Shown piece by piece: positions 1-53,215 of a stretch of 53,215 nucleotides of DNA. The notes beneath the pieces were generated by a model that was given only the letters and a program-made list of their open reading frames with translations, made no database searches and was not told the DNA's origin. The translations under genes and the position numbers were made by a program. Source of the stretch: a virus; the IMG/VR virus record IMGVR_UViG_3300025769_000159, positions 1 through 53,215 of that record. The stretch is one strand, 5' to 3'. Numbering within the stretch: the first letter of the stretch is position 1; every line of letters starts with the position of its first letter.

Positions 1-2
1 GT

Positions 3-464
3 TATGGTGATTTTGTAATGGATACATTACTAGTTAAAATGTTACCTGTTATGAAACAACATACAGGACTAGATTTGATACCAACTTATTCTTACACTAG
101 AGCTTATAAAAAAGGTGATTGTTTACATAGACACAAAGATAGACCATCTTGTGAGATATCTACAACACTTAATCTAGGTGGTGATCCTTGGCCTATATTT
201 ATAGATGGTACAGGTGCTGATAATGTTGTTAATGAAAGACAAAATATTGTAAAACCCAATGCTCCAGCGGGTACTAAAGTCTTGCTTGAAGTAGGGGATA
301 TGTTAGTATATAGTGGTTGCGAACTCGAACATTGGCGAGAGCCTTTTGACGGGAACATTTGCGGTCAAGTATTTCTACATTATAATCATGTAAACGGCCC
401 ATTTGCTGATAAAAATAGATTTGATGGAAGAGCTAAGTTAGGTCTACCTTCAGGTGTAAAATAG
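3..464 (+). CDS. 2-oxoglutarate/Fe(II) oxygenase, 5' end outside window
   Basis: Probable 2OG-Fe(II) dioxygenase of the prolyl-4-hydroxylase-like kind common in marine phages. Seen: an iron-binding HxD-type segment (HRHKDRPSCEIS), a distal histidine in ELEHWREPF, and a following QVFLHYNH strand, as in the double-stranded beta-helix core. An ATG lies at 18, but the frame is open to the window edge and the residues before that ATG (YGDFV) continue the domain naturally, so the true start is probably upstream and this is a fragment. Substrate unknown; in phages such enzymes may hydroxylate proteins or nucleobases. It precedes the structural gene at 482 by 17 bases and is probably co-transcribed with it. 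Domain call fairly sure, role unknown. Confidence 0.75.
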   Translation, partial: YGDFVMDTLLVKMLPVMKQHTGLDLIPTYSYTRAYKKGDCLHRHKDRPSCEISTTLNLGGDPWPIFIDGTGADNVVNERQNIVKPNAPAGTKVLLEVGDMLVYSGCELEHWREPFDGNICGQVFLHYNHVNGPFADKNRFDGRAKLGLPSGVK

Positions 465-481
465 TATTATAATGGAGTCGT

Positions 482-2665
482 ATGCTACAAAAGATAGGTT
501 TTCAACCAGGTATTAATAAACAACTAACACCTACTGGAGCAGAAGGTCAATGGACTGACTGTGATAACGTTCGTTTTAGATATGGTACACCTGAAAAAAT
601 AGGTGGATGGAAACAGTTAGGAGACGATGCTCTTACTGGTGCAGGTAGAGGACTTCATCATTTTGTAAATAGTAAAGCTAGAAAATACGCAATCATCGGT
701 ACAAACAGAATTTTATATGCATATTCAGGTGGTGTATTCTATGACATACATCCTATCAAATCTACAACAACGCTTACTAGTGCATTCAGCACGACCAACG
801 GATCACCGACTGTTACAATAACTTTTTCTAGTCCTCATAATATAGGGGAGCAAGACATAATTCTATTAGATAATTTTAGTACAATAACTAATTCTAATTA
901 TACAGCTGCAGATTTTAACGATAAAAAATTTATGGTAACAACTGTACCATCAAGCACAACTATTACTATTACAATGACAAGTAATGAATCTGGATCTGGT
1001 GCAACAACATCAGGCGGTATAAGAGTACAACATTATTATCCTGTAGGACCCGCTGTACAAGCTCAAGGTTTTGGTTGGTCACTTGGATCTTGGGGTGGAG
1101 AAACAGCAGGAGAACCTACAACAACATTAACAAATGGTATCAACAGCGCTGTAACTACTGGTATTATATTAGGAGATGTATCACAGTTTCCAGATGCAGG
1201 TACAAACTTTATAAAAATAGATAATGAAGAGATTTCATACACAGGTATATCTGGTAATGAACTTACTGGTGTTACAAGAGAAGTTAGAGGAACTTCTGCT
1301 GCAGCTCATAGTGGTGGAGCAACAGTTACGAGCACAACAAACTTTGTAGCATGGGGTGAAGCAGCATCAGGAGACTTGGTCCTTGAACCAGGGATGTGGT
1401 CACTTGATAACTTTGGTGATAAAGCTATTTGCTTAATTCATGATAGTGCTGTTTTTGAATGGAACTCTGCAGCAGCAAATGCTGAAACAGTTAGAGCAAG
1501 TATTATATCTGGTGCACCAACAGCTTCAAGACACATGTTAGTATCCACACCCGATAGACACTTAGTATTTTTTGGAACAGAAACAACTATTGGAGACACA
1601 TCAACACAAGATAATATGTTTGTAAGATTTTCAGATCAAGAAGATATAAATACATACGTGCCTACAGCAACTAATACGGCGGGTACACAAAGACTGGCTG
1701 ACGGATCACAGATTATGGGAGCTATTAGAGGTAGGGATGCAATTTATGTTTGGACTGATACAGCGTTATTCACACAACGTTTTGTTGGTCAACCATTTAC
1801 TTTTGCATTTGCACAAGTTGGAACTAACTGTGGACTTGCAGGACAAAATGCATGTGTTGAAGTTGATGGTGCTGCTTATTGGATGTCAGAGAATGGCTTC
1901 TTTAGATATGCTGGTAAACTAGAATCACTTCCTTGTTTGGTAGAAGATTTTGTTTATGACAATGTAAATTTAAAATCAGGTAATCAAATGATATCTGCTG
2001 GATTAAATAATTTGTTTGGAGAAGTTACTTGGTTCTATCCTACAACAGGATCATCAGTAGTTAATAGACAAGTTACATATAATTATTTTGATTCATCACC
2101 ACAAAGACCAGTATGGACTGTTGGATCACTTGCTAGAACTATGTGGGAAGACTCCGCAGTATTTGGTAATCCACATGCAACAGAATATGAAGCGGGAACA
2201 GATACATCTTTTGATGTTGTAGGTAACACAGAAGGTAGAACAATATACTATGAACACGAAACAGGGACTGATCAAGTTCAAGGCGGTGCAACAACAGCTA
2301 TTGTTGCAAGTATTGAATCAGGGGATTATGATATTACACAAGCAAGAGCTACATCAACAGGACAATCAACAGGTATGGCAACTTTTAAAGGAGATGGTGA
2401 GTATCTTATGAAGATAAGAAGATTTGTACCTGACTTTTTATCTCAAACAGGTGATACACAAGTTACATTTTTATTAAGAGATTATCCAAATGACACACAA
2501 ACTAGTTCTGCTTTGGGTCCATTTACAATTTCATCATCTACTAAAAAAGTAGATACACGTGCAAGAGCTAGAGCTGTTGCATTAAAGATTGCAAACACAA
2601 CAACTAATCAAAGTTGGAAATTAGGAACTTTTAGATTAGATATACAACCAGACGGAAGAAGATAA
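482..2665 (+). CDS. large virion structural protein (tail/connector candidate)
   Basis: A 727-residue protein beginning MLQKIGFQPGINKQ, an N-terminus I associate with a structural protein widespread in marine short-tailed phages (recall, not verified). The sequence is rich in Thr, Ser and Gly and beta-prone. A segment near residues 250-285 (EISYTGISGNELTGVTREV) looks like the small beta motif of tail and fibre proteins. There is no signal peptide or membrane segment. It is the first long gene of a plus-strand virion block and its stop overlaps the next start by one base. Function inferred as tail tube, hub or injection-related from position and composition; no catalytic motif seen. Confidence 0.7.
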   Translation: MLQKIGFQPGINKQLTPTGAEGQWTDCDNVRFRYGTPEKIGGWKQLGDDALTGAGRGLHHFVNSKARKYAIIGTNRILYAYSGGVFYDIHPIKSTTTLTSAFSTTNGSPTVTITFSSPHNIGEQDIILLDNFSTITNSNYTAADFNDKKFMVTTVPSSTTITITMTSNESGSGATTSGGIRVQHYYPVGPAVQAQGFGWSLGSWGGETAGEPTTTLTNGINSAVTTGIILGDVSQFPDAGTNFIKIDNEEISYTGISGNELTGVTREVRGTSAAAHSGGATVTSTTNFVAWGEAASGDLVLEPGMWSLDNFGDKAICLIHDSAVFEWNSAAANAETVRASIISGAPTASRHMLVSTPDRHLVFFGTETTIGDTSTQDNMFVRFSDQEDINTYVPTATNTAGTQRLADGSQIMGAIRGRDAIYVWTDTALFTQRFVGQPFTFAFAQVGTNCGLAGQNACVEVDGAAYWMSENGFFRYAGKLESLPCLVEDFVYDNVNLKSGNQMISAGLNNLFGEVTWFYPTTGSSVVNRQVTYNYFDSSPQRPVWTVGSLARTMWEDSAVFGNPHATEYEAGTDTSFDVVGNTEGRTIYYEHETGTDQVQGGATTAIVASIESGDYDITQARATSTGQSTGMATFKGDGEYLMKIRRFVPDFLSQTGDTQVTFLLRDYPNDTQTSSALGPFTISSSTKKVDTRARARAVALKIANTTTNQSWKLGTFRLDIQPDGRR

Positions 2666-2829
2666 TGGCAAAAATTGTACAGGTTATAACTAGACCATCA
2701 AACGAATATGATGTACAGACTGCGGAAGCTCAAGTAAGAGATCTTGATGCGATTGTAGAAAAATTAAACTCAACGTTTCAAGAAGAATTGAAAGATGAAA
2801 TTGAAGCATTTAACTTTTTTATAAACTAA
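2665..2829 (+). CDS. small hypothetical protein, 54 aa
   Basis: Short frame starting MAKIVQVITRPSNEYD, joined to its neighbours by one-base overlaps on both sides (stop/start TAATG at 2663-2667 and 2827-2831), which argues strongly for real, coupled translation. Residues 20-50 look alpha-helical and acidic, possibly a short coiled coil. No known domain recognised. Its place between two virion genes suggests a structural or assembly accessory role, but that is inference. Confidence 0.6.
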   Translation: MAKIVQVITRPSNEYDVQTAEAQVRDLDAIVEKLNSTFQEELKDEIEAFNFFIN

Positions 2830-3158
2830 TGGCTAATCAATATAAATTTGTAGGAACAGACAACAGTACATCAGGAAGTGCTATTAATCCTTTTGGAACG
2901 GGTAATCCTTTAGTAAGTGAAACATATGTAATTAAATCTATATTAGTAACATCAGCTGGTACACCAACAGTCACAGTTACAAACAACAGTATTACGACTA
3001 TAAAGTCAGCAGCTTTAACTGCTAATGTAACAACAGAATTACTTACTCAACCTTTGGTGGTTGAAGGTGGTAATACCCTAACTGTACTATCAAGCAATAC
3101 AGATTCATTTGATGTAGCAGTTAGCTATCTAAACATTAAGAAGGAGATAACAACATAA
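2829..3158 (+). CDS. small beta-rich virion-type protein
   Basis: A 109-residue protein (MANQYKFVGTDNST start) dominated by Thr, Val, Ser and Asn in alternating beta-strand patterns, without cysteines, signal peptide or membrane segment. This composition fits a small decoration or fibre-associated virion protein. It overlaps its upstream neighbour by one base and the next gene by one base, so it is part of the same translation-coupled string. A run AAGGAG at 3140-3145 is placed to serve the following gene at 3158. Specific role not recognisable. Confidence 0.6.
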   Translation: MANQYKFVGTDNSTSGSAINPFGTGNPLVSETYVIKSILVTSAGTPTVTVTNNSITTIKSAALTANVTTELLTQPLVVEGGNTLTVLSSNTDSFDVAVSYLNIKKEITT

Positions 3159-3337
3159 TGAAAGATCTACCAGTAATAGAACCAAAAGAAATTATAACAA
3201 CAATCACAAATATGAAGACAGGTGAAGTATACAAAGATGATTCTGATTGGAAATCCAAAGGAATTGCAGAATCTGACATAAGAAAAGATGTTAGAGTTAT
3301 CATGCCTAGTCTTGATTTATTTGGAGAAACAAAATAG
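3158..3337 (+). CDS. small hypothetical protein, 59 aa
   Basis: Frame MKDLPVIEPKEIIT to SLDLFGETK, start overlapping the previous stop (ATAATG) with a Shine-Dalgarno AAGGAG 12 bases upstream. It contains NMKTGEVYKDDSDW, a turn-rich hairpin-like stretch, and a charged C-terminal half. No domain recognised. Carried in the structural operon between a beta-rich protein and a long internal virion-type protein; likely a minor virion or assembly factor. Confidence 0.55.
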   Translation: MKDLPVIEPKEIITTITNMKTGEVYKDDSDWKSKGIAESDIRKDVRVIMPSLDLFGETK

Positions 3338-3346
3338 AATAGATAA

Positions 3347-5107
3347 ATGGCCATAACAAACGCACAACAAGCAAAACAATTATTAGCACAAGGAGGACGT
3401 ATAGGTTTTCAAGGTGGTGGTGCTGATATGGGTGCTTCTGATAAAAAAAGTGTAGATTCAAGAGCTTCAAAAGGCTATGGTGCTCCCTCTGATTCAAAAC
3501 CAACTTACGGTGGAGGAGGTGGAGACGGGGTTAATAAAGTTGATGAAGTTGCATTAACTGGTGGCACTAAAACAAAACCTAAAGTTACAAAAACTAAAGA
3601 TAAAAACAAACGTAATATAGTAAAAGATTATTTTGATAAAAGAAAAGAATTAGCTTACAATCTTTCAAGACGATTACCTGGTGCAACACAATCTTCTTTT
3701 AAAAATTTAACTGATTTTAGAAATTATCTAGTATCTCAAGGAGCAGATACTTCTACAATAGATAGATTAACGGAAGGTGTTGATGAAGATAACCCTATAA
3801 ATTACGAAAACTTTCAAGAACTAGCTTATGATTATGAACCTAAAGGAATTACGGACATTGATAAATTAAGAAGTATATTTAAAGATCCGACAAGAGATCC
3901 TTTTGAAAAATTAACAGCTGTTCCACAAAATTTTTCTGAGTTTATGTTAACACAAAAAAATAATCCTAACTTATTCACTGCTGGTAATGTTGGAAATTTT
4001 AAAGACATGCCTAAACCTAAAGATTTAGTTAATCCTAATACAGGTGAATTATATACAAATACAGAATGGAATGATCTTAAAAGAGAAATAGTTCAAGACA
4101 GAGGTTTAAATGGAGGAGATGGACCACAAGACCCATGTAAAGGACCTAACCCACCAGCATATTGTTTCATAGGTCAGAGTGCAGATGAAACTCAAGAAGA
4201 TGTTATAACTAGAAATCTTGCAGGACTAACACCACGTATAGGTGGATCTATGTTTGATTTTACAGGTATGGCTGATGGTGGTTTAGCAGACATGGATAGA
4301 GAAGCATTCTTGTTAGGTGGTATAGCAAAAGGATTAAAGAAAGCTGTAAGAGGTGTTAAGAAGATAGCAAAATCACCATTAGGTAAGGCTGCATTAATAG
4401 GTGCAGGATTTGGTCTAGCAGGTATGGGTCCTTTTAAAGGTTTAGCTAGTACAAGTTTTGGTCAAGGTCTTGCAGGACTAAGGGGTACTTTACTTGGTCA
4501 AGCAGGTTCAAGAGTTGGTGAAGCTTTTGTTCCATATAAAGAAGGTTTACTTACAAAACTTGGTTTAACAAAAGGTGGTGGATCATTTATGCCGACATTT
4601 AAAGGTGGTATAACTCTTGCATCTATATTACCATTATTAGTAGGAAAAACAGACGAAGAAAAAGATGATATTTTAAAAGACTATTATGCCTCTCAAAAAC
4701 TAATACCATCAACAACAGCTAGACAAGCTGGTAGTGAGTTTGATTTTTATAACTACAATTTAGCAGAAGGTGGTATGCCTAGTAAAGAACCTGTGGCTAA
4801 AAAAGTTATGCCTTTATTAGATATGGATGGTATGGAAAAAGACTATAGAGCAGAAGGTGGATTTGTGCCTATTGGCCGTATGGAAAAAGCAGATGATGTT
4901 CCAGCTAGATTATCCAAAAATGAGTTTGTATTTACAGCGGATGCAGTAAGAAATGCAGGTGAGGGAGATGTAGACAAAGGTGCAGAAGTTATGTATAACA
5001 TGATGAAAAACCTCGAATCCGGGGGTGAAGTATCAGAAGAATCGCAAGGATTAGATGGCGCTAGAGAAATGTTTCAAACATCACAAAGACTAGGAGAAGT
5101 CATATAA
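3347..5107 (+). CDS. long Gly-rich internal virion-type protein
   Basis: A 586-residue protein with four notable parts: an N-terminal GGRIGFQGGG motif near residues 16-25; a lysine-rich, disordered segment around 60-95; a glycine/alanine-rich, possibly membrane-active stretch near 320-390 (KAALIGAGFGLAG and surroundings); and a C-terminal module around residues 500-560 with VPARLSKNEFVFTADAV. I recall that last module from other marine phage virion proteins. It overlaps the next start by one base. Probably packaged in the virion and possibly ejected with the DNA; no enzyme motif seen. The GGRIG motif recurs in the protein at 37593. Confidence 0.65.
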   Translation: MAITNAQQAKQLLAQGGRIGFQGGGADMGASDKKSVDSRASKGYGAPSDSKPTYGGGGGDGVNKVDEVALTGGTKTKPKVTKTKDKNKRNIVKDYFDKRKELAYNLSRRLPGATQSSFKNLTDFRNYLVSQGADTSTIDRLTEGVDEDNPINYENFQELAYDYEPKGITDIDKLRSIFKDPTRDPFEKLTAVPQNFSEFMLTQKNNPNLFTAGNVGNFKDMPKPKDLVNPNTGELYTNTEWNDLKREIVQDRGLNGGDGPQDPCKGPNPPAYCFIGQSADETQEDVITRNLAGLTPRIGGSMFDFTGMADGGLADMDREAFLLGGIAKGLKKAVRGVKKIAKSPLGKAALIGAGFGLAGMGPFKGLASTSFGQGLAGLRGTLLGQAGSRVGEAFVPYKEGLLTKLGLTKGGGSFMPTFKGGITLASILPLLVGKTDEEKDDILKDYYASQKLIPSTTARQAGSEFDFYNYNLAEGGMPSKEPVAKKVMPLLDMDGMEKDYRAEGGFVPIGRMEKADDVPARLSKNEFVFTADAVRNAGEGDVDKGAEVMYNMMKNLESGGEVSEESQGLDGAREMFQTSQRLGEVI

Positions 5108-6237
5108 TGGCAACAGAAACCGTAATAAATCGACCCGCACCATTTGTAGAAGATATAGGTAAAAAATTATCTGAACAAGCTTTAGGATTACAAAACGTTC
5201 CAGTTGTAACAACTGGTATAGGTGGTATTTCAAGACAAGCTGGTGAAACAGATGCGGGCTTTCAATCAAGACAAGATGCTGCAAGAGCATTTACAACTAG
5301 ACAACAAAATTTATCAGGACTTGCACCTAAAGTTGCTCCACAAGATAGATTACAATTAGAAGCACAAAAAAGAGCTGAAGCAGGTTTGGGATCATTTGAA
5401 CCATTTTTACAAAGAGCAGAAACAGAAGCACAACTTGCTAGTGGATTAGGAACCACGGCTCTTGGACAATTAGGAACAGCAGGATCACAATTAGGAATAG
5501 CAGGAACTACATTAGGTGGTGTGCCTTTAGGAGCACAATCTTTTCAACAAGACGTATCTCAATTTATGTCTCCATATCAACAACAAGTTATTGATGTGTC
5601 ACTCGCAGAATTTGATCGTAATAAACAAATGCAAGAACAACAGTTACGAGATCAACAAGCAAAATTGGGTGCGCTCGGCAGTGGTCGAGCGGGAGTGCAA
5701 CTCTCTGAGTTTGGCACAGGGGCAGCAAGAGAACGAGCATTACTACAAGCAGGACTTTTGCAACAAGGTTTTCAACAAGCTCAAGGAGCTAGACAACAAG
5801 ATATACAAAACAGATTTGGTCTTGGCCAAGCGCAAGCAGGATTAGCTGGTCAACAAGCAGGACTCGCTGGAGCAACACAAGGTTTAGGTTCATTTAGATC
5901 TGGTTTAGCACAACAACAAGCACAACTTGGATCTGCTACTCAAGGATTACAAGGAACAGACATAACTAGATTAGGTCAGTTAGGTTCTATTAATCAAGCA
6001 CAAGATCAAGCTCAAAGAGATGCAACAAGAGAAGCTACAAGAATGGCTGCGTTCCAACCACAGGAAGAGTTAAATAGATTTGCAGATATAACAACAGGTA
6101 TCATGGGTGGTATGAGAGGTACAGGAACTACTACAACAAACGTTCCTAACCCTACACCATTACAGTCAGCTTTAGGTGTTGGTTCAACACTTGCTGGTAT
6201 ATATGGTGCGTTCAACCCTAGACCATTATTTGGATAG
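5107..6237 (+). CDS. Gln/Ala-rich internal virion-type protein
   Basis: A 376-residue protein that is strikingly rich in Gln, Ala, Gly and Leu. Residues 160-300 are largely helical with irregular repeats built on LGxAGxQLG, AGLAGQQAGLAG and LAQQQAQLGSATQGLQ units, and QFMSPYQQQVIDVSL near 150. The composition resembles internal or ejection proteins of short-tailed phages, where long Ala/Gln helices line a channel, but homology is not demonstrated. It sits between two other long internal-type proteins in the same operon. No cysteines or catalytic motif noticed. Confidence 0.65.
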   Translation: MATETVINRPAPFVEDIGKKLSEQALGLQNVPVVTTGIGGISRQAGETDAGFQSRQDAARAFTTRQQNLSGLAPKVAPQDRLQLEAQKRAEAGLGSFEPFLQRAETEAQLASGLGTTALGQLGTAGSQLGIAGTTLGGVPLGAQSFQQDVSQFMSPYQQQVIDVSLAEFDRNKQMQEQQLRDQQAKLGALGSGRAGVQLSEFGTGAARERALLQAGLLQQGFQQAQGARQQDIQNRFGLGQAQAGLAGQQAGLAGATQGLGSFRSGLAQQQAQLGSATQGLQGTDITRLGQLGSINQAQDQAQRDATREATRMAAFQPQEELNRFADITTGIMGGMRGTGTTTTNVPNPTPLQSALGVGSTLAGIYGAFNPRPLFG

Positions 6238-6243
6238 TAGAAT

Positions 6244-7803
6244 ATGAATAGAACTTTAAAAAGACCTATGTTTAAAATGGGAGGTTCTGCAGGAACTGGT
6301 ATCACATCAGGATTAGATAAACCTAGACAACAGTACAATGAAGCTGGATCTGTAAATGTATTAGATATGTACCCAAGCGATAATTTTCCAACATTAGGAA
6401 CTAGGGAAATAAAACAAGATACACCACAATTTAATTTAAATGATCTTGCTACTATGCTCCAAGGTCAAAAAGAAGATAAATTTTTACCTAGTGAAGCTTT
6501 ACAAGAAGCTTTTAAAGATAGAAAAACTAAACCAGACCTATCTCAATTTTTAATTAATTTTGGATTAAATTTAGCGTCAGCAACTCCAAGAGGTAATATC
6601 TTCGCAACTGCTGCTGAGTCAGCTAAAAAACCTGCTCAAGCATTCTTTGCTGAACAAGCTGCAAACAAATCTTTTGAAAGAGATTTAAAATTAGCTGGTG
6701 TTAAAATGGACATTAATCAAAGAATAAAAGAAGAAGATGCTAAAAGAGGAGACAATAAATTTTATACATCTAAAAAAGTTTTAAACGTAGACACAGGTAA
6801 TATAGAATTTCAACCTGAAAAAAATATCCAAACTATGCTTTCAAAAGATAAACCCGGTGAAATGTTATTCCAACCTGTTCCTGAAGCAGATAAAACTAAA
6901 CCAGTAAAAGTTTACGACAATCAAACTAAAGGCACAGTGTTTGTTAATCAATCAGATATAATTGGTTCTACATTTACTAATGATAAAGGTAACGAAGAAT
7001 TAAGATATATTCCTGTACCACCTAAAGATAGAACAGTAAGAGCATTTGTTCTTGATAAGGATACAGGTGAATTTGGTGAAAACGCTAAATTTGTAAAAGA
7101 AAGTTTAATTTTAGAAAACCCTGACTTATACAAACCTGTAGAGGGTGATATAGCAATGATGTTAAAAGCAGAAAGTATGAAGATAGATACAGCTAATAGA
7201 AAAGTTGCTGACCAACAAATGTTAGCAGCAAACTCTGTTGCAAAAATTATTAGAAGACTAGAAAAAGATATTCAAGGAGGAGCATTTACAGGAGCTGCGG
7301 GAGATACAGTTCAATTTATTACAGGAGTTTCAGGATTTGTAGATCAATTTATAAATAAAGATAAGAAAACAGATCTTAAAACATTCAACACAGGATACAA
7401 AAGAATTGAAGATCGTATAACACAATTAGAAAATGACGGTTCTATAAATGCAAGATTAACAAGATTTTTAAATTCTCCTGAAACAACTGCTTCAAAAGCA
7501 GATGTTATAAATTTAGCATATGCTATAGCTAAAGCTAGAGAACCTGGTGGTAGATTTAGTATTACGGATATTGATTTAGCTTTACAATCAATAGGTGAAA
7601 GTTCAAATAAATTTAATTTCTTAGAAGGATTAAAAAGAGTTGGTCTATTTACAACTACAGAAGCATTAGATAATTACGTTATGGCTTACAACGTTGCTGA
7701 CGAAGATATACCTGTTAAATACAATGCTTTGGTAAATAATAATAAATACTTTAGAGGATTAGAGGTTGATAACGATATTAGTCCAAACAGTTTAAGTTTT
7801 TAG
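6244..7803 (+). CDS. internal virion-type protein, 519 aa
   Basis: Starts MNRTLKRPMFKMGGSAG, a basic N-terminus ending in a Gly-rich MGG motif similar in style to those of the proteins at 3347 and 37593. The middle is charged and helical (INQRIKEEDAKRG near residue 160), and residues 300-500 are predicted by eye to be mainly helical. No transmembrane or enzymatic signature was recognised. Six bases separate it from the upstream stop and nine from the next start. Its place in the run of long virion genes suggests an internal core or ejection protein. Confidence 0.6.
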   Translation: MNRTLKRPMFKMGGSAGTGITSGLDKPRQQYNEAGSVNVLDMYPSDNFPTLGTREIKQDTPQFNLNDLATMLQGQKEDKFLPSEALQEAFKDRKTKPDLSQFLINFGLNLASATPRGNIFATAAESAKKPAQAFFAEQAANKSFERDLKLAGVKMDINQRIKEEDAKRGDNKFYTSKKVLNVDTGNIEFQPEKNIQTMLSKDKPGEMLFQPVPEADKTKPVKVYDNQTKGTVFVNQSDIIGSTFTNDKGNEELRYIPVPPKDRTVRAFVLDKDTGEFGENAKFVKESLILENPDLYKPVEGDIAMMLKAESMKIDTANRKVADQQMLAANSVAKIIRRLEKDIQGGAFTGAAGDTVQFITGVSGFVDQFINKDKKTDLKTFNTGYKRIEDRITQLENDGSINARLTRFLNSPETTASKADVINLAYAIAKAREPGGRFSITDIDLALQSIGESSNKFNFLEGLKRVGLFTTTEALDNYVMAYNVADEDIPVKYNALVNNNKYFRGLEVDNDISPNSLSF

Positions 7804-7812
7804 GAGCACATT

Positions 7813-10800
7813 ATGTCATTACTTTCAGTTAATAATGTTCAAGAATACAGACAAAAATATGCTGATGCTTTAGAACAAAAATCTTCTGAAATAGGAAAAC
7901 CTATTACAGATGAAATGTTAACTAAATCTATATATCAAAAATTATCTTCAAAAGCAGACATCGATTATTTTTCTTTTTACAAATCTTTTAATCCTGAAGG
8001 TAAATATGCAAACTTAGATACTTATAGAGTTGCAACTAATGATTTAGATTCCAATGATAATGACACTATTAATAAAGCTTATGACGAATTACAGACTGTT
8101 GGTAGAGTTCGTTTTAAAGATTTTGTTAATGTGTTTTCTCCTAAACCTTTTGATAAAGAAGAATATTATGATAATTTTAACATAGTAACATTAAATGTTC
8201 CTGATGTTGAATATAATATAAAAGAAATAGCAGAAATGAGAGGGATTAATCCTGACACAGATGTTAATCTTGCAGAAGTTGGTTTTGCACAAGCTTTAGC
8301 TAGAGACGATGTTGATAAAGCAATAGCTGCTAAAGAAGTTTTAAATAAATATTTTGGAGAAGATATACCAATTAGAATGGGAGAAGAAACAGAAGAACTT
8401 GAATTTTTAAATCCTAATACAGGAAAATATGAATTATTAAATTCTTATGGGTTAGATGAAGGTGATTTAGCTAAATTTGGAACTTATGGTGCTTTTATAA
8501 TTCCTGAAATTGCTGCAACTCTTTTTGCAGCTGGAACTACAGGACCTACAGGAGCTGTAATAACTTCGGCAGCATCAAGTGCAGCACTTGAAACACTTAG
8601 ATTAGCCGCAGGTCATAATTTATATGGTATTAATAAAACTGAAAAAGGGTTTGTAGATTACTTAGAAAATGAAGGTAAAGACTTAGCTGTTTTGAATGGA
8701 TTACTTACAACAGCAGGATTTACAGTTCCTAAACTCTATAGAATGTTTAAAGACATAAGAAGATTTGGTAAAATTAATGCTGCTGAATTTGGTGGTAGAA
8801 TAGATGATGCCGAGGCAGCTAATAAATTAGTTACAAAAATAAATGATAGATTAGTTGAATTAGGAACTAAAAAGAAATTAAGGTTTTCTTTAGGCCAAGC
8901 AGGAGATGATCCTGAATTACTTGCTTTGCAAAATGCTTATGAAACAAATCCTAAATATGGTGTTAAAGGAATTTTTGATACATTTAACAAAGAACAAGCT
9001 GAGGCTTTGGATACTTATATGAATTTAATGGCTAAAGAATATAATTTTCAAGGTTTATCAGGTAAGGACAATATTTTATCAGATGAAATAGGAAAAATGA
9101 TTAGAACAAAGATAGCTGAAAGATTAGCTCCTAAACAAAAAATTTTAACAAATGCTTTAGAAAAAGCTGAAACTGATTTAACAAATGCAGTTATAAAATT
9201 ACCTGATGGAAGTACGAAAGAGGCAGGCACACAGATTAGAAATGTAATAGATAGTTTGTATGATGACTTTGAACAATCTTTTACAGATAAATACACAGCT
9301 TTATTTGCAGCAGGTGGTGGTAGGAAAGTTAACACAGATATTATTAAGACCGCAGTAAAAGAATTAAATCAAAGACAAAAAAATACTTTATTTAACAAAT
9401 ACCCTAACATTAAAACTTTTTTTGATGCACCAAAAGGTACAACAATAAGTATCAATAAATTAAAAAATACTTTAAGTGATTTAAGAAGATTTGATAGAGA
9501 TATTTCAAAAGGTCTTATACCAATAGAAGGAGCACCTGTAGAAGGAGCATTATCAAAATTAATAGGTGCTGTTAAAAATCAGTTAAAAGAAGATTTAGGG
9601 GCAGATGATATTTGGTATAGAGAATTTTTAAAATTAGACAAATCATATGCTAAAAATAAAGATCTTTATAAAGGAGTTATTTCTAAGTTAATGTCTACTA
9701 AAAACGGTAGGTTAGTTATTGCAGATGAGGATGTTTTCAAACAAACTTTTAAAAAAGGTAACGGTCAAATACAAAGAATAGATGATGTGTATGCATTAAT
9801 TAAAAAAAGACCTGATTTAATTCAAACATATAAAGAACAAATTTTAGGTGCTTATAAGGGTATAGTTGACCCAACAAATACAGGAAAAATAAATTTGGTA
9901 GCACATCAGAAATTTTTAAATGATTATAAATATGCTTTAGAAACATTTTTTGGTGGTAAAAATGGATATAAACAAATTGAAAAAATTGGTGAACTTGCAA
10001 AAAAAGTAGAAGTAACAGCGGTAAAAAGAAATAAGTTAATGAAACAATTAGGTACAACCACTAATGGTAGAATAGAGTCAATGGATCCTGATAAAATATT
10101 TGCTTTTCTTTACAATAATAAATCTCCTACAACTTTAAATAAAGTTATGACTATTTTAAGACAGGACAAAGATTTATTAAATGCTTTTCAAACTGTAGCC
10201 AAAGATGATCTATTATTTAAAGTAACTGACAATAGAGGTAATTTTGTGTTTGATAAATTTGCAGATTATTTAAAAAATAATAATCAAGTTTTAACAAGAA
10301 CATTTGCAGATAATCCTAAATTTTTAACAGATTTAAAAATGATGCGAGATGCTCTTGAAATTACTTCAAGAAAATCTGCACAAAAAACAATTGGTAAAGC
10401 TGAAACTGCATTGAATGATATTATTAGAGCAAGACTAGGACAATTTACCGTTGCTGGTAGAACATTTACTGCTTTAAAGAAAATTGTAAGATCAGATGTT
10501 GACAAACAATTAGCAGAAATAATAACAGACCCTAAGAGGTTAGAAGATTTATTAAAATTAAAAACTGTAAAAAAAGATTCAAAAGCTGCAAAACAAATTA
10601 TTACTAGATTATTTGGTTATTATATATTTGACGAAAGATTTTTTGAAGACGATCAATTCACACCTAACATGATTGATTTTGTAGACACACAACAATTAAC
10701 TCAAGATACTAAAGATGTAAATGAAGCTGAAAATCTATTGGCACAAAATACTGAAATAGATAATAGATTTAATCAAGCTGTATTACCTTCAGGTAGTGTG

Positions 10801-10932
10801 CCTCCACCACAAGCTGTTAATACAAGTCTCTTGGCTCAAGCACCAGATAATACAGGAATTATGAAAAATCTAAGTAGTACGGAAAGAGCTTTACTATCTC
10901 CGTCAGAACAAGAAATAGCAATGAGGTCATAA
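7813..10932 (+). CDS. very large internal virion/ejection-type protein, 1039 aa
   Basis: The longest gene of the window. The protein is helical and lysine/glutamate-rich, with a single clearly hydrophobic section around residues 225-265 (GAFIIPEIAATLFAAG and following Ala/Ser-rich residues) that could insert in a membrane. The rest is long charged helices, giving coiled-coil potential from about 400 to 900. The C-terminal 80 residues are Gln/Asn/Pro-rich and look disordered. Length and architecture resemble proteins ejected into the cell envelope by short-tailed phages (compare T7 gp15/gp16 in role, not in shown homology). No transglycosylase motif was found. The stop overlaps the XhlA-like gene by one base. 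Confidence 0.65.
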   Translation: MSLLSVNNVQEYRQKYADALEQKSSEIGKPITDEMLTKSIYQKLSSKADIDYFSFYKSFNPEGKYANLDTYRVATNDLDSNDNDTINKAYDELQTVGRVRFKDFVNVFSPKPFDKEEYYDNFNIVTLNVPDVEYNIKEIAEMRGINPDTDVNLAEVGFAQALARDDVDKAIAAKEVLNKYFGEDIPIRMGEETEELEFLNPNTGKYELLNSYGLDEGDLAKFGTYGAFIIPEIAATLFAAGTTGPTGAVITSAASSAALETLRLAAGHNLYGINKTEKGFVDYLENEGKDLAVLNGLLTTAGFTVPKLYRMFKDIRRFGKINAAEFGGRIDDAEAANKLVTKINDRLVELGTKKKLRFSLGQAGDDPELLALQNAYETNPKYGVKGIFDTFNKEQAEALDTYMNLMAKEYNFQGLSGKDNILSDEIGKMIRTKIAERLAPKQKILTNALEKAETDLTNAVIKLPDGSTKEAGTQIRNVIDSLYDDFEQSFTDKYTALFAAGGGRKVNTDIIKTAVKELNQRQKNTLFNKYPNIKTFFDAPKGTTISINKLKNTLSDLRRFDRDISKGLIPIEGAPVEGALSKLIGAVKNQLKEDLGADDIWYREFLKLDKSYAKNKDLYKGVISKLMSTKNGRLVIADEDVFKQTFKKGNGQIQRIDDVYALIKKRPDLIQTYKEQILGAYKGIVDPTNTGKINLVAHQKFLNDYKYALETFFGGKNGYKQIEKIGELAKKVEVTAVKRNKLMKQLGTTTNGRIESMDPDKIFAFLYNNKSPTTLNKVMTILRQDKDLLNAFQTVAKDDLLFKVTDNRGNFVFDKFADYLKNNNQVLTRTFADNPKFLTDLKMMRDALEITSRKSAQKTIGKAETALNDIIRARLGQFTVAGRTFTALKKIVRSDVDKQLAEIITDPKRLEDLLKLKTVKKDSKAAKQIITRLFGYYIFDERFFEDDQFTPNMIDFVDTQQLTQDTKDVNEAENLLAQNTEIDNRFNQAVLPSGSVPPPQAVNTSLLAQAPDNTGIMKNLSSTERALLSPSEQEIAMRS

Positions 10933-11111
10933 TGGTTAAAAAATCTGCATTACAAAAAATAGAATCACATGAAAAGTTATGTAGAATTATGCAGAAACAA
11001 ACATTTGACCAAATAAAAGAAATGCAAGAACGAATTAAAAGATTAGAATATTGGATAGTTGGAGGTATGGGAGCTGTCCTAATAACTTTACTAACAGACG
11101 TAACAAAATAA
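10932..11111 (+). CDS. XhlA/holin-like small membrane protein
   Basis: A 59-residue protein with an amphipathic, coiled-coil-like N-terminal half (QIKEMQERIKRLEYW) followed by one membrane segment (WIVGGMGAVLITLL) and a short polar tail. This is the layout of the haemolysin XhlA family of phage lysis proteins. The start overlaps the preceding stop by one base and the next gene is a peptidoglycan peptidase, giving a typical holin/endolysin pair. Residues are short and generic, so family membership is inferred from architecture and context rather than from diagnostic motifs. Confidence 0.6.
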   Translation: MVKKSALQKIESHEKLCRIMQKQTFDQIKEMQERIKRLEYWIVGGMGAVLITLLTDVTK

Positions 11112-11119
11112 AAAAATTT

Positions 11120-11605
11120 ATGCAACTTTCAAAACATTTTACTTTAAGAGAAATGACCAATTCTATGACTGCTCAACGTAAGGGTATAGACAACACACCA
11201 GGAGCAGGAGAGATCAAAAGTTTAGGTGATCTATGTTATGAGGTACTTGAACCATTACGTGCACACTTTGACAAAGCTGTGACAATTACCAGCGGATACC
11301 GCTCAGAAGCGTTATGTGAAGCGATCGGCAGCAAAAAGACTTCGCAGCATGCCAAGGGCCAAGCGGTCGACCTAGAAATATTTGGCGTGCCCAACATTAA
11401 GACAGCTTACTGGCTACAAAATAACGTGGATTTTGATCAATTGATCATGGAGTATTACGACAAGGATGATCCTGCGGGGGGATGGGTTCACATAAGTTAT
11501 CACGAATCAGGTTCAAACAGAAAACAAGTTCTTACTTTTGATGGGAAAAAATACACCGAAGGCCTTCCAGATATGGAATGGAAGGGTGGAAAAGTCGTAG
11601 GTTAA
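11120..11605 (+). CDS. M15-family D-Ala-D-Ala carboxypeptidase-like endolysin
   Basis: A 161-residue zinc peptidase-type endolysin. Seen: the start MQLSKHFTLREM, VTITSGYRS near residue 58, the metal-binding HxxGxAxD motif as HAKGQAVD (His77 and Asp84), and the third ligand in GGWVHISY (His124). These match the M15/VanY-like peptidases that cut peptide bonds in peptidoglycan. No signal peptide is present, so export would depend on a holin, consistent with the XhlA-like gene just upstream. A longer frame opens at a TTG at 11051 inside the previous gene, but the family N-terminus begins at 11120. The codons from about 11280 to 11480 are visibly more GC-rich than the neighbours. Confidence 0.88.
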   Translation: MQLSKHFTLREMTNSMTAQRKGIDNTPGAGEIKSLGDLCYEVLEPLRAHFDKAVTITSGYRSEALCEAIGSKKTSQHAKGQAVDLEIFGVPNIKTAYWLQNNVDFDQLIMEYYDKDDPAGGWVHISYHESGSNRKQVLTFDGKKYTEGLPDMEWKGGKVVG

Positions 11606-11608
11606 CTA

Positions 11609-11935
11609 TTAATACATTCCATATAACCCCCAATTGTACCAATAATAATCTATCGCATGATGAGAGTATGCTCCAATAATACATCCTAAAAAACTTGGTA
11701 ACTTTTTTTGTTTAAATAAAACAGATATAAAAAAACAGCCAAACCCTATAATAGATACCCCTAAAATAGTGTGAAAGAATTTGTGACTAGGATAACCAGT
11801 TGTTAAAAAATAGTAAACAACCTCAATGTCTATAAGTATATTTACAATTGAAAACCATATCAAACTAAAGTGTTTTGGAAACAAAAGTTTTATTGGTGTA
11901 GCTGCTGCAATGTGAAACGGTGTAATCATATCCAA
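11609..11935 (-). CDS. membrane protein, YdjM/DUF457-like metal-dependent hydrolase type
   Basis: A 108-residue protein with about three hydrophobic segments and a set of conserved-looking polar residues: PFHIA (His8), DIEV (Asp36, Glu38), the HKFFHT pair, and YSHHAIDYYW near residue 90. This scattered H/D pattern between helices is typical of the inner-membrane metal-dependent hydrolase-like family (YdjM-type). It is short for that family, so it may be a minimal form. Its start overlaps the end of the helicase gene by 10 bases on the same strand, so the two are co-transcribed. It converges with the endolysin gene. Activity is inferred, not shown. Confidence 0.6.
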   Translation of the reverse strand: MDMITPFHIAAATPIKLLFPKHFSLIWFSIVNILIDIEVVYYFLTTGYPSHKFFHTILGVSIIGFGCFFISVLFKQKKLPSFLGCIIGAYSHHAIDYYWYNWGLYGMY

Positions 11936-13356
11936 TCCTTTAGTTCTTCACCCATAACTTCGGATGCAATGTTAATTTTTTTACGTAAGGCTTCTACTAT
12001 TTTTTCATCAACAGTATCTTCTGCAATTAAATCAATATAAGTTACAGTTTTCTTTTGACCTATTCGATGAGCTCTATCTTCTGATTGTAATCTTTTCTCT
12101 AAATCATATCCGTTAGAAAAATATATTACAGTATTAGCTTGTGTAAGTGTAATACCGTAACCACCTGTTTGTGGTGTACCTATAATAAATCTACATTTAG
12201 GATCGTTTTGAAATTTACGAATATTATCTTGTCTATCTTCTTGAGATGTTAAACCATAGTAATGAACATAAGAATCTTTACCATGTTCTTTAATTATTCT
12301 TTGTATAATCTCACCTACACTTAATTGATAGTTAGCCCAAATTATAGCTTTACCCTCTATGTCTTCAAGAATTGACATAAGTTCATCAAGTCTATTACTT
12401 TCAACTGATTGTGTTGAACCATCATCAGCAGTAAAATGACCACAAGTAATTTGATGTAAGCGCATTAACTGTGTGAGAACAGTCATGGTAGTTGTCACTT
12501 TACCATTTAATATAGCCATAGCTTCTTTTTTCATTTGTTCATAGATTCTTTTTTGATCTGGAGTAAGAGCTACGTGTCTCTTAATAAAATTTTTAGGAGG
12601 TAAATCTAGACAGTCTTCTTTTAAAACTCTGTATGAAAATCCTTTTACCTTATCGGATAGTTCACCCAAATTTTGAAAAGCATCTACTATCTGTATAGAT
12701 CTACCATGAAGATACATAGTTTTCATTTCTGCATATCTATTACGAAAAGCATAAAACGAATCATAATTCAATAACCACGGATCAAGGAACTCACATTGAC
12801 TAAACAAATCTAAAGGATTTTTTGTAATAGGTGAACCCGTCATAATACGTCTGTACTTAGCACACTTACCAAGACTTATAATATTTTTAGTTCTTTTTGT
12901 TGTAGGTGTTTTAATAGTAGTAGATTCATCTATAGCCATTAAAGTTTTATGAGAACTTAAAAATTTAGATGCAAATTTAACACCCTTATCTGTAGACAAA
13001 GACTCTACATTCATAATTAAAATATGTAAGTCTTGTCCTATTTCAAACAGTGATTCTAATTTTTCTCTTTGAGTTTTTGTTATGTTTGATTGCCATAAAA
13101 TATTTTTATACTCTATGTGATTAGGTAAGTGCGTTGGCAGCTCTTGTTCATACCAAGTTTTAACAACACCCTTTGGTGCAATAATTAAAGCGCCATCTAC
13201 TTTACCTTTATCATAAAGCATAGCTAAATTATCTATTAGCACTTTTGTTTTACCTGTACCCATTTCCATAAAATAAGCATAGGTTTCTTTATTCCATGAT
13301 TTTTCTAACGCAGTTAATTGATGAGCGTAAGGTTTTGTTTTAAATTTATAATTCAT
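11926..13356 (-). CDS. SNF2-type superfamily 2 DNA helicase/ATPase
   Basis: A 476-residue SF2 protein with all main motifs: Walker A as MGTGKT near residue 32, IIAPKGVVKTW (motif Ia region), AIDEST (DEAD-box-like motif II) near 145, TGSPITKNPLDL (motif III region), and QSEDRAHRIGQ (motif VI) near 430. The RAHRIGQ form is characteristic of SNF2-family translocases. No extra DNA-binding domain is visible. Such proteins act in phage replication, repair or recombination. It is read opposite to the replication operon, from a near-consensus promoter at 13386-13414, with GAAAGAAG as a plausible ribosome site before the ATG. Confidence 0.88.
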   Translation of the reverse strand: MNYKFKTKPYAHQLTALEKSWNKETYAYFMEMGTGKTKVLIDNLAMLYDKGKVDGALIIAPKGVVKTWYEQELPTHLPNHIEYKNILWQSNITKTQREKLESLFEIGQDLHILIMNVESLSTDKGVKFASKFLSSHKTLMAIDESTTIKTPTTKRTKNIISLGKCAKYRRIMTGSPITKNPLDLFSQCEFLDPWLLNYDSFYAFRNRYAEMKTMYLHGRSIQIVDAFQNLGELSDKVKGFSYRVLKEDCLDLPPKNFIKRHVALTPDQKRIYEQMKKEAMAILNGKVTTTMTVLTQLMRLHQITCGHFTADDGSTQSVESNRLDELMSILEDIEGKAIIWANYQLSVGEIIQRIIKEHGKDSYVHYYGLTSQEDRQDNIRKFQNDPKCRFIIGTPQTGGYGITLTQANTVIYFSNGYDLEKRLQSEDRAHRIGQKKTVTYIDLIAEDTVDEKIVEALRKKINIASEVMGEELKDWI

Positions 13357-13377
13357 AAATATTTACTTCTTTCTGTA

Positions 13378-13405
13378 TTGACTTCTATATAATCGATGCT
13401 ATATC
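13378..13405 (+). promoter_or_regulatory. sigma70-like promoter for the replication operon
   Basis: TTGACT (13378-13383), 16 bases, then TATATC (13400-13405). It lies within the same 40 bases as the divergent helicase promoter. The predicted start of transcription, near 13412, coincides with an ATG at 13414. The boxes are good but not perfect, so it is a candidate. Confidence 0.45.
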
Positions 13406-13414
13406 TTTTGTCAA
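13386..13414 (-). promoter_or_regulatory. sigma70-like promoter for the helicase gene
   Basis: Read on the minus strand: TTGACA (13414-13409), a 17-base spacer, then TATATA (13391-13386). The -35 box is perfect and the spacing ideal. Transcription would begin near 13379, about 23 bases before the helicase ATG at 13356. It overlaps an oppositely directed promoter almost completely. Confidence 0.6.
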
Positions 13415-13809
13415 TGTCAGAAAGTATAGAGTATGAAAAAATAATGAAAACACATACGCCTGTCGTATATGTTATTCAACATATTCCTGGAACACAAGCA
13501 GGCAATCCCAAAATTAATATCATGGGTGCGTCTCAATATGGACAGTTTAAATTTTTGTTACCAGAATTTTCTCAAATGATTTTTTCTCCAGGTCCACTTA
13601 TTTATAAGTTAAGACAAGGTTTAAAAGATTATCATGTAAAAGATTATTTATTACTTACAGGAGATCCTGCAATCATTGGTGTTGCATGTTCTATTGTATC
13701 TGATATTACTCACGGTAAATACAATGTATTAAAGTGGGATAAGCAAGAAAGAAAATACTATCCAATAGAAATAAACTTATATGAAAGAGGAGAAATAGAT
13801 GACAATTAA
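13414..13809 (+). CDS. conserved-looking hypothetical protein of the replication operon
   Basis: About 131 residues from the ATG at 13414, or 121 from an ATG at 13444 (MKTHTPVVYVIQH). The second start matches the point where the sequence becomes domain-like. Seen: KDYLLLTGDPAIIGVACSIV in the middle, an alternating strand/helix pattern that I recall from small phage proteins of unknown role near replication genes, and VLKWDKQERKYYPIEI at the end. No catalytic motif. If translation starts at 13414 the mRNA would be essentially leaderless. The last bases overlap the next gene by 11, so the operon is tightly coupled. Confidence 0.6.
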   Translation: MSESIEYEKIMKTHTPVVYVIQHIPGTQAGNPKINIMGASQYGQFKFLLPEFSQMIFSPGPLIYKLRQGLKDYHVKDYLLLTGDPAIIGVACSIVSDITHGKYNVLKWDKQERKYYPIEINLYERGEIDDN

Positions 13810-14350
13810 TTTTGAAGAAGACCAACAAGATGCAATGAAGAAAACTGAAAACATTCAGTCTCTTGCAGATCAAGTTGAAAAGTTAGAATCTTTACATAAA
13901 AGATTAGAGCTACAAGAACAGAATACTAAAAATTTAAAATCAGAAATACAAAAAGTTTCTGGTGACATCATTCCAACTATGATGTCTGAAATGGGTCTTG
14001 CAGAATTAAAACTGCATGATGGATCACATTTAAAAGTTTCGACGACATATCGTGCTTCTATTACAGAGGCAAATAAAGAGATGGCGTTTAACTGGCTTCG
14101 GGACAATGGATTAGGTGATATTATTAAGAACGAGATCTTGGTATCATTTGGTCGTAACGAGGATAACAAGGCAGCAGATTATGCTGCTCTTGCGAAGGGT
14201 CAAGGGTTCCAACCGACACAAAAGATGAAGGTAGAACCCATGACCTTGAAAGCGCTAGTCCGTGAGCGTATTGAGGCGGGTAAAGAAATGCCAACGGAAA
14301 TCTTTGGGGTATTCTCAGAGAATAAGACAACAATAAAAAGGAACAAATAA
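13799..14350 (+). CDS. conserved hypothetical, N-terminal coiled coil
   Basis: A 183-residue protein. Residues 20-60 form a heptad-like helix (LADQVEKLESLHKRLE and on), followed by a compact domain with SEMGLAELKLHDGSHL and NWLRDNGLGDIIKNEI. The C-terminal part is KALVRERIEAGKEMPTEIFG. Ribosome site AGAGGAGAAA lies just before the ATG inside the upstream gene. It precedes the possible ssDNA-binding protein and primase, so a role in DNA replication or recombination is likely, but the family was not recognised. Confidence 0.6.
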   Translation: MTINFEEDQQDAMKKTENIQSLADQVEKLESLHKRLELQEQNTKNLKSEIQKVSGDIIPTMMSEMGLAELKLHDGSHLKVSTTYRASITEANKEMAFNWLRDNGLGDIIKNEILVSFGRNEDNKAADYAALAKGQGFQPTQKMKVEPMTLKALVRERIEAGKEMPTEIFGVFSENKTTIKRNK

Positions 14351-14352
14351 AC

Positions 14353-15108
14353 ATGAACCAAGTAACAGAGAAAAAAGAAGGAGCATTAGCAGTCAACTTG
14401 TTTGAAGCTGATGCAAATCAAGGTGCTCAAAATATAGCGCAAGAAGATCTTGCTTTACCTTTCCTAAAAATTTTGGGACAACTATCTCCAGAGGTTAACA
14501 AAAGAGATGGTAAATATGTCGAGGGCGCTGAACCCGGCAAAATCATAAATACGGTTACTAATCAACTCTTCGATGAGGTCAACGTTGTACCATGTCATTA
14601 TAAAAGACAGTACATCGAGTGGCAAGATCGAGGACAAAGCACTGGTGCACCTGTAGCAATACATGATGCAGATAGTGATATAATTAGTCAAACCACTAGG
14701 GACAAATCGTATAAGGATAGATTACCAAATGGTAACTATCTTGATAACACTGCTAGTCATTTTGTGTTGCAGCTAGGTGATACCCCACAATCTGCTTTGA
14801 TTTCTATGAAGTCTACTCAACTTAAAGTAAGTAGAAAATGGAACTCAATGATGATGGGATTAAAAATGCAAGGTAAAAACGGTTTGTTTACTCCGCCTAC
14901 ATACAGTCACATTTATAAACTAAAAACTGTTCAAATGTCTAATGACAAAGGAACATGGTTTGGTTGGGATGTAGAAAAAGTTGGTCCTGTCACAGACAAA
15001 GGTATCTACGATATGGCTAAAAACTTTGCTCTAAGTGTAGGTAAGGGTGAGATCGAGGCAAAACATAGCTCAGAAGAACCTGCTAAACAAGGCTCTTCAA
15101 ACTACTAG
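14353..15108 (+). CDS. possible single-strand DNA-binding/replication accessory protein
   Basis: A 251-residue protein with an N-terminal disordered 30 residues, then LALPFLKILGQLSPEVNK, VNVVPCHYKRQYIEW, and FVLQLGDTPQSALISMKSTQL: a beta-rich core with regularly spaced aromatic residues (Tyr, Trp, Phe) as in OB-fold ssDNA-binding proteins. The C-terminus is Ser/Glu-rich and flexible. It sits directly before the primase, 3 bases after the upstream gene. The ssDNA-binding call is inference from composition and position; no diagnostic motif was found. Confidence 0.45.
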   Translation: MNQVTEKKEGALAVNLFEADANQGAQNIAQEDLALPFLKILGQLSPEVNKRDGKYVEGAEPGKIINTVTNQLFDEVNVVPCHYKRQYIEWQDRGQSTGAPVAIHDADSDIISQTTRDKSYKDRLPNGNYLDNTASHFVLQLGDTPQSALISMKSTQLKVSRKWNSMMMGLKMQGKNGLFTPPTYSHIYKLKTVQMSNDKGTWFGWDVEKVGPVTDKGIYDMAKNFALSVGKGEIEAKHSSEEPAKQGSSNY

Positions 15109-15118
15109 AATCCTAGGT

Positions 15119-15152
15119 AGTGGGCGGTTAAGCTAGCGTGGATCCGCCCACT
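15119..15152 (+). terminator. GC-rich hairpin before the primase gene
   Basis: Perfect 9-base inverted repeat AGTGGGCGG (15119-15127) / CCGCCCACT (15144-15152), loop 16 bases. It is followed by TAAAAAAG rather than a T-run, so it is a poor classical terminator on the plus strand. It lies 10 bases before the primase ATG and could be an RNA-processing or translation-control element instead. Confidence 0.4.
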
Positions 15153-15162
15153 TAAAAAAGCT

Positions 15163-16668
15163 ATGGAAAATATTAGAAAGTTTATAGAAATATTTGAAGG
15201 ATTAAATCGAGCCCATGGTGTCACTATTGTTGGTGAATCAAATGGTAATGGATCTAAAATAAAAGGTAAATCTTTTGTTAAAAGAGAAATTATAACAGAT
15301 GAGCATTGGTCAAATCATTTACAAGGCTCACAGAGTTTAGGTGTTATACCAATCAATGATGATAACAAATGTAGATGGGGTTGTATAGATATAGACTCTT
15401 ATGCAGGATTTGATCACGCAAAATTAATTAAAAAAATAAAAGAACTCAGTTTACCACTGTTAGTATTTAGATCTAAGTCAGGTGGTGCTCATGTATTTAT
15501 ATTTACAGAAGATTATGTATCAGCTGGTTTGATGCAAGATAAACTAAATGAAATTAGATCTGTGTTAGGTTATGGTGGATCAGAAGTTTTTCCTAAACAA
15601 AGAGAATTAAAATCCAAAGATGATACAGGAAATTTTTTAAATTTACCATATTTTAATGGTGATAATACAGTAAGATATTGCTTTAATAATAATGCTGAGT
15701 CCGTTAATCTTCTAAACTTTTTTGAGTTGTATGAAACAACAAAAATTACCGAACAACAATTATCAGAGTTAAAAGTAAAAAGACCTGAAACACCTTACTC
15801 GGATGGACCACCATGTATAGAACTAATGATGCAAAACAGAGTGGGTGAAGGAGGTAGAAATAATGCTTTATTTCATTACGGTGTATATGCAAAATCTAAG
15901 TGGCCAGAGAATTGGAAGTCTAAGCTAGTAATATTTAACGAAGGTGCAATGGAACAACCATTGTCTGACACTGAAGTAAACATAATAACTAAACAACATG
16001 ATAAGAAAGATTGGGGTTATAAATGTAACGATCAACCAATGTGTAGTTTGTGCGATAAAAAATTATGCAAAACTAGAAAGTTTGGTATTGGTCAAGAAAT
16101 AATGTTTCCTAGCTTAACTGATTTACAAGTTGTTAATTTAGAAGAGCCTTACTATTATATGAATGTAGATGGAGATAGACTATATCTAGACTCAGCAAAA
16201 CATCTAACTAATCAAGTCTTGTTTCAAGAAGAATGTGTCAAGCAGCTTAGATTTAATCCACCAACACTTAAGACAAATGAATGGAAACAAAAGACAAATA
16301 TTCTTCTAGAAGGTGCTGAGATAACGGAGCCTGCTGAAGGAACAGGGACCAAGGACATATTAAAAAATTACTTAGAAGACTACTGTTTGAATAGAGTCAA
16401 AAAAGATGATTTTGAAGATCTTAAAAATGGTGGGACATATACAAAAGATGAATATCATTACTTTGTATTCGACAATTTTTTTCATCAATATCTTACTCGT
16501 AGACATTGGAAGGTGCAGTATCAAAGAACATCACAAATGTTAAAAGATTACTTACATTGTTTTACCAAAAGGGTTGGTAAGACTAAGCTTTCTGTTTTTG
16601 TGGTAGCTAGATTTGATAAAAAAATACAAACATATAAACAAAAAACTTTTAACAAGGATAACTACTAA
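15163..16668 (+). CDS. archaeo-eukaryotic-type primase (AEP, TOTE-like)
   Basis: A 501-residue protein with the AEP primase signature: motif I DxD in GCIDIDSY (Asp76, Asp78), motif II SGGAHVFIF (Ser107, His110), and a downstream EVFPKQ/NFLNLPYF section typical of primases found in TOTE-type and phage proteins. A cysteine cluster near residues 290-305 (CNDQPMCSLCDKKLC) looks like a zinc-binding element following the catalytic domain. The C-terminal 180 residues are less conserved in look and may form a helical primase accessory domain. It would lay primers or copy DNA for the PolA downstream. The stop overlaps the helicase start by one base. Confidence 0.82.
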   Translation: MENIRKFIEIFEGLNRAHGVTIVGESNGNGSKIKGKSFVKREIITDEHWSNHLQGSQSLGVIPINDDNKCRWGCIDIDSYAGFDHAKLIKKIKELSLPLLVFRSKSGGAHVFIFTEDYVSAGLMQDKLNEIRSVLGYGGSEVFPKQRELKSKDDTGNFLNLPYFNGDNTVRYCFNNNAESVNLLNFFELYETTKITEQQLSELKVKRPETPYSDGPPCIELMMQNRVGEGGRNNALFHYGVYAKSKWPENWKSKLVIFNEGAMEQPLSDTEVNIITKQHDKKDWGYKCNDQPMCSLCDKKLCKTRKFGIGQEIMFPSLTDLQVVNLEEPYYYMNVDGDRLYLDSAKHLTNQVLFQEECVKQLRFNPPTLKTNEWKQKTNILLEGAEITEPAEGTGTKDILKNYLEDYCLNRVKKDDFEDLKNGGTYTKDEYHYFVFDNFFHQYLTRRHWKVQYQRTSQMLKDYLHCFTKRVGKTKLSVFVVARFDKKIQTYKQKTFNKDNY

Positions 16669-18152
16669 TGAGAAAGATAATTTACGGACCACCAGGTACA
16701 GGCAAGACATACTATTTAATGAATGAACTAGAGAAGATTTTAGAAAAGGTTGAACCAAGTAAGATAGGATATTTTACTTTTTCTAGAAACGGTGCACAAG
16801 AAGGTAAAAATAGAGCTATGGATAAGTTTAATTTAACTGAGAAAGATTTACCTTACTTTAGAACTCTACACTCATTTTGTTTTAACATACTAGGTTTAAA
16901 AAAAGAAAACGTAATGCAAGAAAAAGATTACAAAGATCTAGGTAGAGATCTTCAAATAGAGTTTGAAGGTGTTAGGTATGACCATGATCATGAAGGTATA
17001 CTACACTCTAAAGATCCATACATATCCTTAATTAGTTTGGCTAGAAACAAAAGAATATCACCATTAGATCTCTATAATCAAAATGGTTACAGCTACAATC
17101 TTACATATGATAAACTAGATATAATTAGCAAAGAACTACATCAATACAAAAAACAAAAAGGATTAATTGATTATATTGATATGTTAGAAAAATTTTTAGA
17201 CAAAGGGGAGAGTCCGAAGTTTGAAGTTATATTTATAGATGAAGCACAAGATTTAAGTTTAATACAATGGGATATCGTTAAAAAATTAGAGAAGAGTTCT
17301 AAACGATCTATTATTGCAGGAGACGATGATCAAGCTATCTATAAATGGAATGGTGCAGACGCTGAAAGTTTTATAAATTTAGAAGGAGAAAAAGTTATAT
17401 TGCAGCAGTCTTATAGGGTTCCCAAAAACATATTTAATGTAGCAAACAATATTATTAAAAAAGTTAAGAATAGAGTGGAAAAGAATTGGATACCTAAAGA
17501 AGATTTAGGAAAAGTTAATTATCATTGGGAGATAGATAAGGTAGATCTATCTAAAGGAGAGTGGTTAATATTAGCTAGAACAAATTTATTTTTAGAAAAA
17601 ATAGCCTACTACTTAGATCAAAATGGTTTCTTCTTTCAACGTAGAAACTCAACTCCCAGAGTTCAAAACATATATTCTTTAATTGAAAATTGGAATAAAT
17701 TAAAGGAAGGAACTCCTATACATTATAATGATTATAAAAAGATAACCAATAAAATGAGTAAGAATGTTGATTTAAAATTAATGAAACATATGTCAAAAGA
17801 GAATTTTTACGACATAGACACTTTGAAAGAAAAATATGGTTTAAAAACAGATGATGAATGGTATGTTGCTTTTGATGATTTGGGAGATGATGAGATTAGA
17901 AAAATACAGAAACTAATAAAAAATGGAGAAGATTTATCAAAAGATCCTAGGATTAAAATATCAACTATTCATGGGGTAAAAGGTAATGAAAGAGATAACG
18001 TAATTTTATTAACTGATTTGAGTAATGCAGCATACTACAAATATTTAGATAATCCTGATGATGAACATAGATTGTTTTATGTAGGGGTTACTAGAGCTAA
18101 AAAAGAACTAAATATAATTTATGCAAAAACAGAAAGGGGTTATGACATCTAA
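16668..18152 (+). CDS. UvrD/Rep-like superfamily 1 DNA helicase
   Basis: A 494-residue SF1 helicase. Motifs in order: Walker A GPPGTGKT at residues 7-14; YFTFSRNGAQ (Ia region); IDEAQDLS (motif II); GDDDQAIYKWNGA (motif III, Q-rich form); QQSYRVPKNI (motif IV); STIHGVKGNERDNVIL (motif V); and YVGVTRAKKEL (motif VI). All are clear, so the enzyme is probably active as a 3'-5' translocase. It is shorter than cellular UvrD, with a reduced 2B region. Sandwiched between primase and methyltransferase/polymerase genes, it may be the replicative or a recombination helicase of this phage. Confidence 0.92.
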   Translation: MRKIIYGPPGTGKTYYLMNELEKILEKVEPSKIGYFTFSRNGAQEGKNRAMDKFNLTEKDLPYFRTLHSFCFNILGLKKENVMQEKDYKDLGRDLQIEFEGVRYDHDHEGILHSKDPYISLISLARNKRISPLDLYNQNGYSYNLTYDKLDIISKELHQYKKQKGLIDYIDMLEKFLDKGESPKFEVIFIDEAQDLSLIQWDIVKKLEKSSKRSIIAGDDDQAIYKWNGADAESFINLEGEKVILQQSYRVPKNIFNVANNIIKKVKNRVEKNWIPKEDLGKVNYHWEIDKVDLSKGEWLILARTNLFLEKIAYYLDQNGFFFQRRNSTPRVQNIYSLIENWNKLKEGTPIHYNDYKKITNKMSKNVDLKLMKHMSKENFYDIDTLKEKYGLKTDDEWYVAFDDLGDDEIRKIQKLIKNGEDLSKDPRIKISTIHGVKGNERDNVILLTDLSNAAYYKYLDNPDDEHRLFYVGVTRAKKELNIIYAKTERGYDI

Positions 18153-18396
18153 AGATATATTCAATAAATCGTTTCCACAAGATAAGCAAATCGGAGGATC
18201 CCACTACAAAAATTTTACCATACAGCCTTATGAATTTATTTCAAAAAATGATTTATCTTTCTTTCAAGGATGTGTTGTGAAATATGTTTGTCGTTATTTA
18301 AACAAAAACGGTATACAAGACTTAGAAAAAATAATACACTATTGTGAATTAGAAATTAAAAAATTGAAAGATGGAAAGAAAACTAAAAGTTCTTGA
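18142..18396 (+). CDS. DUF3310 family protein
   Basis: Small protein of 84 residues from ATG 18142, with the DUF3310 pattern: IGGSHYKNFTIQPYEFI, then FFQGCVVKYVCRYL, then KNGIQDLEKIIHYCELEI. The family is common in phages, sometimes annotated as a nucleotide-kinase-like or SaV-like protein, but its function is unsettled. A longer frame opens at 18121, but AAAGGGG just before 18142 supports the internal start. It overlaps the helicase end by 11 bases and the methyltransferase start by 26 bases. Confidence 0.82.
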   Translation: MTSKDIFNKSFPQDKQIGGSHYKNFTIQPYEFISKNDLSFFQGCVVKYVCRYLNKNGIQDLEKIIHYCELEIKKLKDGKKTKSS

Positions 18397-19630
18397 TTTA
18401 TTTTCAGGCATAGGGGGATTTGCTTTAGGCTTAGACTCTACTGGATTTTTTGAAACTGTAAAATTTGTTGAGATGGACAAATACTGTCAGAAAGTTTTAC
18501 AAAAAAACTTTCCTAACATACCAATCGAGGAGGATATAAAAAATGTCAAAGGAAAAGAATACGAAGCAGATGTCATTACTGGAGGATTTCCCTGCCAACC
18601 CTTCAGCGTCGCAGGTAAACAAAAAGGAACAAACGACAACCGCTATCTCTGGCCAGAAATGTTTAGACTCATTAGGGAGATCAAACCCGAATTCGTTATT
18701 GGGGAGAATGTGCAAGGACTTATTAACCTCCAAAACGGCGTGGTACTCAGACAGGTGCAAGACCAATTGGAAAGTGAAGGTTTCGAAGTCCAATGTTTCC
18801 TTATTCCAGCTTCAGGCATCGGTGCTTGGCACCAAAGATACAGAGTCTGGATTGTGGGCCACTCCCAACACAATGGATTACTTGCCGCCGAGAAGCGCTG
18901 CAGGGACGAAAAAGATTATGGAGGGTCACAGAAAAGGGAGAACAAGACCGTCGAACCTAAGAGAACAAGTGGATCCAGAGACAATGAAGATGTATCCAAC
19001 TCCAAAGGAGAGAGACTACAAGGGTGGAGAAGGGAAGAGAGTAATAGAGACACAAAAAGGTTACGCCAAAATTCGAAAAGGAACGGGGACAAGATTTGGA
19101 GCGAGTCTGAACGATGTAGTGGAATATCAAGAGAAGAAGATGTATCCAACACCAACACAAGACTCAGCATCGGAGAGAACGAAGAAGTACAAGCAAGGAG
19201 GGACACCTCTACCACTAGCGGTGAAGATGTATCCAACACCGACAGCATCAGACATAGAAGGTGGAGCAGCGAAGGATGTACAAATAAAGGATGGTCATTT
19301 CTTCAGAGAGAACAAGAAGGGAGAGAGATGGGGAGTGAAACTCAGAGATGCGATGGAAATGTATCCAACACCAACAGCAAGGGATCACAAAGACATGGGT
19401 TATCAACCAACATGGAAACCGAGCAGAGACAAGTCAGTTCCGAGAACAGTGTTGAAGAACAACAAACCTGGTGGCAAACTGAATCCAACGTTTGTGGAGT
19501 TCCTAATGGGATTTCCTATGAATTGGACAAAAACAGAGCCAACAGAATCAAAACCCTCGGTAACGCAATCGTCCCACAAATCGCAAGAGAGTTCGGACTC
19601 GCAATCAAAAAAGTTTTATCCGACTCCTAG
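18371..19630 (+). CDS. DNA cytosine-5 methyltransferase (Dcm-like)
   Basis: A 419-residue C5 methyltransferase with SAM-binding motif I DLFSGIGGFALGL (residues 9-21), catalytic motif IV GGFPCQPFS (Cys75), motif VI ENVQGL (residue 112 on), motif VIII QRYRVWIVG, and motif X LGNAIVPQ near residues 396-403. All catalytic parts are present. The variable target-recognition region (about residues 165-370) is unusual: hydrophilic, Arg/Ser/Glu/Asn-rich, with four VSN(S/T) repeats. The reason appears to be that a second gene is read in another frame through the same DNA from 18543. Target sequence unknown. It would methylate phage DNA, for example against host restriction. Confidence 0.9.
   Translation: MERKLKVLDLFSGIGGFALGLDSTGFFETVKFVEMDKYCQKVLQKNFPNIPIEEDIKNVKGKEYEADVITGGFPCQPFSVAGKQKGTNDNRYLWPEMFRLIREIKPEFVIGENVQGLINLQNGVVLRQVQDQLESEGFEVQCFLIPASGIGAWHQRYRVWIVGHSQHNGLLAAEKRCRDEKDYGGSQKRENKTVEPKRTSGSRDNEDVSNSKGERLQGWRREESNRDTKRLRQNSKRNGDKIWSESERCSGISREEDVSNTNTRLSIGENEEVQARRDTSTTSGEDVSNTDSIRHRRWSSEGCTNKGWSFLQREQEGREMGSETQRCDGNVSNTNSKGSQRHGLSTNMETEQRQVSSENSVEEQQTWWQTESNVCGVPNGISYELDKNRANRIKTLGNAIVPQIAREFGLAIKKVLSDS
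18527..18534 (+). promoter_or_regulatory. strong Shine-Dalgarno inside the methyltransferase gene
   Basis: GAGGAGGA, containing the full AGGAGG, lies 9 bases before the ATG at 18543. In the methyltransferase frame it encodes Glu-Glu-Asp. Its strength and spacing support internal translation of the overlapping gene and set its start. Confidence 0.65.
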
Positions 19631-20144
19631 GGCTAATGAACCTGGTAGAACTACAAAGGGTTATGGTAGAGGTTTGGCAGAGTTAATGGAAGGTAAAGAA
19701 CAAGTAGAGCCAAAGAAAATGTACAGAACTCCAACTGCGATGGACAAGGGGGACAACAGTTTTAAATACGCAGCTAAAATATTAAAAGGTAAATTAAACA
19801 GATCTGAGTCTAAACAACCTGTACAGAAAACATTATCTATGGATGTAGCGATGGAACACTTAAAAGATAATCAACATCTTATAAATGAATACGATGAAAA
19901 ATTTAAAACAAGGCCACACTTACCTCCTAAAGATATTTTTTTAGAATATTTACGAAATAACTTAGACAAGAAAAAGTTAGTTGAAGATGATATAATTAAG
20001 AAGACTACTATTGATCATTGGTTAAGATCAGATCATTGTTTTGCTTATCCAACTGTAGAATATTGGAACATGATTAAACCTTATTTAAAAGAAATAAGGT
20101 TTGATAAAGAAATGACTACTGAAATAGAGAGTGATTGGGAATGA
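18543..20144 (+). CDS. overprinted protein of the methyltransferase locus, repeated YPTP motifs
   Basis: A 533-residue frame, +1 relative to the methyltransferase, sharing 18543-19630 with it and then running alone for 514 bases. Seen: an N-terminal part MSKEKNTKQMSLLEDFPA and an NWKVKVSKSNVSLFQL strand; motifs of the type MYPTPTASD at about seven places (first a diverged WATPNTMD, then copies at 18990, 19140, 19227 and 19359, plus two after 19610); and LNPTFVEFLMGFPMNWT before the methyltransferase stop. The C-terminal 110 residues (HLPPKDIFLEYLR, HWLRSDHCFAYPTVEYW) look like a separate globular domain. I recall similar proteins, often labelled as methylases, in other phage data. No catalytic motif. 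It may assist the methyltransferase. The stop overlaps the polymerase ATG (ATGA). Confidence 0.75.
   Translation: MSKEKNTKQMSLLEDFPANPSASQVNKKEQTTTAISGQKCLDSLGRSNPNSLLGRMCKDLLTSKTAWYSDRCKTNWKVKVSKSNVSLFQLQASVLGTKDTESGLWATPNTMDYLPPRSAAGTKKIMEGHRKGRTRPSNLREQVDPETMKMYPTPKERDYKGGEGKRVIETQKGYAKIRKGTGTRFGASLNDVVEYQEKKMYPTPTQDSASERTKKYKQGGTPLPLAVKMYPTPTASDIEGGAAKDVQIKDGHFFRENKKGERWGVKLRDAMEMYPTPTARDHKDMGYQPTWKPSRDKSVPRTVLKNNKPGGKLNPTFVEFLMGFPMNWTKTEPTESKPSVTQSSHKSQESSDSQSKKFYPTPRANEPGRTTKGYGRGLAELMEGKEQVEPKKMYRTPTAMDKGDNSFKYAAKILKGKLNRSESKQPVQKTLSMDVAMEHLKDNQHLINEYDEKFKTRPHLPPKDIFLEYLRNNLDKKKLVEDDIIKKTTIDHWLRSDHCFAYPTVEYWNMIKPYLKEIRFDKEMTTEIESDWE
18990..19378 (+). repeat. dispersed in-frame repeat ATGTATCCAACNCC
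   Basis: Four copies of ATGTATCCAAC(A/T)CC begin at 18990, 19140, 19227 and 19359. Spacings of 150, 87 and 132 bases are all multiples of three, so each copy keeps the same phase in both overlapping genes: VSN(T/S) in the methyltransferase and MYPTP in the overprinted protein. Confidence 0.8.
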
Positions 20145-21982
20145 AGATATTATTTAAACCTCAAACAGAGTGGTTACCACCTGAAGAGTTCAAAGATCTA
20201 TCTAGTTACGATGAGATAGCAATTGACTTAGAAACAAAAGACCCAAGTTTAAAAGATATGGGGTCAGGATCTATAACTGGTAAAGCAAAGATAGTTGGTA
20301 TAGCTTTAGCAGTTGAGGGTTGGTCAGCATATTATCCAATAGATCACGAAGGTGGGGGTAATATGGATAAGAAAAAAGTAATGAATTACTTTAGAACCGT
20401 TCTAAACTATCCTTCAACTAAGATATTTCACAATGCTATGTACGATGTATGCTTTATTAGGGCTGCAGGGCTAAAAATTAATGGAAAGATTGTAGATACC
20501 ATGATTGCTGGCTCTCTCGTGGACGAGAATCGCTTTCGATACGATTTAGGTAGTTTGGGTCGTGATTATGTCGGAATCGGCAAAAATGAGGCTGTATTGA
20601 AGGAAACTGCGAAGGAATGGGGCATAGATCCTAAGTCTGAGATGTACAAGCTACCTGCAATGTATGTTGGTGAGTATGCCGAACAAGATGCGGTATTAAC
20701 TTTAAAATTATGGCAAGAAATGAAGAAAGAAATATTAATAGAAGAGATTTCTTCTATCTTTGAATTAGAGACTGAACTTTTTCCTTGCCTCGTTGATATG
20801 CGTTTCTTAGGAGTTCGTGTAGATGTTGAAGGAGCTCATGCATTGAAACAAAAATTAGTTCAAGTAGAAAAAGAATGCTTGCAACAAGTGAAGAAAGCAA
20901 CAGGAATAGACACACAAATATGGGCTGCAAGATCCATTGAGAAAGTTTTTCAAAAACTATCTTTAGATTACGAACGAACACAGAAAACAGATTCACCATC
21001 ATTTACCAAAAACTTTCTACAAAATCACGAACATCCAATTGTTAAACAAATAGCACGTGCTAGAGAAATAAACAAAGCACACACAACTTTTATTGATACC
21101 ATATTAAAACACTCACATAAAGGTAGAATACACGCTGACATAAATCAATTGCGTTCAGATAATGGCGGAACTGTGACGGGTAGATTCTCGTACTCTAATC
21201 CAAACTTACAGCAAATTCCAGCACGTAACAAGGATCTTGGACCAATGATCAGATCTCTATTTATACCTGAAGAAGGACACACTTGGGGTTGCTTTGATTA
21301 CTCACAACAAGAACCAAGGCTTGTAGTTCATTATGCAGCATTAGATAATTTATATGGAGTAAGTGATGTAATCGAAGCATATAAAGATGGTGAAGCTGAC
21401 TTTCATCAGATCGTAGCTGAAATGGCAGACATACCAAGATCTCAAGCTAAAACAATTAATCTTGGGTTGTTCTATGGTATGGGTAAAAATAAATTACAAG
21501 CAGAATTAGGTATTAATGAAGACAAAGCTAAAGATTTATTTAAACAATATCATAACAGAGTTCCTTTTGTAAAAACCTTAATGGATAGTGTTATGCGTAA
21601 AGCAGCGGATAATGGTAGAATAAGAACTTGGTTAGGCCGTAGATGTAGATTTAATTTATGGGAACCGAATCAATATGGTATACACAAAGCCTTGCCTCAT
21701 GATGCAGCGTTGGCGGAACACGGACCAGGGATCAGAAGAGCTTACACTTACAAAGCATTAAATAAATTAATACAAGGATCAGCTGCTGATATGACTAAAA
21801 AGGCTATGGTAGAATTGCATAAGGAGGGTATCATACCACATATACAAGTACATGATGAACTTGATATATCTGTTAAAGGTAATGCAGATAAGATAAAAGA
21901 AATTATGGAGTCTGCGGTTGAATTAGAAGTGCCCAATAAGGTGGACTATGAATCAGGTTCAAATTGGGGTAATATTAAATGA
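20141..21982 (+). CDS. polA: family A DNA polymerase with 3'-5' exonuclease
   Basis: A 613-residue PolA. The exonuclease domain is complete by motif: DLET near residue 29, HNAMYDVCF near 95, and YAEQDAVLT near 180. Polymerase motif A is CFDYSQQEPR, motif B (O-helix) RSQAKTINLGLFYGM, and motif C QVHDELDIS. At the position equivalent to E. coli Phe762 the residue is Leu (NLGLFYG). No 5'-3' exonuclease domain. Start chosen at ATG 20141, which overlaps the upstream stop (ATGA); a TTG at 20135 would add two residues. It is probably the replicative polymerase, acting with the nearby primase and helicases. Confidence 0.95.
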   Translation: MKILFKPQTEWLPPEEFKDLSSYDEIAIDLETKDPSLKDMGSGSITGKAKIVGIALAVEGWSAYYPIDHEGGGNMDKKKVMNYFRTVLNYPSTKIFHNAMYDVCFIRAAGLKINGKIVDTMIAGSLVDENRFRYDLGSLGRDYVGIGKNEAVLKETAKEWGIDPKSEMYKLPAMYVGEYAEQDAVLTLKLWQEMKKEILIEEISSIFELETELFPCLVDMRFLGVRVDVEGAHALKQKLVQVEKECLQQVKKATGIDTQIWAARSIEKVFQKLSLDYERTQKTDSPSFTKNFLQNHEHPIVKQIARAREINKAHTTFIDTILKHSHKGRIHADINQLRSDNGGTVTGRFSYSNPNLQQIPARNKDLGPMIRSLFIPEEGHTWGCFDYSQQEPRLVVHYAALDNLYGVSDVIEAYKDGEADFHQIVAEMADIPRSQAKTINLGLFYGMGKNKLQAELGINEDKAKDLFKQYHNRVPFVKTLMDSVMRKAADNGRIRTWLGRRCRFNLWEPNQYGIHKALPHDAALAEHGPGIRRAYTYKALNKLIQGSAADMTKKAMVELHKEGIIPHIQVHDELDISVKGNADKIKEIMESAVELEVPNKVDYESGSNWGNIK

Positions 21983-21991
21983 GGATAAATT

Positions 21992-22642
21992 ATGGCTTAC
22001 TTAAATGCAAATATACCACCAACTTATGCACAAATAAGAAAGGAGTATCTTTATGATCTTAAAAAAGGTTTTGGAGAAGTTAGTGACTGTATTATCTTTG
22101 GTCTTAGCGCTCTTACAGGTAGGGCTATATTATTTCATGCTATTATGGAAAACGGTGCAATATTTTATCGCCTCCCTATTAGCGCGTTTATTCAACAGGG
22201 ATTTGATGCATCCAGAGTGCCCACAAAAAGACTTGATGAACTACAGCTCTGGAATTGTTTTAGTTATTATCCTTCTGTCCATCGTTGGGATATTTTAGAT
22301 GGACAAGCTGGTAAATATATAGGTAAAGATAAAAAATGGCATCCAGGTAAATATTTATTTACCGTTGACTTTGCACATCCAGAGAGTAATATATTAGACA
22401 CTGATCATTCGGAGATCCCGCACGAGCATAAGTGCGCTCACATAATTGCATTAGACGACGGCAATTTTGCAGCACAACCTAACAATAGATGTATATGGGA
22501 CATACCTTCTTTTACTGTAAAAGATGATATTCCTGATTGGAAAGTGCAGACTTCTGAATGGAATGTTGAAGATAGTAGGGCTTGGCGAACTGAAGACACC
22601 GACAAGTTCTTCTATGAAATCGAGGAGAAAAAAAATGATTAA
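21992..22642 (+). CDS. conserved-looking hypothetical protein, 216 aa
   Basis: Protein with several dense aromatic and polar motifs: LQLWNCFSYYPSVHRWDIL, GKYLFTVDFAHPESN, HEHKCAHIIALDDGNFAAQP and RCIWDIPSF. The His/Asp/Cys-rich middle suggests a metal-binding or enzymatic fold, and I recall similar small proteins next to phage polymerases, but I cannot name the family. GAGGATAAATT precedes the ATG. It overlaps the next gene by 8 bases. No membrane segment. Confidence 0.6.
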   Translation: MAYLNANIPPTYAQIRKEYLYDLKKGFGEVSDCIIFGLSALTGRAILFHAIMENGAIFYRLPISAFIQQGFDASRVPTKRLDELQLWNCFSYYPSVHRWDILDGQAGKYIGKDKKWHPGKYLFTVDFAHPESNILDTDHSEIPHEHKCAHIIALDDGNFAAQPNNRCIWDIPSFTVKDDIPDWKVQTSEWNVEDSRAWRTEDTDKFFYEIEEKKND

Positions 22643-22736
22643 TAAAATAAAAGATAAGGCTATGCATTACTGGTTAAATCACAAGGTTGAAAGCATTGTG
22701 TTTATAGTTTTAATAGTAGCTTTAATTATAAAATAA
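22635..22736 (+). CDS. 33-residue single-pass membrane peptide
   Basis: Short frame MINKIKDKAMHYWL followed by a hydrophobic helix SIVFIVLIVALII ending in Lys. GAGGAGAAA upstream is a good ribosome site, and its stop shares one base with the next start (TAATG). Basic N-terminus and hydrophobic C-terminus suggest an inner-membrane peptide with the N-terminus in the cytoplasm. Role unknown; the first of a cluster of small membrane proteins. Confidence 0.5.
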   Translation: MINKIKDKAMHYWLNHKVESIVFIVLIVALIIK

Positions 22737-23047
22737 TGAATTTAGTAGATTTATTAAAAAAAAATATAGTAATGGTTCCAGTTGTAGCTTCGGTTATAGT
22801 TGGAACTTTTACTGGTGTACGTTATATTGTAAATCTTACAGATACTATTAATCAAAACGAATTAAGACTAACTAATCTTGAAAGAGATGTTGGTCAATTA
22901 GAAAAAAACATTACAGATATTAATACAAGATTATCTTCTGCGGAAGCTACATGGCAAATGGCAGAAAATTTATATAGAACTTTAGCTGATCAAGTTAGAG
23001 AACACACTTATGATATTAAAGATTTAAACAGAGAGATAAACTATTAA
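22736..23047 (+). CDS. membrane-anchored coiled-coil protein, 103 aa
   Basis: N-terminal membrane segment (MVPVVASVIVGTFTGV, residues 12-27) followed by a long coiled coil from about residue 38 to 100 with regular Leu/Ile positions (LTNLERDVGQLEKNI). One-pass topology with the coil outside the membrane resembles i-spanin or septation-type phage proteins, but there is no overlapping o-spanin frame identified with certainty; the next gene does encode an exported protein. Start overlaps the previous stop by one base. Confidence 0.55.
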   Translation: MNLVDLLKKNIVMVPVVASVIVGTFTGVRYIVNLTDTINQNELRLTNLERDVGQLEKNITDINTRLSSAEATWQMAENLYRTLADQVREHTYDIKDLNREINY

Positions 23048-23056
23048 GGATGAACC

Positions 23057-23665
23057 ATGGAGATTGCCAGGATGAATTACTACTTTACAGGTATGTTAAT
23101 TATAATGCTAACTCTATTAGCATTTTGTGCTAGTCCAGCATATTCTAGAAATGACTATCTAAATAATGGTACTAATACTTGTAGCACTGGTGATCTTAGC
23201 ATATCAATCGATCAAAGAGACTCGGAGTCTAGGTATAGACACAATAATCCTGACAATAATTATAATAGCCCTAGCGATGATAGGTCATTACGTTTAACTT
23301 GGAGACACTATTTAGGTTCAGCCTGCACCGATGAATTTAAAGCTGTTCAACAAGAAAACATGGAACTAAAACAGCAGCTAGAACTCATGAAAATGTGCGG
23401 AAAAGTCAATAAAAACCCCACTTTAAAGTACAATCCAAACTTCCATTTGCTGGTTATGAAATGCTCTGGTATAGTGATTAATGATGAAAATCAGGAAAGA
23501 CCCGATGGTAGTGCTTGGGACGATTTAAGAGATGAATATCAAAACCTACCTGAACACAAGGATAAAAAATTTATGGGCACAAAAGATATAATGAAGGATA
23601 GCACTTTGAAAATGCCACCAAAAGATTATATATTGCCTTTACCAAAACCAAAAATAAATGAGTAA
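23057..23665 (+). CDS. exported protein with signal peptide
   Basis: A 202-residue protein (197 from the second ATG at 23072). The N-terminus holds a signal-like segment MLIIMLTLLAFCASPAYS followed by an Asp/Asn/Ser/Tyr-rich stretch. A short helix EFKAVQQENMELKQQLELM near residue 92 is coiled-coil-like, and the C-terminus is Pro/Lys-rich. The protein is probably periplasmic. Together with the preceding membrane coiled-coil protein it might form an envelope-spanning pair, which is inference. Four cysteines in the mature part could form disulfides. Confidence 0.6.
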   Translation: MEIARMNYYFTGMLIIMLTLLAFCASPAYSRNDYLNNGTNTCSTGDLSISIDQRDSESRYRHNNPDNNYNSPSDDRSLRLTWRHYLGSACTDEFKAVQQENMELKQQLELMKMCGKVNKNPTLKYNPNFHLLVMKCSGIVINDENQERPDGSAWDDLRDEYQNLPEHKDKKFMGTKDIMKDSTLKMPPKDYILPLPKPKINE

Positions 23666-24038
23666 TAAACCTTTAAATATCGGAGAAGAAGCACGGGTGC
23701 AGATGCCGATGAAGACGGTAGCTAGCCTAATCGTGCTCGTAGCAATGGGCGTGTTCGCATACACAGAGTTGACTGCAAGGTTGGTATCGTTAGAGACATC
23801 ACGTGAGTTGTTTGAAAATGATTTACTTAAAAAATCAGAACAAGTGCCCACGGATCAAGAACAACATTTTTTAATAGAGGATTTATATAAATCCGTAGAG
23901 AAAATGGAACAGACTCAAGAGATGAACATGACAAACAAAGTTAATATAGAATTTTTAAGAGAACAATTGGATAAAGCTTTAGCTGATATCGAAGTATTAA
24001 AAGATAAGGTAAGACAAAATGGCAACGGGACGCATTAA
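23658..24038 (+). CDS. membrane protein with C-terminal coiled coil, 126 aa
   Basis: A cytoplasmic N-terminal 20 residues, a membrane segment (VASLIVLVAMGVFAY, residues 21-35), then a coiled coil over most of the remainder (NIEFLREQLDKALADIEVL). The layout is the same as in the protein at 22736. Overlaps the previous gene by 8 bases and the next by 20. Function unknown; envelope-associated. Confidence 0.55.
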   Translation: MSNKPLNIGEEARVQMPMKTVASLIVLVAMGVFAYTELTARLVSLETSRELFENDLLKKSEQVPTDQEQHFLIEDLYKSVEKMEQTQEMNMTNKVNIEFLREQLDKALADIEVLKDKVRQNGNGTH

Positions 24039-24189
24039 TAGAAAAGTTTTAGATCATATTGCACAGATAAACAAAGAGAATAAAGAAATAAGTTTATCAA
24101 AAAATTTAAAAAAAGAAGTTGAAACTGGCAAGCATGGTACACAAAAATATGTTATCAAGCAAGGTATCAACAAAGGTAAGGTTTTATGA
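24019..24189 (+). CDS. small basic protein, 56 aa
   Basis: Frame MATGRINRKVLDHIAQ to INKGKVL, overlapping both neighbours (20 bases upstream, 4 downstream as ATGA), which indicates coupled translation. Lys-rich with a short amphipathic helix. No domain recognised; may bind nucleic acid. Confidence 0.5.
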   Translation: MATGRINRKVLDHIAQINKENKEISLSKNLKKEVETGKHGTQKYVIKQGINKGKVL

Positions 24190-24401
24190 CAGAGTTAATT
24201 ATCGCCCTTCTTATGATTGTTCATGGAGAGATCAAGGAACACAGAATACAAGAGTCTATGTCTGATTGTTTAAAAGGAAAAAGAATTGCTATGAGAACCA
24301 ATAAAAATAATAATATTCAATATCAGTGCATAAAGTCGATGGCTGAGTTAGAGTCGAACATAGATGGCAGCAAAAGCATCAAAAAACTCATCCTCGAATA
24401 A
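24186..24401 (+). CDS. small protein with hydrophobic N-terminus, 71 aa
   Basis: Starts MTELIIALLMIVHGEI, a short hydrophobic helix, then a polar part with MSDCLKGKRIAMR and a second Cys in YQCIKS. I recall this type of protein as frequent in marine phages. The two Cys residues after a signal-like start suggest an exported, disulfide-bonded protein, though the hydrophobic stretch is short. ATGA overlap with the upstream gene. Confidence 0.6.
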   Translation: MTELIIALLMIVHGEIKEHRIQESMSDCLKGKRIAMRTNKNNNIQYQCIKSMAELESNIDGSKSIKKLILE

Positions 24402-24510
24402 GGTGGCTAAAGAATTAAAAGATAGACGTTATCACCAACGTGTGATAAAAAATAAGAAAGCATATGACAGGAAAAAAATACACATGGAAGTTTACACCAG
24501 AGGTAGTTAA
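24364..24510 (+). CDS. small basic protein, 48 aa
   Basis: Frame MAAKASKNSSSNKVAKE to EVYTRGS, rich in Lys and Arg (DRRYHQRVIKNKKAYDRKK). It overlaps the upstream gene by 38 bases and the downstream zinc-ribbon gene by 47, both in other frames. The RYHQRV(I/V)KxKK pattern is one I associate with small proteins in other marine phages, which raises confidence that the frame is real. Probably nucleic-acid-binding. Confidence 0.5.
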   Translation: MAAKASKNSSSNKVAKELKDRRYHQRVIKNKKAYDRKKIHMEVYTRGS

Positions 24511-24691
24511 TGGTGTTTGTCCTACTTGTGAAGAGGATACTTTATTGGTTTCGATAACTAGAGAATACTATAGATGTGTAACTTGTGGTACAGATTTAGA
24601 GCAGCATGTAAATGGTAAAATAATTTATTTACCATCCCTAGCGGGTAAAACAGTACAATCTCAAATTGATAAATTTTTAAAAGATGGCTAG
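24464..24691 (+). CDS. small zinc-ribbon protein
   Basis: A 75-residue protein with two CxxC pairs 18 residues apart, CPTC and CVTC, forming a classical zinc ribbon (residues 19-40), followed by a conserved-looking tail GKIIYLPSLAGKT. Likely binds DNA or RNA, or contacts transcription machinery. Preceded by GACAGG only as a weak ribosome site; overlaps both neighbours, which suggests coupled expression at the end of the replication operon. Confidence 0.65.
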   Translation: MTGKKYTWKFTPEVVNGVCPTCEEDTLLVSITREYYRCVTCGTDLEQHVNGKIIYLPSLAGKTVQSQIDKFLKDG

Positions 24692-24818
24692 ACAAAGTTT
24701 TAAATTTTTTACACCTCGTGATAAACCTAAGAAAAGAGGGGCTCGCCAACACAAGAAAAACAAGAATAAAAGCGAGAAAAGACAACAAAAACAGCTTCGT
24801 TACAAAGGACAGGGTTGA
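24684..24818 (+). CDS. small very basic protein, 44 aa
   Basis: Frame MARQSFKFFTPRDKPKKR to LRYKGQG, nearly half Lys, Arg and Gln. It overlaps the zinc-ribbon gene by 8 bases. The FKFxTPRDKxKKR start and the KRxxKxxxYxGQG-type end are familiar from small marine phage proteins. Its stop codon lies inside the -35 box of the next promoter, so it is the last gene of this operon. Confidence 0.55.
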   Translation: MARQSFKFFTPRDKPKKRGARQHKKNKNKSEKRQQKQLRYKGQG

Positions 24819-24843
24819 CATATATCACATAATCTCCTATAAA
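24815..24843 (+). promoter_or_regulatory. near-consensus sigma70-like promoter
   Basis: TTGACA (24815-24820), 17 bases, TATAAA (24838-24843). Transcription would start near 24850, giving a short leader with AGGAG (24856-24860) 8 bases before the ATG at 24869. The sequence CTCCTATAAA around the -10 box is repeated at the promoter at 31916. Confidence 0.7.
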
Positions 24844-24868
24844 TTAAAATTATACAGGAGAAATAATT

Positions 24869-27325
24869 ATGCACGAATATGTAAAAGAATGGTGGGAGAG
24901 TAAAGTCTTTAAGGGACATGAGAAGAGTGAAGAGAACTTAAAAAAGTTTGAAGATCATTTTGGTAGTAGAGATACTTTTTCTAAAAGAATGGAAGAGAGA
25001 GATAACCTAAAAGATGGTCAAAACTTTGCTTTTATTTTACCTAAAGTTGGTAGGAAAAAATCACTACAAATGATTAACTTTATAGCCGAACAAACTAAAT
25101 TAAATAAAGAAAGAGGTGATGGACATATCATAAAAAATTTATGGGTGCCTGAAATAGTAAATGTTGACTACTCAGAATATGTTGATGAACCTATGTACAA
25201 AGGTGCTTTGTTTGCAAAACATTACAAAGATGGGATCCTTATTGTTAACCACCCTTTAAAAGGCAACGAAGGTTGTGCGTTTTTTGAAATAGCCGGGGTT
25301 GGAGATGAAAATACAACTCCCGCAGGTAAAAGTGTTTTTAATATATTTAAGGAATCATTTTCTAATTATGGTCAAATAGATTGGAACCATAAAAATTTTG
25401 ACGAGAAAGTTGTAGTATATGTAGTTCAACCTAAAGTATCTAAAAATACTGCAGCAAGACTTGTTTTTAAAAATAATAAAGCAATGGATAAATTGTTAAA
25501 ATATTTAAGAACAGCAAATTACAAAACACTTGTGTATAATCCACCAAAAGATTTTAAAGATTTTTTTATTAAAAGAACTAAGGACACAGAATTTATTGGT
25601 CTTCTTAAACTAAAAGATAATAAAGAAAAACCTATAAAAGATATTATTGTTGACGAGACTTCAAAAAAAGACTGTTTAAAAACTAGTTGTGCTGTTGAGA
25701 TTTTAGCTTTGTATAATGAGTATCATTGTACAAGCATAGATTCAAAATCTAGAAGAGAGGAACCTAAAAATCTTTTAGAAAAACCCTTGTTCTTTGACGA
25801 ATTAAGAAGATTAAATACCTTTGATAAAATTAAAAATTATTACATGCAAGAAATATTTAACCATGAAAAACATATAGATATTTTTGATATAGCAGGTGAG
25901 AAAGATGATTTAGCTTTCGAAAAAAGAATCACTACTTATTTGAAAAAAGTTATAGTTAAAGCTGCCTTACTATACTACTGCGTAAATGAAGGATTAACTC
26001 TTTGTGATGGTAGAGAAATAAAATACGATACTAAATCTAAAACAGATTGTTTATTATTTTGGTACAAAATAGAAGTCACAGAATTAATATTTAATGTTTT
26101 AAATGTAAACAACTTTCCTCTTTGTATGATTGATTCAACTATTGTTAATGATGCAAAGCCTAGTGATAAAATAGTTGTAGATCAATTAGATGTTACGGTG
26201 GACTATGATGGTTTTATGGAAGAAGCAAAAAAACACCAACGTTCGTTTGATTTTAAAAACAAACATATCATAGAAGAAGCTATGAATAGTTCATTGGGTT
26301 ATACAATGCCTTATGATGGTGTGTTTGAAATACTGCATGACATGGTGTTTAGTTTTATTAAGTTTAGAGAATATCAAGATTATATTACTATTGTTATATC
26401 AGATGATAATGAAAGATATTTCTTTGAAGTGTTTGATAAGAAAAAAAGAGATTTTAAATACTTTTTATGGAATAATTTAAAACTAAATGAGAACTATTCA
26501 GAAGATTGTATTCAAGATATTTACACAAAACTTGCAACATGTATCAGAGATGCAAAGGTATTGATTGAAAGAGATAGTACAATGCAATACAGAGGTAGAA
26601 AAACCCCAAGTAATTGTAAAACTGACTCTGTCTATCATATTTACTTTCCTAAAGTTAGATACAGAAGAAGCTCACATGCTGCACAGGTAAAAAAAGAAAA
26701 AGATTTTTTTGATGAAAGTAGAAAGTTTAGTGGCACAAGAAGAGCTCATATTAGACGTTTAGTAACGGATCAAAAACCATCTAAGAAACAATTACTGTTA
26801 GCTAAAAGATTAGATATATGGATACCTGATGGACATACATTTGTTAGAGAATCCGAATGGGGCAGCAACATGACGAAAAGAGAAATACGTTATAGAAACA
26901 CTGCTTTAAATGGTTTGTTTTATTATGACAGCAGAGAGTTAACAGAAGCTGAAAAGATAGATCAGTTGGGTCCACTTGGTTTTGAAGAATACTGTAGGGA
27001 TTATGTTAAAAAATTAGGTTATGAGGTTAAGACTTGTCAAAACTATGACGGAGGTATAGACATTAGGGCTATGAAAGTATTAGATAACTTAGATACAGAA
27101 TATCTAATGGTTCAATGTAAACATTGGAAGACACCTATACCACCTAATGAGATGAGGGCTTTCAAAACAGCTTGTGACGAAGAACAATCTAACTATAAAA
27201 AAATTAAAATGTTTATAACTTCATCTAGATTTAGTCCGTCAGCTAAGGAGTTGGCTAACAAACATGATATTATAATGGTAGATGGAGATAATTTGATATC
27301 AAGAAAGGAGAGTAATGGCAGCTAA
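24869..27325 (+). CDS. large protein with C-terminal Mrr-type restriction endonuclease domain
   Basis: An 818-residue protein. The last 115 residues form an Mrr-cat PD-(D/E)xK domain: GFEEYCRDYVKKLGYEV helix, DGGIDIRA (catalytic Asp about 731), QCKHW (Gln749, Lys751), then KMFITSSRFSPSAKELA and IIMVDGDNL, all in the family's order. The N-terminal 690 residues are not recognised; they are mixed alpha/beta with patches such as EVTELIFNVLNVNNF and a basic segment around 640-690 (RRAHIRRL, IWIPDGHTFVRESEWG), perhaps a DNA-sensing part. Known Mrr proteins cut modified DNA. It has its own strong promoter and ribosome site. Possible roles are degrading host or rival DNA, or genome processing. Confidence 0.8.
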   Translation: MHEYVKEWWESKVFKGHEKSEENLKKFEDHFGSRDTFSKRMEERDNLKDGQNFAFILPKVGRKKSLQMINFIAEQTKLNKERGDGHIIKNLWVPEIVNVDYSEYVDEPMYKGALFAKHYKDGILIVNHPLKGNEGCAFFEIAGVGDENTTPAGKSVFNIFKESFSNYGQIDWNHKNFDEKVVVYVVQPKVSKNTAARLVFKNNKAMDKLLKYLRTANYKTLVYNPPKDFKDFFIKRTKDTEFIGLLKLKDNKEKPIKDIIVDETSKKDCLKTSCAVEILALYNEYHCTSIDSKSRREEPKNLLEKPLFFDELRRLNTFDKIKNYYMQEIFNHEKHIDIFDIAGEKDDLAFEKRITTYLKKVIVKAALLYYCVNEGLTLCDGREIKYDTKSKTDCLLFWYKIEVTELIFNVLNVNNFPLCMIDSTIVNDAKPSDKIVVDQLDVTVDYDGFMEEAKKHQRSFDFKNKHIIEEAMNSSLGYTMPYDGVFEILHDMVFSFIKFREYQDYITIVISDDNERYFFEVFDKKKRDFKYFLWNNLKLNENYSEDCIQDIYTKLATCIRDAKVLIERDSTMQYRGRKTPSNCKTDSVYHIYFPKVRYRRSSHAAQVKKEKDFFDESRKFSGTRRAHIRRLVTDQKPSKKQLLLAKRLDIWIPDGHTFVRESEWGSNMTKREIRYRNTALNGLFYYDSRELTEAEKIDQLGPLGFEEYCRDYVKKLGYEVKTCQNYDGGIDIRAMKVLDNLDTEYLMVQCKHWKTPIPPNEMRAFKTACDEEQSNYKKIKMFITSSRFSPSAKELANKHDIIMVDGDNLISRKESNGS

Positions 27326-27518
27326 AGAAAAGATAATAACTATCAAACCAAAAGGTGCAACACCCAAACAATACAGTGCATTTTTGTTAGAGTTAAATTT
27401 AATGAAGCGAGCTTGGAAACCATATGGTGTAGACTTACAAGTTAGTGCACCAGGTCTTAGAAATATTATAAGATGGGGAACGAATGCTTACTCAAAGCCA
27501 ATTAGACAAGATAGCTAA
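27315..27518 (+). CDS. small conserved-looking hypothetical, 67 aa
   Basis: MAAKEKIITIKPKGAT start, then QYSAFLLELNLMKRAWKPYG and a C-terminal IIRWGTNAYS. A compact alpha/beta protein without cysteines. Similar small proteins appear, as far as I recall, in other marine phages. AAAGGAGAG in the end of the Mrr gene serves as ribosome site; overlap of 11 bases suggests co-translation with the nuclease. Function unknown. Confidence 0.6.
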   Translation: MAAKEKIITIKPKGATPKQYSAFLLELNLMKRAWKPYGVDLQVSAPGLRNIIRWGTNAYSKPIRQDS

Positions 27519-27657
27519 TTTATATAACAAGACTAAAGAACCACGGTACAAGGACCAGTGGTACAAGGAAGTGAGAAAGAATTATGGATCTAATAATATT
27601 AAACGATGGAATGTATCAGTTGATAAGTGTTACAAAACAAATGATGGAAGGAATTGA
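27484..27657 (+). CDS. small hypothetical protein, 57 aa
   Basis: Frame MLTQSQLDKIANLYNKTK to YKTNDGRN, with a helix, a Trp/Tyr-rich middle (RYKDQWYKEVRKNYG) and RWNVSV. It overlaps the upstream gene by 35 bases and the next by 74, both in other frames. The residue pattern looks protein-like and I recall relatives in other marine phages, so it is kept in spite of the large overlap with 27584-27793. Confidence 0.5.
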   Translation: MLTQSQLDKIANLYNKTKEPRYKDQWYKEVRKNYGSNNIKRWNVSVDKCYKTNDGRN

Positions 27658-27793
27658 AATCATATCTAAGGTTGATTGTTTTGATTTATGTGACATACTA
27701 CGATTACATTTAACCACGTATCATGAACCACCATTTAATGTTCATGTGATGAAGGATGGAACAGGTGATTTTATTGGCTGTATTTGTAAGTAG
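27584..27793 (+). CDS. small hypothetical protein, 69 aa
   Basis: MDLIILNDGMYQLIS start; FDLCDILRLHLTTYHEPPFN and DGTGDFIGCIC at the end, giving three or four Cys and a His. Its 5' part overlaps the previous gene by 74 bases. An alternative is a shorter product from a later ATG at 27620. Function not recognised. Confidence 0.5.
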   Translation: MDLIILNDGMYQLISVTKQMMEGIEIISKVDCFDLCDILRLHLTTYHEPPFNVHVMKDGTGDFIGCICK

Positions 27794-27869
27794 TCTTTTA
27801 CTACTACCCGCTATTATTATGTTTTGGATCTGGGATCAAGAAACACCTACCCTAAAGAGGGAAAAATAA
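27756..27869 (+). CDS. 37-residue membrane peptide
   Basis: Frame MEQVILLAVFVSSLLLLPA continuing through IIMFWIWDQE to a basic tail. One hydrophobic helix of about 23 residues with an acidic then basic end. GAAGG immediately precedes the ATG. It overlaps the end of the previous gene in another frame. Typical of tiny phage membrane peptides; role unknown. Confidence 0.45.
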   Translation: MEQVILLAVFVSSLLLLPAIIMFWIWDQETPTLKREK

Positions 27870-27909
27870 GGATAGGTGATGATGAGAAGATAAAACCTCA
27901 CTAACATAA

Positions 27910-28125
27910 TTAAATTACCCTGTCAACTTTACACGAAAATTTTGTATAGACTTCCATACTATTAACCCATTCTGGGTCAAGTTCTGTTAATATTTTATGC
28001 GAATAATCATAACCATAAACTATGCAGCTATGGTAATCTTCAAATAATTTTTCTTTAGTAGGTATAACTTTACATTCATTCTGTACTACCCCCGAACAAA
28101 AAACCATTAATAAAATAAATTTCAT
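27910..28125 (-). CDS. small exported protein, minus strand
   Basis: About 71 residues from the ATG at 28125 (a TTG two codons upstream would add two). The N-terminus MKFILLMVFCSGVV is a short signal-like sequence; with the Cys that follows it could be a secreted or lipid-modified protein. The mature part has further Cys residues (NECKV, SCIVYG, FSCKV) and Tyr/Asp-rich stretches. It is isolated on the minus strand and diverges from the regulator gene at 28179; its ATG lies in the -35 region of that gene's promoter. Function unknown. Confidence 0.5.
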   Translation of the reverse strand: MKFILLMVFCSGVVQNECKVIPTKEKLFEDYHSCIVYGYDYSHKILTELDPEWVNSMEVYTKFSCKVDRVI

Positions 28126-28152
28126 TGACAATCCTACATTATAAACTATAAA
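28125..28152 (+). promoter_or_regulatory. sigma70-like promoter with tandem TATAAA, regulator gene
   Basis: TTGACA (28125-28130), 16 bases, TATAAA (28147-28152). The -10 element is the second of two adjacent repeats TATAAAC/TATAAAT (28140-28153). Such short tandem repeats over a -10 box would suit a ribbon-helix-helix autorepressor, which the next gene appears to encode. Confidence 0.55.
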
Positions 28153-28178
28153 TTATTTAATTATGAAAGGAAACAAGC

Positions 28179-28358
28179 ATGACAGACATGAATAAATATA
28201 AAAATGTTTCGCTTCAAAAAGAAACATACTCTATTTTAGAGAAGTTGTCTAAAGTATTACTGCCCGACGGCAAATTGTCTATATCAAAAACAATAGAAGT
28301 ATTAGCAAACAAGGAAGCGAGAAAATTAAATGGTAAAATTAAAACTAAATCGGATTAA
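28179..28358 (+). CDS. probable ribbon-helix-helix transcription regulator
   Basis: A 59-residue protein MTDMNKYKNVSLQKETY to NGKIKTKSD. It has the ribbon-helix-helix layout: a beta strand with alternating residues (YKNVSLQ), a first helix (ETYSILEKLSKVL), a turn with Gly, and a second helix beginning LSISKTIEVLANKEARK. These proteins dimerise and bind short operators as repressors. GAAAGGAAAC gives a good ribosome site, and the promoter at 28125 lies just upstream, so self-regulation is likely. It overlaps the next gene by 29 bases. Confidence 0.65.
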   Translation: MTDMNKYKNVSLQKETYSILEKLSKVLLPDGKLSISKTIEVLANKEARKLNGKIKTKSD

Positions 28359-28530
28359 AAGAATAATTTGTACCGTTTGTAAAGGAAACGGATACATTAA
28401 AGCGAAAGGACATGATGGGAAAGATAAGATAAACCAATGTTTTGCGTGTGATTCAGAAGGAGAAGTCTATCAAACTGTTTCATCCAAACAATTTGTTGGT
28501 AACGGTAATAGCAGCCGAAGCATAAATTAA
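28330..28530 (+). CDS. small zinc-finger protein, DnaJ-like CxxCxGxG type
   Basis: A 66-residue protein with CTVCKGNGYI and CFACDSEGEV, two CxxCxxxG units as in DnaJ-type zinc-binding modules, separated by a basic loop. Probably a zinc-binding adaptor for nucleic acid or protein. Starts inside the regulator gene and ends one base into the next ATG, so the three are one translation unit. Confidence 0.65.
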   Translation: MVKLKLNRIKRIICTVCKGNGYIKAKGHDGKDKINQCFACDSEGEVYQTVSSKQFVGNGNSSRSIN

Positions 28531-28979
28531 TGGAAGAAAAGAATTTAGCTTATATAGCTGGTTTGTTTGATGGCGAGGGACATATTCAATACAAACAATA
28601 CATGCGTCAACGAAAGCATAACATTAAACCTTATCCAACTTGGTCAATTAGAATGGAAATGGCAATGACAGATCAATCTATTTTAATTTGGGTTTGTGAA
28701 ACTTTGGGAGTTGGAACTGTTGGAGAGAAAAGATATAAGACAAGGTACTCAAAAACTTGGAAAAAACAATGGCGTTGGAGGTGTTGTCACCGTGATGCTT
28801 ATTATGTTTCTAAACTTTTATGGCCTTTTGCTCACATAAAGTTAGATGGAATACAAAAAATAATAGCTCATTACGCTAAGAAAAAAATAAAAGTTAAAAC
28901 AAAAAACGAAGTAATAGATTTTAATTATTACAAATTTTGGAGAGAACACAATGTCAAAGAAAAAGAAAAAAGAAAATAA
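28530..28979 (+). CDS. LAGLIDADG-type homing endonuclease
   Basis: A 149-residue protein with the signature helix near the N-terminus: YIAGLFDGEGHI (residues 8-19), the LAGLIDADG motif with its acidic residue. One motif only, so it would work as a dimer. RMEMAMTDQSIL and the Arg/Trp-rich WRWRCCHRDAYYV core match the usual DNA-binding beta sheet. It is free-standing, not inside an intron or intein that I can see. Its end overlaps the oxygenase gene by 29 bases, and it may have entered the genome as a mobile gene. Confidence 0.8.
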   Translation: MEEKNLAYIAGLFDGEGHIQYKQYMRQRKHNIKPYPTWSIRMEMAMTDQSILIWVCETLGVGTVGEKRYKTRYSKTWKKQWRWRCCHRDAYYVSKLLWPFAHIKLDGIQKIIAHYAKKKIKVKTKNEVIDFNYYKFWREHNVKEKEKRK

Positions 28980-29616
28980 CCCACAGATAGAAGTCAGAAC
29001 TTTTAATTGGGGTCCTTGTGTCATAAAACTTAAGATACAAGATGATTTTAAAAAAGTGTTATTAAGTGAGATTAAAAAATCTAAAGAAGACTATAGACAC
29101 AAACTTGCGGGTCAAATAGAAAAAGAAATAGGTTATACTCAAGAGTCTAGAGATAAAATTATACCTTATCTTGCACCATACTTAGGTATTTATGATCAAA
29201 TGTTTCAAAAGTATCAAGGAAAGTTTTACGATTCAAAACCAGAATACGCACTAACGGCTCTTTGGTGTAATTTTCAACGTCAATATGAATTTAACCCACC
29301 ACACGATCATGATGGTAAATTATCATTTGTAATATATCTATCCGTGCCTGATCCTTTGAAGAAAGAAAACGAAAAGTATAGTGGTAAATCTTGCGGACCC
29401 GGAGGCATACAGTTTATGTATGGTGAAGGAATTAGAGATTGTATTACTTATATGTCTTACTTTCCTAAAGACTGTGAGATGTTTATCTTTCCTGCGTGGT
29501 TGAAACATTGGGTTAGTCCGTTTGACTCTGATTGTGTGAGAGTATCAGTCAGTGGCAATGTCCACGACTCAGCGCCCTTAAATCAAATTAAGAAAGGAAT
29601 GTTAGTTAAGGAATGA
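28951..29616 (+). CDS. 2OG-Fe(II) oxygenase (T4-type family 5-like)
   Basis: A 221-residue protein with the dioxygenase core: PHDHDGKLSFVIYL (His and Asp iron ligands), a linker with GPGGIQFMYG, then EMFIFPAWLKHWVSPF (third ligand His) and CVRVSVSGNV with the 2-oxoglutarate-binding Arg. This arrangement is that of the putative phage 2OG-Fe(II) oxygenase family found in many marine phages. The substrate is unknown; modification of a virion or host protein is one option. The first 15 residues are very Lys-rich and might be over-long. Downstream gene overlaps by 4 (ATGA). Confidence 0.82.
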   Translation: MSKKKKKENNPQIEVRTFNWGPCVIKLKIQDDFKKVLLSEIKKSKEDYRHKLAGQIEKEIGYTQESRDKIIPYLAPYLGIYDQMFQKYQGKFYDSKPEYALTALWCNFQRQYEFNPPHDHDGKLSFVIYLSVPDPLKKENEKYSGKSCGPGGIQFMYGEGIRDCITYMSYFPKDCEMFIFPAWLKHWVSPFDSDCVRVSVSGNVHDSAPLNQIKKGMLVKE

Positions 29617-29813
29617 GACATTTGTTTGAAACATGCATCGATGTGGGTAGTGGTTTGCTGCTATCGACACTAATACAGTTGTTCATTTTTCCATTTTTTG
29701 ATATGTACCCAACAGTTCTTGAAAGCTTCCATATAGCTGTAATCTTTACGGTAATTTCTATATGTCGAAGTTGGTTTTGGAGAACGATATTTGGTAAACG
29801 GAGAAGAGTATGA
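29613..29813 (+). CDS. two-helix membrane protein (DUF7220-like)
   Basis: A 66-residue protein with two hydrophobic helices (LLLSTLIQLFIFPFF and FHIAVIFTVISIC) and a basic end RSWFWRTIFGKRRR. The pattern of a Pro-Phe break, FTVxSxxRS and a final Arg-rich tail fits a widespread small phage membrane protein family. ATGA overlaps at both ends. Role unknown, inner membrane. Confidence 0.65.
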   Translation: MRHLFETCIDVGSGLLLSTLIQLFIFPFFDMYPTVLESFHIAVIFTVISICRSWFWRTIFGKRRRV

Positions 29814-30547
29814 AGCACAGTAATAAGTATCAATATGTTCGAGGTAGACAAATCGATGAACACGGATCAAGGACCTATGATGTAAATGGTTCTAGACTTC
29901 CGTCAGTTACTACGATATTAGGAGCCACCAAAAACCAAGATTTTTTAAAACAATGGAAGGCCAAAGTTGGAGAAGCAGAAGCAGAGCGAATCAAAAACTA
30001 TAGTAGTAGTCGGGGGACAGCTATGCACAAATTCTTGGAACATCATGTACTCGGAACTAACATCGTTGATCTTACGAGGATTGGACAAGAGGCGCGTCCC
30101 ATGGCCGATAAAATTATTGAGATGGGTCTTACACCTGTTGAAGAGTATTACGGCTCGGAAGTCACTTTGTATTATCCTGGGTTATATGCTGGGTCTACTG
30201 ACCTCGTTTGTAGTCATAATGGTAAAGAATCTATTGTAGACTTCAAGCAATCTAACAGACCTAAACGAAAAGAATGGGTTGAAGATTACTATTTACAAAT
30301 TGCTGCATATGCCATGGCACACGACCACGTTCACGGGTCCCAGATCCGTCAAGGTGTGATCATGATGTGTACGCCAGATTTATATTACCAAGAATTTATA
30401 ATCACGGACCATGAATTAAGGAGCTATAAACATAAGTTTTTGAAGAGATTGGACATGTATCATGAGCTCAAGTTTGATGAGAAAGAACAACACAACACGG
30501 AAAAAGAAAACGAAGAATACTTAAAGGAGTTAGAAAGGAAGCTATGA
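29810..30547 (+). CDS. PD-(D/E)xK exonuclease, Cas4/RecB-like
   Basis: A 245-residue nuclease with the RecB-type motifs: LPSVTTILGATK near residue 30, RGTAMHKFLEHH (His73), YAGSTDLV (Asp131), SIVDFKQSN (Asp144, Lys146), and YYLQIAAYAMAH (Gln163/Tyr). All key residues of the family are present. In phages this type takes part in recombination, DNA end processing and host DNA breakdown. ATGA overlap with the membrane protein upstream and with the small gene downstream, so it is cotranslated with them. Confidence 0.88.
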   Translation: MKHSNKYQYVRGRQIDEHGSRTYDVNGSRLPSVTTILGATKNQDFLKQWKAKVGEAEAERIKNYSSSRGTAMHKFLEHHVLGTNIVDLTRIGQEARPMADKIIEMGLTPVEEYYGSEVTLYYPGLYAGSTDLVCSHNGKESIVDFKQSNRPKRKEWVEDYYLQIAAYAMAHDHVHGSQIRQGVIMMCTPDLYYQEFIITDHELRSYKHKFLKRLDMYHELKFDEKEQHNTEKENEEYLKELERKL

Positions 30548-30714
30548 CGGATCAAACAAGATGGGGTATAGATCAAGTGCAGCAAGAGAATAAGGCCAAG
30601 GCTCACGAAGCCCAAAAAGAGATGAGAGAAGAAGTAAAAGAATATGTTGGTAAATGTGGTATTTTTCAGCTACAAAAAATGTACCAAAAGATGAAGGACA
30701 TGAAAAATGAATGA
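30544..30714 (+). CDS. small helical protein, 56 aa
   Basis: Frame MTDQTRWGIDQVQQENKAK to MKDMKNE; almost entirely alpha-helical, Lys/Glu/Gln-rich, with two short hydrophobic spots. ATGA overlap with the exonuclease gene, 8-base overlap with the next, which supports translation. No domain recognised. Confidence 0.55.
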   Translation: MTDQTRWGIDQVQQENKAKAHEAQKEMREEVKEYVGKCGIFQLQKMYQKMKDMKNE

Positions 30715-30934
30715 CAATTTAAAAAAAGTTCTAACTGCAAGGTACAATGCAGAGATAGAAGACGCAAAATACAAGATAAAATGTTACAGTGAACACGAGC
30801 TTTTGATACCTGAACACCCTGATATTACGGCAGAAGTTGACAAATTATTACAAAAAATGTCCGAATCCCATGATAAATTAGCGGTTATTGAGCTACATTA
30901 TAGCAAAAAAGAGACAAAAAAAGAATTACTATAG
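30707..30934 (+). CDS. small conserved-looking protein, 75 aa
   Basis: MNDNLKKVLTARYNAEIED start, then a helical hairpin with YKIKCYSEHELLIPEHPD and LLQKMSESHDKLAVIELHY. Mostly helical, acidic, one Cys. The last gene of the plus-strand accessory operon; a non-coding patch with repeated GTACAC sites follows. Function unknown. Confidence 0.6.
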   Translation: MNDNLKKVLTARYNAEIEDAKYKIKCYSEHELLIPEHPDITAEVDKLLQKMSESHDKLAVIELHYSKKETKKELL

Positions 30935-30981
30935 TATTATTTTACAGATTTAAAAAAAATTTTTTTATTTCATGAAATAAA

Positions 30982-31084
30982 GTGTACTTTGTGTACTTTT
31001 GATCGTTTTTCAGCATAAAATATAGCGTTTTATGGGACAAATTATGGTACACTTTTTGTTTTTTGGTACACATTAATATGTACC
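30982..31084. repeat. array of GTACAC/GTGTAC sites in a non-coding patch
   Basis: Between the gene ends at 30934 and 31153 lies 218 bases without a gene. It contains GTGTACTTT twice in tandem (30982-30990 and 30991-30999), GGTACAC twice (31046-31052 and 31065-31071), a related TGTACC (31079-31084), a TTTCATGAAA palindrome (30968-30977), and long A and T runs. The opposed orientations suggest operator sites or an origin-type element. Confidence 0.55.
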
Positions 31085-31152
31085 AATACAAAATCGCTAT
31101 CGCGCGCACGAACAATATTTTAAATTAATCAATCTGTGATATAAACCTATAC

Positions 31153-31440
31153 ATGCCTAAGAAAAGAAGAAAAGCTATCACCACTGAGACAACTCCTGAT
31201 ATACCTTTTCAGAAGGTCAGAGTGGAGTGGGTCGATTGCGTAAGTGATTCTGGCTGGGCTAGTGAAAAAGAATTTAATAAGATGAGATTAGCTAAACCCA
31301 TTAATGAAGGTTGGTTATACTCTAAAGATAAAATTTCTATAAAATTATTTGCATCATACGACAAAGATGAGGATGGAATTAATTTTGGGGATCGAACTAT
31401 GATTCCTCGTCAGTGGGTGAAGAAGATTCAGAAGATATAA
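31153..31440 (+). CDS. small conserved-looking hypothetical, 95 aa
   Basis: A Lys/Arg-rich start (MPKKRRKAITTE), then VRVEWVDCVSDSGWASEKEF, GWLYSKDKISIKLFASYDKD and GDRTMIPRQWVKKI. A compact beta-rich core preceded by a basic tail. I recall this protein as frequent in marine phages. Its 3' end overlaps the convergent terminase small-subunit gene by 44 bases. Function not known. Confidence 0.65.
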   Translation: MPKKRRKAITTETTPDIPFQKVRVEWVDCVSDSGWASEKEFNKMRLAKPINEGWLYSKDKISIKLFASYDKDEDGINFGDRTMIPRQWVKKIQKI

Positions 31441-31912
31441 CTTCACCTTCTATTTGTTTTGCATTAAGGATTGGTTCGTAATCTTCTAATATTTGTTTCA
31501 TTTTATTTTCTAATTCTTTTTCGGATAGATCCTCTAACTTACCTGTTTTAATTATTTTTCTATCGATATACAATCCTGCAGCTTTTCCTCTATTAGCTTC
31601 AGCATTTACTGCTGATGAAAACGATCCTTTCTTTAGTGCTGCCTCTCGTAATCTTGCAAGTTCTGCAACATGGCCTTCGTAAGTCACTTCATGTTTTCTT
31701 AATCTTTCTTCTTTTAGTTCTCCAATATGTTTCACTACGAGTGGAGACAATCTTGGGTTGGTGAGCTCCGAACCTTCTTGTCTAGCTCTTTTTGGAGAAT
31801 AACCTGCCCTAAGTGCCGCCTCAGTTTTTGTAACTGGACCATTTTCATCACCGAAAACCAGGAATTCTGCAAATCTTTGTTGCATTTCAGTTAATCTCTT
31901 AGGTACGCCCAT
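31397..31912 (-). CDS. terS: terminase small subunit
   Basis: A 171-residue protein with the TerS-type N-terminal helix-turn-helix: LTEMQQRFAEFLVFGD, VTKTEAALRAGYSPKRARQE and LTNPRLSPLVVKHI. This recognition domain is followed by a helical oligomerisation region (EGHVAELARLREAALKKG, residues 100-130) and an acidic C-terminal tail. It would recognise the phage packaging site and hand DNA to TerL. Unusually, it lies on the minus strand about 4.2 kb from the plus-strand terL. The ATG lies 8 bases after a possible -10 box, with no ribosome site in between. Confidence 0.8.
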   Translation of the reverse strand: MGVPKRLTEMQQRFAEFLVFGDENGPVTKTEAALRAGYSPKRARQEGSELTNPRLSPLVVKHIGELKEERLRKHEVTYEGHVAELARLREAALKKGSFSSAVNAEANRGKAAGLYIDRKIIKTGKLEDLSEKELENKMKQILEDYEPILNAKQIEGEVISSESSSPTDEES

Positions 31913-31915
31913 AAG

Positions 31916-31944
31916 TTGACAATTTAGGGTAACTCTCCTATAAA
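31916..31944 (+). promoter_or_regulatory. near-consensus sigma70-like promoter
   Basis: TTGACA (31916-31921), 17 bases, TATAAA (31939-31944), with CTCCTATAAA as at 24834. The start of transcription would be near 31951, at or next to the ATG at 31952, so a leaderless message is possible. Confidence 0.65.
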
Positions 31945-31949
31945 GTCAA
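31921..31949 (-). promoter_or_regulatory. weak divergent promoter candidate for terS
   Basis: Minus-strand reading: TTGACT (31949-31944), 17 bases, TAAATT (31926-31921). The -10 box is poor. The terS ATG starts 8 bases further on. It overlaps the strong plus-strand promoter, as in the divergent pair at 13.4 kb. Confidence 0.3.
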
Positions 31950-31951
31950 GA

Positions 31952-32104
31952 ATGAAAGTTTACAAGGGAAATGTGGTCTATTCTAATTTAGAACGAGAAA
32001 TAGAAAGATTAAAATTAGATAAAAGAAAACTAGAAAAAGTTAATAATAAGCTTAAAAAGGAGTTAAAAGATGTTCGTAAAGCACTTACAAGAGTACCTAG
32101 ATAA
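31952..32104 (+). CDS. small coiled-coil protein, 50 aa
   Basis: Frame MKVYKGNVVYSNLEREIE to ALTRVPR. From residue 12 it is a charged coiled coil (LEREIERLKLDKRKLEKV and on). It starts 8 bases after the -10 box of the promoter at 31916 and overlaps the next gene by 35 bases. Probably a small dimerising protein; role unknown. Confidence 0.5.
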   Translation: MKVYKGNVVYSNLEREIERLKLDKRKLEKVNNKLKKELKDVRKALTRVPR

Positions 32105-32312
32105 ATTCACTGAAGGATCCAACGGTATGAGGGGAAACGCAGTCAGTAATGCTAGAATTTACATCATGACTTCTAAGGGTTATTTAGAAGAAATTAAAAG
32201 AATTGAAGTTCATGAAAGCAATAATCCAAAAGACACATCAATAAGGGTAGTTTTAAAACCTAATACAGAGGAAAAATTAATATTACCTCAAGGCTACATT
32301 AAAGATTACTAG
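32070..32312 (+). CDS. small conserved-looking hypothetical, 80 aa
   Basis: MFVKHLQEYLDKFTEGSNG start, ARIYIMTSKGYLEEIKRIEV and a C-terminal TSIRVVLKPNTEEKLILPQG. An alpha helix followed by a beta meander; no cysteines. AAAAAGGAG upstream is a suitable ribosome site. Relatives in marine phages are recalled but not verified. It ends at the start of a GC-rich hairpin. Confidence 0.6.
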   Translation: MFVKHLQEYLDKFTEGSNGMRGNAVSNARIYIMTSKGYLEEIKRIEVHESNNPKDTSIRVVLKPNTEEKLILPQGYIKDY

Positions 32313-32341
32313 GGGCATGATATCTTACACTACCACGCCCC
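32312..32341. terminator. GC-rich hairpin between convergent genes
   Basis: GGGGCATG (32312-32319) pairs with CACGCCCC (32334-32341) with one mismatch, loop of 14 bases. It lies between the ends of convergent genes (32312 plus, 32352 minus), the expected place for a bidirectional terminator, although the following T-rich stretch is interrupted. Confidence 0.5.
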
Positions 32342-32351
32342 CATACTCATT

Positions 32352-32561
32352 TTAGGAGGATATATCTATTGGAAATACAGAGTTAGAGTCTTCGTTATCT
32401 TTATCCTTTCTCCATTTTTCAAACTCTACTTTGTCTTTTTCATCCTTATCCCATTGAGTTCTTAAAACTTGCATGGTTGTATCTTCTATTTTTTTAAGAC
32501 CTTCTTTGGTGTCAACTAAAGTAATTATTTTTTTAATTAAATCTAATTTATCTTTTTCCAT
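32352..32561 (-). CDS. small charged hypothetical protein, 69 aa
   Basis: MEKDKLDLIKKIITLVDTKE start; a helical protein rich in Lys, Asp and Glu with FEKWRKDKDNEDSNS near the end. AAAGGAGG lies 8 bases before the ATG on the minus strand, a strong ribosome site. Last gene of the minus-strand small-gene operon. No domain recognised. Confidence 0.6.
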   Translation of the reverse strand: MEKDKLDLIKKIITLVDTKEGLKKIEDTTMQVLRTQWDKDEKDKVEFEKWRKDKDNEDSNSVFPIDISS

Positions 32562-32577
32562 CTTTCTTACCTCCTTT

Positions 32578-32796
32578 CTAATAACAATCTGAACAATACT
32601 CTCTGTTTGATTGGCTATGATTTTTGTATAAATAATTATTACACTTCTTAGCCTTACAAATAATAGTTCCTTTTATTAATTTTTTCTTTTCTTCTTTCTT
32701 TTCAATCTCTATTAATTCATCAAAAGTTTCATTTCCTTTCAACTCTACACCACAAAAGGATTTTAATTTTTTAACTTCCTTATGGTTTATTTTCAT
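32578..32796 (-). CDS. small protein with possible zinc site, 72 aa
   Basis: MKINHKEVKKLKSFCGVE start, Lys/Glu-rich middle, and a Cys-rich end: CKAKKCNNYLYKNHS followed by CSDC. The C/C/H/CxxC arrangement looks like a zinc knuckle (C-terminal 27 residues). It may bind nucleic acid. Ends 16 bases before the next gene of the operon. Confidence 0.55.
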   Translation of the reverse strand: MKINHKEVKKLKSFCGVELKGNETFDELIEIEKKEEKKKLIKGTIICKAKKCNNYLYKNHSQSNREYCSDCY

Positions 32797-32797
32797 A

Positions 32798-32944
32798 TCA
32801 ATACCCCAACCAACTTTTTACATCTTTTGTTTTGTAAACTTTTTTTCTTCCTAAAGTTTTAAAAAAGTCTTCCAACTCATCTAAGTTTCCATGTTGCTTG
32901 ATTATGAAAACTGCTCTTTTAAGTGTTATTGTTATTGGTTCCAT
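32798..32944 (-). CDS. small hypothetical protein, 48 aa
   Basis: Frame MEPITITLKRAVFIIKQHG to KSWLGY. It has a beta strand, a helix (NLDELEDFFKTLG) and a basic end. GAAAGGAAG lies 8 bases before the ATG. Its start overlaps the upstream gene by 26 bases, and its end is one base before the next ATG. The residue pattern and ribosome site make it a likely real gene. Confidence 0.55.
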   Translation of the reverse strand: MEPITITLKRAVFIIKQHGNLDELEDFFKTLGRKKVYKTKDVKSWLGY

Positions 32945-33074
32945 TTTTTTTCTTCCTTTCTAACTTTAATTTATATTTAGTATGATACACTCCACCCACA
33001 CAACTCAAAATATTTCTCAAAGTTTGTTCCATGAGCCATTTTACATTATCTTGAGTTGGTAAGTTTTTTTTCAT
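32919..33074 (-). CDS. small hypothetical protein, 51 aa
   Basis: Frame MKKNLPTQDNVKWLMEQTL to GTNNNNT, helical at first, then basic and Asn-rich. Coupled to the upstream gene by an ATGA overlap; weak GGAC ribosome site. No domain recognised. The low-complexity end may be a by-product of overlap with the next gene. Confidence 0.4.
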   Translation of the reverse strand: MKKNLPTQDNVKWLMEQTLRNILSCVGGVYHTKYKLKLERKKKNGTNNNNT

Positions 33075-33124
33075 TCTAAGTCCTTTATAGTCCTATTAAT
33101 AGTAAAATCAATAATTTTCTTCAT
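33071..33124 (-). CDS. 17-residue micro-ORF
   Basis: Frame MKKIIDFTINRTIKDLE, linked by a one-base overlap (TAATG) to the gene before it and by ATGA to the gene after it. Too short for a function call; it may act mainly as a translational coupler. GAGG lies inside the previous gene's end at a suitable distance. Confidence 0.35.
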   Translation of the reverse strand: MKKIIDFTINRTIKDLE

Positions 33125-33216
33125 TACAGATCCTCAATTAAATGGACTATAATTATCATTAATAGGCATACAAAACCACCTACACCCAAAATCATTGGTA
33201 CATACCACCACTCCAT
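33124..33216 (-). CDS. 30-residue membrane peptide
   Basis: Frame MEWWYVPMILGVGGFVCLLM followed by IIIVHLIEDL. One hydrophobic helix of about 22 residues with aromatic residues at one end and acidic at the other. GGGAG (minus strand) lies 8 bases before the ATG. Its start overlaps the previous stop by one base. Shares the MEW start with its neighbour. Confidence 0.5.
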   Translation of the reverse strand: MEWWYVPMILGVGGFVCLLMIIIVHLIEDL

Positions 33217-33281
33217 TATTTATCTCCCACTAATCTTAATATTATTAATACAATTACCGTCGCAATAAAAAACCACTCCAT
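33216..33281 (-). CDS. 21-residue membrane peptide
   Basis: Frame MEWFFIATVIVLIILRLVGD plus a final Lys. One hydrophobic helix with a basic end. AAAGGAGT lies 9 bases before the ATG. One-base overlaps (TAATG) at both ends place it in a coupled chain. Might be a regulatory or toxin-like membrane peptide; nothing proves a function. Confidence 0.45.
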   Translation of the reverse strand: MEWFFIATVIVLIILRLVGDK

Positions 33282-33451
33282 TATTTCAACACTCCTTTCT
33301 TCTCTTTTACATAAGTTGTTAGTTCATCAAATAAAGCACTCAAACAAAAGTCCCCTAAATCCCCACTGTTTAAAGTGTGTATTTTTCCGTTTGGGTCTTT
33401 GATCTCAATTTTAAGACTTTCCCACTCCCATTCATTTTTTTTATTTTTCAT
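33281..33451 (-). CDS. small hypothetical protein, 56 aa
   Basis: Frame MKNKKNEWEWESLKIEIKD to KEKKGVLK. Beta strands up to residue 30 (IEIKDPNGKIHTL) and a helix after (FCLSALFDELTTYVKE). GGAGG before the ATG, ATGA overlap with the upstream gene and TAATG with the downstream one. No domain recognised. Confidence 0.55.
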   Translation of the reverse strand: MKNKKNEWEWESLKIEIKDPNGKIHTLNSGDLGDFCLSALFDELTTYVKEKKGVLK

Positions 33452-33597
33452 TTTTTACCCTCCGTTAGTTTTTTTATTATTGATAATAACATTTTAATAA
33501 TAGTTTTAGATGAACCATCATAATTTTTTTGTGCAATATCCACATCATCTAATAACCAATTAGTTAAAAAGTCTTTTTCTTTTTTAGTTAGTTTCAT
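33448..33597 (-). CDS. small helical protein, 49 aa
   Basis: Frame MKLTKKEKDFLTNWLLDDV to KLTEGKK. Helical, with FLTNWLLDDVDIAQKNYDG and IIKMLLSIIKKL. AAAGGAG lies 6 bases before the ATG. Coupled to the next gene by ATGA. Function unknown. Confidence 0.55.
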   Translation of the reverse strand: MKLTKKEKDFLTNWLLDDVDIAQKNYDGSSKTIIKMLLSIIKKLTEGKK

Positions 33598-33611
33598 ATC
33601 TTTGCTCCTTT

Positions 33612-34058
33612 CTATTCGACCCTCATTATTTCGATGTCTTGCATCATTTCATCAACTTGATATTTTTCTCCAAGTTCCATTTCTTTTAAATCTTTAATGG
33701 TGTCATTGTCATATTGATACTCATTAAAAAATTTAATTGGATCGTCAACTCTGTTTGATGTATGGCAACCACATTTTTTATCAAATAGTTCATTATGGTC
33801 ACAAGCATCGCCACTCCAACGAACAATGAAAAATTTCATTCCTTTTAAATCTTTCACTAATTCTTCATAACTTGGTTGTGGTTCTTCTTTTAATGGTTCT
33901 AAATGTTTAAAATGAATTAATTCATCATCATTCAAACCATAGTATTGTTTTGGATCAACATTTGATCTCATGCATTCCGTAACATAAGGGTCTGTTATAA
34001 ATTGACCTTGACAGACGAAACCTTTCGCCCCACTTTGATTAGTTATTATTTTTACCAT
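33612..34058 (-). CDS. hypothetical protein, 148 aa
   Basis: MVKIITNQSGAKGFVCQGQF start, LNDDELIHFKHLEPLKEEPQ in the middle, then FFIVRWSGDACDHNELFDKK followed by CGCHTSN, a Cys/His cluster (Cys, His, Cys, Cys, His) that may bind a metal. Acidic C-terminus. AAAGGA precedes the ATG. In the minus-strand small-gene operon. Family not recognised. Confidence 0.6.
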   Translation of the reverse strand: MVKIITNQSGAKGFVCQGQFITDPYVTECMRSNVDPKQYYGLNDDELIHFKHLEPLKEEPQPSYEELVKDLKGMKFFIVRWSGDACDHNELFDKKCGCHTSNRVDDPIKFFNEYQYDNDTIKDLKEMELGEKYQVDEMMQDIEIMRVE

Positions 34059-34073
34059 TTTCTTTTATCCTTT

Positions 34074-34646
34074 CTATTTGTTTATTTCTTCTTCTGACCA
34101 AGTCCAACCAAGTGACACATCAAAAGCTTTGATTGTTTTACCGTTCACACTAAATTCAGATCTTTCAAGTGTGATTATCTCATCTTCGTTAAAATCTCTG
34201 ATAGATATATTTTCATCATCAATAATTTTAAAGATTGATGTAGGTTCACAATCCATAGTTTTTTTCTGAATTTGATTAAACTTTTTAATTTGGTCTAGTT
34301 CAACCATAGGAATTGACCATCCATTCCATTTATGATTAGTCACATATCCTTCAATATAATGTTCAATAGTATATTCTCCGTTTTCATTTACACTATCTGA
34401 CAACCAATGATCATGAAATAATTTTACCTTTTTCCATCTCATTGGCATATCGTTGGTGAATTTAATTTTTTCACTAACAACATCATCAATAAACTTTCCA
34501 TTGTCTATATCTATAGATTTAACAAATCCCCCACCTTGAGGACATATAGAAATTTTATTGTCTTTGAATTCTGTAATTTCCATATAATTTTTATTATCTG
34601 AATTACAGATATATTTATTGTTTTTTATTAACTCTTTTATATTCAT
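34074..34646 (-). CDS. hypothetical protein, 190 aa
   Basis: MNIKELIKNNKYICNSDNKN start, a beta-rich first half (ISICPQGGGFVKSIDI), then MRWKKVKLFHDHWLSDS, and a second half with SIRDFNEDEIITLERSEF and AFDVSLGWTWSEEE. No enzyme motif noticed. AAAGGAGAAGATAAG precedes the ATG. The stacked hairpin element lies just upstream on the same transcript. Confidence 0.6.
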   Translation of the reverse strand: MNIKELIKNNKYICNSDNKNYMEITEFKDNKISICPQGGGFVKSIDIDNGKFIDDVVSEKIKFTNDMPMRWKKVKLFHDHWLSDSVNENGEYTIEHYIEGYVTNHKWNGWSIPMVELDQIKKFNQIQKKTMDCEPTSIFKIIDDENISIRDFNEDEIITLERSEFSVNGKTIKAFDVSLGWTWSEEEINK

Positions 34647-34667
34647 CTTATCTTCTCCTTTTTGTTT

Positions 34668-34714
34668 CTGATCTCATCAGTTGAGGATTAACCTCAAGAC
34701 CCCCTTGAGGGGGT
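34668..34714. promoter_or_regulatory. three stacked hairpins with an alternative pairing
   Basis: In the gap between two minus-strand genes: CTGAT/ATCAG (34668-34680, loop 3), TTGAGG/CCTCAA (34681-34697, loop 5), and ACCCCC/GGGGGT (34699-34714, loop 4). CTCAAG (34693-34698) can also pair with CTTGAG (34704-34709), which would break both the second and third hairpins. This looks like a terminator or attenuator in an operon leader; no clear T-run follows on the minus strand. Confidence 0.5.
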
Positions 34715-34720
34715 TTCGAT

Positions 34721-35323
34721 CTATTTCAAATTGTTTTTAATCAAACTTTGATTGTAAGTGTTATTGATAGCATTTACAATTTTACCTTTAATTTGATTTT
34801 GTTCTTGTTCTCTCTTTTTAGTTTCTTCCGAGTTGTTTTCTCTTCTCATTCTTATTAGGTCGAGAGGGTCGGAAAGATTATATTCAGAAACTTTTTCAAC
34901 CTTAAAAGAAACTTTCTCCATTACTTTGTTTACTGCTTTAATTCTCTCAATCTGTTTCTTTTGCAACAAACTTAAAGAATTATAATCAATCTTAAAAAGA
35001 AAGCTTTCAAGATCAATTTCAGTTGTTCCATATTTCCAAAGTCCAATTGATTTGATGTGTTCATTCTCGTCTATAAATAAAACATCAACTGCATTATATG
35101 TTGATTTTTTAACTGCACACCATTTATTAGTTTTAGGATTTAAAGTACAAAAACAAACTCTGTCGCCTTTTGTTTTGTTTGTTTCAATCCATGTTCTTCT
35201 TTTAGTTTTTAATCTAAAACCCCAAGGATAATTTGAAACCTCTAAAGCATTATCAAAACTGTCTTTGTTGTATATATATTTAGTCATTGTTTCTTCTTTC
35301 GTTTTGTTTTTTATATTATTCAT
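34721..35323 (-). CDS. hypothetical protein, 200 aa, first gene of minus operon
   Basis: Two starts are possible: 35323 (MNNIKNKTKEET) or an ATG 12 codons later (MTKYIYNKDSFDNALEV) preceded by GAAAGAAGAAAC. Residues 25-80 contain YPWGFRLKTKRRTWIETN and VCFCTLNPKTNKWCAVKKS, a beta-rich basic domain with three Cys. The C-terminal half is a charged coiled coil (RRENNSEETKKREQEQNQ). Resembles small phage proteins of unknown role. Transcribed from a candidate promoter at 35333-35363. Confidence 0.6.
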   Translation of the reverse strand: MNNIKNKTKEETMTKYIYNKDSFDNALEVSNYPWGFRLKTKRRTWIETNKTKGDRVCFCTLNPKTNKWCAVKKSTYNAVDVLFIDENEHIKSIGLWKYGTTEIDLESFLFKIDYNSLSLLQKKQIERIKAVNKVMEKVSFKVEKVSEYNLSDPLDLIRMRRENNSEETKKREQEQNQIKGKIVNAINNTYNQSLIKNNLK

Positions 35324-35332
35324 ATCAAGGAG

Positions 35333-35363
35333 ATTATAGGATAATAAAGAGTAATCAAGTCAA
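35333..35363 (-). promoter_or_regulatory. promoter candidate of the minus-strand operon
   Basis: Minus strand: TTGACT (35363-35358), 19 bases, TATAAT (35338-35333). The -10 box is perfect, the spacing is long. The ATG at 35323 follows 9 bases after the -10 box. Confidence 0.45.
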
Positions 35364-35490
35364 TAATTGAATAATTTTCGATAGCTCTTGAATTTACTAC
35401 ATATAGTAGGTCCTAATTTCCAGGCACAAGATATTGTGTTTTCAACTTGAAATTGTTTCTTTTTAAATGTAAGTGTCACCTTAAATAATA

Positions 35491-35853
35491 ATGAAGAATG
35501 AAAGTAAATTTTATCACGAAATCAAAAAGAATATATCTGAAATTAGTTGGATTAGACTTGAAAATTCTGTCCTTCTTGGGGTTGCTGATCTATTGGCTTA
35601 TAATGATAATGGCACCTTTTTCACAGTAGAGTTAAAAGTTGCAAGAGGTAACAAGGTTACGTTCTCACCTCATCAAATCGCATTCCATTTTAAACATTCA
35701 AAGAATACTTTCATCCTAGTTAAAGGGCAAAGTCAGAGGTCGCCCAAACTTTTTGAGGGGTCAAAGATCCATGAACTTTTAAACGTGGGTTTTAAATCAA
35801 GGGCATTGGCTCAAGGATATGAAGATATTAAAAAGGTTCTTGGTTCTTTGTAG
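35491..35853 (+). CDS. small PD-(D/E)xK (VRR-NUC-like) nuclease
   Basis: A 120-residue protein with WIRLENSVLLGVADLLAYN (acidic residue in the VAD position), FFTVELKVARGNKV (ExK), and FSPHQIAFHFKHSKNTFILV. This E...D...ExK...Q layout is that of small Holliday-junction-resolvase/VRR-type nucleases and I recall it in marine phages, often near terL. It could resolve branched DNA before packaging. No ribosome site stands out. About 166 bases of leader separate it from the divergent operon start at 35323; no further gene is visible there. Confidence 0.75.
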   Translation: MKNESKFYHEIKKNISEISWIRLENSVLLGVADLLAYNDNGTFFTVELKVARGNKVTFSPHQIAFHFKHSKNTFILVKGQSQRSPKLFEGSKIHELLNVGFKSRALAQGYEDIKKVLGSL

Positions 35854-36111
35854 GTTTTCCGATAACGATTAATTATCACTATTGATATCGCACACTTATC
35901 ACTAGTAATAAATCAAGGTTCTTGATCCGTGTTTCTTGGTCAATGGATCCTAAGCCAAAGCCAAAAACCAAAGAACACGGAACACCGACCCCCCTAAAAA
36001 ATTAAAAGGGATCCTAATACTAGGTGCTAGGTGCAAGAGTTAGACTGTTAATGTTGGTAAAAACGTTTTGATTAGGTATAGTGACCTCAAAAAAATTTTA
36101 AAAATTTTTAA
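35854..36111 (+). other. non-coding region before terL with a long inverted repeat
   Basis: 258 bases without a gene. It contains CCGTGTTTCTTGGT (35927-35940) facing ACCAAAGAACACGG (35967-35980), 14 bases with two mismatches and a 26-base loop; CTAGGTG twice in tandem (36020-36033); several GGATCC/GATC sites; and an A/T-run block just before the terL ATG. Candidates are a packaging (pac/cos) region or a transcription signal. Confidence 0.45.
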
Positions 36112-37593
36112 ATGAATTTGGATAAAGTAGACATAAGTAAATTACCTTCTGATGTAAGGAGACAGTTCTTGCAGCTAAAAGTAATGCACGCTGAAAAAAA
36201 GATACAGAATAAGGCTAAGGATGACTTCTTATCTTTTGTAAAATGCGTGTGGCCTGATTTCGTAGAAGGTTCTCACCACAGACATATTTCTGACAAATTT
36301 AATAAATTAGCAAACGGCGAAATAAATCGTTTGATAATCAACATGCCACCTAGACATACCAAGTCGGAGTTTGCCTCATACTTACTTCCTGCTTGGATGG
36401 TGGGCCGTACCCCTAAGTTAAAAATAATCCAAGCAACCCACACGGGTGAACTAGCAATAAGGTTTGGTCGTAAAGCAAAAAATTTAATTGACAGTGAAGA
36501 CTACACAAAAATTTTTGAAACAAGATTACAAGAAGACAGCAAAGCCGCTGGTAGGTGGGAAACGGCACAAGGCGGAGAATACTTTGCAGCTGGAGTAGGC
36601 GGTGCTATCACTGGCCGGGGTGCCGACCTTTTAATAATTGATGATCCTCATTCAGAGCAAGATGCAATGTCCAAGACTGCATTAGAGTCAGCCTATGAAT
36701 GGTATACGTCTGGTCCACGTCAACGTCTTCAACCTGGTGGTAAGATAGTTGTGGTTATGACACGTTGGTCTACCAAAGATCTAACAGGTATGCTTGTTAA
36801 AAATCAAACAGAGGCTAAAGCTGATCAGTGGCACGTGGTCGAATTTCCAGCAATCATGGATCAAGGAACAGAAAAAGCAAAACCTGTTTGGCCACAATAT
36901 TGGAAACTAGATGAACTTGAGAAAGTACAAGCAACACTACCCGTTGCTAAATGGAATGCACAGTGGATGCAGCAACCAACTAGTGAAGAAGGTGCAATTC
37001 TTAAACGTGAGTGGTGGAGAACTTATACCAAAGATTATATCCCACAGTTATCACATGTAATACAATCTTATGATACTGCGTTTCTTAAAAAAGAAACCGC
37101 AGATTATTCAGCTATCACCACTTGGGGTGTATTTTATCCCAGTGAGGATGAAGGGGCTAACCTTATTCTTCTCGATTCTATCAAAGGCAGATACGAGTTC
37201 CCTGAGTTACGTAGGTTAGCCCTTGAACAATATGACTATTGGAAACCTGAAACAGTTATCGTTGAGGCGAAAGCGAGTGGACTACCTCTTACTTATGAGC
37301 TCAGAAAGATGGATATCCCCGTTGTCAACTTTACGCCATCCAAAGGAAATGATAAGCATGCACGTGTAAATGCGGTTGCACCTTTGTTCGAAAGTGGTAT
37401 GATATGGGCTCCTGAACAAAAATTTGCTGAGGAAGTCATTGAAGAGTGTGCTGCATTCCCATATGGCGATCATGATGACTTGGTGGATAGTACCACACAA
37501 GCAATCATGCGTTTTAGACAAGGTGGTCTAATAGATCATCCAGAAGACTATGTGGATGAAGTAAAAGAAAAACGTAAAAGGATTTATTATTAA
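36112..37593 (+). CDS. terL: terminase large subunit
   Basis: A 493-residue packaging motor/nuclease. ATPase: Walker A-like MPPRHTKS (residues 78-85), LLIIDDP (Walker B, about 173-179), and MTRWSTKDL as the coupling motif. The RNase H-like nuclease has YDTAF (about 322), VEAKASG (about 385) and DHDDLVDST (about 456), giving the three acidic residues. Length is normal for the family. It pumps DNA into the capsid through the portal. The stop overlaps the next gene by one base. Confidence 0.95.
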   Translation: MNLDKVDISKLPSDVRRQFLQLKVMHAEKKIQNKAKDDFLSFVKCVWPDFVEGSHHRHISDKFNKLANGEINRLIINMPPRHTKSEFASYLLPAWMVGRTPKLKIIQATHTGELAIRFGRKAKNLIDSEDYTKIFETRLQEDSKAAGRWETAQGGEYFAAGVGGAITGRGADLLIIDDPHSEQDAMSKTALESAYEWYTSGPRQRLQPGGKIVVVMTRWSTKDLTGMLVKNQTEAKADQWHVVEFPAIMDQGTEKAKPVWPQYWKLDELEKVQATLPVAKWNAQWMQQPTSEEGAILKREWWRTYTKDYIPQLSHVIQSYDTAFLKKETADYSAITTWGVFYPSEDEGANLILLDSIKGRYEFPELRRLALEQYDYWKPETVIVEAKASGLPLTYELRKMDIPVVNFTPSKGNDKHARVNAVAPLFESGMIWAPEQKFAEEVIEECAAFPYGDHDDLVDSTTQAIMRFRQGGLIDHPEDYVDEVKEKRKRIYY

Positions 37594-38567
37594 TGTCTTC
37601 ACTATCTGATGAATATATCAAAAACTTTTCTGATGAAAGAAAAGGAATCTTTAACAAAAGATTTAGTGATGACTATGATCCAAATGAATCAGAAGAAATA
37701 AATATTATAAGAATTTTGAATGAGATGAGAGAACTTGGCCTAGCAGACGGTGGACGTATTGGTCTAGGTTATCTTTTCAGTAAAGGAGGTCGTGTTGCAT
37801 ATCAAGATGGCACACCAGAAAGAAAAAACTATGAGACTCCAGTCACTGATGTAATTAAATCTGTAAATGAAACATCTAAAGATTATATAATGGATGGTAT
37901 GGAAGCATTCGATAAGTATACAGGAGTAGATCAAATAACTTCTTCTAATTTTCCAGGATCCTTTGACGATCCATCAGGAATTCCTTCAGATTTTAGACAT
38001 CAAGCTGCAGCAAATGCTTTAGCTAAAAGTTTAGGAAAAGGCCAGTATACAGATCCTATAATGGGACCTATTAGTTATTTATCGGGCGCTTTAGGTTCTT
38101 CGGGATTAGGAGCAATAAAAGAAATCGGTGATCTTGCAGTTGGGCTGTATGATGATCCAAAAAATTATAAAGATGTTTTTGGTGAATTTGTAAGAGACAA
38201 TCTTAGTAACATTAAAGGAGCATTTGCAAAAGACAAAACTAGTGAAGAGTTATATGCTGAAATAATGAAAGATTATGTACCAATGAATCGTTTTGATATG
38301 ATGCCTATATCATCAAGACAAATGTTTCTAAAACAAAAACAACTTGAAGATGCAAAGAAAAAACAAAAAGATACAATTACTCCTATTAAAAAACCAACTA
38401 GAACTGTAACAGGAACCACGAAACCTGGAACAGGAGGAGGTGGTTTTGATACATCAGCTGCTGATAAAGCAGGAACATCTTTAGGAAGTGGTCAATTTTC
38501 ACCAAAGACAAGTAGAGGAAGATCGGGTTATACTTTAGGTGGACTAGCCAGAATGTTAGGCGAATAA
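37593..38567 (+). CDS. hypothetical virion-associated protein with GGR motifs
   Basis: A 324-residue protein between terL and the portal gene. Near residues 50-75 it carries LADGGRIGLGYLFSKGGRVA, a doubled form of the GGRIG motif found near the N-terminus of the protein at 3347. The C-terminus has a Gly/Thr/Lys-rich linker and ends YTLGGLARMLGE. The middle is helical. Its position suggests a head or packaging-related protein; function unknown. One-base overlaps with both neighbours. Confidence 0.6.
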   Translation: MSSLSDEYIKNFSDERKGIFNKRFSDDYDPNESEEINIIRILNEMRELGLADGGRIGLGYLFSKGGRVAYQDGTPERKNYETPVTDVIKSVNETSKDYIMDGMEAFDKYTGVDQITSSNFPGSFDDPSGIPSDFRHQAAANALAKSLGKGQYTDPIMGPISYLSGALGSSGLGAIKEIGDLAVGLYDDPKNYKDVFGEFVRDNLSNIKGAFAKDKTSEELYAEIMKDYVPMNRFDMMPISSRQMFLKQKQLEDAKKKQKDTITPIKKPTRTVTGTTKPGTGGGGFDTSAADKAGTSLGSGQFSPKTSRGRSGYTLGGLARMLGE

Positions 38568-38749
38568 TGAAAAAGTTAACAACTACAATACCACCATTAC
38601 GTGGACCTAACCCACAAGGGTTGAATATTACTTATAATACTGTTAAGACAATAAAACTGGAGAAATTAAATGGCAGAAATGGACAAAGGTCTTCCGAACA
38701 CTCGGACGAAACTAGAAGTTCCTTCGCAAGAGGAAATAGAAGAAGTTAG
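38567..38749 (+). CDS. small hypothetical protein overlapping portal start, 60 aa
   Basis: Frame MKKLTTTIPPLRGPNPQGL to FARGNRRS. The first 35 residues (PPLRGPNPQGL then VKTIKLEKL) look conserved in kind and I recall similar short proteins beside phage portals. The last 27 residues overlap the portal frame by 80 bases and are low-complexity, so the protein may be longer than its relatives. TAATG coupling with the gene before it. Confidence 0.45.
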   Translation: MKKLTTTIPPLRGPNPQGLNITYNTVKTIKLEKLNGRNGQRSSEHSDETRSSFARGNRRS

Positions 38750-41117
38750 CGTTCAAGAACCAGAAGATAGTAAAGGACCGATAGAAGTTATACCCGAAGA
38801 AGATGGTGGTGTAACATTAGACTTTGAACCGGGTGCAATCAATGTACCAGGAACCGAGAATCATTTTGATAATTTAGCAGACATTTTACCAGATGATATT
38901 TTAAATCCAATTGGATCTGAAATGGTTAGTAACTATTTAGATTATAAATCTTCTAGAAAAGATTGGGAACAATCTTACACACAAGGTTTAGATCTATTAG
39001 GTTTTAAATATGAGAATAGAACGGAACCGTTTCAAGGAGCTAGTGGTGCAACTCACCCAGTTCTTGCAGAAGCAGTTACACAGTTTCAAGCACAAGCTTA
39101 CAAAGAATTATTACCAAGTGATGGCCCTGTAAGAACACAGATCATAGGAGTTAAAAACCAACAAACAGAATCACAATCACAACGTGTTAAAGATTACATG
39201 AATTATTTAATCATGGATCAGATGAAAGAATACGAAGAAGAGTTTGATGCAATGTTATTTCATTTACCACTTGCTGGTTCTACGTTTAAAAAAATTTACT
39301 ATGATGTACCGTTAGGTAGAGTAGTTTCAAAATTTGTACCAGCTGATGAATTAGTAGTACCATACACTGCAACTTCAATTGATGATGCAGAAGCAGTTAT
39401 ACATGTTGTTAAAATGTCAGAGAATGAATTGAGAAAACAACAAGTAAATGGTTTTTATGTGGATGTAGATCTTGCACCACCAAGTAATGTTGAACAAAAC
39501 TCAGTTGAGAAAAAAGAAAAAGAATTAGATGGGACTAAGAAAACTGGTAAACAAGAAACGATATATACTTTACTTGAGTGTCATGTAAACTTAGACTTAG
39601 AAGGTTTTGAAGATCAAGGACAAGAAGGACCCACAGGAATTAAATTACCATACATTGTAACTGTTGAAGAAGGTAGTAGAACAGTTCTTGCAATAAGAAG
39701 AAATTATGCGCCCACAGATCTAAAGAAAAATAAAATCCAATATTTTGTTCATTTTAAGTTTCTTCCCGGTTTAGGATTTTATGGCTTTGGGTTAATTCAT
39801 ATGATTGGCGGATTAAGTAGAACTGCAACTTCTGCTCTCCGTCAATTATTAGATGCGGGTACATTATCAAACCTACCAGCAGGATTTAAACAACGTGGAG
39901 TTAGAGTCAGAGATGAAGCCTCACCAATTCAACCAGGTGAATTTAAAGATGTAGATGCACCAGGTGGTAATTTAAGAGATGCATTTTTCCCTTTACCATA
40001 CAAAGAACCATCACAAACATTGTTACAATTAATGGGTGTTGTAGTTCAAGCTGGTCAAAGGTTCGCTGCTATTGCTGATATGCAAGTGGGCGATGGTAAT
40101 CAAGCAGCGGCTGTTGGAACTACAGTTGCGTTATTGGAACGTGGTTCAAGGGTCATGAGTGCTATTCATAAAAGATGTTACGCAGCCATGAAAGATGAAT
40201 TTAAATTATTGGCTAAAGTTGTTTCACAATATCTACCGCCAGAATATCCATACGACGTTGTCGGTGGAGCACGGAACATTAAACAAGCTGACTTTGATGA
40301 TAGAATAGATGTAGTACCCGTTGCAGATCCTAATATATTTTCTATGTCTCAGAGAATTAGTTTAGCACAAACACAGTTACAACTTGCAACAAGTAATCCA
40401 CAGATACACAATCTATATCAAGTATATCGAAATATGTATGAAGCAATTGGTGTTAAAAATGTAGACGCAGTTCTACCACCACCAGCTCCAAACGCTCCTA
40501 TGGATCCAAGTATGGAACACATTAATGCTTTAAATGGCAAACCTTTCCAAGCGTTTCCAGGTCAAGATCATAGAGCTCATATAACTGCACACTTAAATTT
40601 CATGTCAACCAACATGGTTAGAAATAATCCTGCATTTATGGCTGCTATACAAAAAAATATATTAGAGCACATAAGTCTAATGGCACAAGAACAAGTACAA
40701 TTAGAGTTCAGAGAGCAAATGCAAGAGATGATGTTGATGCAACAACAAGCAGCAATGAATCCAATGGTACAACAACAGTTACAAATGCTAACAAATCAAA
40801 TTGAAGCTAGAAAATCTGTGTTAATTGCAGAGATGACTGAAGAATTTATGAAGGAAGAAAAGAAGATTACCTCTCAATTCGACAATGATCCATTATTAAA
40901 ACTAAAATCTAGAGAAGTTGACTTACGTGCAATGGAAAATGAACGTAAAAAAGACTATGACAAATCTCAAAACGATATTGCAAAGGCAAGATTAATGCAA
41001 TCAGGTGAAAATTTTGATGAAAAATTAGAACAGAATGAAGATTTGGCTAAGTTAAGAGCTGGAGTTAGCCTTGCAAAGAGCGGTGTACAACAAGCTAAAG
41101 TTATGATAGATGATTAA
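38670..41117 (+). CDS. portal protein (P22-type size)
   Basis: An 815-residue protein placed directly after terL. Seen: QSYTQGLDLLGFKYENRTEPF, GATHPVLAEAVTQFQAQAYK near residue 130, MLFHLPLAGSTFKKIYYDVP, FGLIHMIGGLSRTATSALRQ near 380, a helical barrel-like region, and a long Gln/Met/Glu-rich C-terminal helix (MQEMMLMQQQAAMNPMVQQ, about 690 on). The segments match the long portals of short-tailed phages. It forms the dodecameric DNA gate. The ATG follows GGAG by 7 bases, and the start lies inside the previous small gene. Confidence 0.85.
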   Translation: MAEMDKGLPNTRTKLEVPSQEEIEEVSVQEPEDSKGPIEVIPEEDGGVTLDFEPGAINVPGTENHFDNLADILPDDILNPIGSEMVSNYLDYKSSRKDWEQSYTQGLDLLGFKYENRTEPFQGASGATHPVLAEAVTQFQAQAYKELLPSDGPVRTQIIGVKNQQTESQSQRVKDYMNYLIMDQMKEYEEEFDAMLFHLPLAGSTFKKIYYDVPLGRVVSKFVPADELVVPYTATSIDDAEAVIHVVKMSENELRKQQVNGFYVDVDLAPPSNVEQNSVEKKEKELDGTKKTGKQETIYTLLECHVNLDLEGFEDQGQEGPTGIKLPYIVTVEEGSRTVLAIRRNYAPTDLKKNKIQYFVHFKFLPGLGFYGFGLIHMIGGLSRTATSALRQLLDAGTLSNLPAGFKQRGVRVRDEASPIQPGEFKDVDAPGGNLRDAFFPLPYKEPSQTLLQLMGVVVQAGQRFAAIADMQVGDGNQAAAVGTTVALLERGSRVMSAIHKRCYAAMKDEFKLLAKVVSQYLPPEYPYDVVGGARNIKQADFDDRIDVVPVADPNIFSMSQRISLAQTQLQLATSNPQIHNLYQVYRNMYEAIGVKNVDAVLPPPAPNAPMDPSMEHINALNGKPFQAFPGQDHRAHITAHLNFMSTNMVRNNPAFMAAIQKNILEHISLMAQEQVQLEFREQMQEMMLMQQQAAMNPMVQQQLQMLTNQIEARKSVLIAEMTEEFMKEEKKITSQFDNDPLLKLKSREVDLRAMENERKKDYDKSQNDIAKARLMQSGENFDEKLEQNEDLAKLRAGVSLAKSGVQQAKVMIDD

Positions 41118-41141
41118 TAAAAAAACAAGGAGCAAAAAACT

Positions 41142-41321
41142 ATGATGAACTATAAAAAAGCAAAAGTTAGTTCTGTTCCAGAGCAAAGTGTTGAAATAGA
41201 TCCAAGATCTAAGACAACTGCTGATGGTGCTTTCAATTATATTGCTAAACCCGACGTGGTTAAGGTAAATGGCACTAAAAGAATGCTTGCTGGAAAAAGA
41301 AAAACTGCAATAGTAGTATAA
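41142..41321 (+). CDS. small hypothetical protein, 59 aa
   Basis: Frame MMNYKKAKVSSVPEQSVE to RKTAIVV. Beta-rich with a basic end (RMLAGKRKT). AAGGAG lies 9 bases before the ATG, a good ribosome site. It fills the gap between portal and the membrane protein at 41324 exactly, which supports it. No domain recognised. Confidence 0.55.
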   Translation: MMNYKKAKVSSVPEQSVEIDPRSKTTADGAFNYIAKPDVVKVNGTKRMLAGKRKTAIVV

Positions 41322-41323
41322 TT

Positions 41324-41710
41324 ATGTGGTTTCAGGCGATTAAACTAGCCGTTTCTGCTGGAAGTAAGATTTATGCTAACAAGCAGAAGACTAAAATGGC
41401 AATGTCGGATGCACAACTGATGCATGCGTCTCGTATGGCCGAAGGTAAGGAAGCTTACCAAGGAAAACTACTTGAGGCCAGACAATCGGACTGGAAAGAC
41501 GAGGCAGTTTTGATAATTTTAAGTTTGCCCGTGGTAATTTTGGCTTGGGCAGTCGTATCGGATGATCCAACCGCTATGGACAAGGTAAAATTGTTCTTCG
41601 AGATGTTCTCAGAGCTCCCGAAATGGTTTACAAATTTATGGATCCTTGTCGTGGCGAGCATTTATGGTATAAAGGGTACACAGATTTTTAAAAACGGAGG
41701 CAAAAAATAA
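41324..41710 (+). CDS. two-helix membrane protein, 128 aa
   Basis: A basic helical N-terminal half (SKIYANKQKTKMAMSDAQLM, then RMAEGKEAYQG) and two hydrophobic segments: VLIILSLPVVILAWAVV (about 62-78) and LWILVVASIYGIKG (about 104-117). The layout, two membrane helices behind a charged N-terminus, is one I recall in marine phage late operons and could be holin-like. Stop overlaps the next gene by one base. The holin idea is inference. Confidence 0.6.
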   Translation: MWFQAIKLAVSAGSKIYANKQKTKMAMSDAQLMHASRMAEGKEAYQGKLLEARQSDWKDEAVLIILSLPVVILAWAVVSDDPTAMDKVKLFFEMFSELPKWFTNLWILVVASIYGIKGTQIFKNGGKK

Positions 41711-42231
41711 TGGCTAACAAATATTACAGACAAAATTTAAGAAATGGAACTAATCCATCTAAAAGAAAATCCAACATTGCAAAAATAATGGAAACTTTTG
41801 GACCTAAGAAAAAAGTTAAAAAAGAAAAACCTAAAAAGAGAATGTTTGCTAACAAAGGTGGTGGAGCAGACAGTGGTAGAATGGGTGAGATCAAAAGTAA
41901 AGTTACACTTGCAGCAGATCGAATTAGAAAATTAAATAATGATATGGGCATATCAAAAGGAGGTTTAACTAAAGAACAAATTGAAAGATTAAAAGAAATC
42001 ATGAAAAAAAGAAGAGGGGAAAAAGAAATGACTCCTTTAGATACAGGTAGATTTTCCGAAAAAGATATTTCGATGGCAAAAAAATTAGTAAACATGAAAA
42101 AAGGTGGTAGAGCTGCTCTTAAAAAAGGTTCCAAGTTCCCTGATCATTCTGGTGATGGTAAGATTACTCAAAAAGATATTTTAATGGCAAAAGGTGTAAT
42201 ACCTAAAAAGAAAAATAAAAAGGTAATCTAA
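41710..42231 (+). CDS. basic protein with EF-hand-like loop
   Basis: A 173-residue Lys/Arg-rich protein. N-terminal half is basic with MFANKGGGADSGRMGE; then helical (LTKEQIERLKEIMKKRRG). The C-terminal 35 residues contain GGRAALKKGSKFPDHSGDGK and ITQKDILMAKGVIP, where DxSGDGKITQKD resembles a calcium-binding EF-hand/dockerin loop. Suspected virion or DNA-binding protein. It starts a run of four overlapping basic proteins. Confidence 0.55.
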   Translation: MANKYYRQNLRNGTNPSKRKSNIAKIMETFGPKKKVKKEKPKKRMFANKGGGADSGRMGEIKSKVTLAADRIRKLNNDMGISKGGLTKEQIERLKEIMKKRRGEKEMTPLDTGRFSEKDISMAKKLVNMKKGGRAALKKGSKFPDHSGDGKITQKDILMAKGVIPKKKNKKVI

Positions 42232-42479
42232 TGGCAAAACTATGTCCTAGAGGTAAAGCAGCAGCAAAGCGTAAATTTAAAGTGTACCCTTCGGCGTACG
42301 CAAACATGTACGCATCAGCTGTATGTTCAGGCAAAGTTACACCAGGTGGCAAGAAGAAAAGAAAAAAAGCTATGGGTGGTGGAATGATGATGGATACACC
42401 TCGTATTACTTACGGAAGTGGTGGAATGTGTAAATTAGCTACAAAAGGTAAAGGAAAAGCTTACGGAAAGAATTCGTAA
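42231..42479 (+). CDS. small basic protein, CPRGKAAAKRKF type
   Basis: An 82-residue protein starting MAKLCPRGKAAAKRKFKVYP and continuing SAYANMYASAVCSGK, a compact pattern I recall from phage and other virus proteins of unknown role. The rest is Gly/Lys-rich with a GGGMMMD stretch. Probably binds DNA. TAATG overlaps with both neighbours. Confidence 0.6.
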   Translation: MAKLCPRGKAAAKRKFKVYPSAYANMYASAVCSGKVTPGGKKKRKKAMGGGMMMDTPRITYGSGGMCKLATKGKGKAYGKNS

Positions 42480-42733
42480 TGCGTACACACTTTTCAAAAG
42501 GTGGTTTAAGACAATGGGTAGCGGAAAAATGGGTAGACATTGGAGCACCGAAGAAGAACGGAAAGTATCAGCCGTGCGGGAGAAGCAAAGGCTCGAAACG
42601 GAAATATCCAAAATGCGTCCCACTTGCAAAAGCCACACGGATGACAAAAGGGCAAAAGGCGAGTGCTGTCAAACGAAAACGATCAGCAGGTAATCCCGGT
42701 GGTAAACCAACCAACGTAAAAACATTTGTATAA
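42479..42733 (+). CDS. small basic protein, DUF5872-like
   Basis: An 84-residue protein with LRQWVAEKWVDIGAPKKNGK, YQPCGRSKGSKRKYPKCVPL, and ATRMTKGQKASAVKRKRSAG, ending KPTNVKTFV. This order matches a family of small basic proteins shared by phages and giant viruses (DUF5872-like, from memory). The base composition of 42500-42660 is more GC-rich than the neighbours. Likely a virion DNA-binding protein. Confidence 0.65.
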   Translation: MRTHFSKGGLRQWVAEKWVDIGAPKKNGKYQPCGRSKGSKRKYPKCVPLAKATRMTKGQKASAVKRKRSAGNPGGKPTNVKTFV

Positions 42734-43026
42734 TGAGAAGAGAATATTATTCAAAAGGAACAAATCCTCCAAAAACTAAAAAGTATTTCAGATCTACAAA
42801 GTCTGGAGCAGGGATGACTAAAGCTGGGGTCGCCCGATATAGAAGAGATAATCCCGGTTCAAAACTAAAAACAGCCGTGACTGGAAAAGTGAAGCCAGGA
42901 TCAAAAGCTGCAAACCGACGTAAGTCGTACTGTGCAAGAAGTGCAGGTCAAATGAAAAAATTTCCAAAAGCTGCAGCTGATCCTAATTCACGAATAAGGC
43001 AGGCTCGTAGAAGATGGAAATGTTAA
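42733..43026 (+). CDS. small basic protein, DUF6321-like
   Basis: A 97-residue protein with GMTKAGVARYRRDNPGSKLK, TAVTGKVKPGSKAANRRKSY, a CARSAG motif and a C-terminal DPNSRIRQARRRWKC. This matches the small DUF6321-type proteins (from memory). Very basic, so DNA- or RNA-binding is probable. Third in the run of basic proteins before the co-chaperonin. Confidence 0.65.
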   Translation: MRREYYSKGTNPPKTKKYFRSTKSGAGMTKAGVARYRRDNPGSKLKTAVTGKVKPGSKAANRRKSYCARSAGQMKKFPKAAADPNSRIRQARRRWKC

Positions 43027-43254
43027 ATGCAATTAGAAAACGTATTAAGAAAACTAATCAATTTTATAAATACTAGAATAGAAGCACTATCCATAACAGT
43101 AACATCAGGAGGTGTTGACAATATGGAAAAGTATCAGTATATAATAGGACAGATAAACGCCCTAGAGGCAACCAAACAGGAAATCTCTAACCTGCTAAAC
43201 GATAAGGAGCAAAATGAAAAAGGAACAGTCATCAATCTTAACACCAAACAATGA
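43027..43254 (+). CDS. small coiled-coil protein, 75 aa
   Basis: MQLENVLRKLINFINTRI start, then GGVDNMEKYQYIIGQINALE and ISNLLNDKEQNEKG. A helical hairpin with hydrophobic heptads. I recall related short proteins in marine phages near head genes. It overlaps the co-chaperonin gene by 41 bases. Role unknown, perhaps an assembly factor. Confidence 0.6.
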   Translation: MQLENVLRKLINFINTRIEALSITVTSGGVDNMEKYQYIIGQINALEATKQEISNLLNDKEQNEKGTVINLNTKQ

Positions 43255-43624
43255 TCTTATTGGTGTAAAGAAATCAGAGAAAAAAGAAGAACCAAAATTA
43301 CCAAAACCGACAGGTTGGAGAATGATAGTTTTACCTTTTAAAATGAAAGATAAAACTAAAGGTGGATTAGTATTAGCTGAAACAACTTTAGAAAGGCAAC
43401 AAGTTGCATCTCAAGTTGGTTTAGTTTTAGCTATGGGTCCAGATTGTTATAAGGATAAGGAGAGATATCCTAAAGGTCCATGGTGCAAGGTCAATGATTG
43501 GGTAATGTTTGCGCGTTACGCTGGATCACGGATCAAGATAGATGGTGGGGAAATGCGTCTGCTAAACGACGATGAAGTGTTAGCAACAATAGATAGTCCA
43601 GAAGACATATTGCATGAGTTTTAA
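43214..43624 (+). CDS. GroES-like co-chaperonin
   Basis: A 136-residue protein. After about 30 residues of charged N-terminal tail comes PTGWRMIVLPFKMKDKTKGG, with KGGLVLAETTLERQQVAS in the position of the GroES mobile loop, then QVGLVLAMGPDCYKD, WCKVNDWVMFARYAGSRIKI and NDDEVLATI. This is the Cpn10 beta-barrel order. It would cap host GroEL while phage capsid protein folds, as T4 gp31 does. AAAGGAG sits before the ATG. Directly before the scaffold and capsid genes, which fits. Confidence 0.82.
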   Translation: MKKEQSSILTPNNDLIGVKKSEKKEEPKLPKPTGWRMIVLPFKMKDKTKGGLVLAETTLERQQVASQVGLVLAMGPDCYKDKERYPKGPWCKVNDWVMFARYAGSRIKIDGGEMRLLNDDEVLATIDSPEDILHEF

Positions 43625-43643
43625 TCATAGGAAGGAGTAAACT

Positions 43644-44597
43644 ATGCCAGACGAAGAAAAAAAGACAGTACCCATCGATACATCAGGATCTGATGTTACG
43701 GTAGATATTGAAGAAGCAAAAGAAGAAGCTGTAATTGAACAGCCAGAAGAAAACAAGGAACAAGAAACAGACAAATCATTTGAAAATGAAAGAGAAACAA
43801 AGTTAGATGAAAAAAAATCTGACGGTGAACTAGAAGACTACAGCAAAGGTGTACAAGCGAGAATAGGAAAACTAACTCGTAAATTAAGAGAGGCTGAAAG
43901 AAGAGAACACGCAGCTCTTGATTATGCTAAAGGTGTAGAAGAATCTAGAAAAAAATTAGAATCTAAATTTAAGAAAACAGATTCTGATTATGTTAAAAAA
44001 TTTGAGACTAGTATTCAAACAGGGTTGGAAGCTGCACAAAAAGAATTAGCTGCTGCGATCGATACTGGAGATTCTAAAGCTCAAGTTGAAGCTAATAAGA
44101 GAATTGCAACTTTAGCCTTTGAAAATGCAAAGCTTGAACAAATAAAACAAGGGCAAGAGGAGATAGTAGAAGAGGATAAACTAACAAAACCTTCTCAAGT
44201 GCAAAACGCACCTGATATTACAAAACAACCAGATAATCCTGATCCTAGAGCAGAAGCTTGGGCATCAAAAAATACTTGGTTTGGTAGTGATAGAGCGATG
44301 ACTTATACTGCATTTGAGATACATAAGGATCTTACTGAAAAAGAAGGGTTTGATCCTAGCTCTGACGAGTATTATGTGGAAGTTGATAAACGTATTAGAG
44401 TTGACTTTCCCCATAAATTTGGTAATACTGAAACAACTACGACAGCTCCCGTGCAAACGGTCGCCTCAGCACAAAGAAGCGTAAAGCCAGGTCGCAAAAC
44501 TGTGAGACTCACTTCTTCACAAGTAGCAATAGCTAAAAAATTAGGAGTGCCACTCGAAGAGTACGCAAAACAATTGAAAAACACGGAAGGAGCGTAA
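43644..44597 (+). CDS. capsid scaffolding protein
   Basis: A 317-residue acidic protein. First 80 residues are Glu/Asp/Lys-rich and disordered; then QARIGKLTRKLREAERREHA, a long helix to about residue 190 (KKFETSIQTGLEAAQKELAA), and a C-terminal basic segment (RSVKPGRKTVRLTSSQVAIA) that would bind the shell. No protease triad seen. Scaffold character and position before the capsid gene make the call fairly safe. GGAAGGAG before the ATG. Confidence 0.75.
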   Translation: MPDEEKKTVPIDTSGSDVTVDIEEAKEEAVIEQPEENKEQETDKSFENERETKLDEKKSDGELEDYSKGVQARIGKLTRKLREAERREHAALDYAKGVEESRKKLESKFKKTDSDYVKKFETSIQTGLEAAQKELAAAIDTGDSKAQVEANKRIATLAFENAKLEQIKQGQEEIVEEDKLTKPSQVQNAPDITKQPDNPDPRAEAWASKNTWFGSDRAMTYTAFEIHKDLTEKEGFDPSSDEYYVEVDKRIRVDFPHKFGNTETTTTAPVQTVASAQRSVKPGRKTVRLTSSQVAIAKKLGVPLEEYAKQLKNTEGA

Positions 44598-44598
44598 A

Positions 44599-45057
44599 AT
44601 GGAAAAAGATAAAAATACTTCTCGTGCGAGCCAAACACGAACAAAGTCGGAAAGACCTAAAGTGTGGGTTCCACCATCTTCTCTAGATGCACCCCCTGCA
44701 CCTGATGGATTCAGGTATAGATGGATAAGAGCTGAAGTCGTAGGATTTCAAGATACGAAAAATATAACTGGACGTTTAAGAGAAGGTTATGAATTAGTTC
44801 GTGCCGAAGAAGTCGAAAACGCAGGCGATTATCCTGTTCTCGAAGACGGGAAATACAAGGGAGTGATTGGGGTCGGTGGCCTTCTGCTTGCGAAGGTACC
44901 TAACGAGATCGCACAACAAAGACAAGATTACATGACTGGTAGACACCAAGACCGTGATCAAGCAGTAAAAAACGATCTAATGAAGGAGCAGGATAGTAGG
45001 ATGCCTATCAATGTTGAAAGGCAATCCCGTGTAACCTTCGGTGGTACGAAAAAGTAA
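44599..45057 (+). CDS. capsid-associated hypothetical, 152 aa
   Basis: A basic start, then VWVPPSSLDAPPAPDGFRYR, WIRAEVVGFQDTKNITGRLR and EGYELVRAEEV, which looks like a small beta domain, followed by GVIGVGGLLLAKVPNEIAQQ and a polar C-terminus. Proteins of this type are found between scaffold and capsid genes of other marine phages, as I recall. Probably an assembly or capsid-binding protein. Between this gene and the next are 74 bases with no clear signal except AAGGAG. Confidence 0.6.
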   Translation: MEKDKNTSRASQTRTKSERPKVWVPPSSLDAPPAPDGFRYRWIRAEVVGFQDTKNITGRLREGYELVRAEEVENAGDYPVLEDGKYKGVIGVGGLLLAKVPNEIAQQRQDYMTGRHQDRDQAVKNDLMKEQDSRMPINVERQSRVTFGGTKK

Positions 45058-45131
45058 TTTTAAATATCATCGATTAACGTTAACCGTGCTGGAGGTCTTT
45101 TCGGAGACAGGCACATAAGGAGAAAACAACT

Positions 45132-45791
45132 ATGGCTAACACAAGTACAACTGGTTTTGGTGCTAGAATGTCTCTTGCGTTGGGGAATACACCTGCAACG
45201 TCTGGACAGTCTAAATACAAAATCAAAAGTGGCTTGGGTAAAAATATCCACAGTCATGCTCCCGTTTCTTTACAGTATTCATCTGGCGGAGATGCGAGCT
45301 ACATTCAGGATATAACTCATGCTACTATGGACGATGGTCTAACTGGTGGTGCTTCTTGGGATGCGGATGCTTCAAACGTGCAACCAATCCTAGGAGTGTT
45401 CAATGGTGCGTTCTATATTGACAACTCAACTAGCAAACCAACATTTGCTAATTTTGTAGCGTCAGGAACTACTTTTGCAACAAACAACAACACTGGTAAT
45501 AATGATGGCATTGGTTTTGTTAATGATAACCCCTTCCAAGAATACATTGTAAGAGCAGACGCAGCAGTGGCTGACTCTAACATTGCTGGAAGATGCAATC
45601 TTAACAACCACGGTTCACATAAAAACGGCACATCAATCGTAACTCTAGACATTCAAGCCGATAATGACGGTAGAGCGTTTAGAATAATCAGATCAGCAGA
45701 AGTTCCAAATCAAGAGGATCTAGCTGCAGCTGGTGCAGACATTGTCGTTGTATTCAATAACAGAGCAACTCTATGGACTAGAGACGCTTAA
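45132..45791 (+). CDS. virion structural protein, 219 aa (capsid-adjacent)
   Basis: Begins MANTSTTGFGARMSLALGNT; beta-rich, with YIQDITHATMDDGLTG, FQEYIVRADAAVADSNIAGR and a C-terminal IVVVFNNRATLWTRDA. Asn/Gly/Thr-rich, with few Lys, as in decoration or vertex proteins. ACAAGGAGAAAAC ribosome site precedes. Directly before the capsid gene, so it is likely part of the head. Exact role not known. Confidence 0.6.
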   Translation: MANTSTTGFGARMSLALGNTPATSGQSKYKIKSGLGKNIHSHAPVSLQYSSGGDASYIQDITHATMDDGLTGGASWDADASNVQPILGVFNGAFYIDNSTSKPTFANFVASGTTFATNNNTGNNDGIGFVNDNPFQEYIVRADAAVADSNIAGRCNLNNHGSHKNGTSIVTLDIQADNDGRAFRIIRSAEVPNQEDLAAAGADIVVVFNNRATLWTRDA

Positions 45792-45812
45792 GCCTAGAAT
45801 AGGAGAACAATC

Positions 45813-46724
45813 ATGGCAATATCACGATCACAACTAGTTAAAGAACTAGAGCCAGGTTTGAACGCACTGTTCGGCTTGGAATACAAGAGGTATGAAAATC
45901 AGCATGCTGAGATTTATACTAACGAATCATCTGACAGAGCTTTTGAAGAAGAAGTTATGTTATCAGGATTCGGAAGCGCACAAGTAAAAGGTGAAGGTTC
46001 TGGAGTAGCATTTGACGATGCACAAGAGACTTTCACAGCTCGTTACTCACATGAGACTGTAGCTTTAGCATTTGCTATCACAGAAGAAGCTATCGAAGAT
46101 AACCTCTACGATAGATTAGCTGCTAGATACACAAAAGCTTTAGCTAGATCTATGAGTAATGCTAAACAAGTAAAATCTGTTGAGCCTTTAATCAACGGTT
46201 TACCATCAACTGATACATTTGATTCAGGTGATGGAGTTAGCTTGTTTAATACAGCTCACCCTACGTTAAATGGTACTTTTCAAAATACCCTTACAACGCA
46301 GGCAGACCTTAACGAAACTTCGTTAGAACAATCACTTATAGATATAGGTGCTATGACTGACGAAAGAGGTCTTAAAGTTGCAGCAAGAGGAGTAAAAATG
46401 ATTATTCCTCAAGAGCTTCAGTTCACAGCTGAGAGATTAATGAAATCTCAAGGTAGAACTGGAACAGCTGATAATGATATCAATGCAATCGTATCTATGG
46501 GTATGATTCCGCAAGGATACAGAGTTAATAACTATTTAACTGACTCTGATGCATTCTACATCATTACAGACGTACCAAATGGTATGAAAATGTTCACAAG
46601 AGCTCCATTGACAACTGCAATGGAAGGTGACTTTGATACTGGAAACGTTAGATACAAAGCTAGAGAAAGATACAGCTTCGGCGTATCAGACCCTAGAGGT
46701 ATCTTCGGCGTTGAAGGTGCGTAA
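45813..46724 (+). CDS. major capsid protein (Mu gpT-like)
   Basis: A 303-residue protein like the Mu gpT head subunit, an HK97-fold family. Seen: a helical start (LVKELEPGLNALFGLEYKRY), FAITEEAIEDNLYDRLAARY near residue 90, SLFNTAHPTLNGT near 150 (a loop found in this family), VKMIIPQELQFTAERLMKSQ near 200, and a C-terminal RYKARERYSFGVSDPRGIFG. No long propeptide. AGGAGAAC precedes the ATG, and a hairpin follows the stop. It forms the shell. Confidence 0.88.
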   Translation: MAISRSQLVKELEPGLNALFGLEYKRYENQHAEIYTNESSDRAFEEEVMLSGFGSAQVKGEGSGVAFDDAQETFTARYSHETVALAFAITEEAIEDNLYDRLAARYTKALARSMSNAKQVKSVEPLINGLPSTDTFDSGDGVSLFNTAHPTLNGTFQNTLTTQADLNETSLEQSLIDIGAMTDERGLKVAARGVKMIIPQELQFTAERLMKSQGRTGTADNDINAIVSMGMIPQGYRVNNYLTDSDAFYIITDVPNGMKMFTRAPLTTAMEGDFDTGNVRYKARERYSFGVSDPRGIFGVEGA

Positions 46725-46736
46725 TCATTAAATTTT

Positions 46737-46762
46737 ATGGGGCGGTCTAAAAATCGCCCCAT
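46737..46762 (+). terminator. hairpin after the capsid gene
   Basis: ATGGGGCG (46737-46744) and CGCCCCAT (46755-46762) form a perfect 8-base stem with a 10-base loop, 12 bases after the capsid stop. TTTA follows, so the T-run is short; it may be a weak terminator or an mRNA-stabilising end for the capsid transcript. Confidence 0.55.
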
Positions 46763-46785
46763 TTACAACATAAATTGATAAGAAG

Positions 46786-47040
46786 ATGAAAAATTTCCTA
46801 ATAAATATATGGGCTTACGATCATCATGCAAAATTTAAAGTTTTGTCTGAAGATGATGCCGTTTCTCTAGAACAATCGATCCTTGACAAATTGGGAGAAA
46901 AAAGTATAAATTGGGAATATCTTGGTATATCATATGATAACCGAGTAAACAGAATAACCTATGAGGAGGTTGTTGATGATACAAGACCTATACAAACAAA
47001 AAAGGTCCTTGGAGTTGAAGTGGGAACAGGAGCATATTGA
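46786..47040 (+). CDS. small hypothetical protein, 84 aa
   Basis: MKNFLINIWAYDHHAKFKVL start, EDDAVSLEQSILDKLGE and WEYLGISYDNRVNRITYE. An alpha/beta protein without cysteines; no domain recognised. AGAAGATG leads into the start. Its 3' end overlaps the next gene by 65 bases. Between capsid and decoration-type genes, so likely minor virion or assembly factor. Confidence 0.55.
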   Translation: MKNFLINIWAYDHHAKFKVLSEDDAVSLEQSILDKLGEKSINWEYLGISYDNRVNRITYEEVVDDTRPIQTKKVLGVEVGTGAY

Positions 47041-47185
47041 TAATAATAGATATACTCTTGAGATGGTCAGAATTGATGACAAAGTTAAACAAGTCATTAC
47101 TGAGATCAAGCTGGAAGAAGCAGCTATTGCTCACAGACAAAATAGCGTTGAAGGCGCTGCTCCACAAGTTTCTGTAGCTACTTAA
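46976..47185 (+). CDS. small helical protein, 69 aa
   Basis: Start MIQDLYKQKRSLELKWEQE; the chain is a long charged helix (VRIDDKVKQVITEIKLEEA) with an Ala/Val-rich end. AGGAGG (46964-46969) lies 6 bases before the ATG 46976, which makes this the start rather than the ATG at 46961, whose own codons contain the ribosome site. Overlaps the previous gene by 65 bases. Role unknown. Confidence 0.6.
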   Translation: MIQDLYKQKRSLELKWEQEHIDNNRYTLEMVRIDDKVKQVITEIKLEEAAIAHRQNSVEGAAPQVSVAT

Positions 47186-47280
47186 TCAAAAGCTACATCG
47201 CTGAAATGCATAAATACCGTAGGCTCTCTTGCACTCTATTCAAAACTAGTATACAATTAAATTACTATATAAATTAATTA

Positions 47281-47321
47281 GAACATAGACCCATATAGTG
47301 GACGGCCTAGAGACTATGTTC
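47281..47321 (+). promoter_or_regulatory. inverted repeat in leader of the 47343 gene
   Basis: GAACATAG (47281-47288) and CTATGTTC (47314-47321) are perfect inverted repeats with a 25-base loop, in the 157-base gap before the gene at 47343. AGGAGG (47330-47335) follows 7 bases before the ATG. A weak promoter (TTGCAC, 17 bases, TACAAT) lies upstream at about 47229-47257. Confidence 0.45.
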
Positions 47322-47342
47322 GGAAACTAGGAGGATATAATT

Positions 47343-47897
47343 ATGGCTTCAACAACGTTTAACGGACCAGTCCGTTCGGAAAAAGGTTTCCAAGTTGCAA
47401 CTAAAAATGCAACTACGGGAGCAGTAACAACTAGAATGAGTTCAGGTATGCCTGACTTAACTGGTTTATCAATCGCAGATGTAGCAACAGCTACTAATAT
47501 TACACTAGCAGATAACACTATTTCTGTAATAAATTATACAGGTGCAGCAGCTGCAACTTGTACTTTGCCTGCGGCATCGCAAGGTTCAGTAGTAGTTTAT
47601 TGTCAATCAAAAGATACTACAGGTGGAACAGCTACATTAGTTTTTGATGCAGCGGGATCTGATGTTTGGGCAACTGGTTCAGTAATTGAATCAAGAGCTA
47701 CAGCAGAAGTTACTTTTGACACTTCAGCAGCAAATGAAACTAAATTAACTTTTACACCAGCTAACGCAGCAACTAATTTGTTGACTACTGGTGGAAAAAT
47801 TGCTTTCATTTGTTATGAAAAAGGCACATGGCATATTGCAACACAACTAGCAGCTGAGACTACTCAGACTACTGGTGCGTTTGTATTTGCAGCGTAA
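47343..47897 (+). CDS. virion structural protein, 184 aa
   Basis: MASTTFNGPVRSEKGFQVAT start. Beta-rich and Ala/Thr-rich throughout (SVVVYCQSKDTTGGTATLVF), ending ETTQTTGAFVFAA. The STTFNGPVRSEKGFQ opening is one I recall in decoration or tail proteins of marine phages. No membrane segment. Between hairpins at 47281 and 47913, it may be a separately expressed, abundant protein. Confidence 0.6.
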   Translation: MASTTFNGPVRSEKGFQVATKNATTGAVTTRMSSGMPDLTGLSIADVATATNITLADNTISVINYTGAAAATCTLPAASQGSVVVYCQSKDTTGGTATLVFDAAGSDVWATGSVIESRATAEVTFDTSAANETKLTFTPANAATNLLTTGGKIAFICYEKGTWHIATQLAAETTQTTGAFVFAA

Positions 47898-47912
47898 TTA
47901 ATAATAAACTCG

Positions 47913-47936
47913 GAGCGCTTGGTAATGCAAGCGCTC
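47913..47936 (+). terminator. GC-rich hairpin with short T-run
   Basis: GAGCGCTTG (47913-47921) / CAAGCGCTC (47928-47936), perfect 9-base stem, 6-base loop, followed by TTTA. Between two structural genes, 16 bases after the first stop and 19 before the next start. Looks like a terminator of moderate strength. Confidence 0.55.
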
Positions 47937-47955
47937 TTTAAAAGGAGGACAACAC

Positions 47956-48363
47956 ATGGCAGACACAGTATTAAATACAACTGTATTCGACGGATCAAAA
48001 AAACTTATCACTCACTACAATGTGGTTTCTGATAGTTCTGGAAGTACAACTAAAATAGTTGACGTTTCTACATTAGCATCAAACAATGGTAAAACTTGCA
48101 AAACTGTAAGACTAAACAAAGTTAGTTTTAATGTTTCAGTAACAGCACCAGCTGATGCAATTAGAATGCAATGGGATGCAACAACAGATGTTGTATTTCA
48201 AACTTTAGCAGGTGAAATGGAATACGATTATACATCTTTTGGTGGATTAAAAAACACTGATGCTAGTGGATTCACTGGTGATGTAAATGTCGTTTTACCA
48301 GCTTGTACAGATGGAGATACAGGTACAATTGTTTGTGAATGGATTAAAGTTTACGAATCGTAG
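47956..48363 (+). CDS. virion structural protein, 135 aa
   Basis: MADTVLNTTVFDGSKKLITH start, beta-rich (VRLNKVSFNVSVTAPADAIR), with GEMEYDYTSFGGLKNTDASG and a C-terminal CEWIKVYES. Typical of small decoration or connector proteins. AAAGGAGG lies 10 bases before the ATG. Similar in composition to the 47343 product but not clearly homologous. Specific role unknown. Confidence 0.6.
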   Translation: MADTVLNTTVFDGSKKLITHYNVVSDSSGSTTKIVDVSTLASNNGKTCKTVRLNKVSFNVSVTAPADAIRMQWDATTDVVFQTLAGEMEYDYTSFGGLKNTDASGFTGDVNVVLPACTDGDTGTIVCEWIKVYES

Positions 48364-48371
48364 GAGTATAA

Positions 48372-49121
48372 ATGGCTAATACTACTTCGGAAACAACAAC
48401 TTTCGATAAAACTTTTGCTATTGATGAAATAATAGAAGATTCTTTTGAACGTATTGGATTGCAAAACGTTGCAGGTTATCAACTTAAATCTGCTAGAAGA
48501 TCTTTAAATATTTTATTTCAAGAATGGGGAAACAGAGGAATTCATTATTGGGAAGTAGGAGAACTAGATTTAGATTTAGTAGAAGGACAAGCTGAGTATA
48601 AATTCTTTAGAGAAGCTGCAGATGGTACAAGTGCTACATCAAATCCCAATGGTGTTTATGGAATATCCGATGTCCTTGAAGCACAATTAAGAAACAATAG
48701 AACAGCAACAACTCAATCAGATTCACCAATGACAAAAGTAGATAGATCTACTTATGCAGGTTTTTCAAATAAACTTTCTAAAGGAACACCTAATCAATAT
48801 TGGGTCCAAAGATTTATTGATCATGTAAGTATCAGTGTTTATCCTACACCAGATTCAACAAATGCATCTAAAGATATGCATTTTTATTACATTAAAAGAA
48901 TTCAAGATGTAGGAGACTATACAAATGCAACAGATGTACCATTTAGATTTGTACCTTGTATGGTTGCAGGTTTAGCATTTTATCTTTCACAAAAATTTCA
49001 ACCACAATTAGTTCAACAAATGAAATTATATTATGAAGATGAATTAGCTAGAGCTCTTGCAGAGGATGGTTCAGCTTCAAGTACGTTTATTACACCAAAA
49101 GCTTATTACCCAGGAACTTAA
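48372..49121 (+). CDS. head-tail connector, P22 gp4-like
   Basis: A 249-residue protein with the tail-accessory pattern: IDEIIEDSFERIGLQ, LKSARRSLNILFQEWGNRGI and HYWEVGELDLDLVEGQAEYK, then MTKVDRSTYAGFSNK, SVYPTPD, VPFRFVPCMVAGLAFYLSQK and LYYEDELARALAEDGS. The helix pair followed by the beta sandwich matches gp4/gp11-type adaptors, which join portal and tail. Good context (next to structural genes). One-base overlap with the next gene. Confidence 0.7.
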   Translation: MANTTSETTTFDKTFAIDEIIEDSFERIGLQNVAGYQLKSARRSLNILFQEWGNRGIHYWEVGELDLDLVEGQAEYKFFREAADGTSATSNPNGVYGISDVLEAQLRNNRTATTQSDSPMTKVDRSTYAGFSNKLSKGTPNQYWVQRFIDHVSISVYPTPDSTNASKDMHFYYIKRIQDVGDYTNATDVPFRFVPCMVAGLAFYLSQKFQPQLVQQMKLYYEDELARALAEDGSASSTFITPKAYYPGT

Positions 49122-49759
49122 TGTCAAAATACGCAACAGGTAAATATGCAAAAGCAATATCAGACAGATCTGGTATGGAATTTCCATATAAAGAAATGGT
49201 TAGAGAATGGAATGGTGCGTTTGTACATAATTCAGAATTTGAACCAAAACAACCACAACTTGATCCAAAATCAACGGGAGGTGATGGTGTTGCATTATTG
49301 AATGTAAGACCCGGAAGATTAGAACCATCTGTTTTAATATCCCTAAGAGATAATCCATTTGAAACTTTTAAAGCGGGTTCTAGTATTATAAATATATTTG
49401 CACCCGGTCATGGTTTAACAAATGGAACTACTTATAGATTTAGAGGTTCCGTTACTACATCACCTGGAACGGGTACACCTTACAACCCAAATACAGGAGT
49501 GTCAGGTAATCCTGTAGCAGGATTTTCCAATATATTAAATTTTGATGGTATTTTAGGATCTAATGTACAAAGATCAGCAGGTTATACAATTACAACAGGT
49601 ATTTATAAAACTGTTAGTGGAGTTGATCAAAGAATTACAACAGATTATTCTTTAACCAATTTTTTTCATTTTACTGTAGTCACAAATACTGCTACAGTGG
49701 GCCAAACAAGAGGTGGAGGAAATGGCTGTTCCGTTGGTCCAGTCAGTTTAGAATCATGA
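49121..49759 (+). CDS. virion structural protein, 212 aa
   Basis: Begins MSKYATGKYAKAISDRSGME and FPYKEMVREWNGAFVHNSEF, an opening I recall from conserved marine phage structural proteins; then a beta-rich body (SSIINIFAPGHGLTNGTTYR) and an Asn/Gly-rich end. No cysteine pair until the end. Located between two connector-type proteins, so probably a tail or connector component. TAATG coupling upstream; overlaps next by 4. Confidence 0.6.
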   Translation: MSKYATGKYAKAISDRSGMEFPYKEMVREWNGAFVHNSEFEPKQPQLDPKSTGGDGVALLNVRPGRLEPSVLISLRDNPFETFKAGSSIINIFAPGHGLTNGTTYRFRGSVTTSPGTGTPYNPNTGVSGNPVAGFSNILNFDGILGSNVQRSAGYTITTGIYKTVSGVDQRITTDYSLTNFFHFTVVTNTATVGQTRGGGNGCSVGPVSLES

Positions 49760-49905
49760 TTAAAAAAATTATTAATAAAATTAAAAGTTGGTTTCTACCT
49801 AAAGTAGAAGAACCAATTATTTTAACTGAAAAAAAACCAGAACACTGTTTAGGACATTTAAGATTTAGAAAATCTTGTCCTCGTTGTCAGGAGATAGTAG
49901 CATAA
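49756..49905 (+). CDS. small zinc-knuckle protein, 49 aa
   Basis: Frame MIKKIINKIKSWFLPKVEE to CQEIVA. A basic amphipathic start and a C-terminal HCLGH...CPRC cluster, which could bind one zinc ion. ATGA overlap with the previous gene and a one-base overlap with the next (TAATG) support real translation. Unusual for a structural operon; role unknown. Confidence 0.55.
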   Translation: MIKKIINKIKSWFLPKVEEPIILTEKKPEHCLGHLRFRKSCPRCQEIVA

Positions 49906-50618
49906 TGGCTGGTATAAGTTATTCAACTTTAGTTACACAGATTAGAAATTACACTGAAACAGATTCTAATGTTTTAACTACAGATATTTTAGAAAATATA
50001 ATTCTTAATTCTCAATATAGAATTATGAGAGATGTACCTATTGATGCAGATAGAAAACAACAATTAGGTAATTTTGCGGCAGGACAAGAATCTATAAATG
50101 CACCTGCAGGGTGTTTATTTATTAGAGGTATACAAGTCTATGATACCGCGGGATCTGCTATTACAGGAGCTAACAGATGGCTAGAGAAAAAAGATATGAC
50201 CTATCTTCAAGAGTATCAAGATATAACGGGAACGTCAGCAGCCCAAGGTCAACCTAAATATTATGCTTCATTTGGTGGTGCAACTGGAGCCTCAGACACT
50301 ACATCAGGTAGAATATTTTTATCACCAACACCAAATACAACATATAGATTTAGAGTTCATTACAATAAAATGCCAGACACTTTAGAGTCTAGCAATCAGA
50401 CTAATTATATTAGTATGAATTTTCCAAATGGTCTATTATATTGTTGTTTATCAGAAACATATGGATTTTTAAAAGGTCCAATAGATATGTTGACACTTTA
50501 CGAAAATAAATATAAACAAGAGGTACAGAAGTTTGCTAACGAGCAAGTAGGTAGAAGACGAAGAGACGACTACACAGACGGCGCAGTTAGAATACCAATA
50601 AACTCGGCAAACCCGTAG
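49905..50618 (+). CDS. connector/tail adaptor protein, T7 gp11-like type
   Basis: A 237-residue protein starting MAGISYSTLVTQIRNYTETD; helical first part (LENIILNSQYRIMRDVPIDA), then ADRKQQLGNFAAGQESINAP, a Tyr/Phe/Thr-rich middle, FRVHYNKMPDTLESSNQTNY and a C-terminal helix (KYKQEVQKFANEQVGRRRRD). This is the pattern of tail tubular protein A or adaptor proteins of short-tailed phages. A longer TTG start at 49875 lies in the previous gene and is unlikely. Confidence 0.65.
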   Translation: MAGISYSTLVTQIRNYTETDSNVLTTDILENIILNSQYRIMRDVPIDADRKQQLGNFAAGQESINAPAGCLFIRGIQVYDTAGSAITGANRWLEKKDMTYLQEYQDITGTSAAQGQPKYYASFGGATGASDTTSGRIFLSPTPNTTYRFRVHYNKMPDTLESSNQTNYISMNFPNGLLYCCLSETYGFLKGPIDMLTLYENKYKQEVQKFANEQVGRRRRDDYTDGAVRIPINSANP

Positions 50619-50629
50619 GAGAATAAATT

Positions 50630-51082
50630 ATGGCAATAACATCGGCAATATGTTCAAGTTTTAAACAAGAACTTTTACAAGGTAAGCACAATTTTGCATC
50701 ATCTGGCGGTGATACTTTTAAATTAGCATTATTTACAAGTTCAGCTTCTTTGGGTGCAGCAACAACAGATTATTCAACTTCTAATGAAGTTACAAACACA
50801 TCAGGAACAGCTTACACAGCTGGAGGTGCAACTCTTACAAGATCAGGAGTTGGTTTAACAGGAACAACAGCATTTACAGATTTTAGTGATGTTACATATT
50901 CGTCAGCTTCTTTCACTGCAAACGGTGCAATGATTTACAATACAACTACAGGAACAGGAACAAGCACAACTGACTCTGTAGCAATTATTGCTTTCGGTGG
51001 TGACAAAACAGCAAGTAATGGAACTTTTAAAATTGAGTTTCCTGCAAACGACGCTACAGCAGCAATAATCAGATTAGCATAG
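50630..51082 (+). CDS. small virion structural protein, 150 aa
   Basis: MAITSAICSSFKQELLQGKH start, FKLALFTSSASLGAATTDYS and FTDFSDVTYSSASFTANGAM, ending IEFPANDATAAIIRLA. Beta-rich, Ala/Thr/Ser-rich, and of a type I recall as very common in phage tails (decoration or fibre-attachment). AGGAGAATAAATT precedes the ATG. Confidence 0.65.
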   Translation: MAITSAICSSFKQELLQGKHNFASSGGDTFKLALFTSSASLGAATTDYSTSNEVTNTSGTAYTAGGATLTRSGVGLTGTTAFTDFSDVTYSSASFTANGAMIYNTTTGTGTSTTDSVAIIAFGGDKTASNGTFKIEFPANDATAAIIRLA

Positions 51083-51092
51083 GAGGCCGACC

Positions 51093-52031
51093 ATGTCGGT
51101 AAACTCAGGATGGGGACGGTTCACCTGGGGCCAAGCTGAATGGAATGAAGATACAACTTTAAAAACAGGTTGGGGTGCTCAAGCGTGGAGTGGTGACGGT
51201 GGCTGGGGAGATCTTTCAGATCAAACAATTTCTTTAACAGGTATACAAATTACAACTAGCCTTGGTTCAGTTGATGTTCCTGATCAAGTTATAACACCTA
51301 CAAGCTTTGAAATAACACTATCACAGGGTGAAGCTTTTGTTCCTGTGGTTCTTGATACAACTTTATCAGCAACATTCTCAGTTGGTTCATTAACCGTGAA
51401 CGATGTAACTATGGGCCTAACAGGTCAAGAAGTTACCGCAGTGTTAGGCACACCAGTTGTAGCTGACATGACTGTCGGAATGACAGGTCTTGATCTTACA
51501 TTATCTCAAGGAACTGCATTTGCTCCAAACGATACAGTAATTATTTCTGGTCAAGAAATAACTTTAACACAAGGAACTGCAATCGGATCTTCTTCACAAG
51601 AAGCAGACTTAACAGGTATTGCAGCAACGTTTACTTTAGGTTCAATAACTGTACCGAACGATACAGTTATTATTTCTGGTTTATCTATGGAAACCACTCT
51701 TGGTTCTATAGTTGGATTAGGTGGTGCTGTTGCTAATCCAACTGGAATTAGTATGACATCTAGTGTGGGGTCTTTAACTGTAGAAGAAGGTTTAGGATTA
51801 ACAGGAATATCATTTAGTGCTAGTTTAGGAACAATTTCATTAACAGATATTACAGTAGGATTAACTGGACAATCTGCAGCGTTTAGTATAGGAACTGTAG
51901 ACATATTTGCTTATGGCGATGTTGACACTGGTTCTAATACATCGTATAGTAATATTTCAACGGGTTCGAATTCTTCATATTCGGATGTTGCAACTGGATC
52001 AAATACCAGTTATAACGATGTAGCAGCGTAG
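51093..52031 (+). CDS. repeat-rich tail or fibre protein, 312 aa
   Basis: N-terminal Trp/Gly-rich 45 residues (SGWGRFTWGQAEWNEDTT), then about twelve imperfect repeats of a short beta unit of the form GLTGxxxTxxLGTxxV, spaced about 17-20 residues. The last 36 residues are three 12-residue units (TGSNTSYSNIS, TGSNSSYSDVA, TGSNTSYNDVA). The repeats imply an elongated beta-structure, such as a fibre shaft or surface-display protein. No catalytic residues. Confidence 0.65.
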   Translation: MSVNSGWGRFTWGQAEWNEDTTLKTGWGAQAWSGDGGWGDLSDQTISLTGIQITTSLGSVDVPDQVITPTSFEITLSQGEAFVPVVLDTTLSATFSVGSLTVNDVTMGLTGQEVTAVLGTPVVADMTVGMTGLDLTLSQGTAFAPNDTVIISGQEITLTQGTAIGSSSQEADLTGIAATFTLGSITVPNDTVIISGLSMETTLGSIVGLGGAVANPTGISMTSSVGSLTVEEGLGLTGISFSASLGTISLTDITVGLTGQSAAFSIGTVDIFAYGDVDTGSNTSYSNISTGSNSSYSDVATGSNTSYNDVAA

Positions 52032-52042
52032 GAGAATTTTTT

Positions 52043-53215
52043 ATGGCATCAACATACACCCCTCTGGGTATAGAAAAACAAGCAACTGGTGAAAACGCAG
52101 GAACTTGGGGTACAAAAACAAATACAAACTTAGAAATCGTAGAACAAATATCTGGCGGTTATACAGCTCAAGCTGTCGCTGATTCAGGAGACACAACTCT
52201 TTCAGTATCCGATGGTTCAACTGGTGCAACTCTTGCACACAGAGTTATAGAGTTTACAGGATCACTTACAGCATCTAGAAATGTTACAATACCTTTAGAT
52301 GTACAAAACTTTTATTTTTTAAAAAATGCAACATCAGGATCTCAAAATGTTGTATTTAAATATGCAACAGGAACAGGAACTTCTGCTACAGTTACAAATG
52401 GTAAAACTGTAATTGCATACGCAAAAGCAGATGATGGTACCAATCCAAACATTTCTACAATATCTTTAGCTAGTGATTTAGTTGATGATACTACACCACA
52501 ATTAGGTGGTAACTTAGATACTAACTCTTTCATGATAGACTTCGATGATGCTCACGGTATCAGAGATGAAAGTGGAAACGAACAATTAATATTTGAAACA
52601 ACTGGATCTGCGGTAAACCACATTGATATAACAAATGCTGCAACAGGATCAGGACCAGAGATTGGTGCAGTTGGAGATGATTCAAATATTAATTTAGAAT
52701 TAAGACCAAAAGGAACTGGTGAAATACAAATTGGTACAGGGGCAGCAAACGCAACACTAACCTCAAGTGGTGCACACGATTTAATTTTAGATACAAATGG
52801 TGGTACAAACTCTGGTAACATTACAATTACAGATGCAGCCAACGGTAATATTACTGCAACACCTAACGGAACAGGTACGGTTGTTGTAGGAGGTAATACA
52901 AACCCAGGTACTCTCGTTCTTAACTGTGAATCTAACAGTCACGGAATTAAATTACAGTCACCTCCACACAGCTCATCTCAAAGCTATACACTAAAATTTC
53001 CCACTGGAAATGTTACAGCAGATAGATTTTTAAAAGTAGCTAGTATTACAGGTTCAGGTACAACAGCAGTTGGTCAATTATCTTTTGCTGAAGTATCAGG
53101 TGGTACATCATGGCAAGCAGTAAAAACTTCTACTTTCACAGCAGTAGCTGGTGAAGGTTATTTTGTAAACACTACAAGTGGTGTTGTAACTATGAATTTA
53201 CCTGCAGGTACATTA
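52043..53215 (+). CDS. tail fibre-like protein, 3' end outside window
   Basis: Open from ATG 52043 to the window edge (391 codons) with no stop. AGGAGA lies 9 bases before the ATG. MASTYTPLGIEKQATGENAG and TWGTKTNTNLEIVEQISGGY are an N-terminal anchor of a kind I recall in marine phage fibres. Repeats follow, rich in Asn, Thr, Gly and Ser (SNINLELRPKGTGEIQIGTG), and a segment FPTGNVTADRFLKVASITGS. Probably a receptor-binding fibre. No intramolecular chaperone is visible in the part seen. Confidence 0.75.
   Translation, partial: MASTYTPLGIEKQATGENAGTWGTKTNTNLEIVEQISGGYTAQAVADSGDTTLSVSDGSTGATLAHRVIEFTGSLTASRNVTIPLDVQNFYFLKNATSGSQNVVFKYATGTGTSATVTNGKTVIAYAKADDGTNPNISTISLASDLVDDTTPQLGGNLDTNSFMIDFDDAHGIRDESGNEQLIFETTGSAVNHIDITNAATGSGPEIGAVGDDSNINLELRPKGTGEIQIGTGAANATLTSSGAHDLILDTNGGTNSGNITITDAANGNITATPNGTGTVVVGGNTNPGTLVLNCESNSHGIKLQSPPHSSSQSYTLKFPTGNVTADRFLKVASITGSGTTAVGQLSFAEVSGGTSWQAVKTSTFTAVAGEGYFVNTTSGVVTMNLPAGTL

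Follow-up and report, generated by a model that had tools for sequence, protein, structure and literature searches.

The stretch of DNA analyzed here (the window; 53,215 nucleotides) comes from an HTVC023P-type pelagiphage; its terminase shares 71% identity with the one encoded by Pelagibacter phage HTVC027P. The hosts of pelagiphages, SAR11, are the most abundant bacteria in the sea. Comparison of neighboring genes revealed a conserved accessory region between the DNA polymerase and the terminase small subunit, and this region is indeed opened by a large nuclease gene, as an earlier sequence-only reading had proposed (Table 1). The same reading had described an 818-residue protein with a clear Mrr domain, which was borne out by the open reading frame (ORF) and by an Mrr_cat match at the C terminus. 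Of the span assigned to it (24815 to 27325), the end was correct, but the start is that of the −35 promoter box, and the ORF begins at 24869.

Table 1 Features at and around the nuclease gene in the window
Feature	Residues	Nucleotides	Strand	Remarks
Zinc-ribbon protein, small		24464..24691	+	Left border of slot 1
Sigma70-type promoter		24815..24844	+	TTGACA-N17-TATAAA (lineage form TTGACA-N14-TCCTATA); phage accessory operon
AGGAG ribosome-binding site		24857..24861	+	
Large phage Mrr-type nuclease gene		24869..27325	+	818 aa; ATG start; stop included
N-half	88-430	25130..26158	+	Blocks A, B, and C; fast-evolving; fold unrecognized
N-half block A	88-215		+	Beta-rich in structure model
N-half block B	216-388		+	Variable, helical
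N-half block C	389-430		+	Short, conserved
D-block	460-690	26246..26938	+	Strongly conserved; putative DNA-binding/recognition region
Mrr_cat nuclease domain	697-811	26957..27301	+	PF04471, E=5.6e-22
67-aa conserved small protein		27315..27518	+	Right border of slot 1
PDDEXK exonuclease		29810..30547	+	Right border of slot 2

The Mrr_cat match scored 78.5 bits against a curated cut-off of 21, and the domain was found in relatives of the protein, too. The long N-terminal region had been called unrecognized, and it stayed so: residues 1 to 690 had no match in Pfam, PHROGs, NCBIfam, PADLOC, or PDB sequences. At E≤1, Pfam returned nuclease models and one insignificant DUF, with neither an Mrr_N winged helix nor another known recognition domain, and the sole match in a PDB sequence search was AF1548, weak and confined to the nuclease part. 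Like Mrr-type restriction endonucleases (PF04471), the protein ends in the catalytic domain, whose GID and QxK motifs are intact. In contrast to these enzymes, it has ∼690 unrecognized residues where the winged-helix N terminus would be expected, and its gene is phage-borne and changes position. The PADLOC candidate defense family PDC-S02 was matched by the nuclease region (E=8.4e-12), but over profile positions 191 to 303 of 334, i.e., over the nuclease part instead of the full length.

Within the D-block, residues 545 to 690 are strongly basic, with a net charge of ∼+9 per 100 residues in the window protein and a family mean of ∼+15 per 100 residues in the first part of this segment, which would suit contact with DNA. 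The D-block also carries an FSGxRRAHxRR motif reminiscent of RRPHxRRGH in PHROG 6160-like phage proteins, whose elements follow one another similarly. As hhalign gave an E value of about 0.01 and 2 of 200 column shuffles reached the score, we rejected membership of the D-block in this group and treat the weak signal as a suggestive lead, short of established homology.

Searches with the whole protein or with alignments of the first relatives yielded about six loci, and the Mrr domain alone yielded 36. In this way, 29 additional relatives, new here, were found among IMG/VR viral contigs; the viral searches used short peptide patterns, and the family size is a lower bound. Most of these records are fragments, from which absences are weak evidence. 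New loci with an unbroken ORF encode 803 to 884 residues, all in the order N-block, D-block, and Mrr domain, with the N-block weakest in L051. In an alignment of 30 sequences (the window protein and the 29 relatives, of which L013 ends before the C terminus), all 29 members reaching the C terminus share one architecture. E706, E707, D727, D731, Q749, and K751 were invariant in 29/29 proteins reaching that region; thus, a loss of the catalytic Asp, Gln, or Lys in relatives, which the sequence-only reading had named as the observation that would speak against it, was not seen. Invariant residues of the D-block are R560, D561, R568, D569, P594, Y598, G622, R624, R625, H627, R629, and R676. In close pairs, dN/dS was 0.10 to 0.39 for the N part, 0.02 to 0.17 for the D-block, and ≤0.18 for the nuclease domain where computable. 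Because the catalytic residues are invariant and dN/dS lies well below 1, the nuclease is a working protein under purifying selection. In most pairs the N-half also exceeded the Mrr domain in dN/dS; positive selection on it was rejected, since values of 0.10 to 0.39 are merely above those of the D-block. At one locus (L059:3906-6399), the gene is distributed over three ORFs (3906 to 4409, 4671 to 5771, and 5680 to 6399), reflecting either a broken copy or sequencing errors.

Two genome scans, each with one or two short patterns that could miss some relatives, detected none in bacteria. With the probes used, no family member was found among deposited phages, where the one match was an Mrr domain in a Salmonella record; a query with another family member found none either. 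The Mrr domain was absent from the three related deposited phages HTVC027P, HTVC023P, and 023Pt_psg01.

An AlphaFold2 model built from the 30 sequences had a mean pLDDT of 76 and a pTM of 0.72, with a moderately confident N-terminal part; a model from 7 sequences (pLDDT, 44) was discarded. When the PDB was searched with this structure by Foldseek, only the nuclease had counterparts, with MspJI ranking first (4f0p, E=2.4e-4, 142 columns), followed by Cdn1, AspBHI, and AF1548; searches against viral models (BFVD) matched short phage Mrr endonucleases. Among the best PDB and BFVD matches there was no convincing counterpart of residues 1 to 690. The nuclease domain is therefore MspJI-like in fold, with MspJI and AspBHI as its nearest solved structures; however, the likeness covers ∼140 of 818 residues, and an SRA-like 5mC-binding domain was not found among the best matches, given an N-terminal model of moderate confidence.

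This resemblance bears on the main rival explanation, a type IV-like modification-dependent enzyme that cuts the modified DNA of rival phages and recognizes the modification through its N-half and D-block. MspJI and AspBHI are both modification dependent, and the PADLOC mREase_IV model was matched weakly in 2 of 5 members. Some sister clades (V, VIII, and IX) are reported to carry genes for thymidine hypermodification and are predicted to hypermodify this nucleoside (PMC9599517), and thymidylate synthase (PF00303) was absent from the carriers searched. Yet the searched relatives without the nuclease likewise lacked PF00303, and the comparison of carriers with noncarriers was dropped. Moreover, the matches end at the nuclease, an SRA or other base-flipping domain was not found, and modification dependence cannot be diagnosed from an Mrr_cat fold. 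For the same reason the earlier label of a modified-DNA nuclease went too far: the Mrr_cat fold alone does not prove such dependence, and a 5mC-reading domain was not detected. We consider a type IV-like enzyme unlikely.

The sequence-only reading had also seen a paradox in the C5-methyltransferase encoded by the same phage (positions 18371 to 19630). Besides the window, PF00145 occurred in 3/35 other viral-contig records, many of them fragments, and PF01555 occurred in 1; both were absent from the longest other carrier record (G032, 65 kb). Since only 4 carriers encode a C5-methyltransferase, the paradox is not a property of the family. It is very improbable, too, that the nuclease and the C5-methyltransferase form a restriction-modification pair. 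The two genes overlap by 4 bp in L008, and the methyltransferase was found in none of the 27 noncarrier records and none of the three related deposited phages. However, among records that extend far enough upstream, counted by hand from contig coordinates, the difference between 4/13 carriers and 0/11 noncarriers was not significant (one-sided p about 0.07). A cognate methyltransferase did not accompany the nuclease across members, and an obligate pair was rejected given the methyltransferase's minority occurrence and its absence from G032. In the window, a 533-aa ORF (18543 to 20144) that is read in a different frame and has no Pfam match overlaps the methyltransferase gene over ∼1.1 kb, and the L008 methyltransferase (7934 to 9187) is overlapped by a 357-aa ORF (8085 to 9158); possibly, these represent a conserved overprinted gene.

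The nuclease gene does not occupy a fixed position. In slot 1, as in the window, it lies between the zinc-ribbon gene and the 67-aa gene; in many relatives it stands in slot 2, directly before the PDDEXK exonuclease, and L008 is arranged in yet another way. In L010 the gene occupies slot 2, and its empty slot 1 is closed, with the promoter between the two flanks. Together with 41 other empty slots, this locus demonstrates presence and absence of the gene in collinear relatives with an intact empty site. At least four slot changes were required on the protein tree; the slot labels, like the mosaic test described below, rest on one alignment. The gene was carried by 3/80 of the nearest exonuclease loci and by 2/41 of those in which the entire interval could be seen. 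Introns, inteins, or terminal repeats that would point to a known mobility mechanism were not seen, and relocation could have occurred via ordinary recombination in a variable region. Between both slots lies a LAGLIDADG-like ORF (28530 to 28979) conserved in 20 loci, a possible homing partner.

Directly upstream of the nuclease gene in the window, the TTGACA-17-TATAAA promoter and AGGAG site reported by the sequence-only reading are present, but the promoter is not the gene's own. The bare consensus is mildly unusual, with 4 one-mismatch sites in the window versus 1.1 expected. In contrast, TTGACA-N14-TCCTATA with ≤1 mismatch had 3 sites versus 0.13 expected, which is beyond chance; this longer form is conserved throughout the lineage. 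With a spacing of 13 to 15 nucleotides and ≤1 mismatch, it was present in 31/42 empty slot-1 gaps versus 1/840 shuffled gaps. Because the same promoter sits in empty slots, it is the phage's, and the gene entered downstream of it. Slot-1 copies use this phage promoter; most slot-2 copies have no such promoter upstream. A second TTGACA-N14-TCCTATA copy in the window (31916 to 31944) adjoins the terminase small subunit gene, a pairing repeated in L001, L002, and L010.

The slot-2 arrangement raises the question of a recombination or DNA-processing nuclease that is paired with the neighboring PDDEXK exonuclease and serves end processing, branch cutting, or packaging. The gene stands immediately before the start of the exonuclease, or overlaps this start, in L002, L010, L012, L046, L047, L062, L068, and L069, and such overlapping or abutting copies could have a joint function in recombination. 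Nevertheless, the exonuclease is accompanied by the nuclease in only a few percent of the phages that encode it, and slot 1 is 2 to 4 kb away from it, so that we regard this explanation as improbable.

We compared trees of the N-half (residues 88 to 430) and the C-half (residues 460 to 811) for a ten-member subset. A clade of L008 and L012 was supported by the N-half (95/95) and rejected by the C-half (AU p=0.002), whereas a clade of the window protein with L010, L012, L039, and L041 was supported by the C-half (99/98) and rejected by the N-half (p=0.0003); the p-values are somewhat generous, as the clades were chosen from pairwise identities seen beforehand. Since the two halves give conflicting trees, the modules recombine. 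Tree length was 8.56 for the N-half versus 3.10 for the C-half, a ∼2.8-fold difference. In L052 (765 to 3416), dN relative to L063 was 0.04 in the N part and 0.24, with saturated dS, in the nuclease; judging from these sequences, the nuclease domain of L052 has apparently been exchanged.

Such module swapping, like the rate of the N-half, fits a changing target better than the streamlined host, and thus argues against host takeover, in which the enzyme would degrade SAR11 DNA to gain nucleotides or stop transcription while phage DNA is protected by modification or timing. The position at the operon head with host-type sigma70 promoters and the C5-methyltransferase encoded in the window are consistent with that role. 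However, the gene is rare in the lineage and absent from HTVC027P, HTVC023P, and 023Pt_psg01, and methyltransferases occur in a minority of carriers only. We judge host takeover to be decidedly unlikely.

For comparison, free-standing phage homing endonuclease genes (e.g., the T4 Seg genes and those of ICP1; PMC10448857) and PhiPA3 gp210 (PMC11620839) were considered. Among phage homing endonuclease genes, exchange of domains and changes of location have been described (PMC10448857), and gp210, an intron endonuclease of PhiPA3, hinders a coinfecting phage (PMC11620839). The pelagiphage gene likewise is present or absent in collinear relatives, varies in position, and swaps domains. In contrast to that group, the window nuclease is much larger and has an Mrr-type fold, and its homing-like role is a proposal. 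Its size of ∼820 to 880 aa speaks against that role, as phage homing endonucleases are usually far smaller.

An enzyme acting on competing DNA fits better than a housekeeping enzyme because the gene is working, rare, relocating, and recombining, and its fast-evolving part lies away from the catalytic domain. Our best reading, a role against other phages or in competition with them, is tentative: the gene may encode a mobile, modular, catalytically intact endonuclease of HTVC023P-type pelagiphages that attacks competitor DNA in a manner resembling homing or interference (probability, roughly 0.42). The target, the timing, the competitor role, and homing are all inferred. By homology and conservation, the C-terminal Mrr fold would cut DNA; the basic, highly conserved D-block would position the enzyme on it; and the fast-evolving, recombining N-half may pick which DNA, or under which condition DNA, is attacked. 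A slot-1 copy would be expressed from the phage's promoter, which heads the accessory operon. The most likely target would be the DNA of competing or coinfecting phages without the gene, resulting in interference competition, and the gene itself would spread, much as in homing, when the carrier's genome serves to repair the cut. A more far-reaching version, which we find somewhat doubtful, is that of an undescribed class of large modular mobile phage nucleases, in which a rapidly changing N-module, exchanged between phages, steers the conserved basic D-block and the Mrr domain to rival pelagiphage genomes, possibly with hypermodified thymidine, amounting to phage-on-phage restriction.

Most pelagiphage accessory genes are without an assigned role. 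A nuclease family whose active site is intact, whose putative recognition region recombines, and whose empty sites are clear makes competition among marine phages directly testable, through the DNA that is cut, the success of carriers in coinfection, and self-copying of the gene.

Elsewhere in the window, a primase (15163 to 16668) matches the archaeo-eukaryotic primase of the TOTE conflict system (PF22548, E=1.2e-15), and a SNF2-family helicase (11926 to 13356, minus strand) is encoded on the strand opposite to its neighbors and adjoins Pam3-like phage genes.
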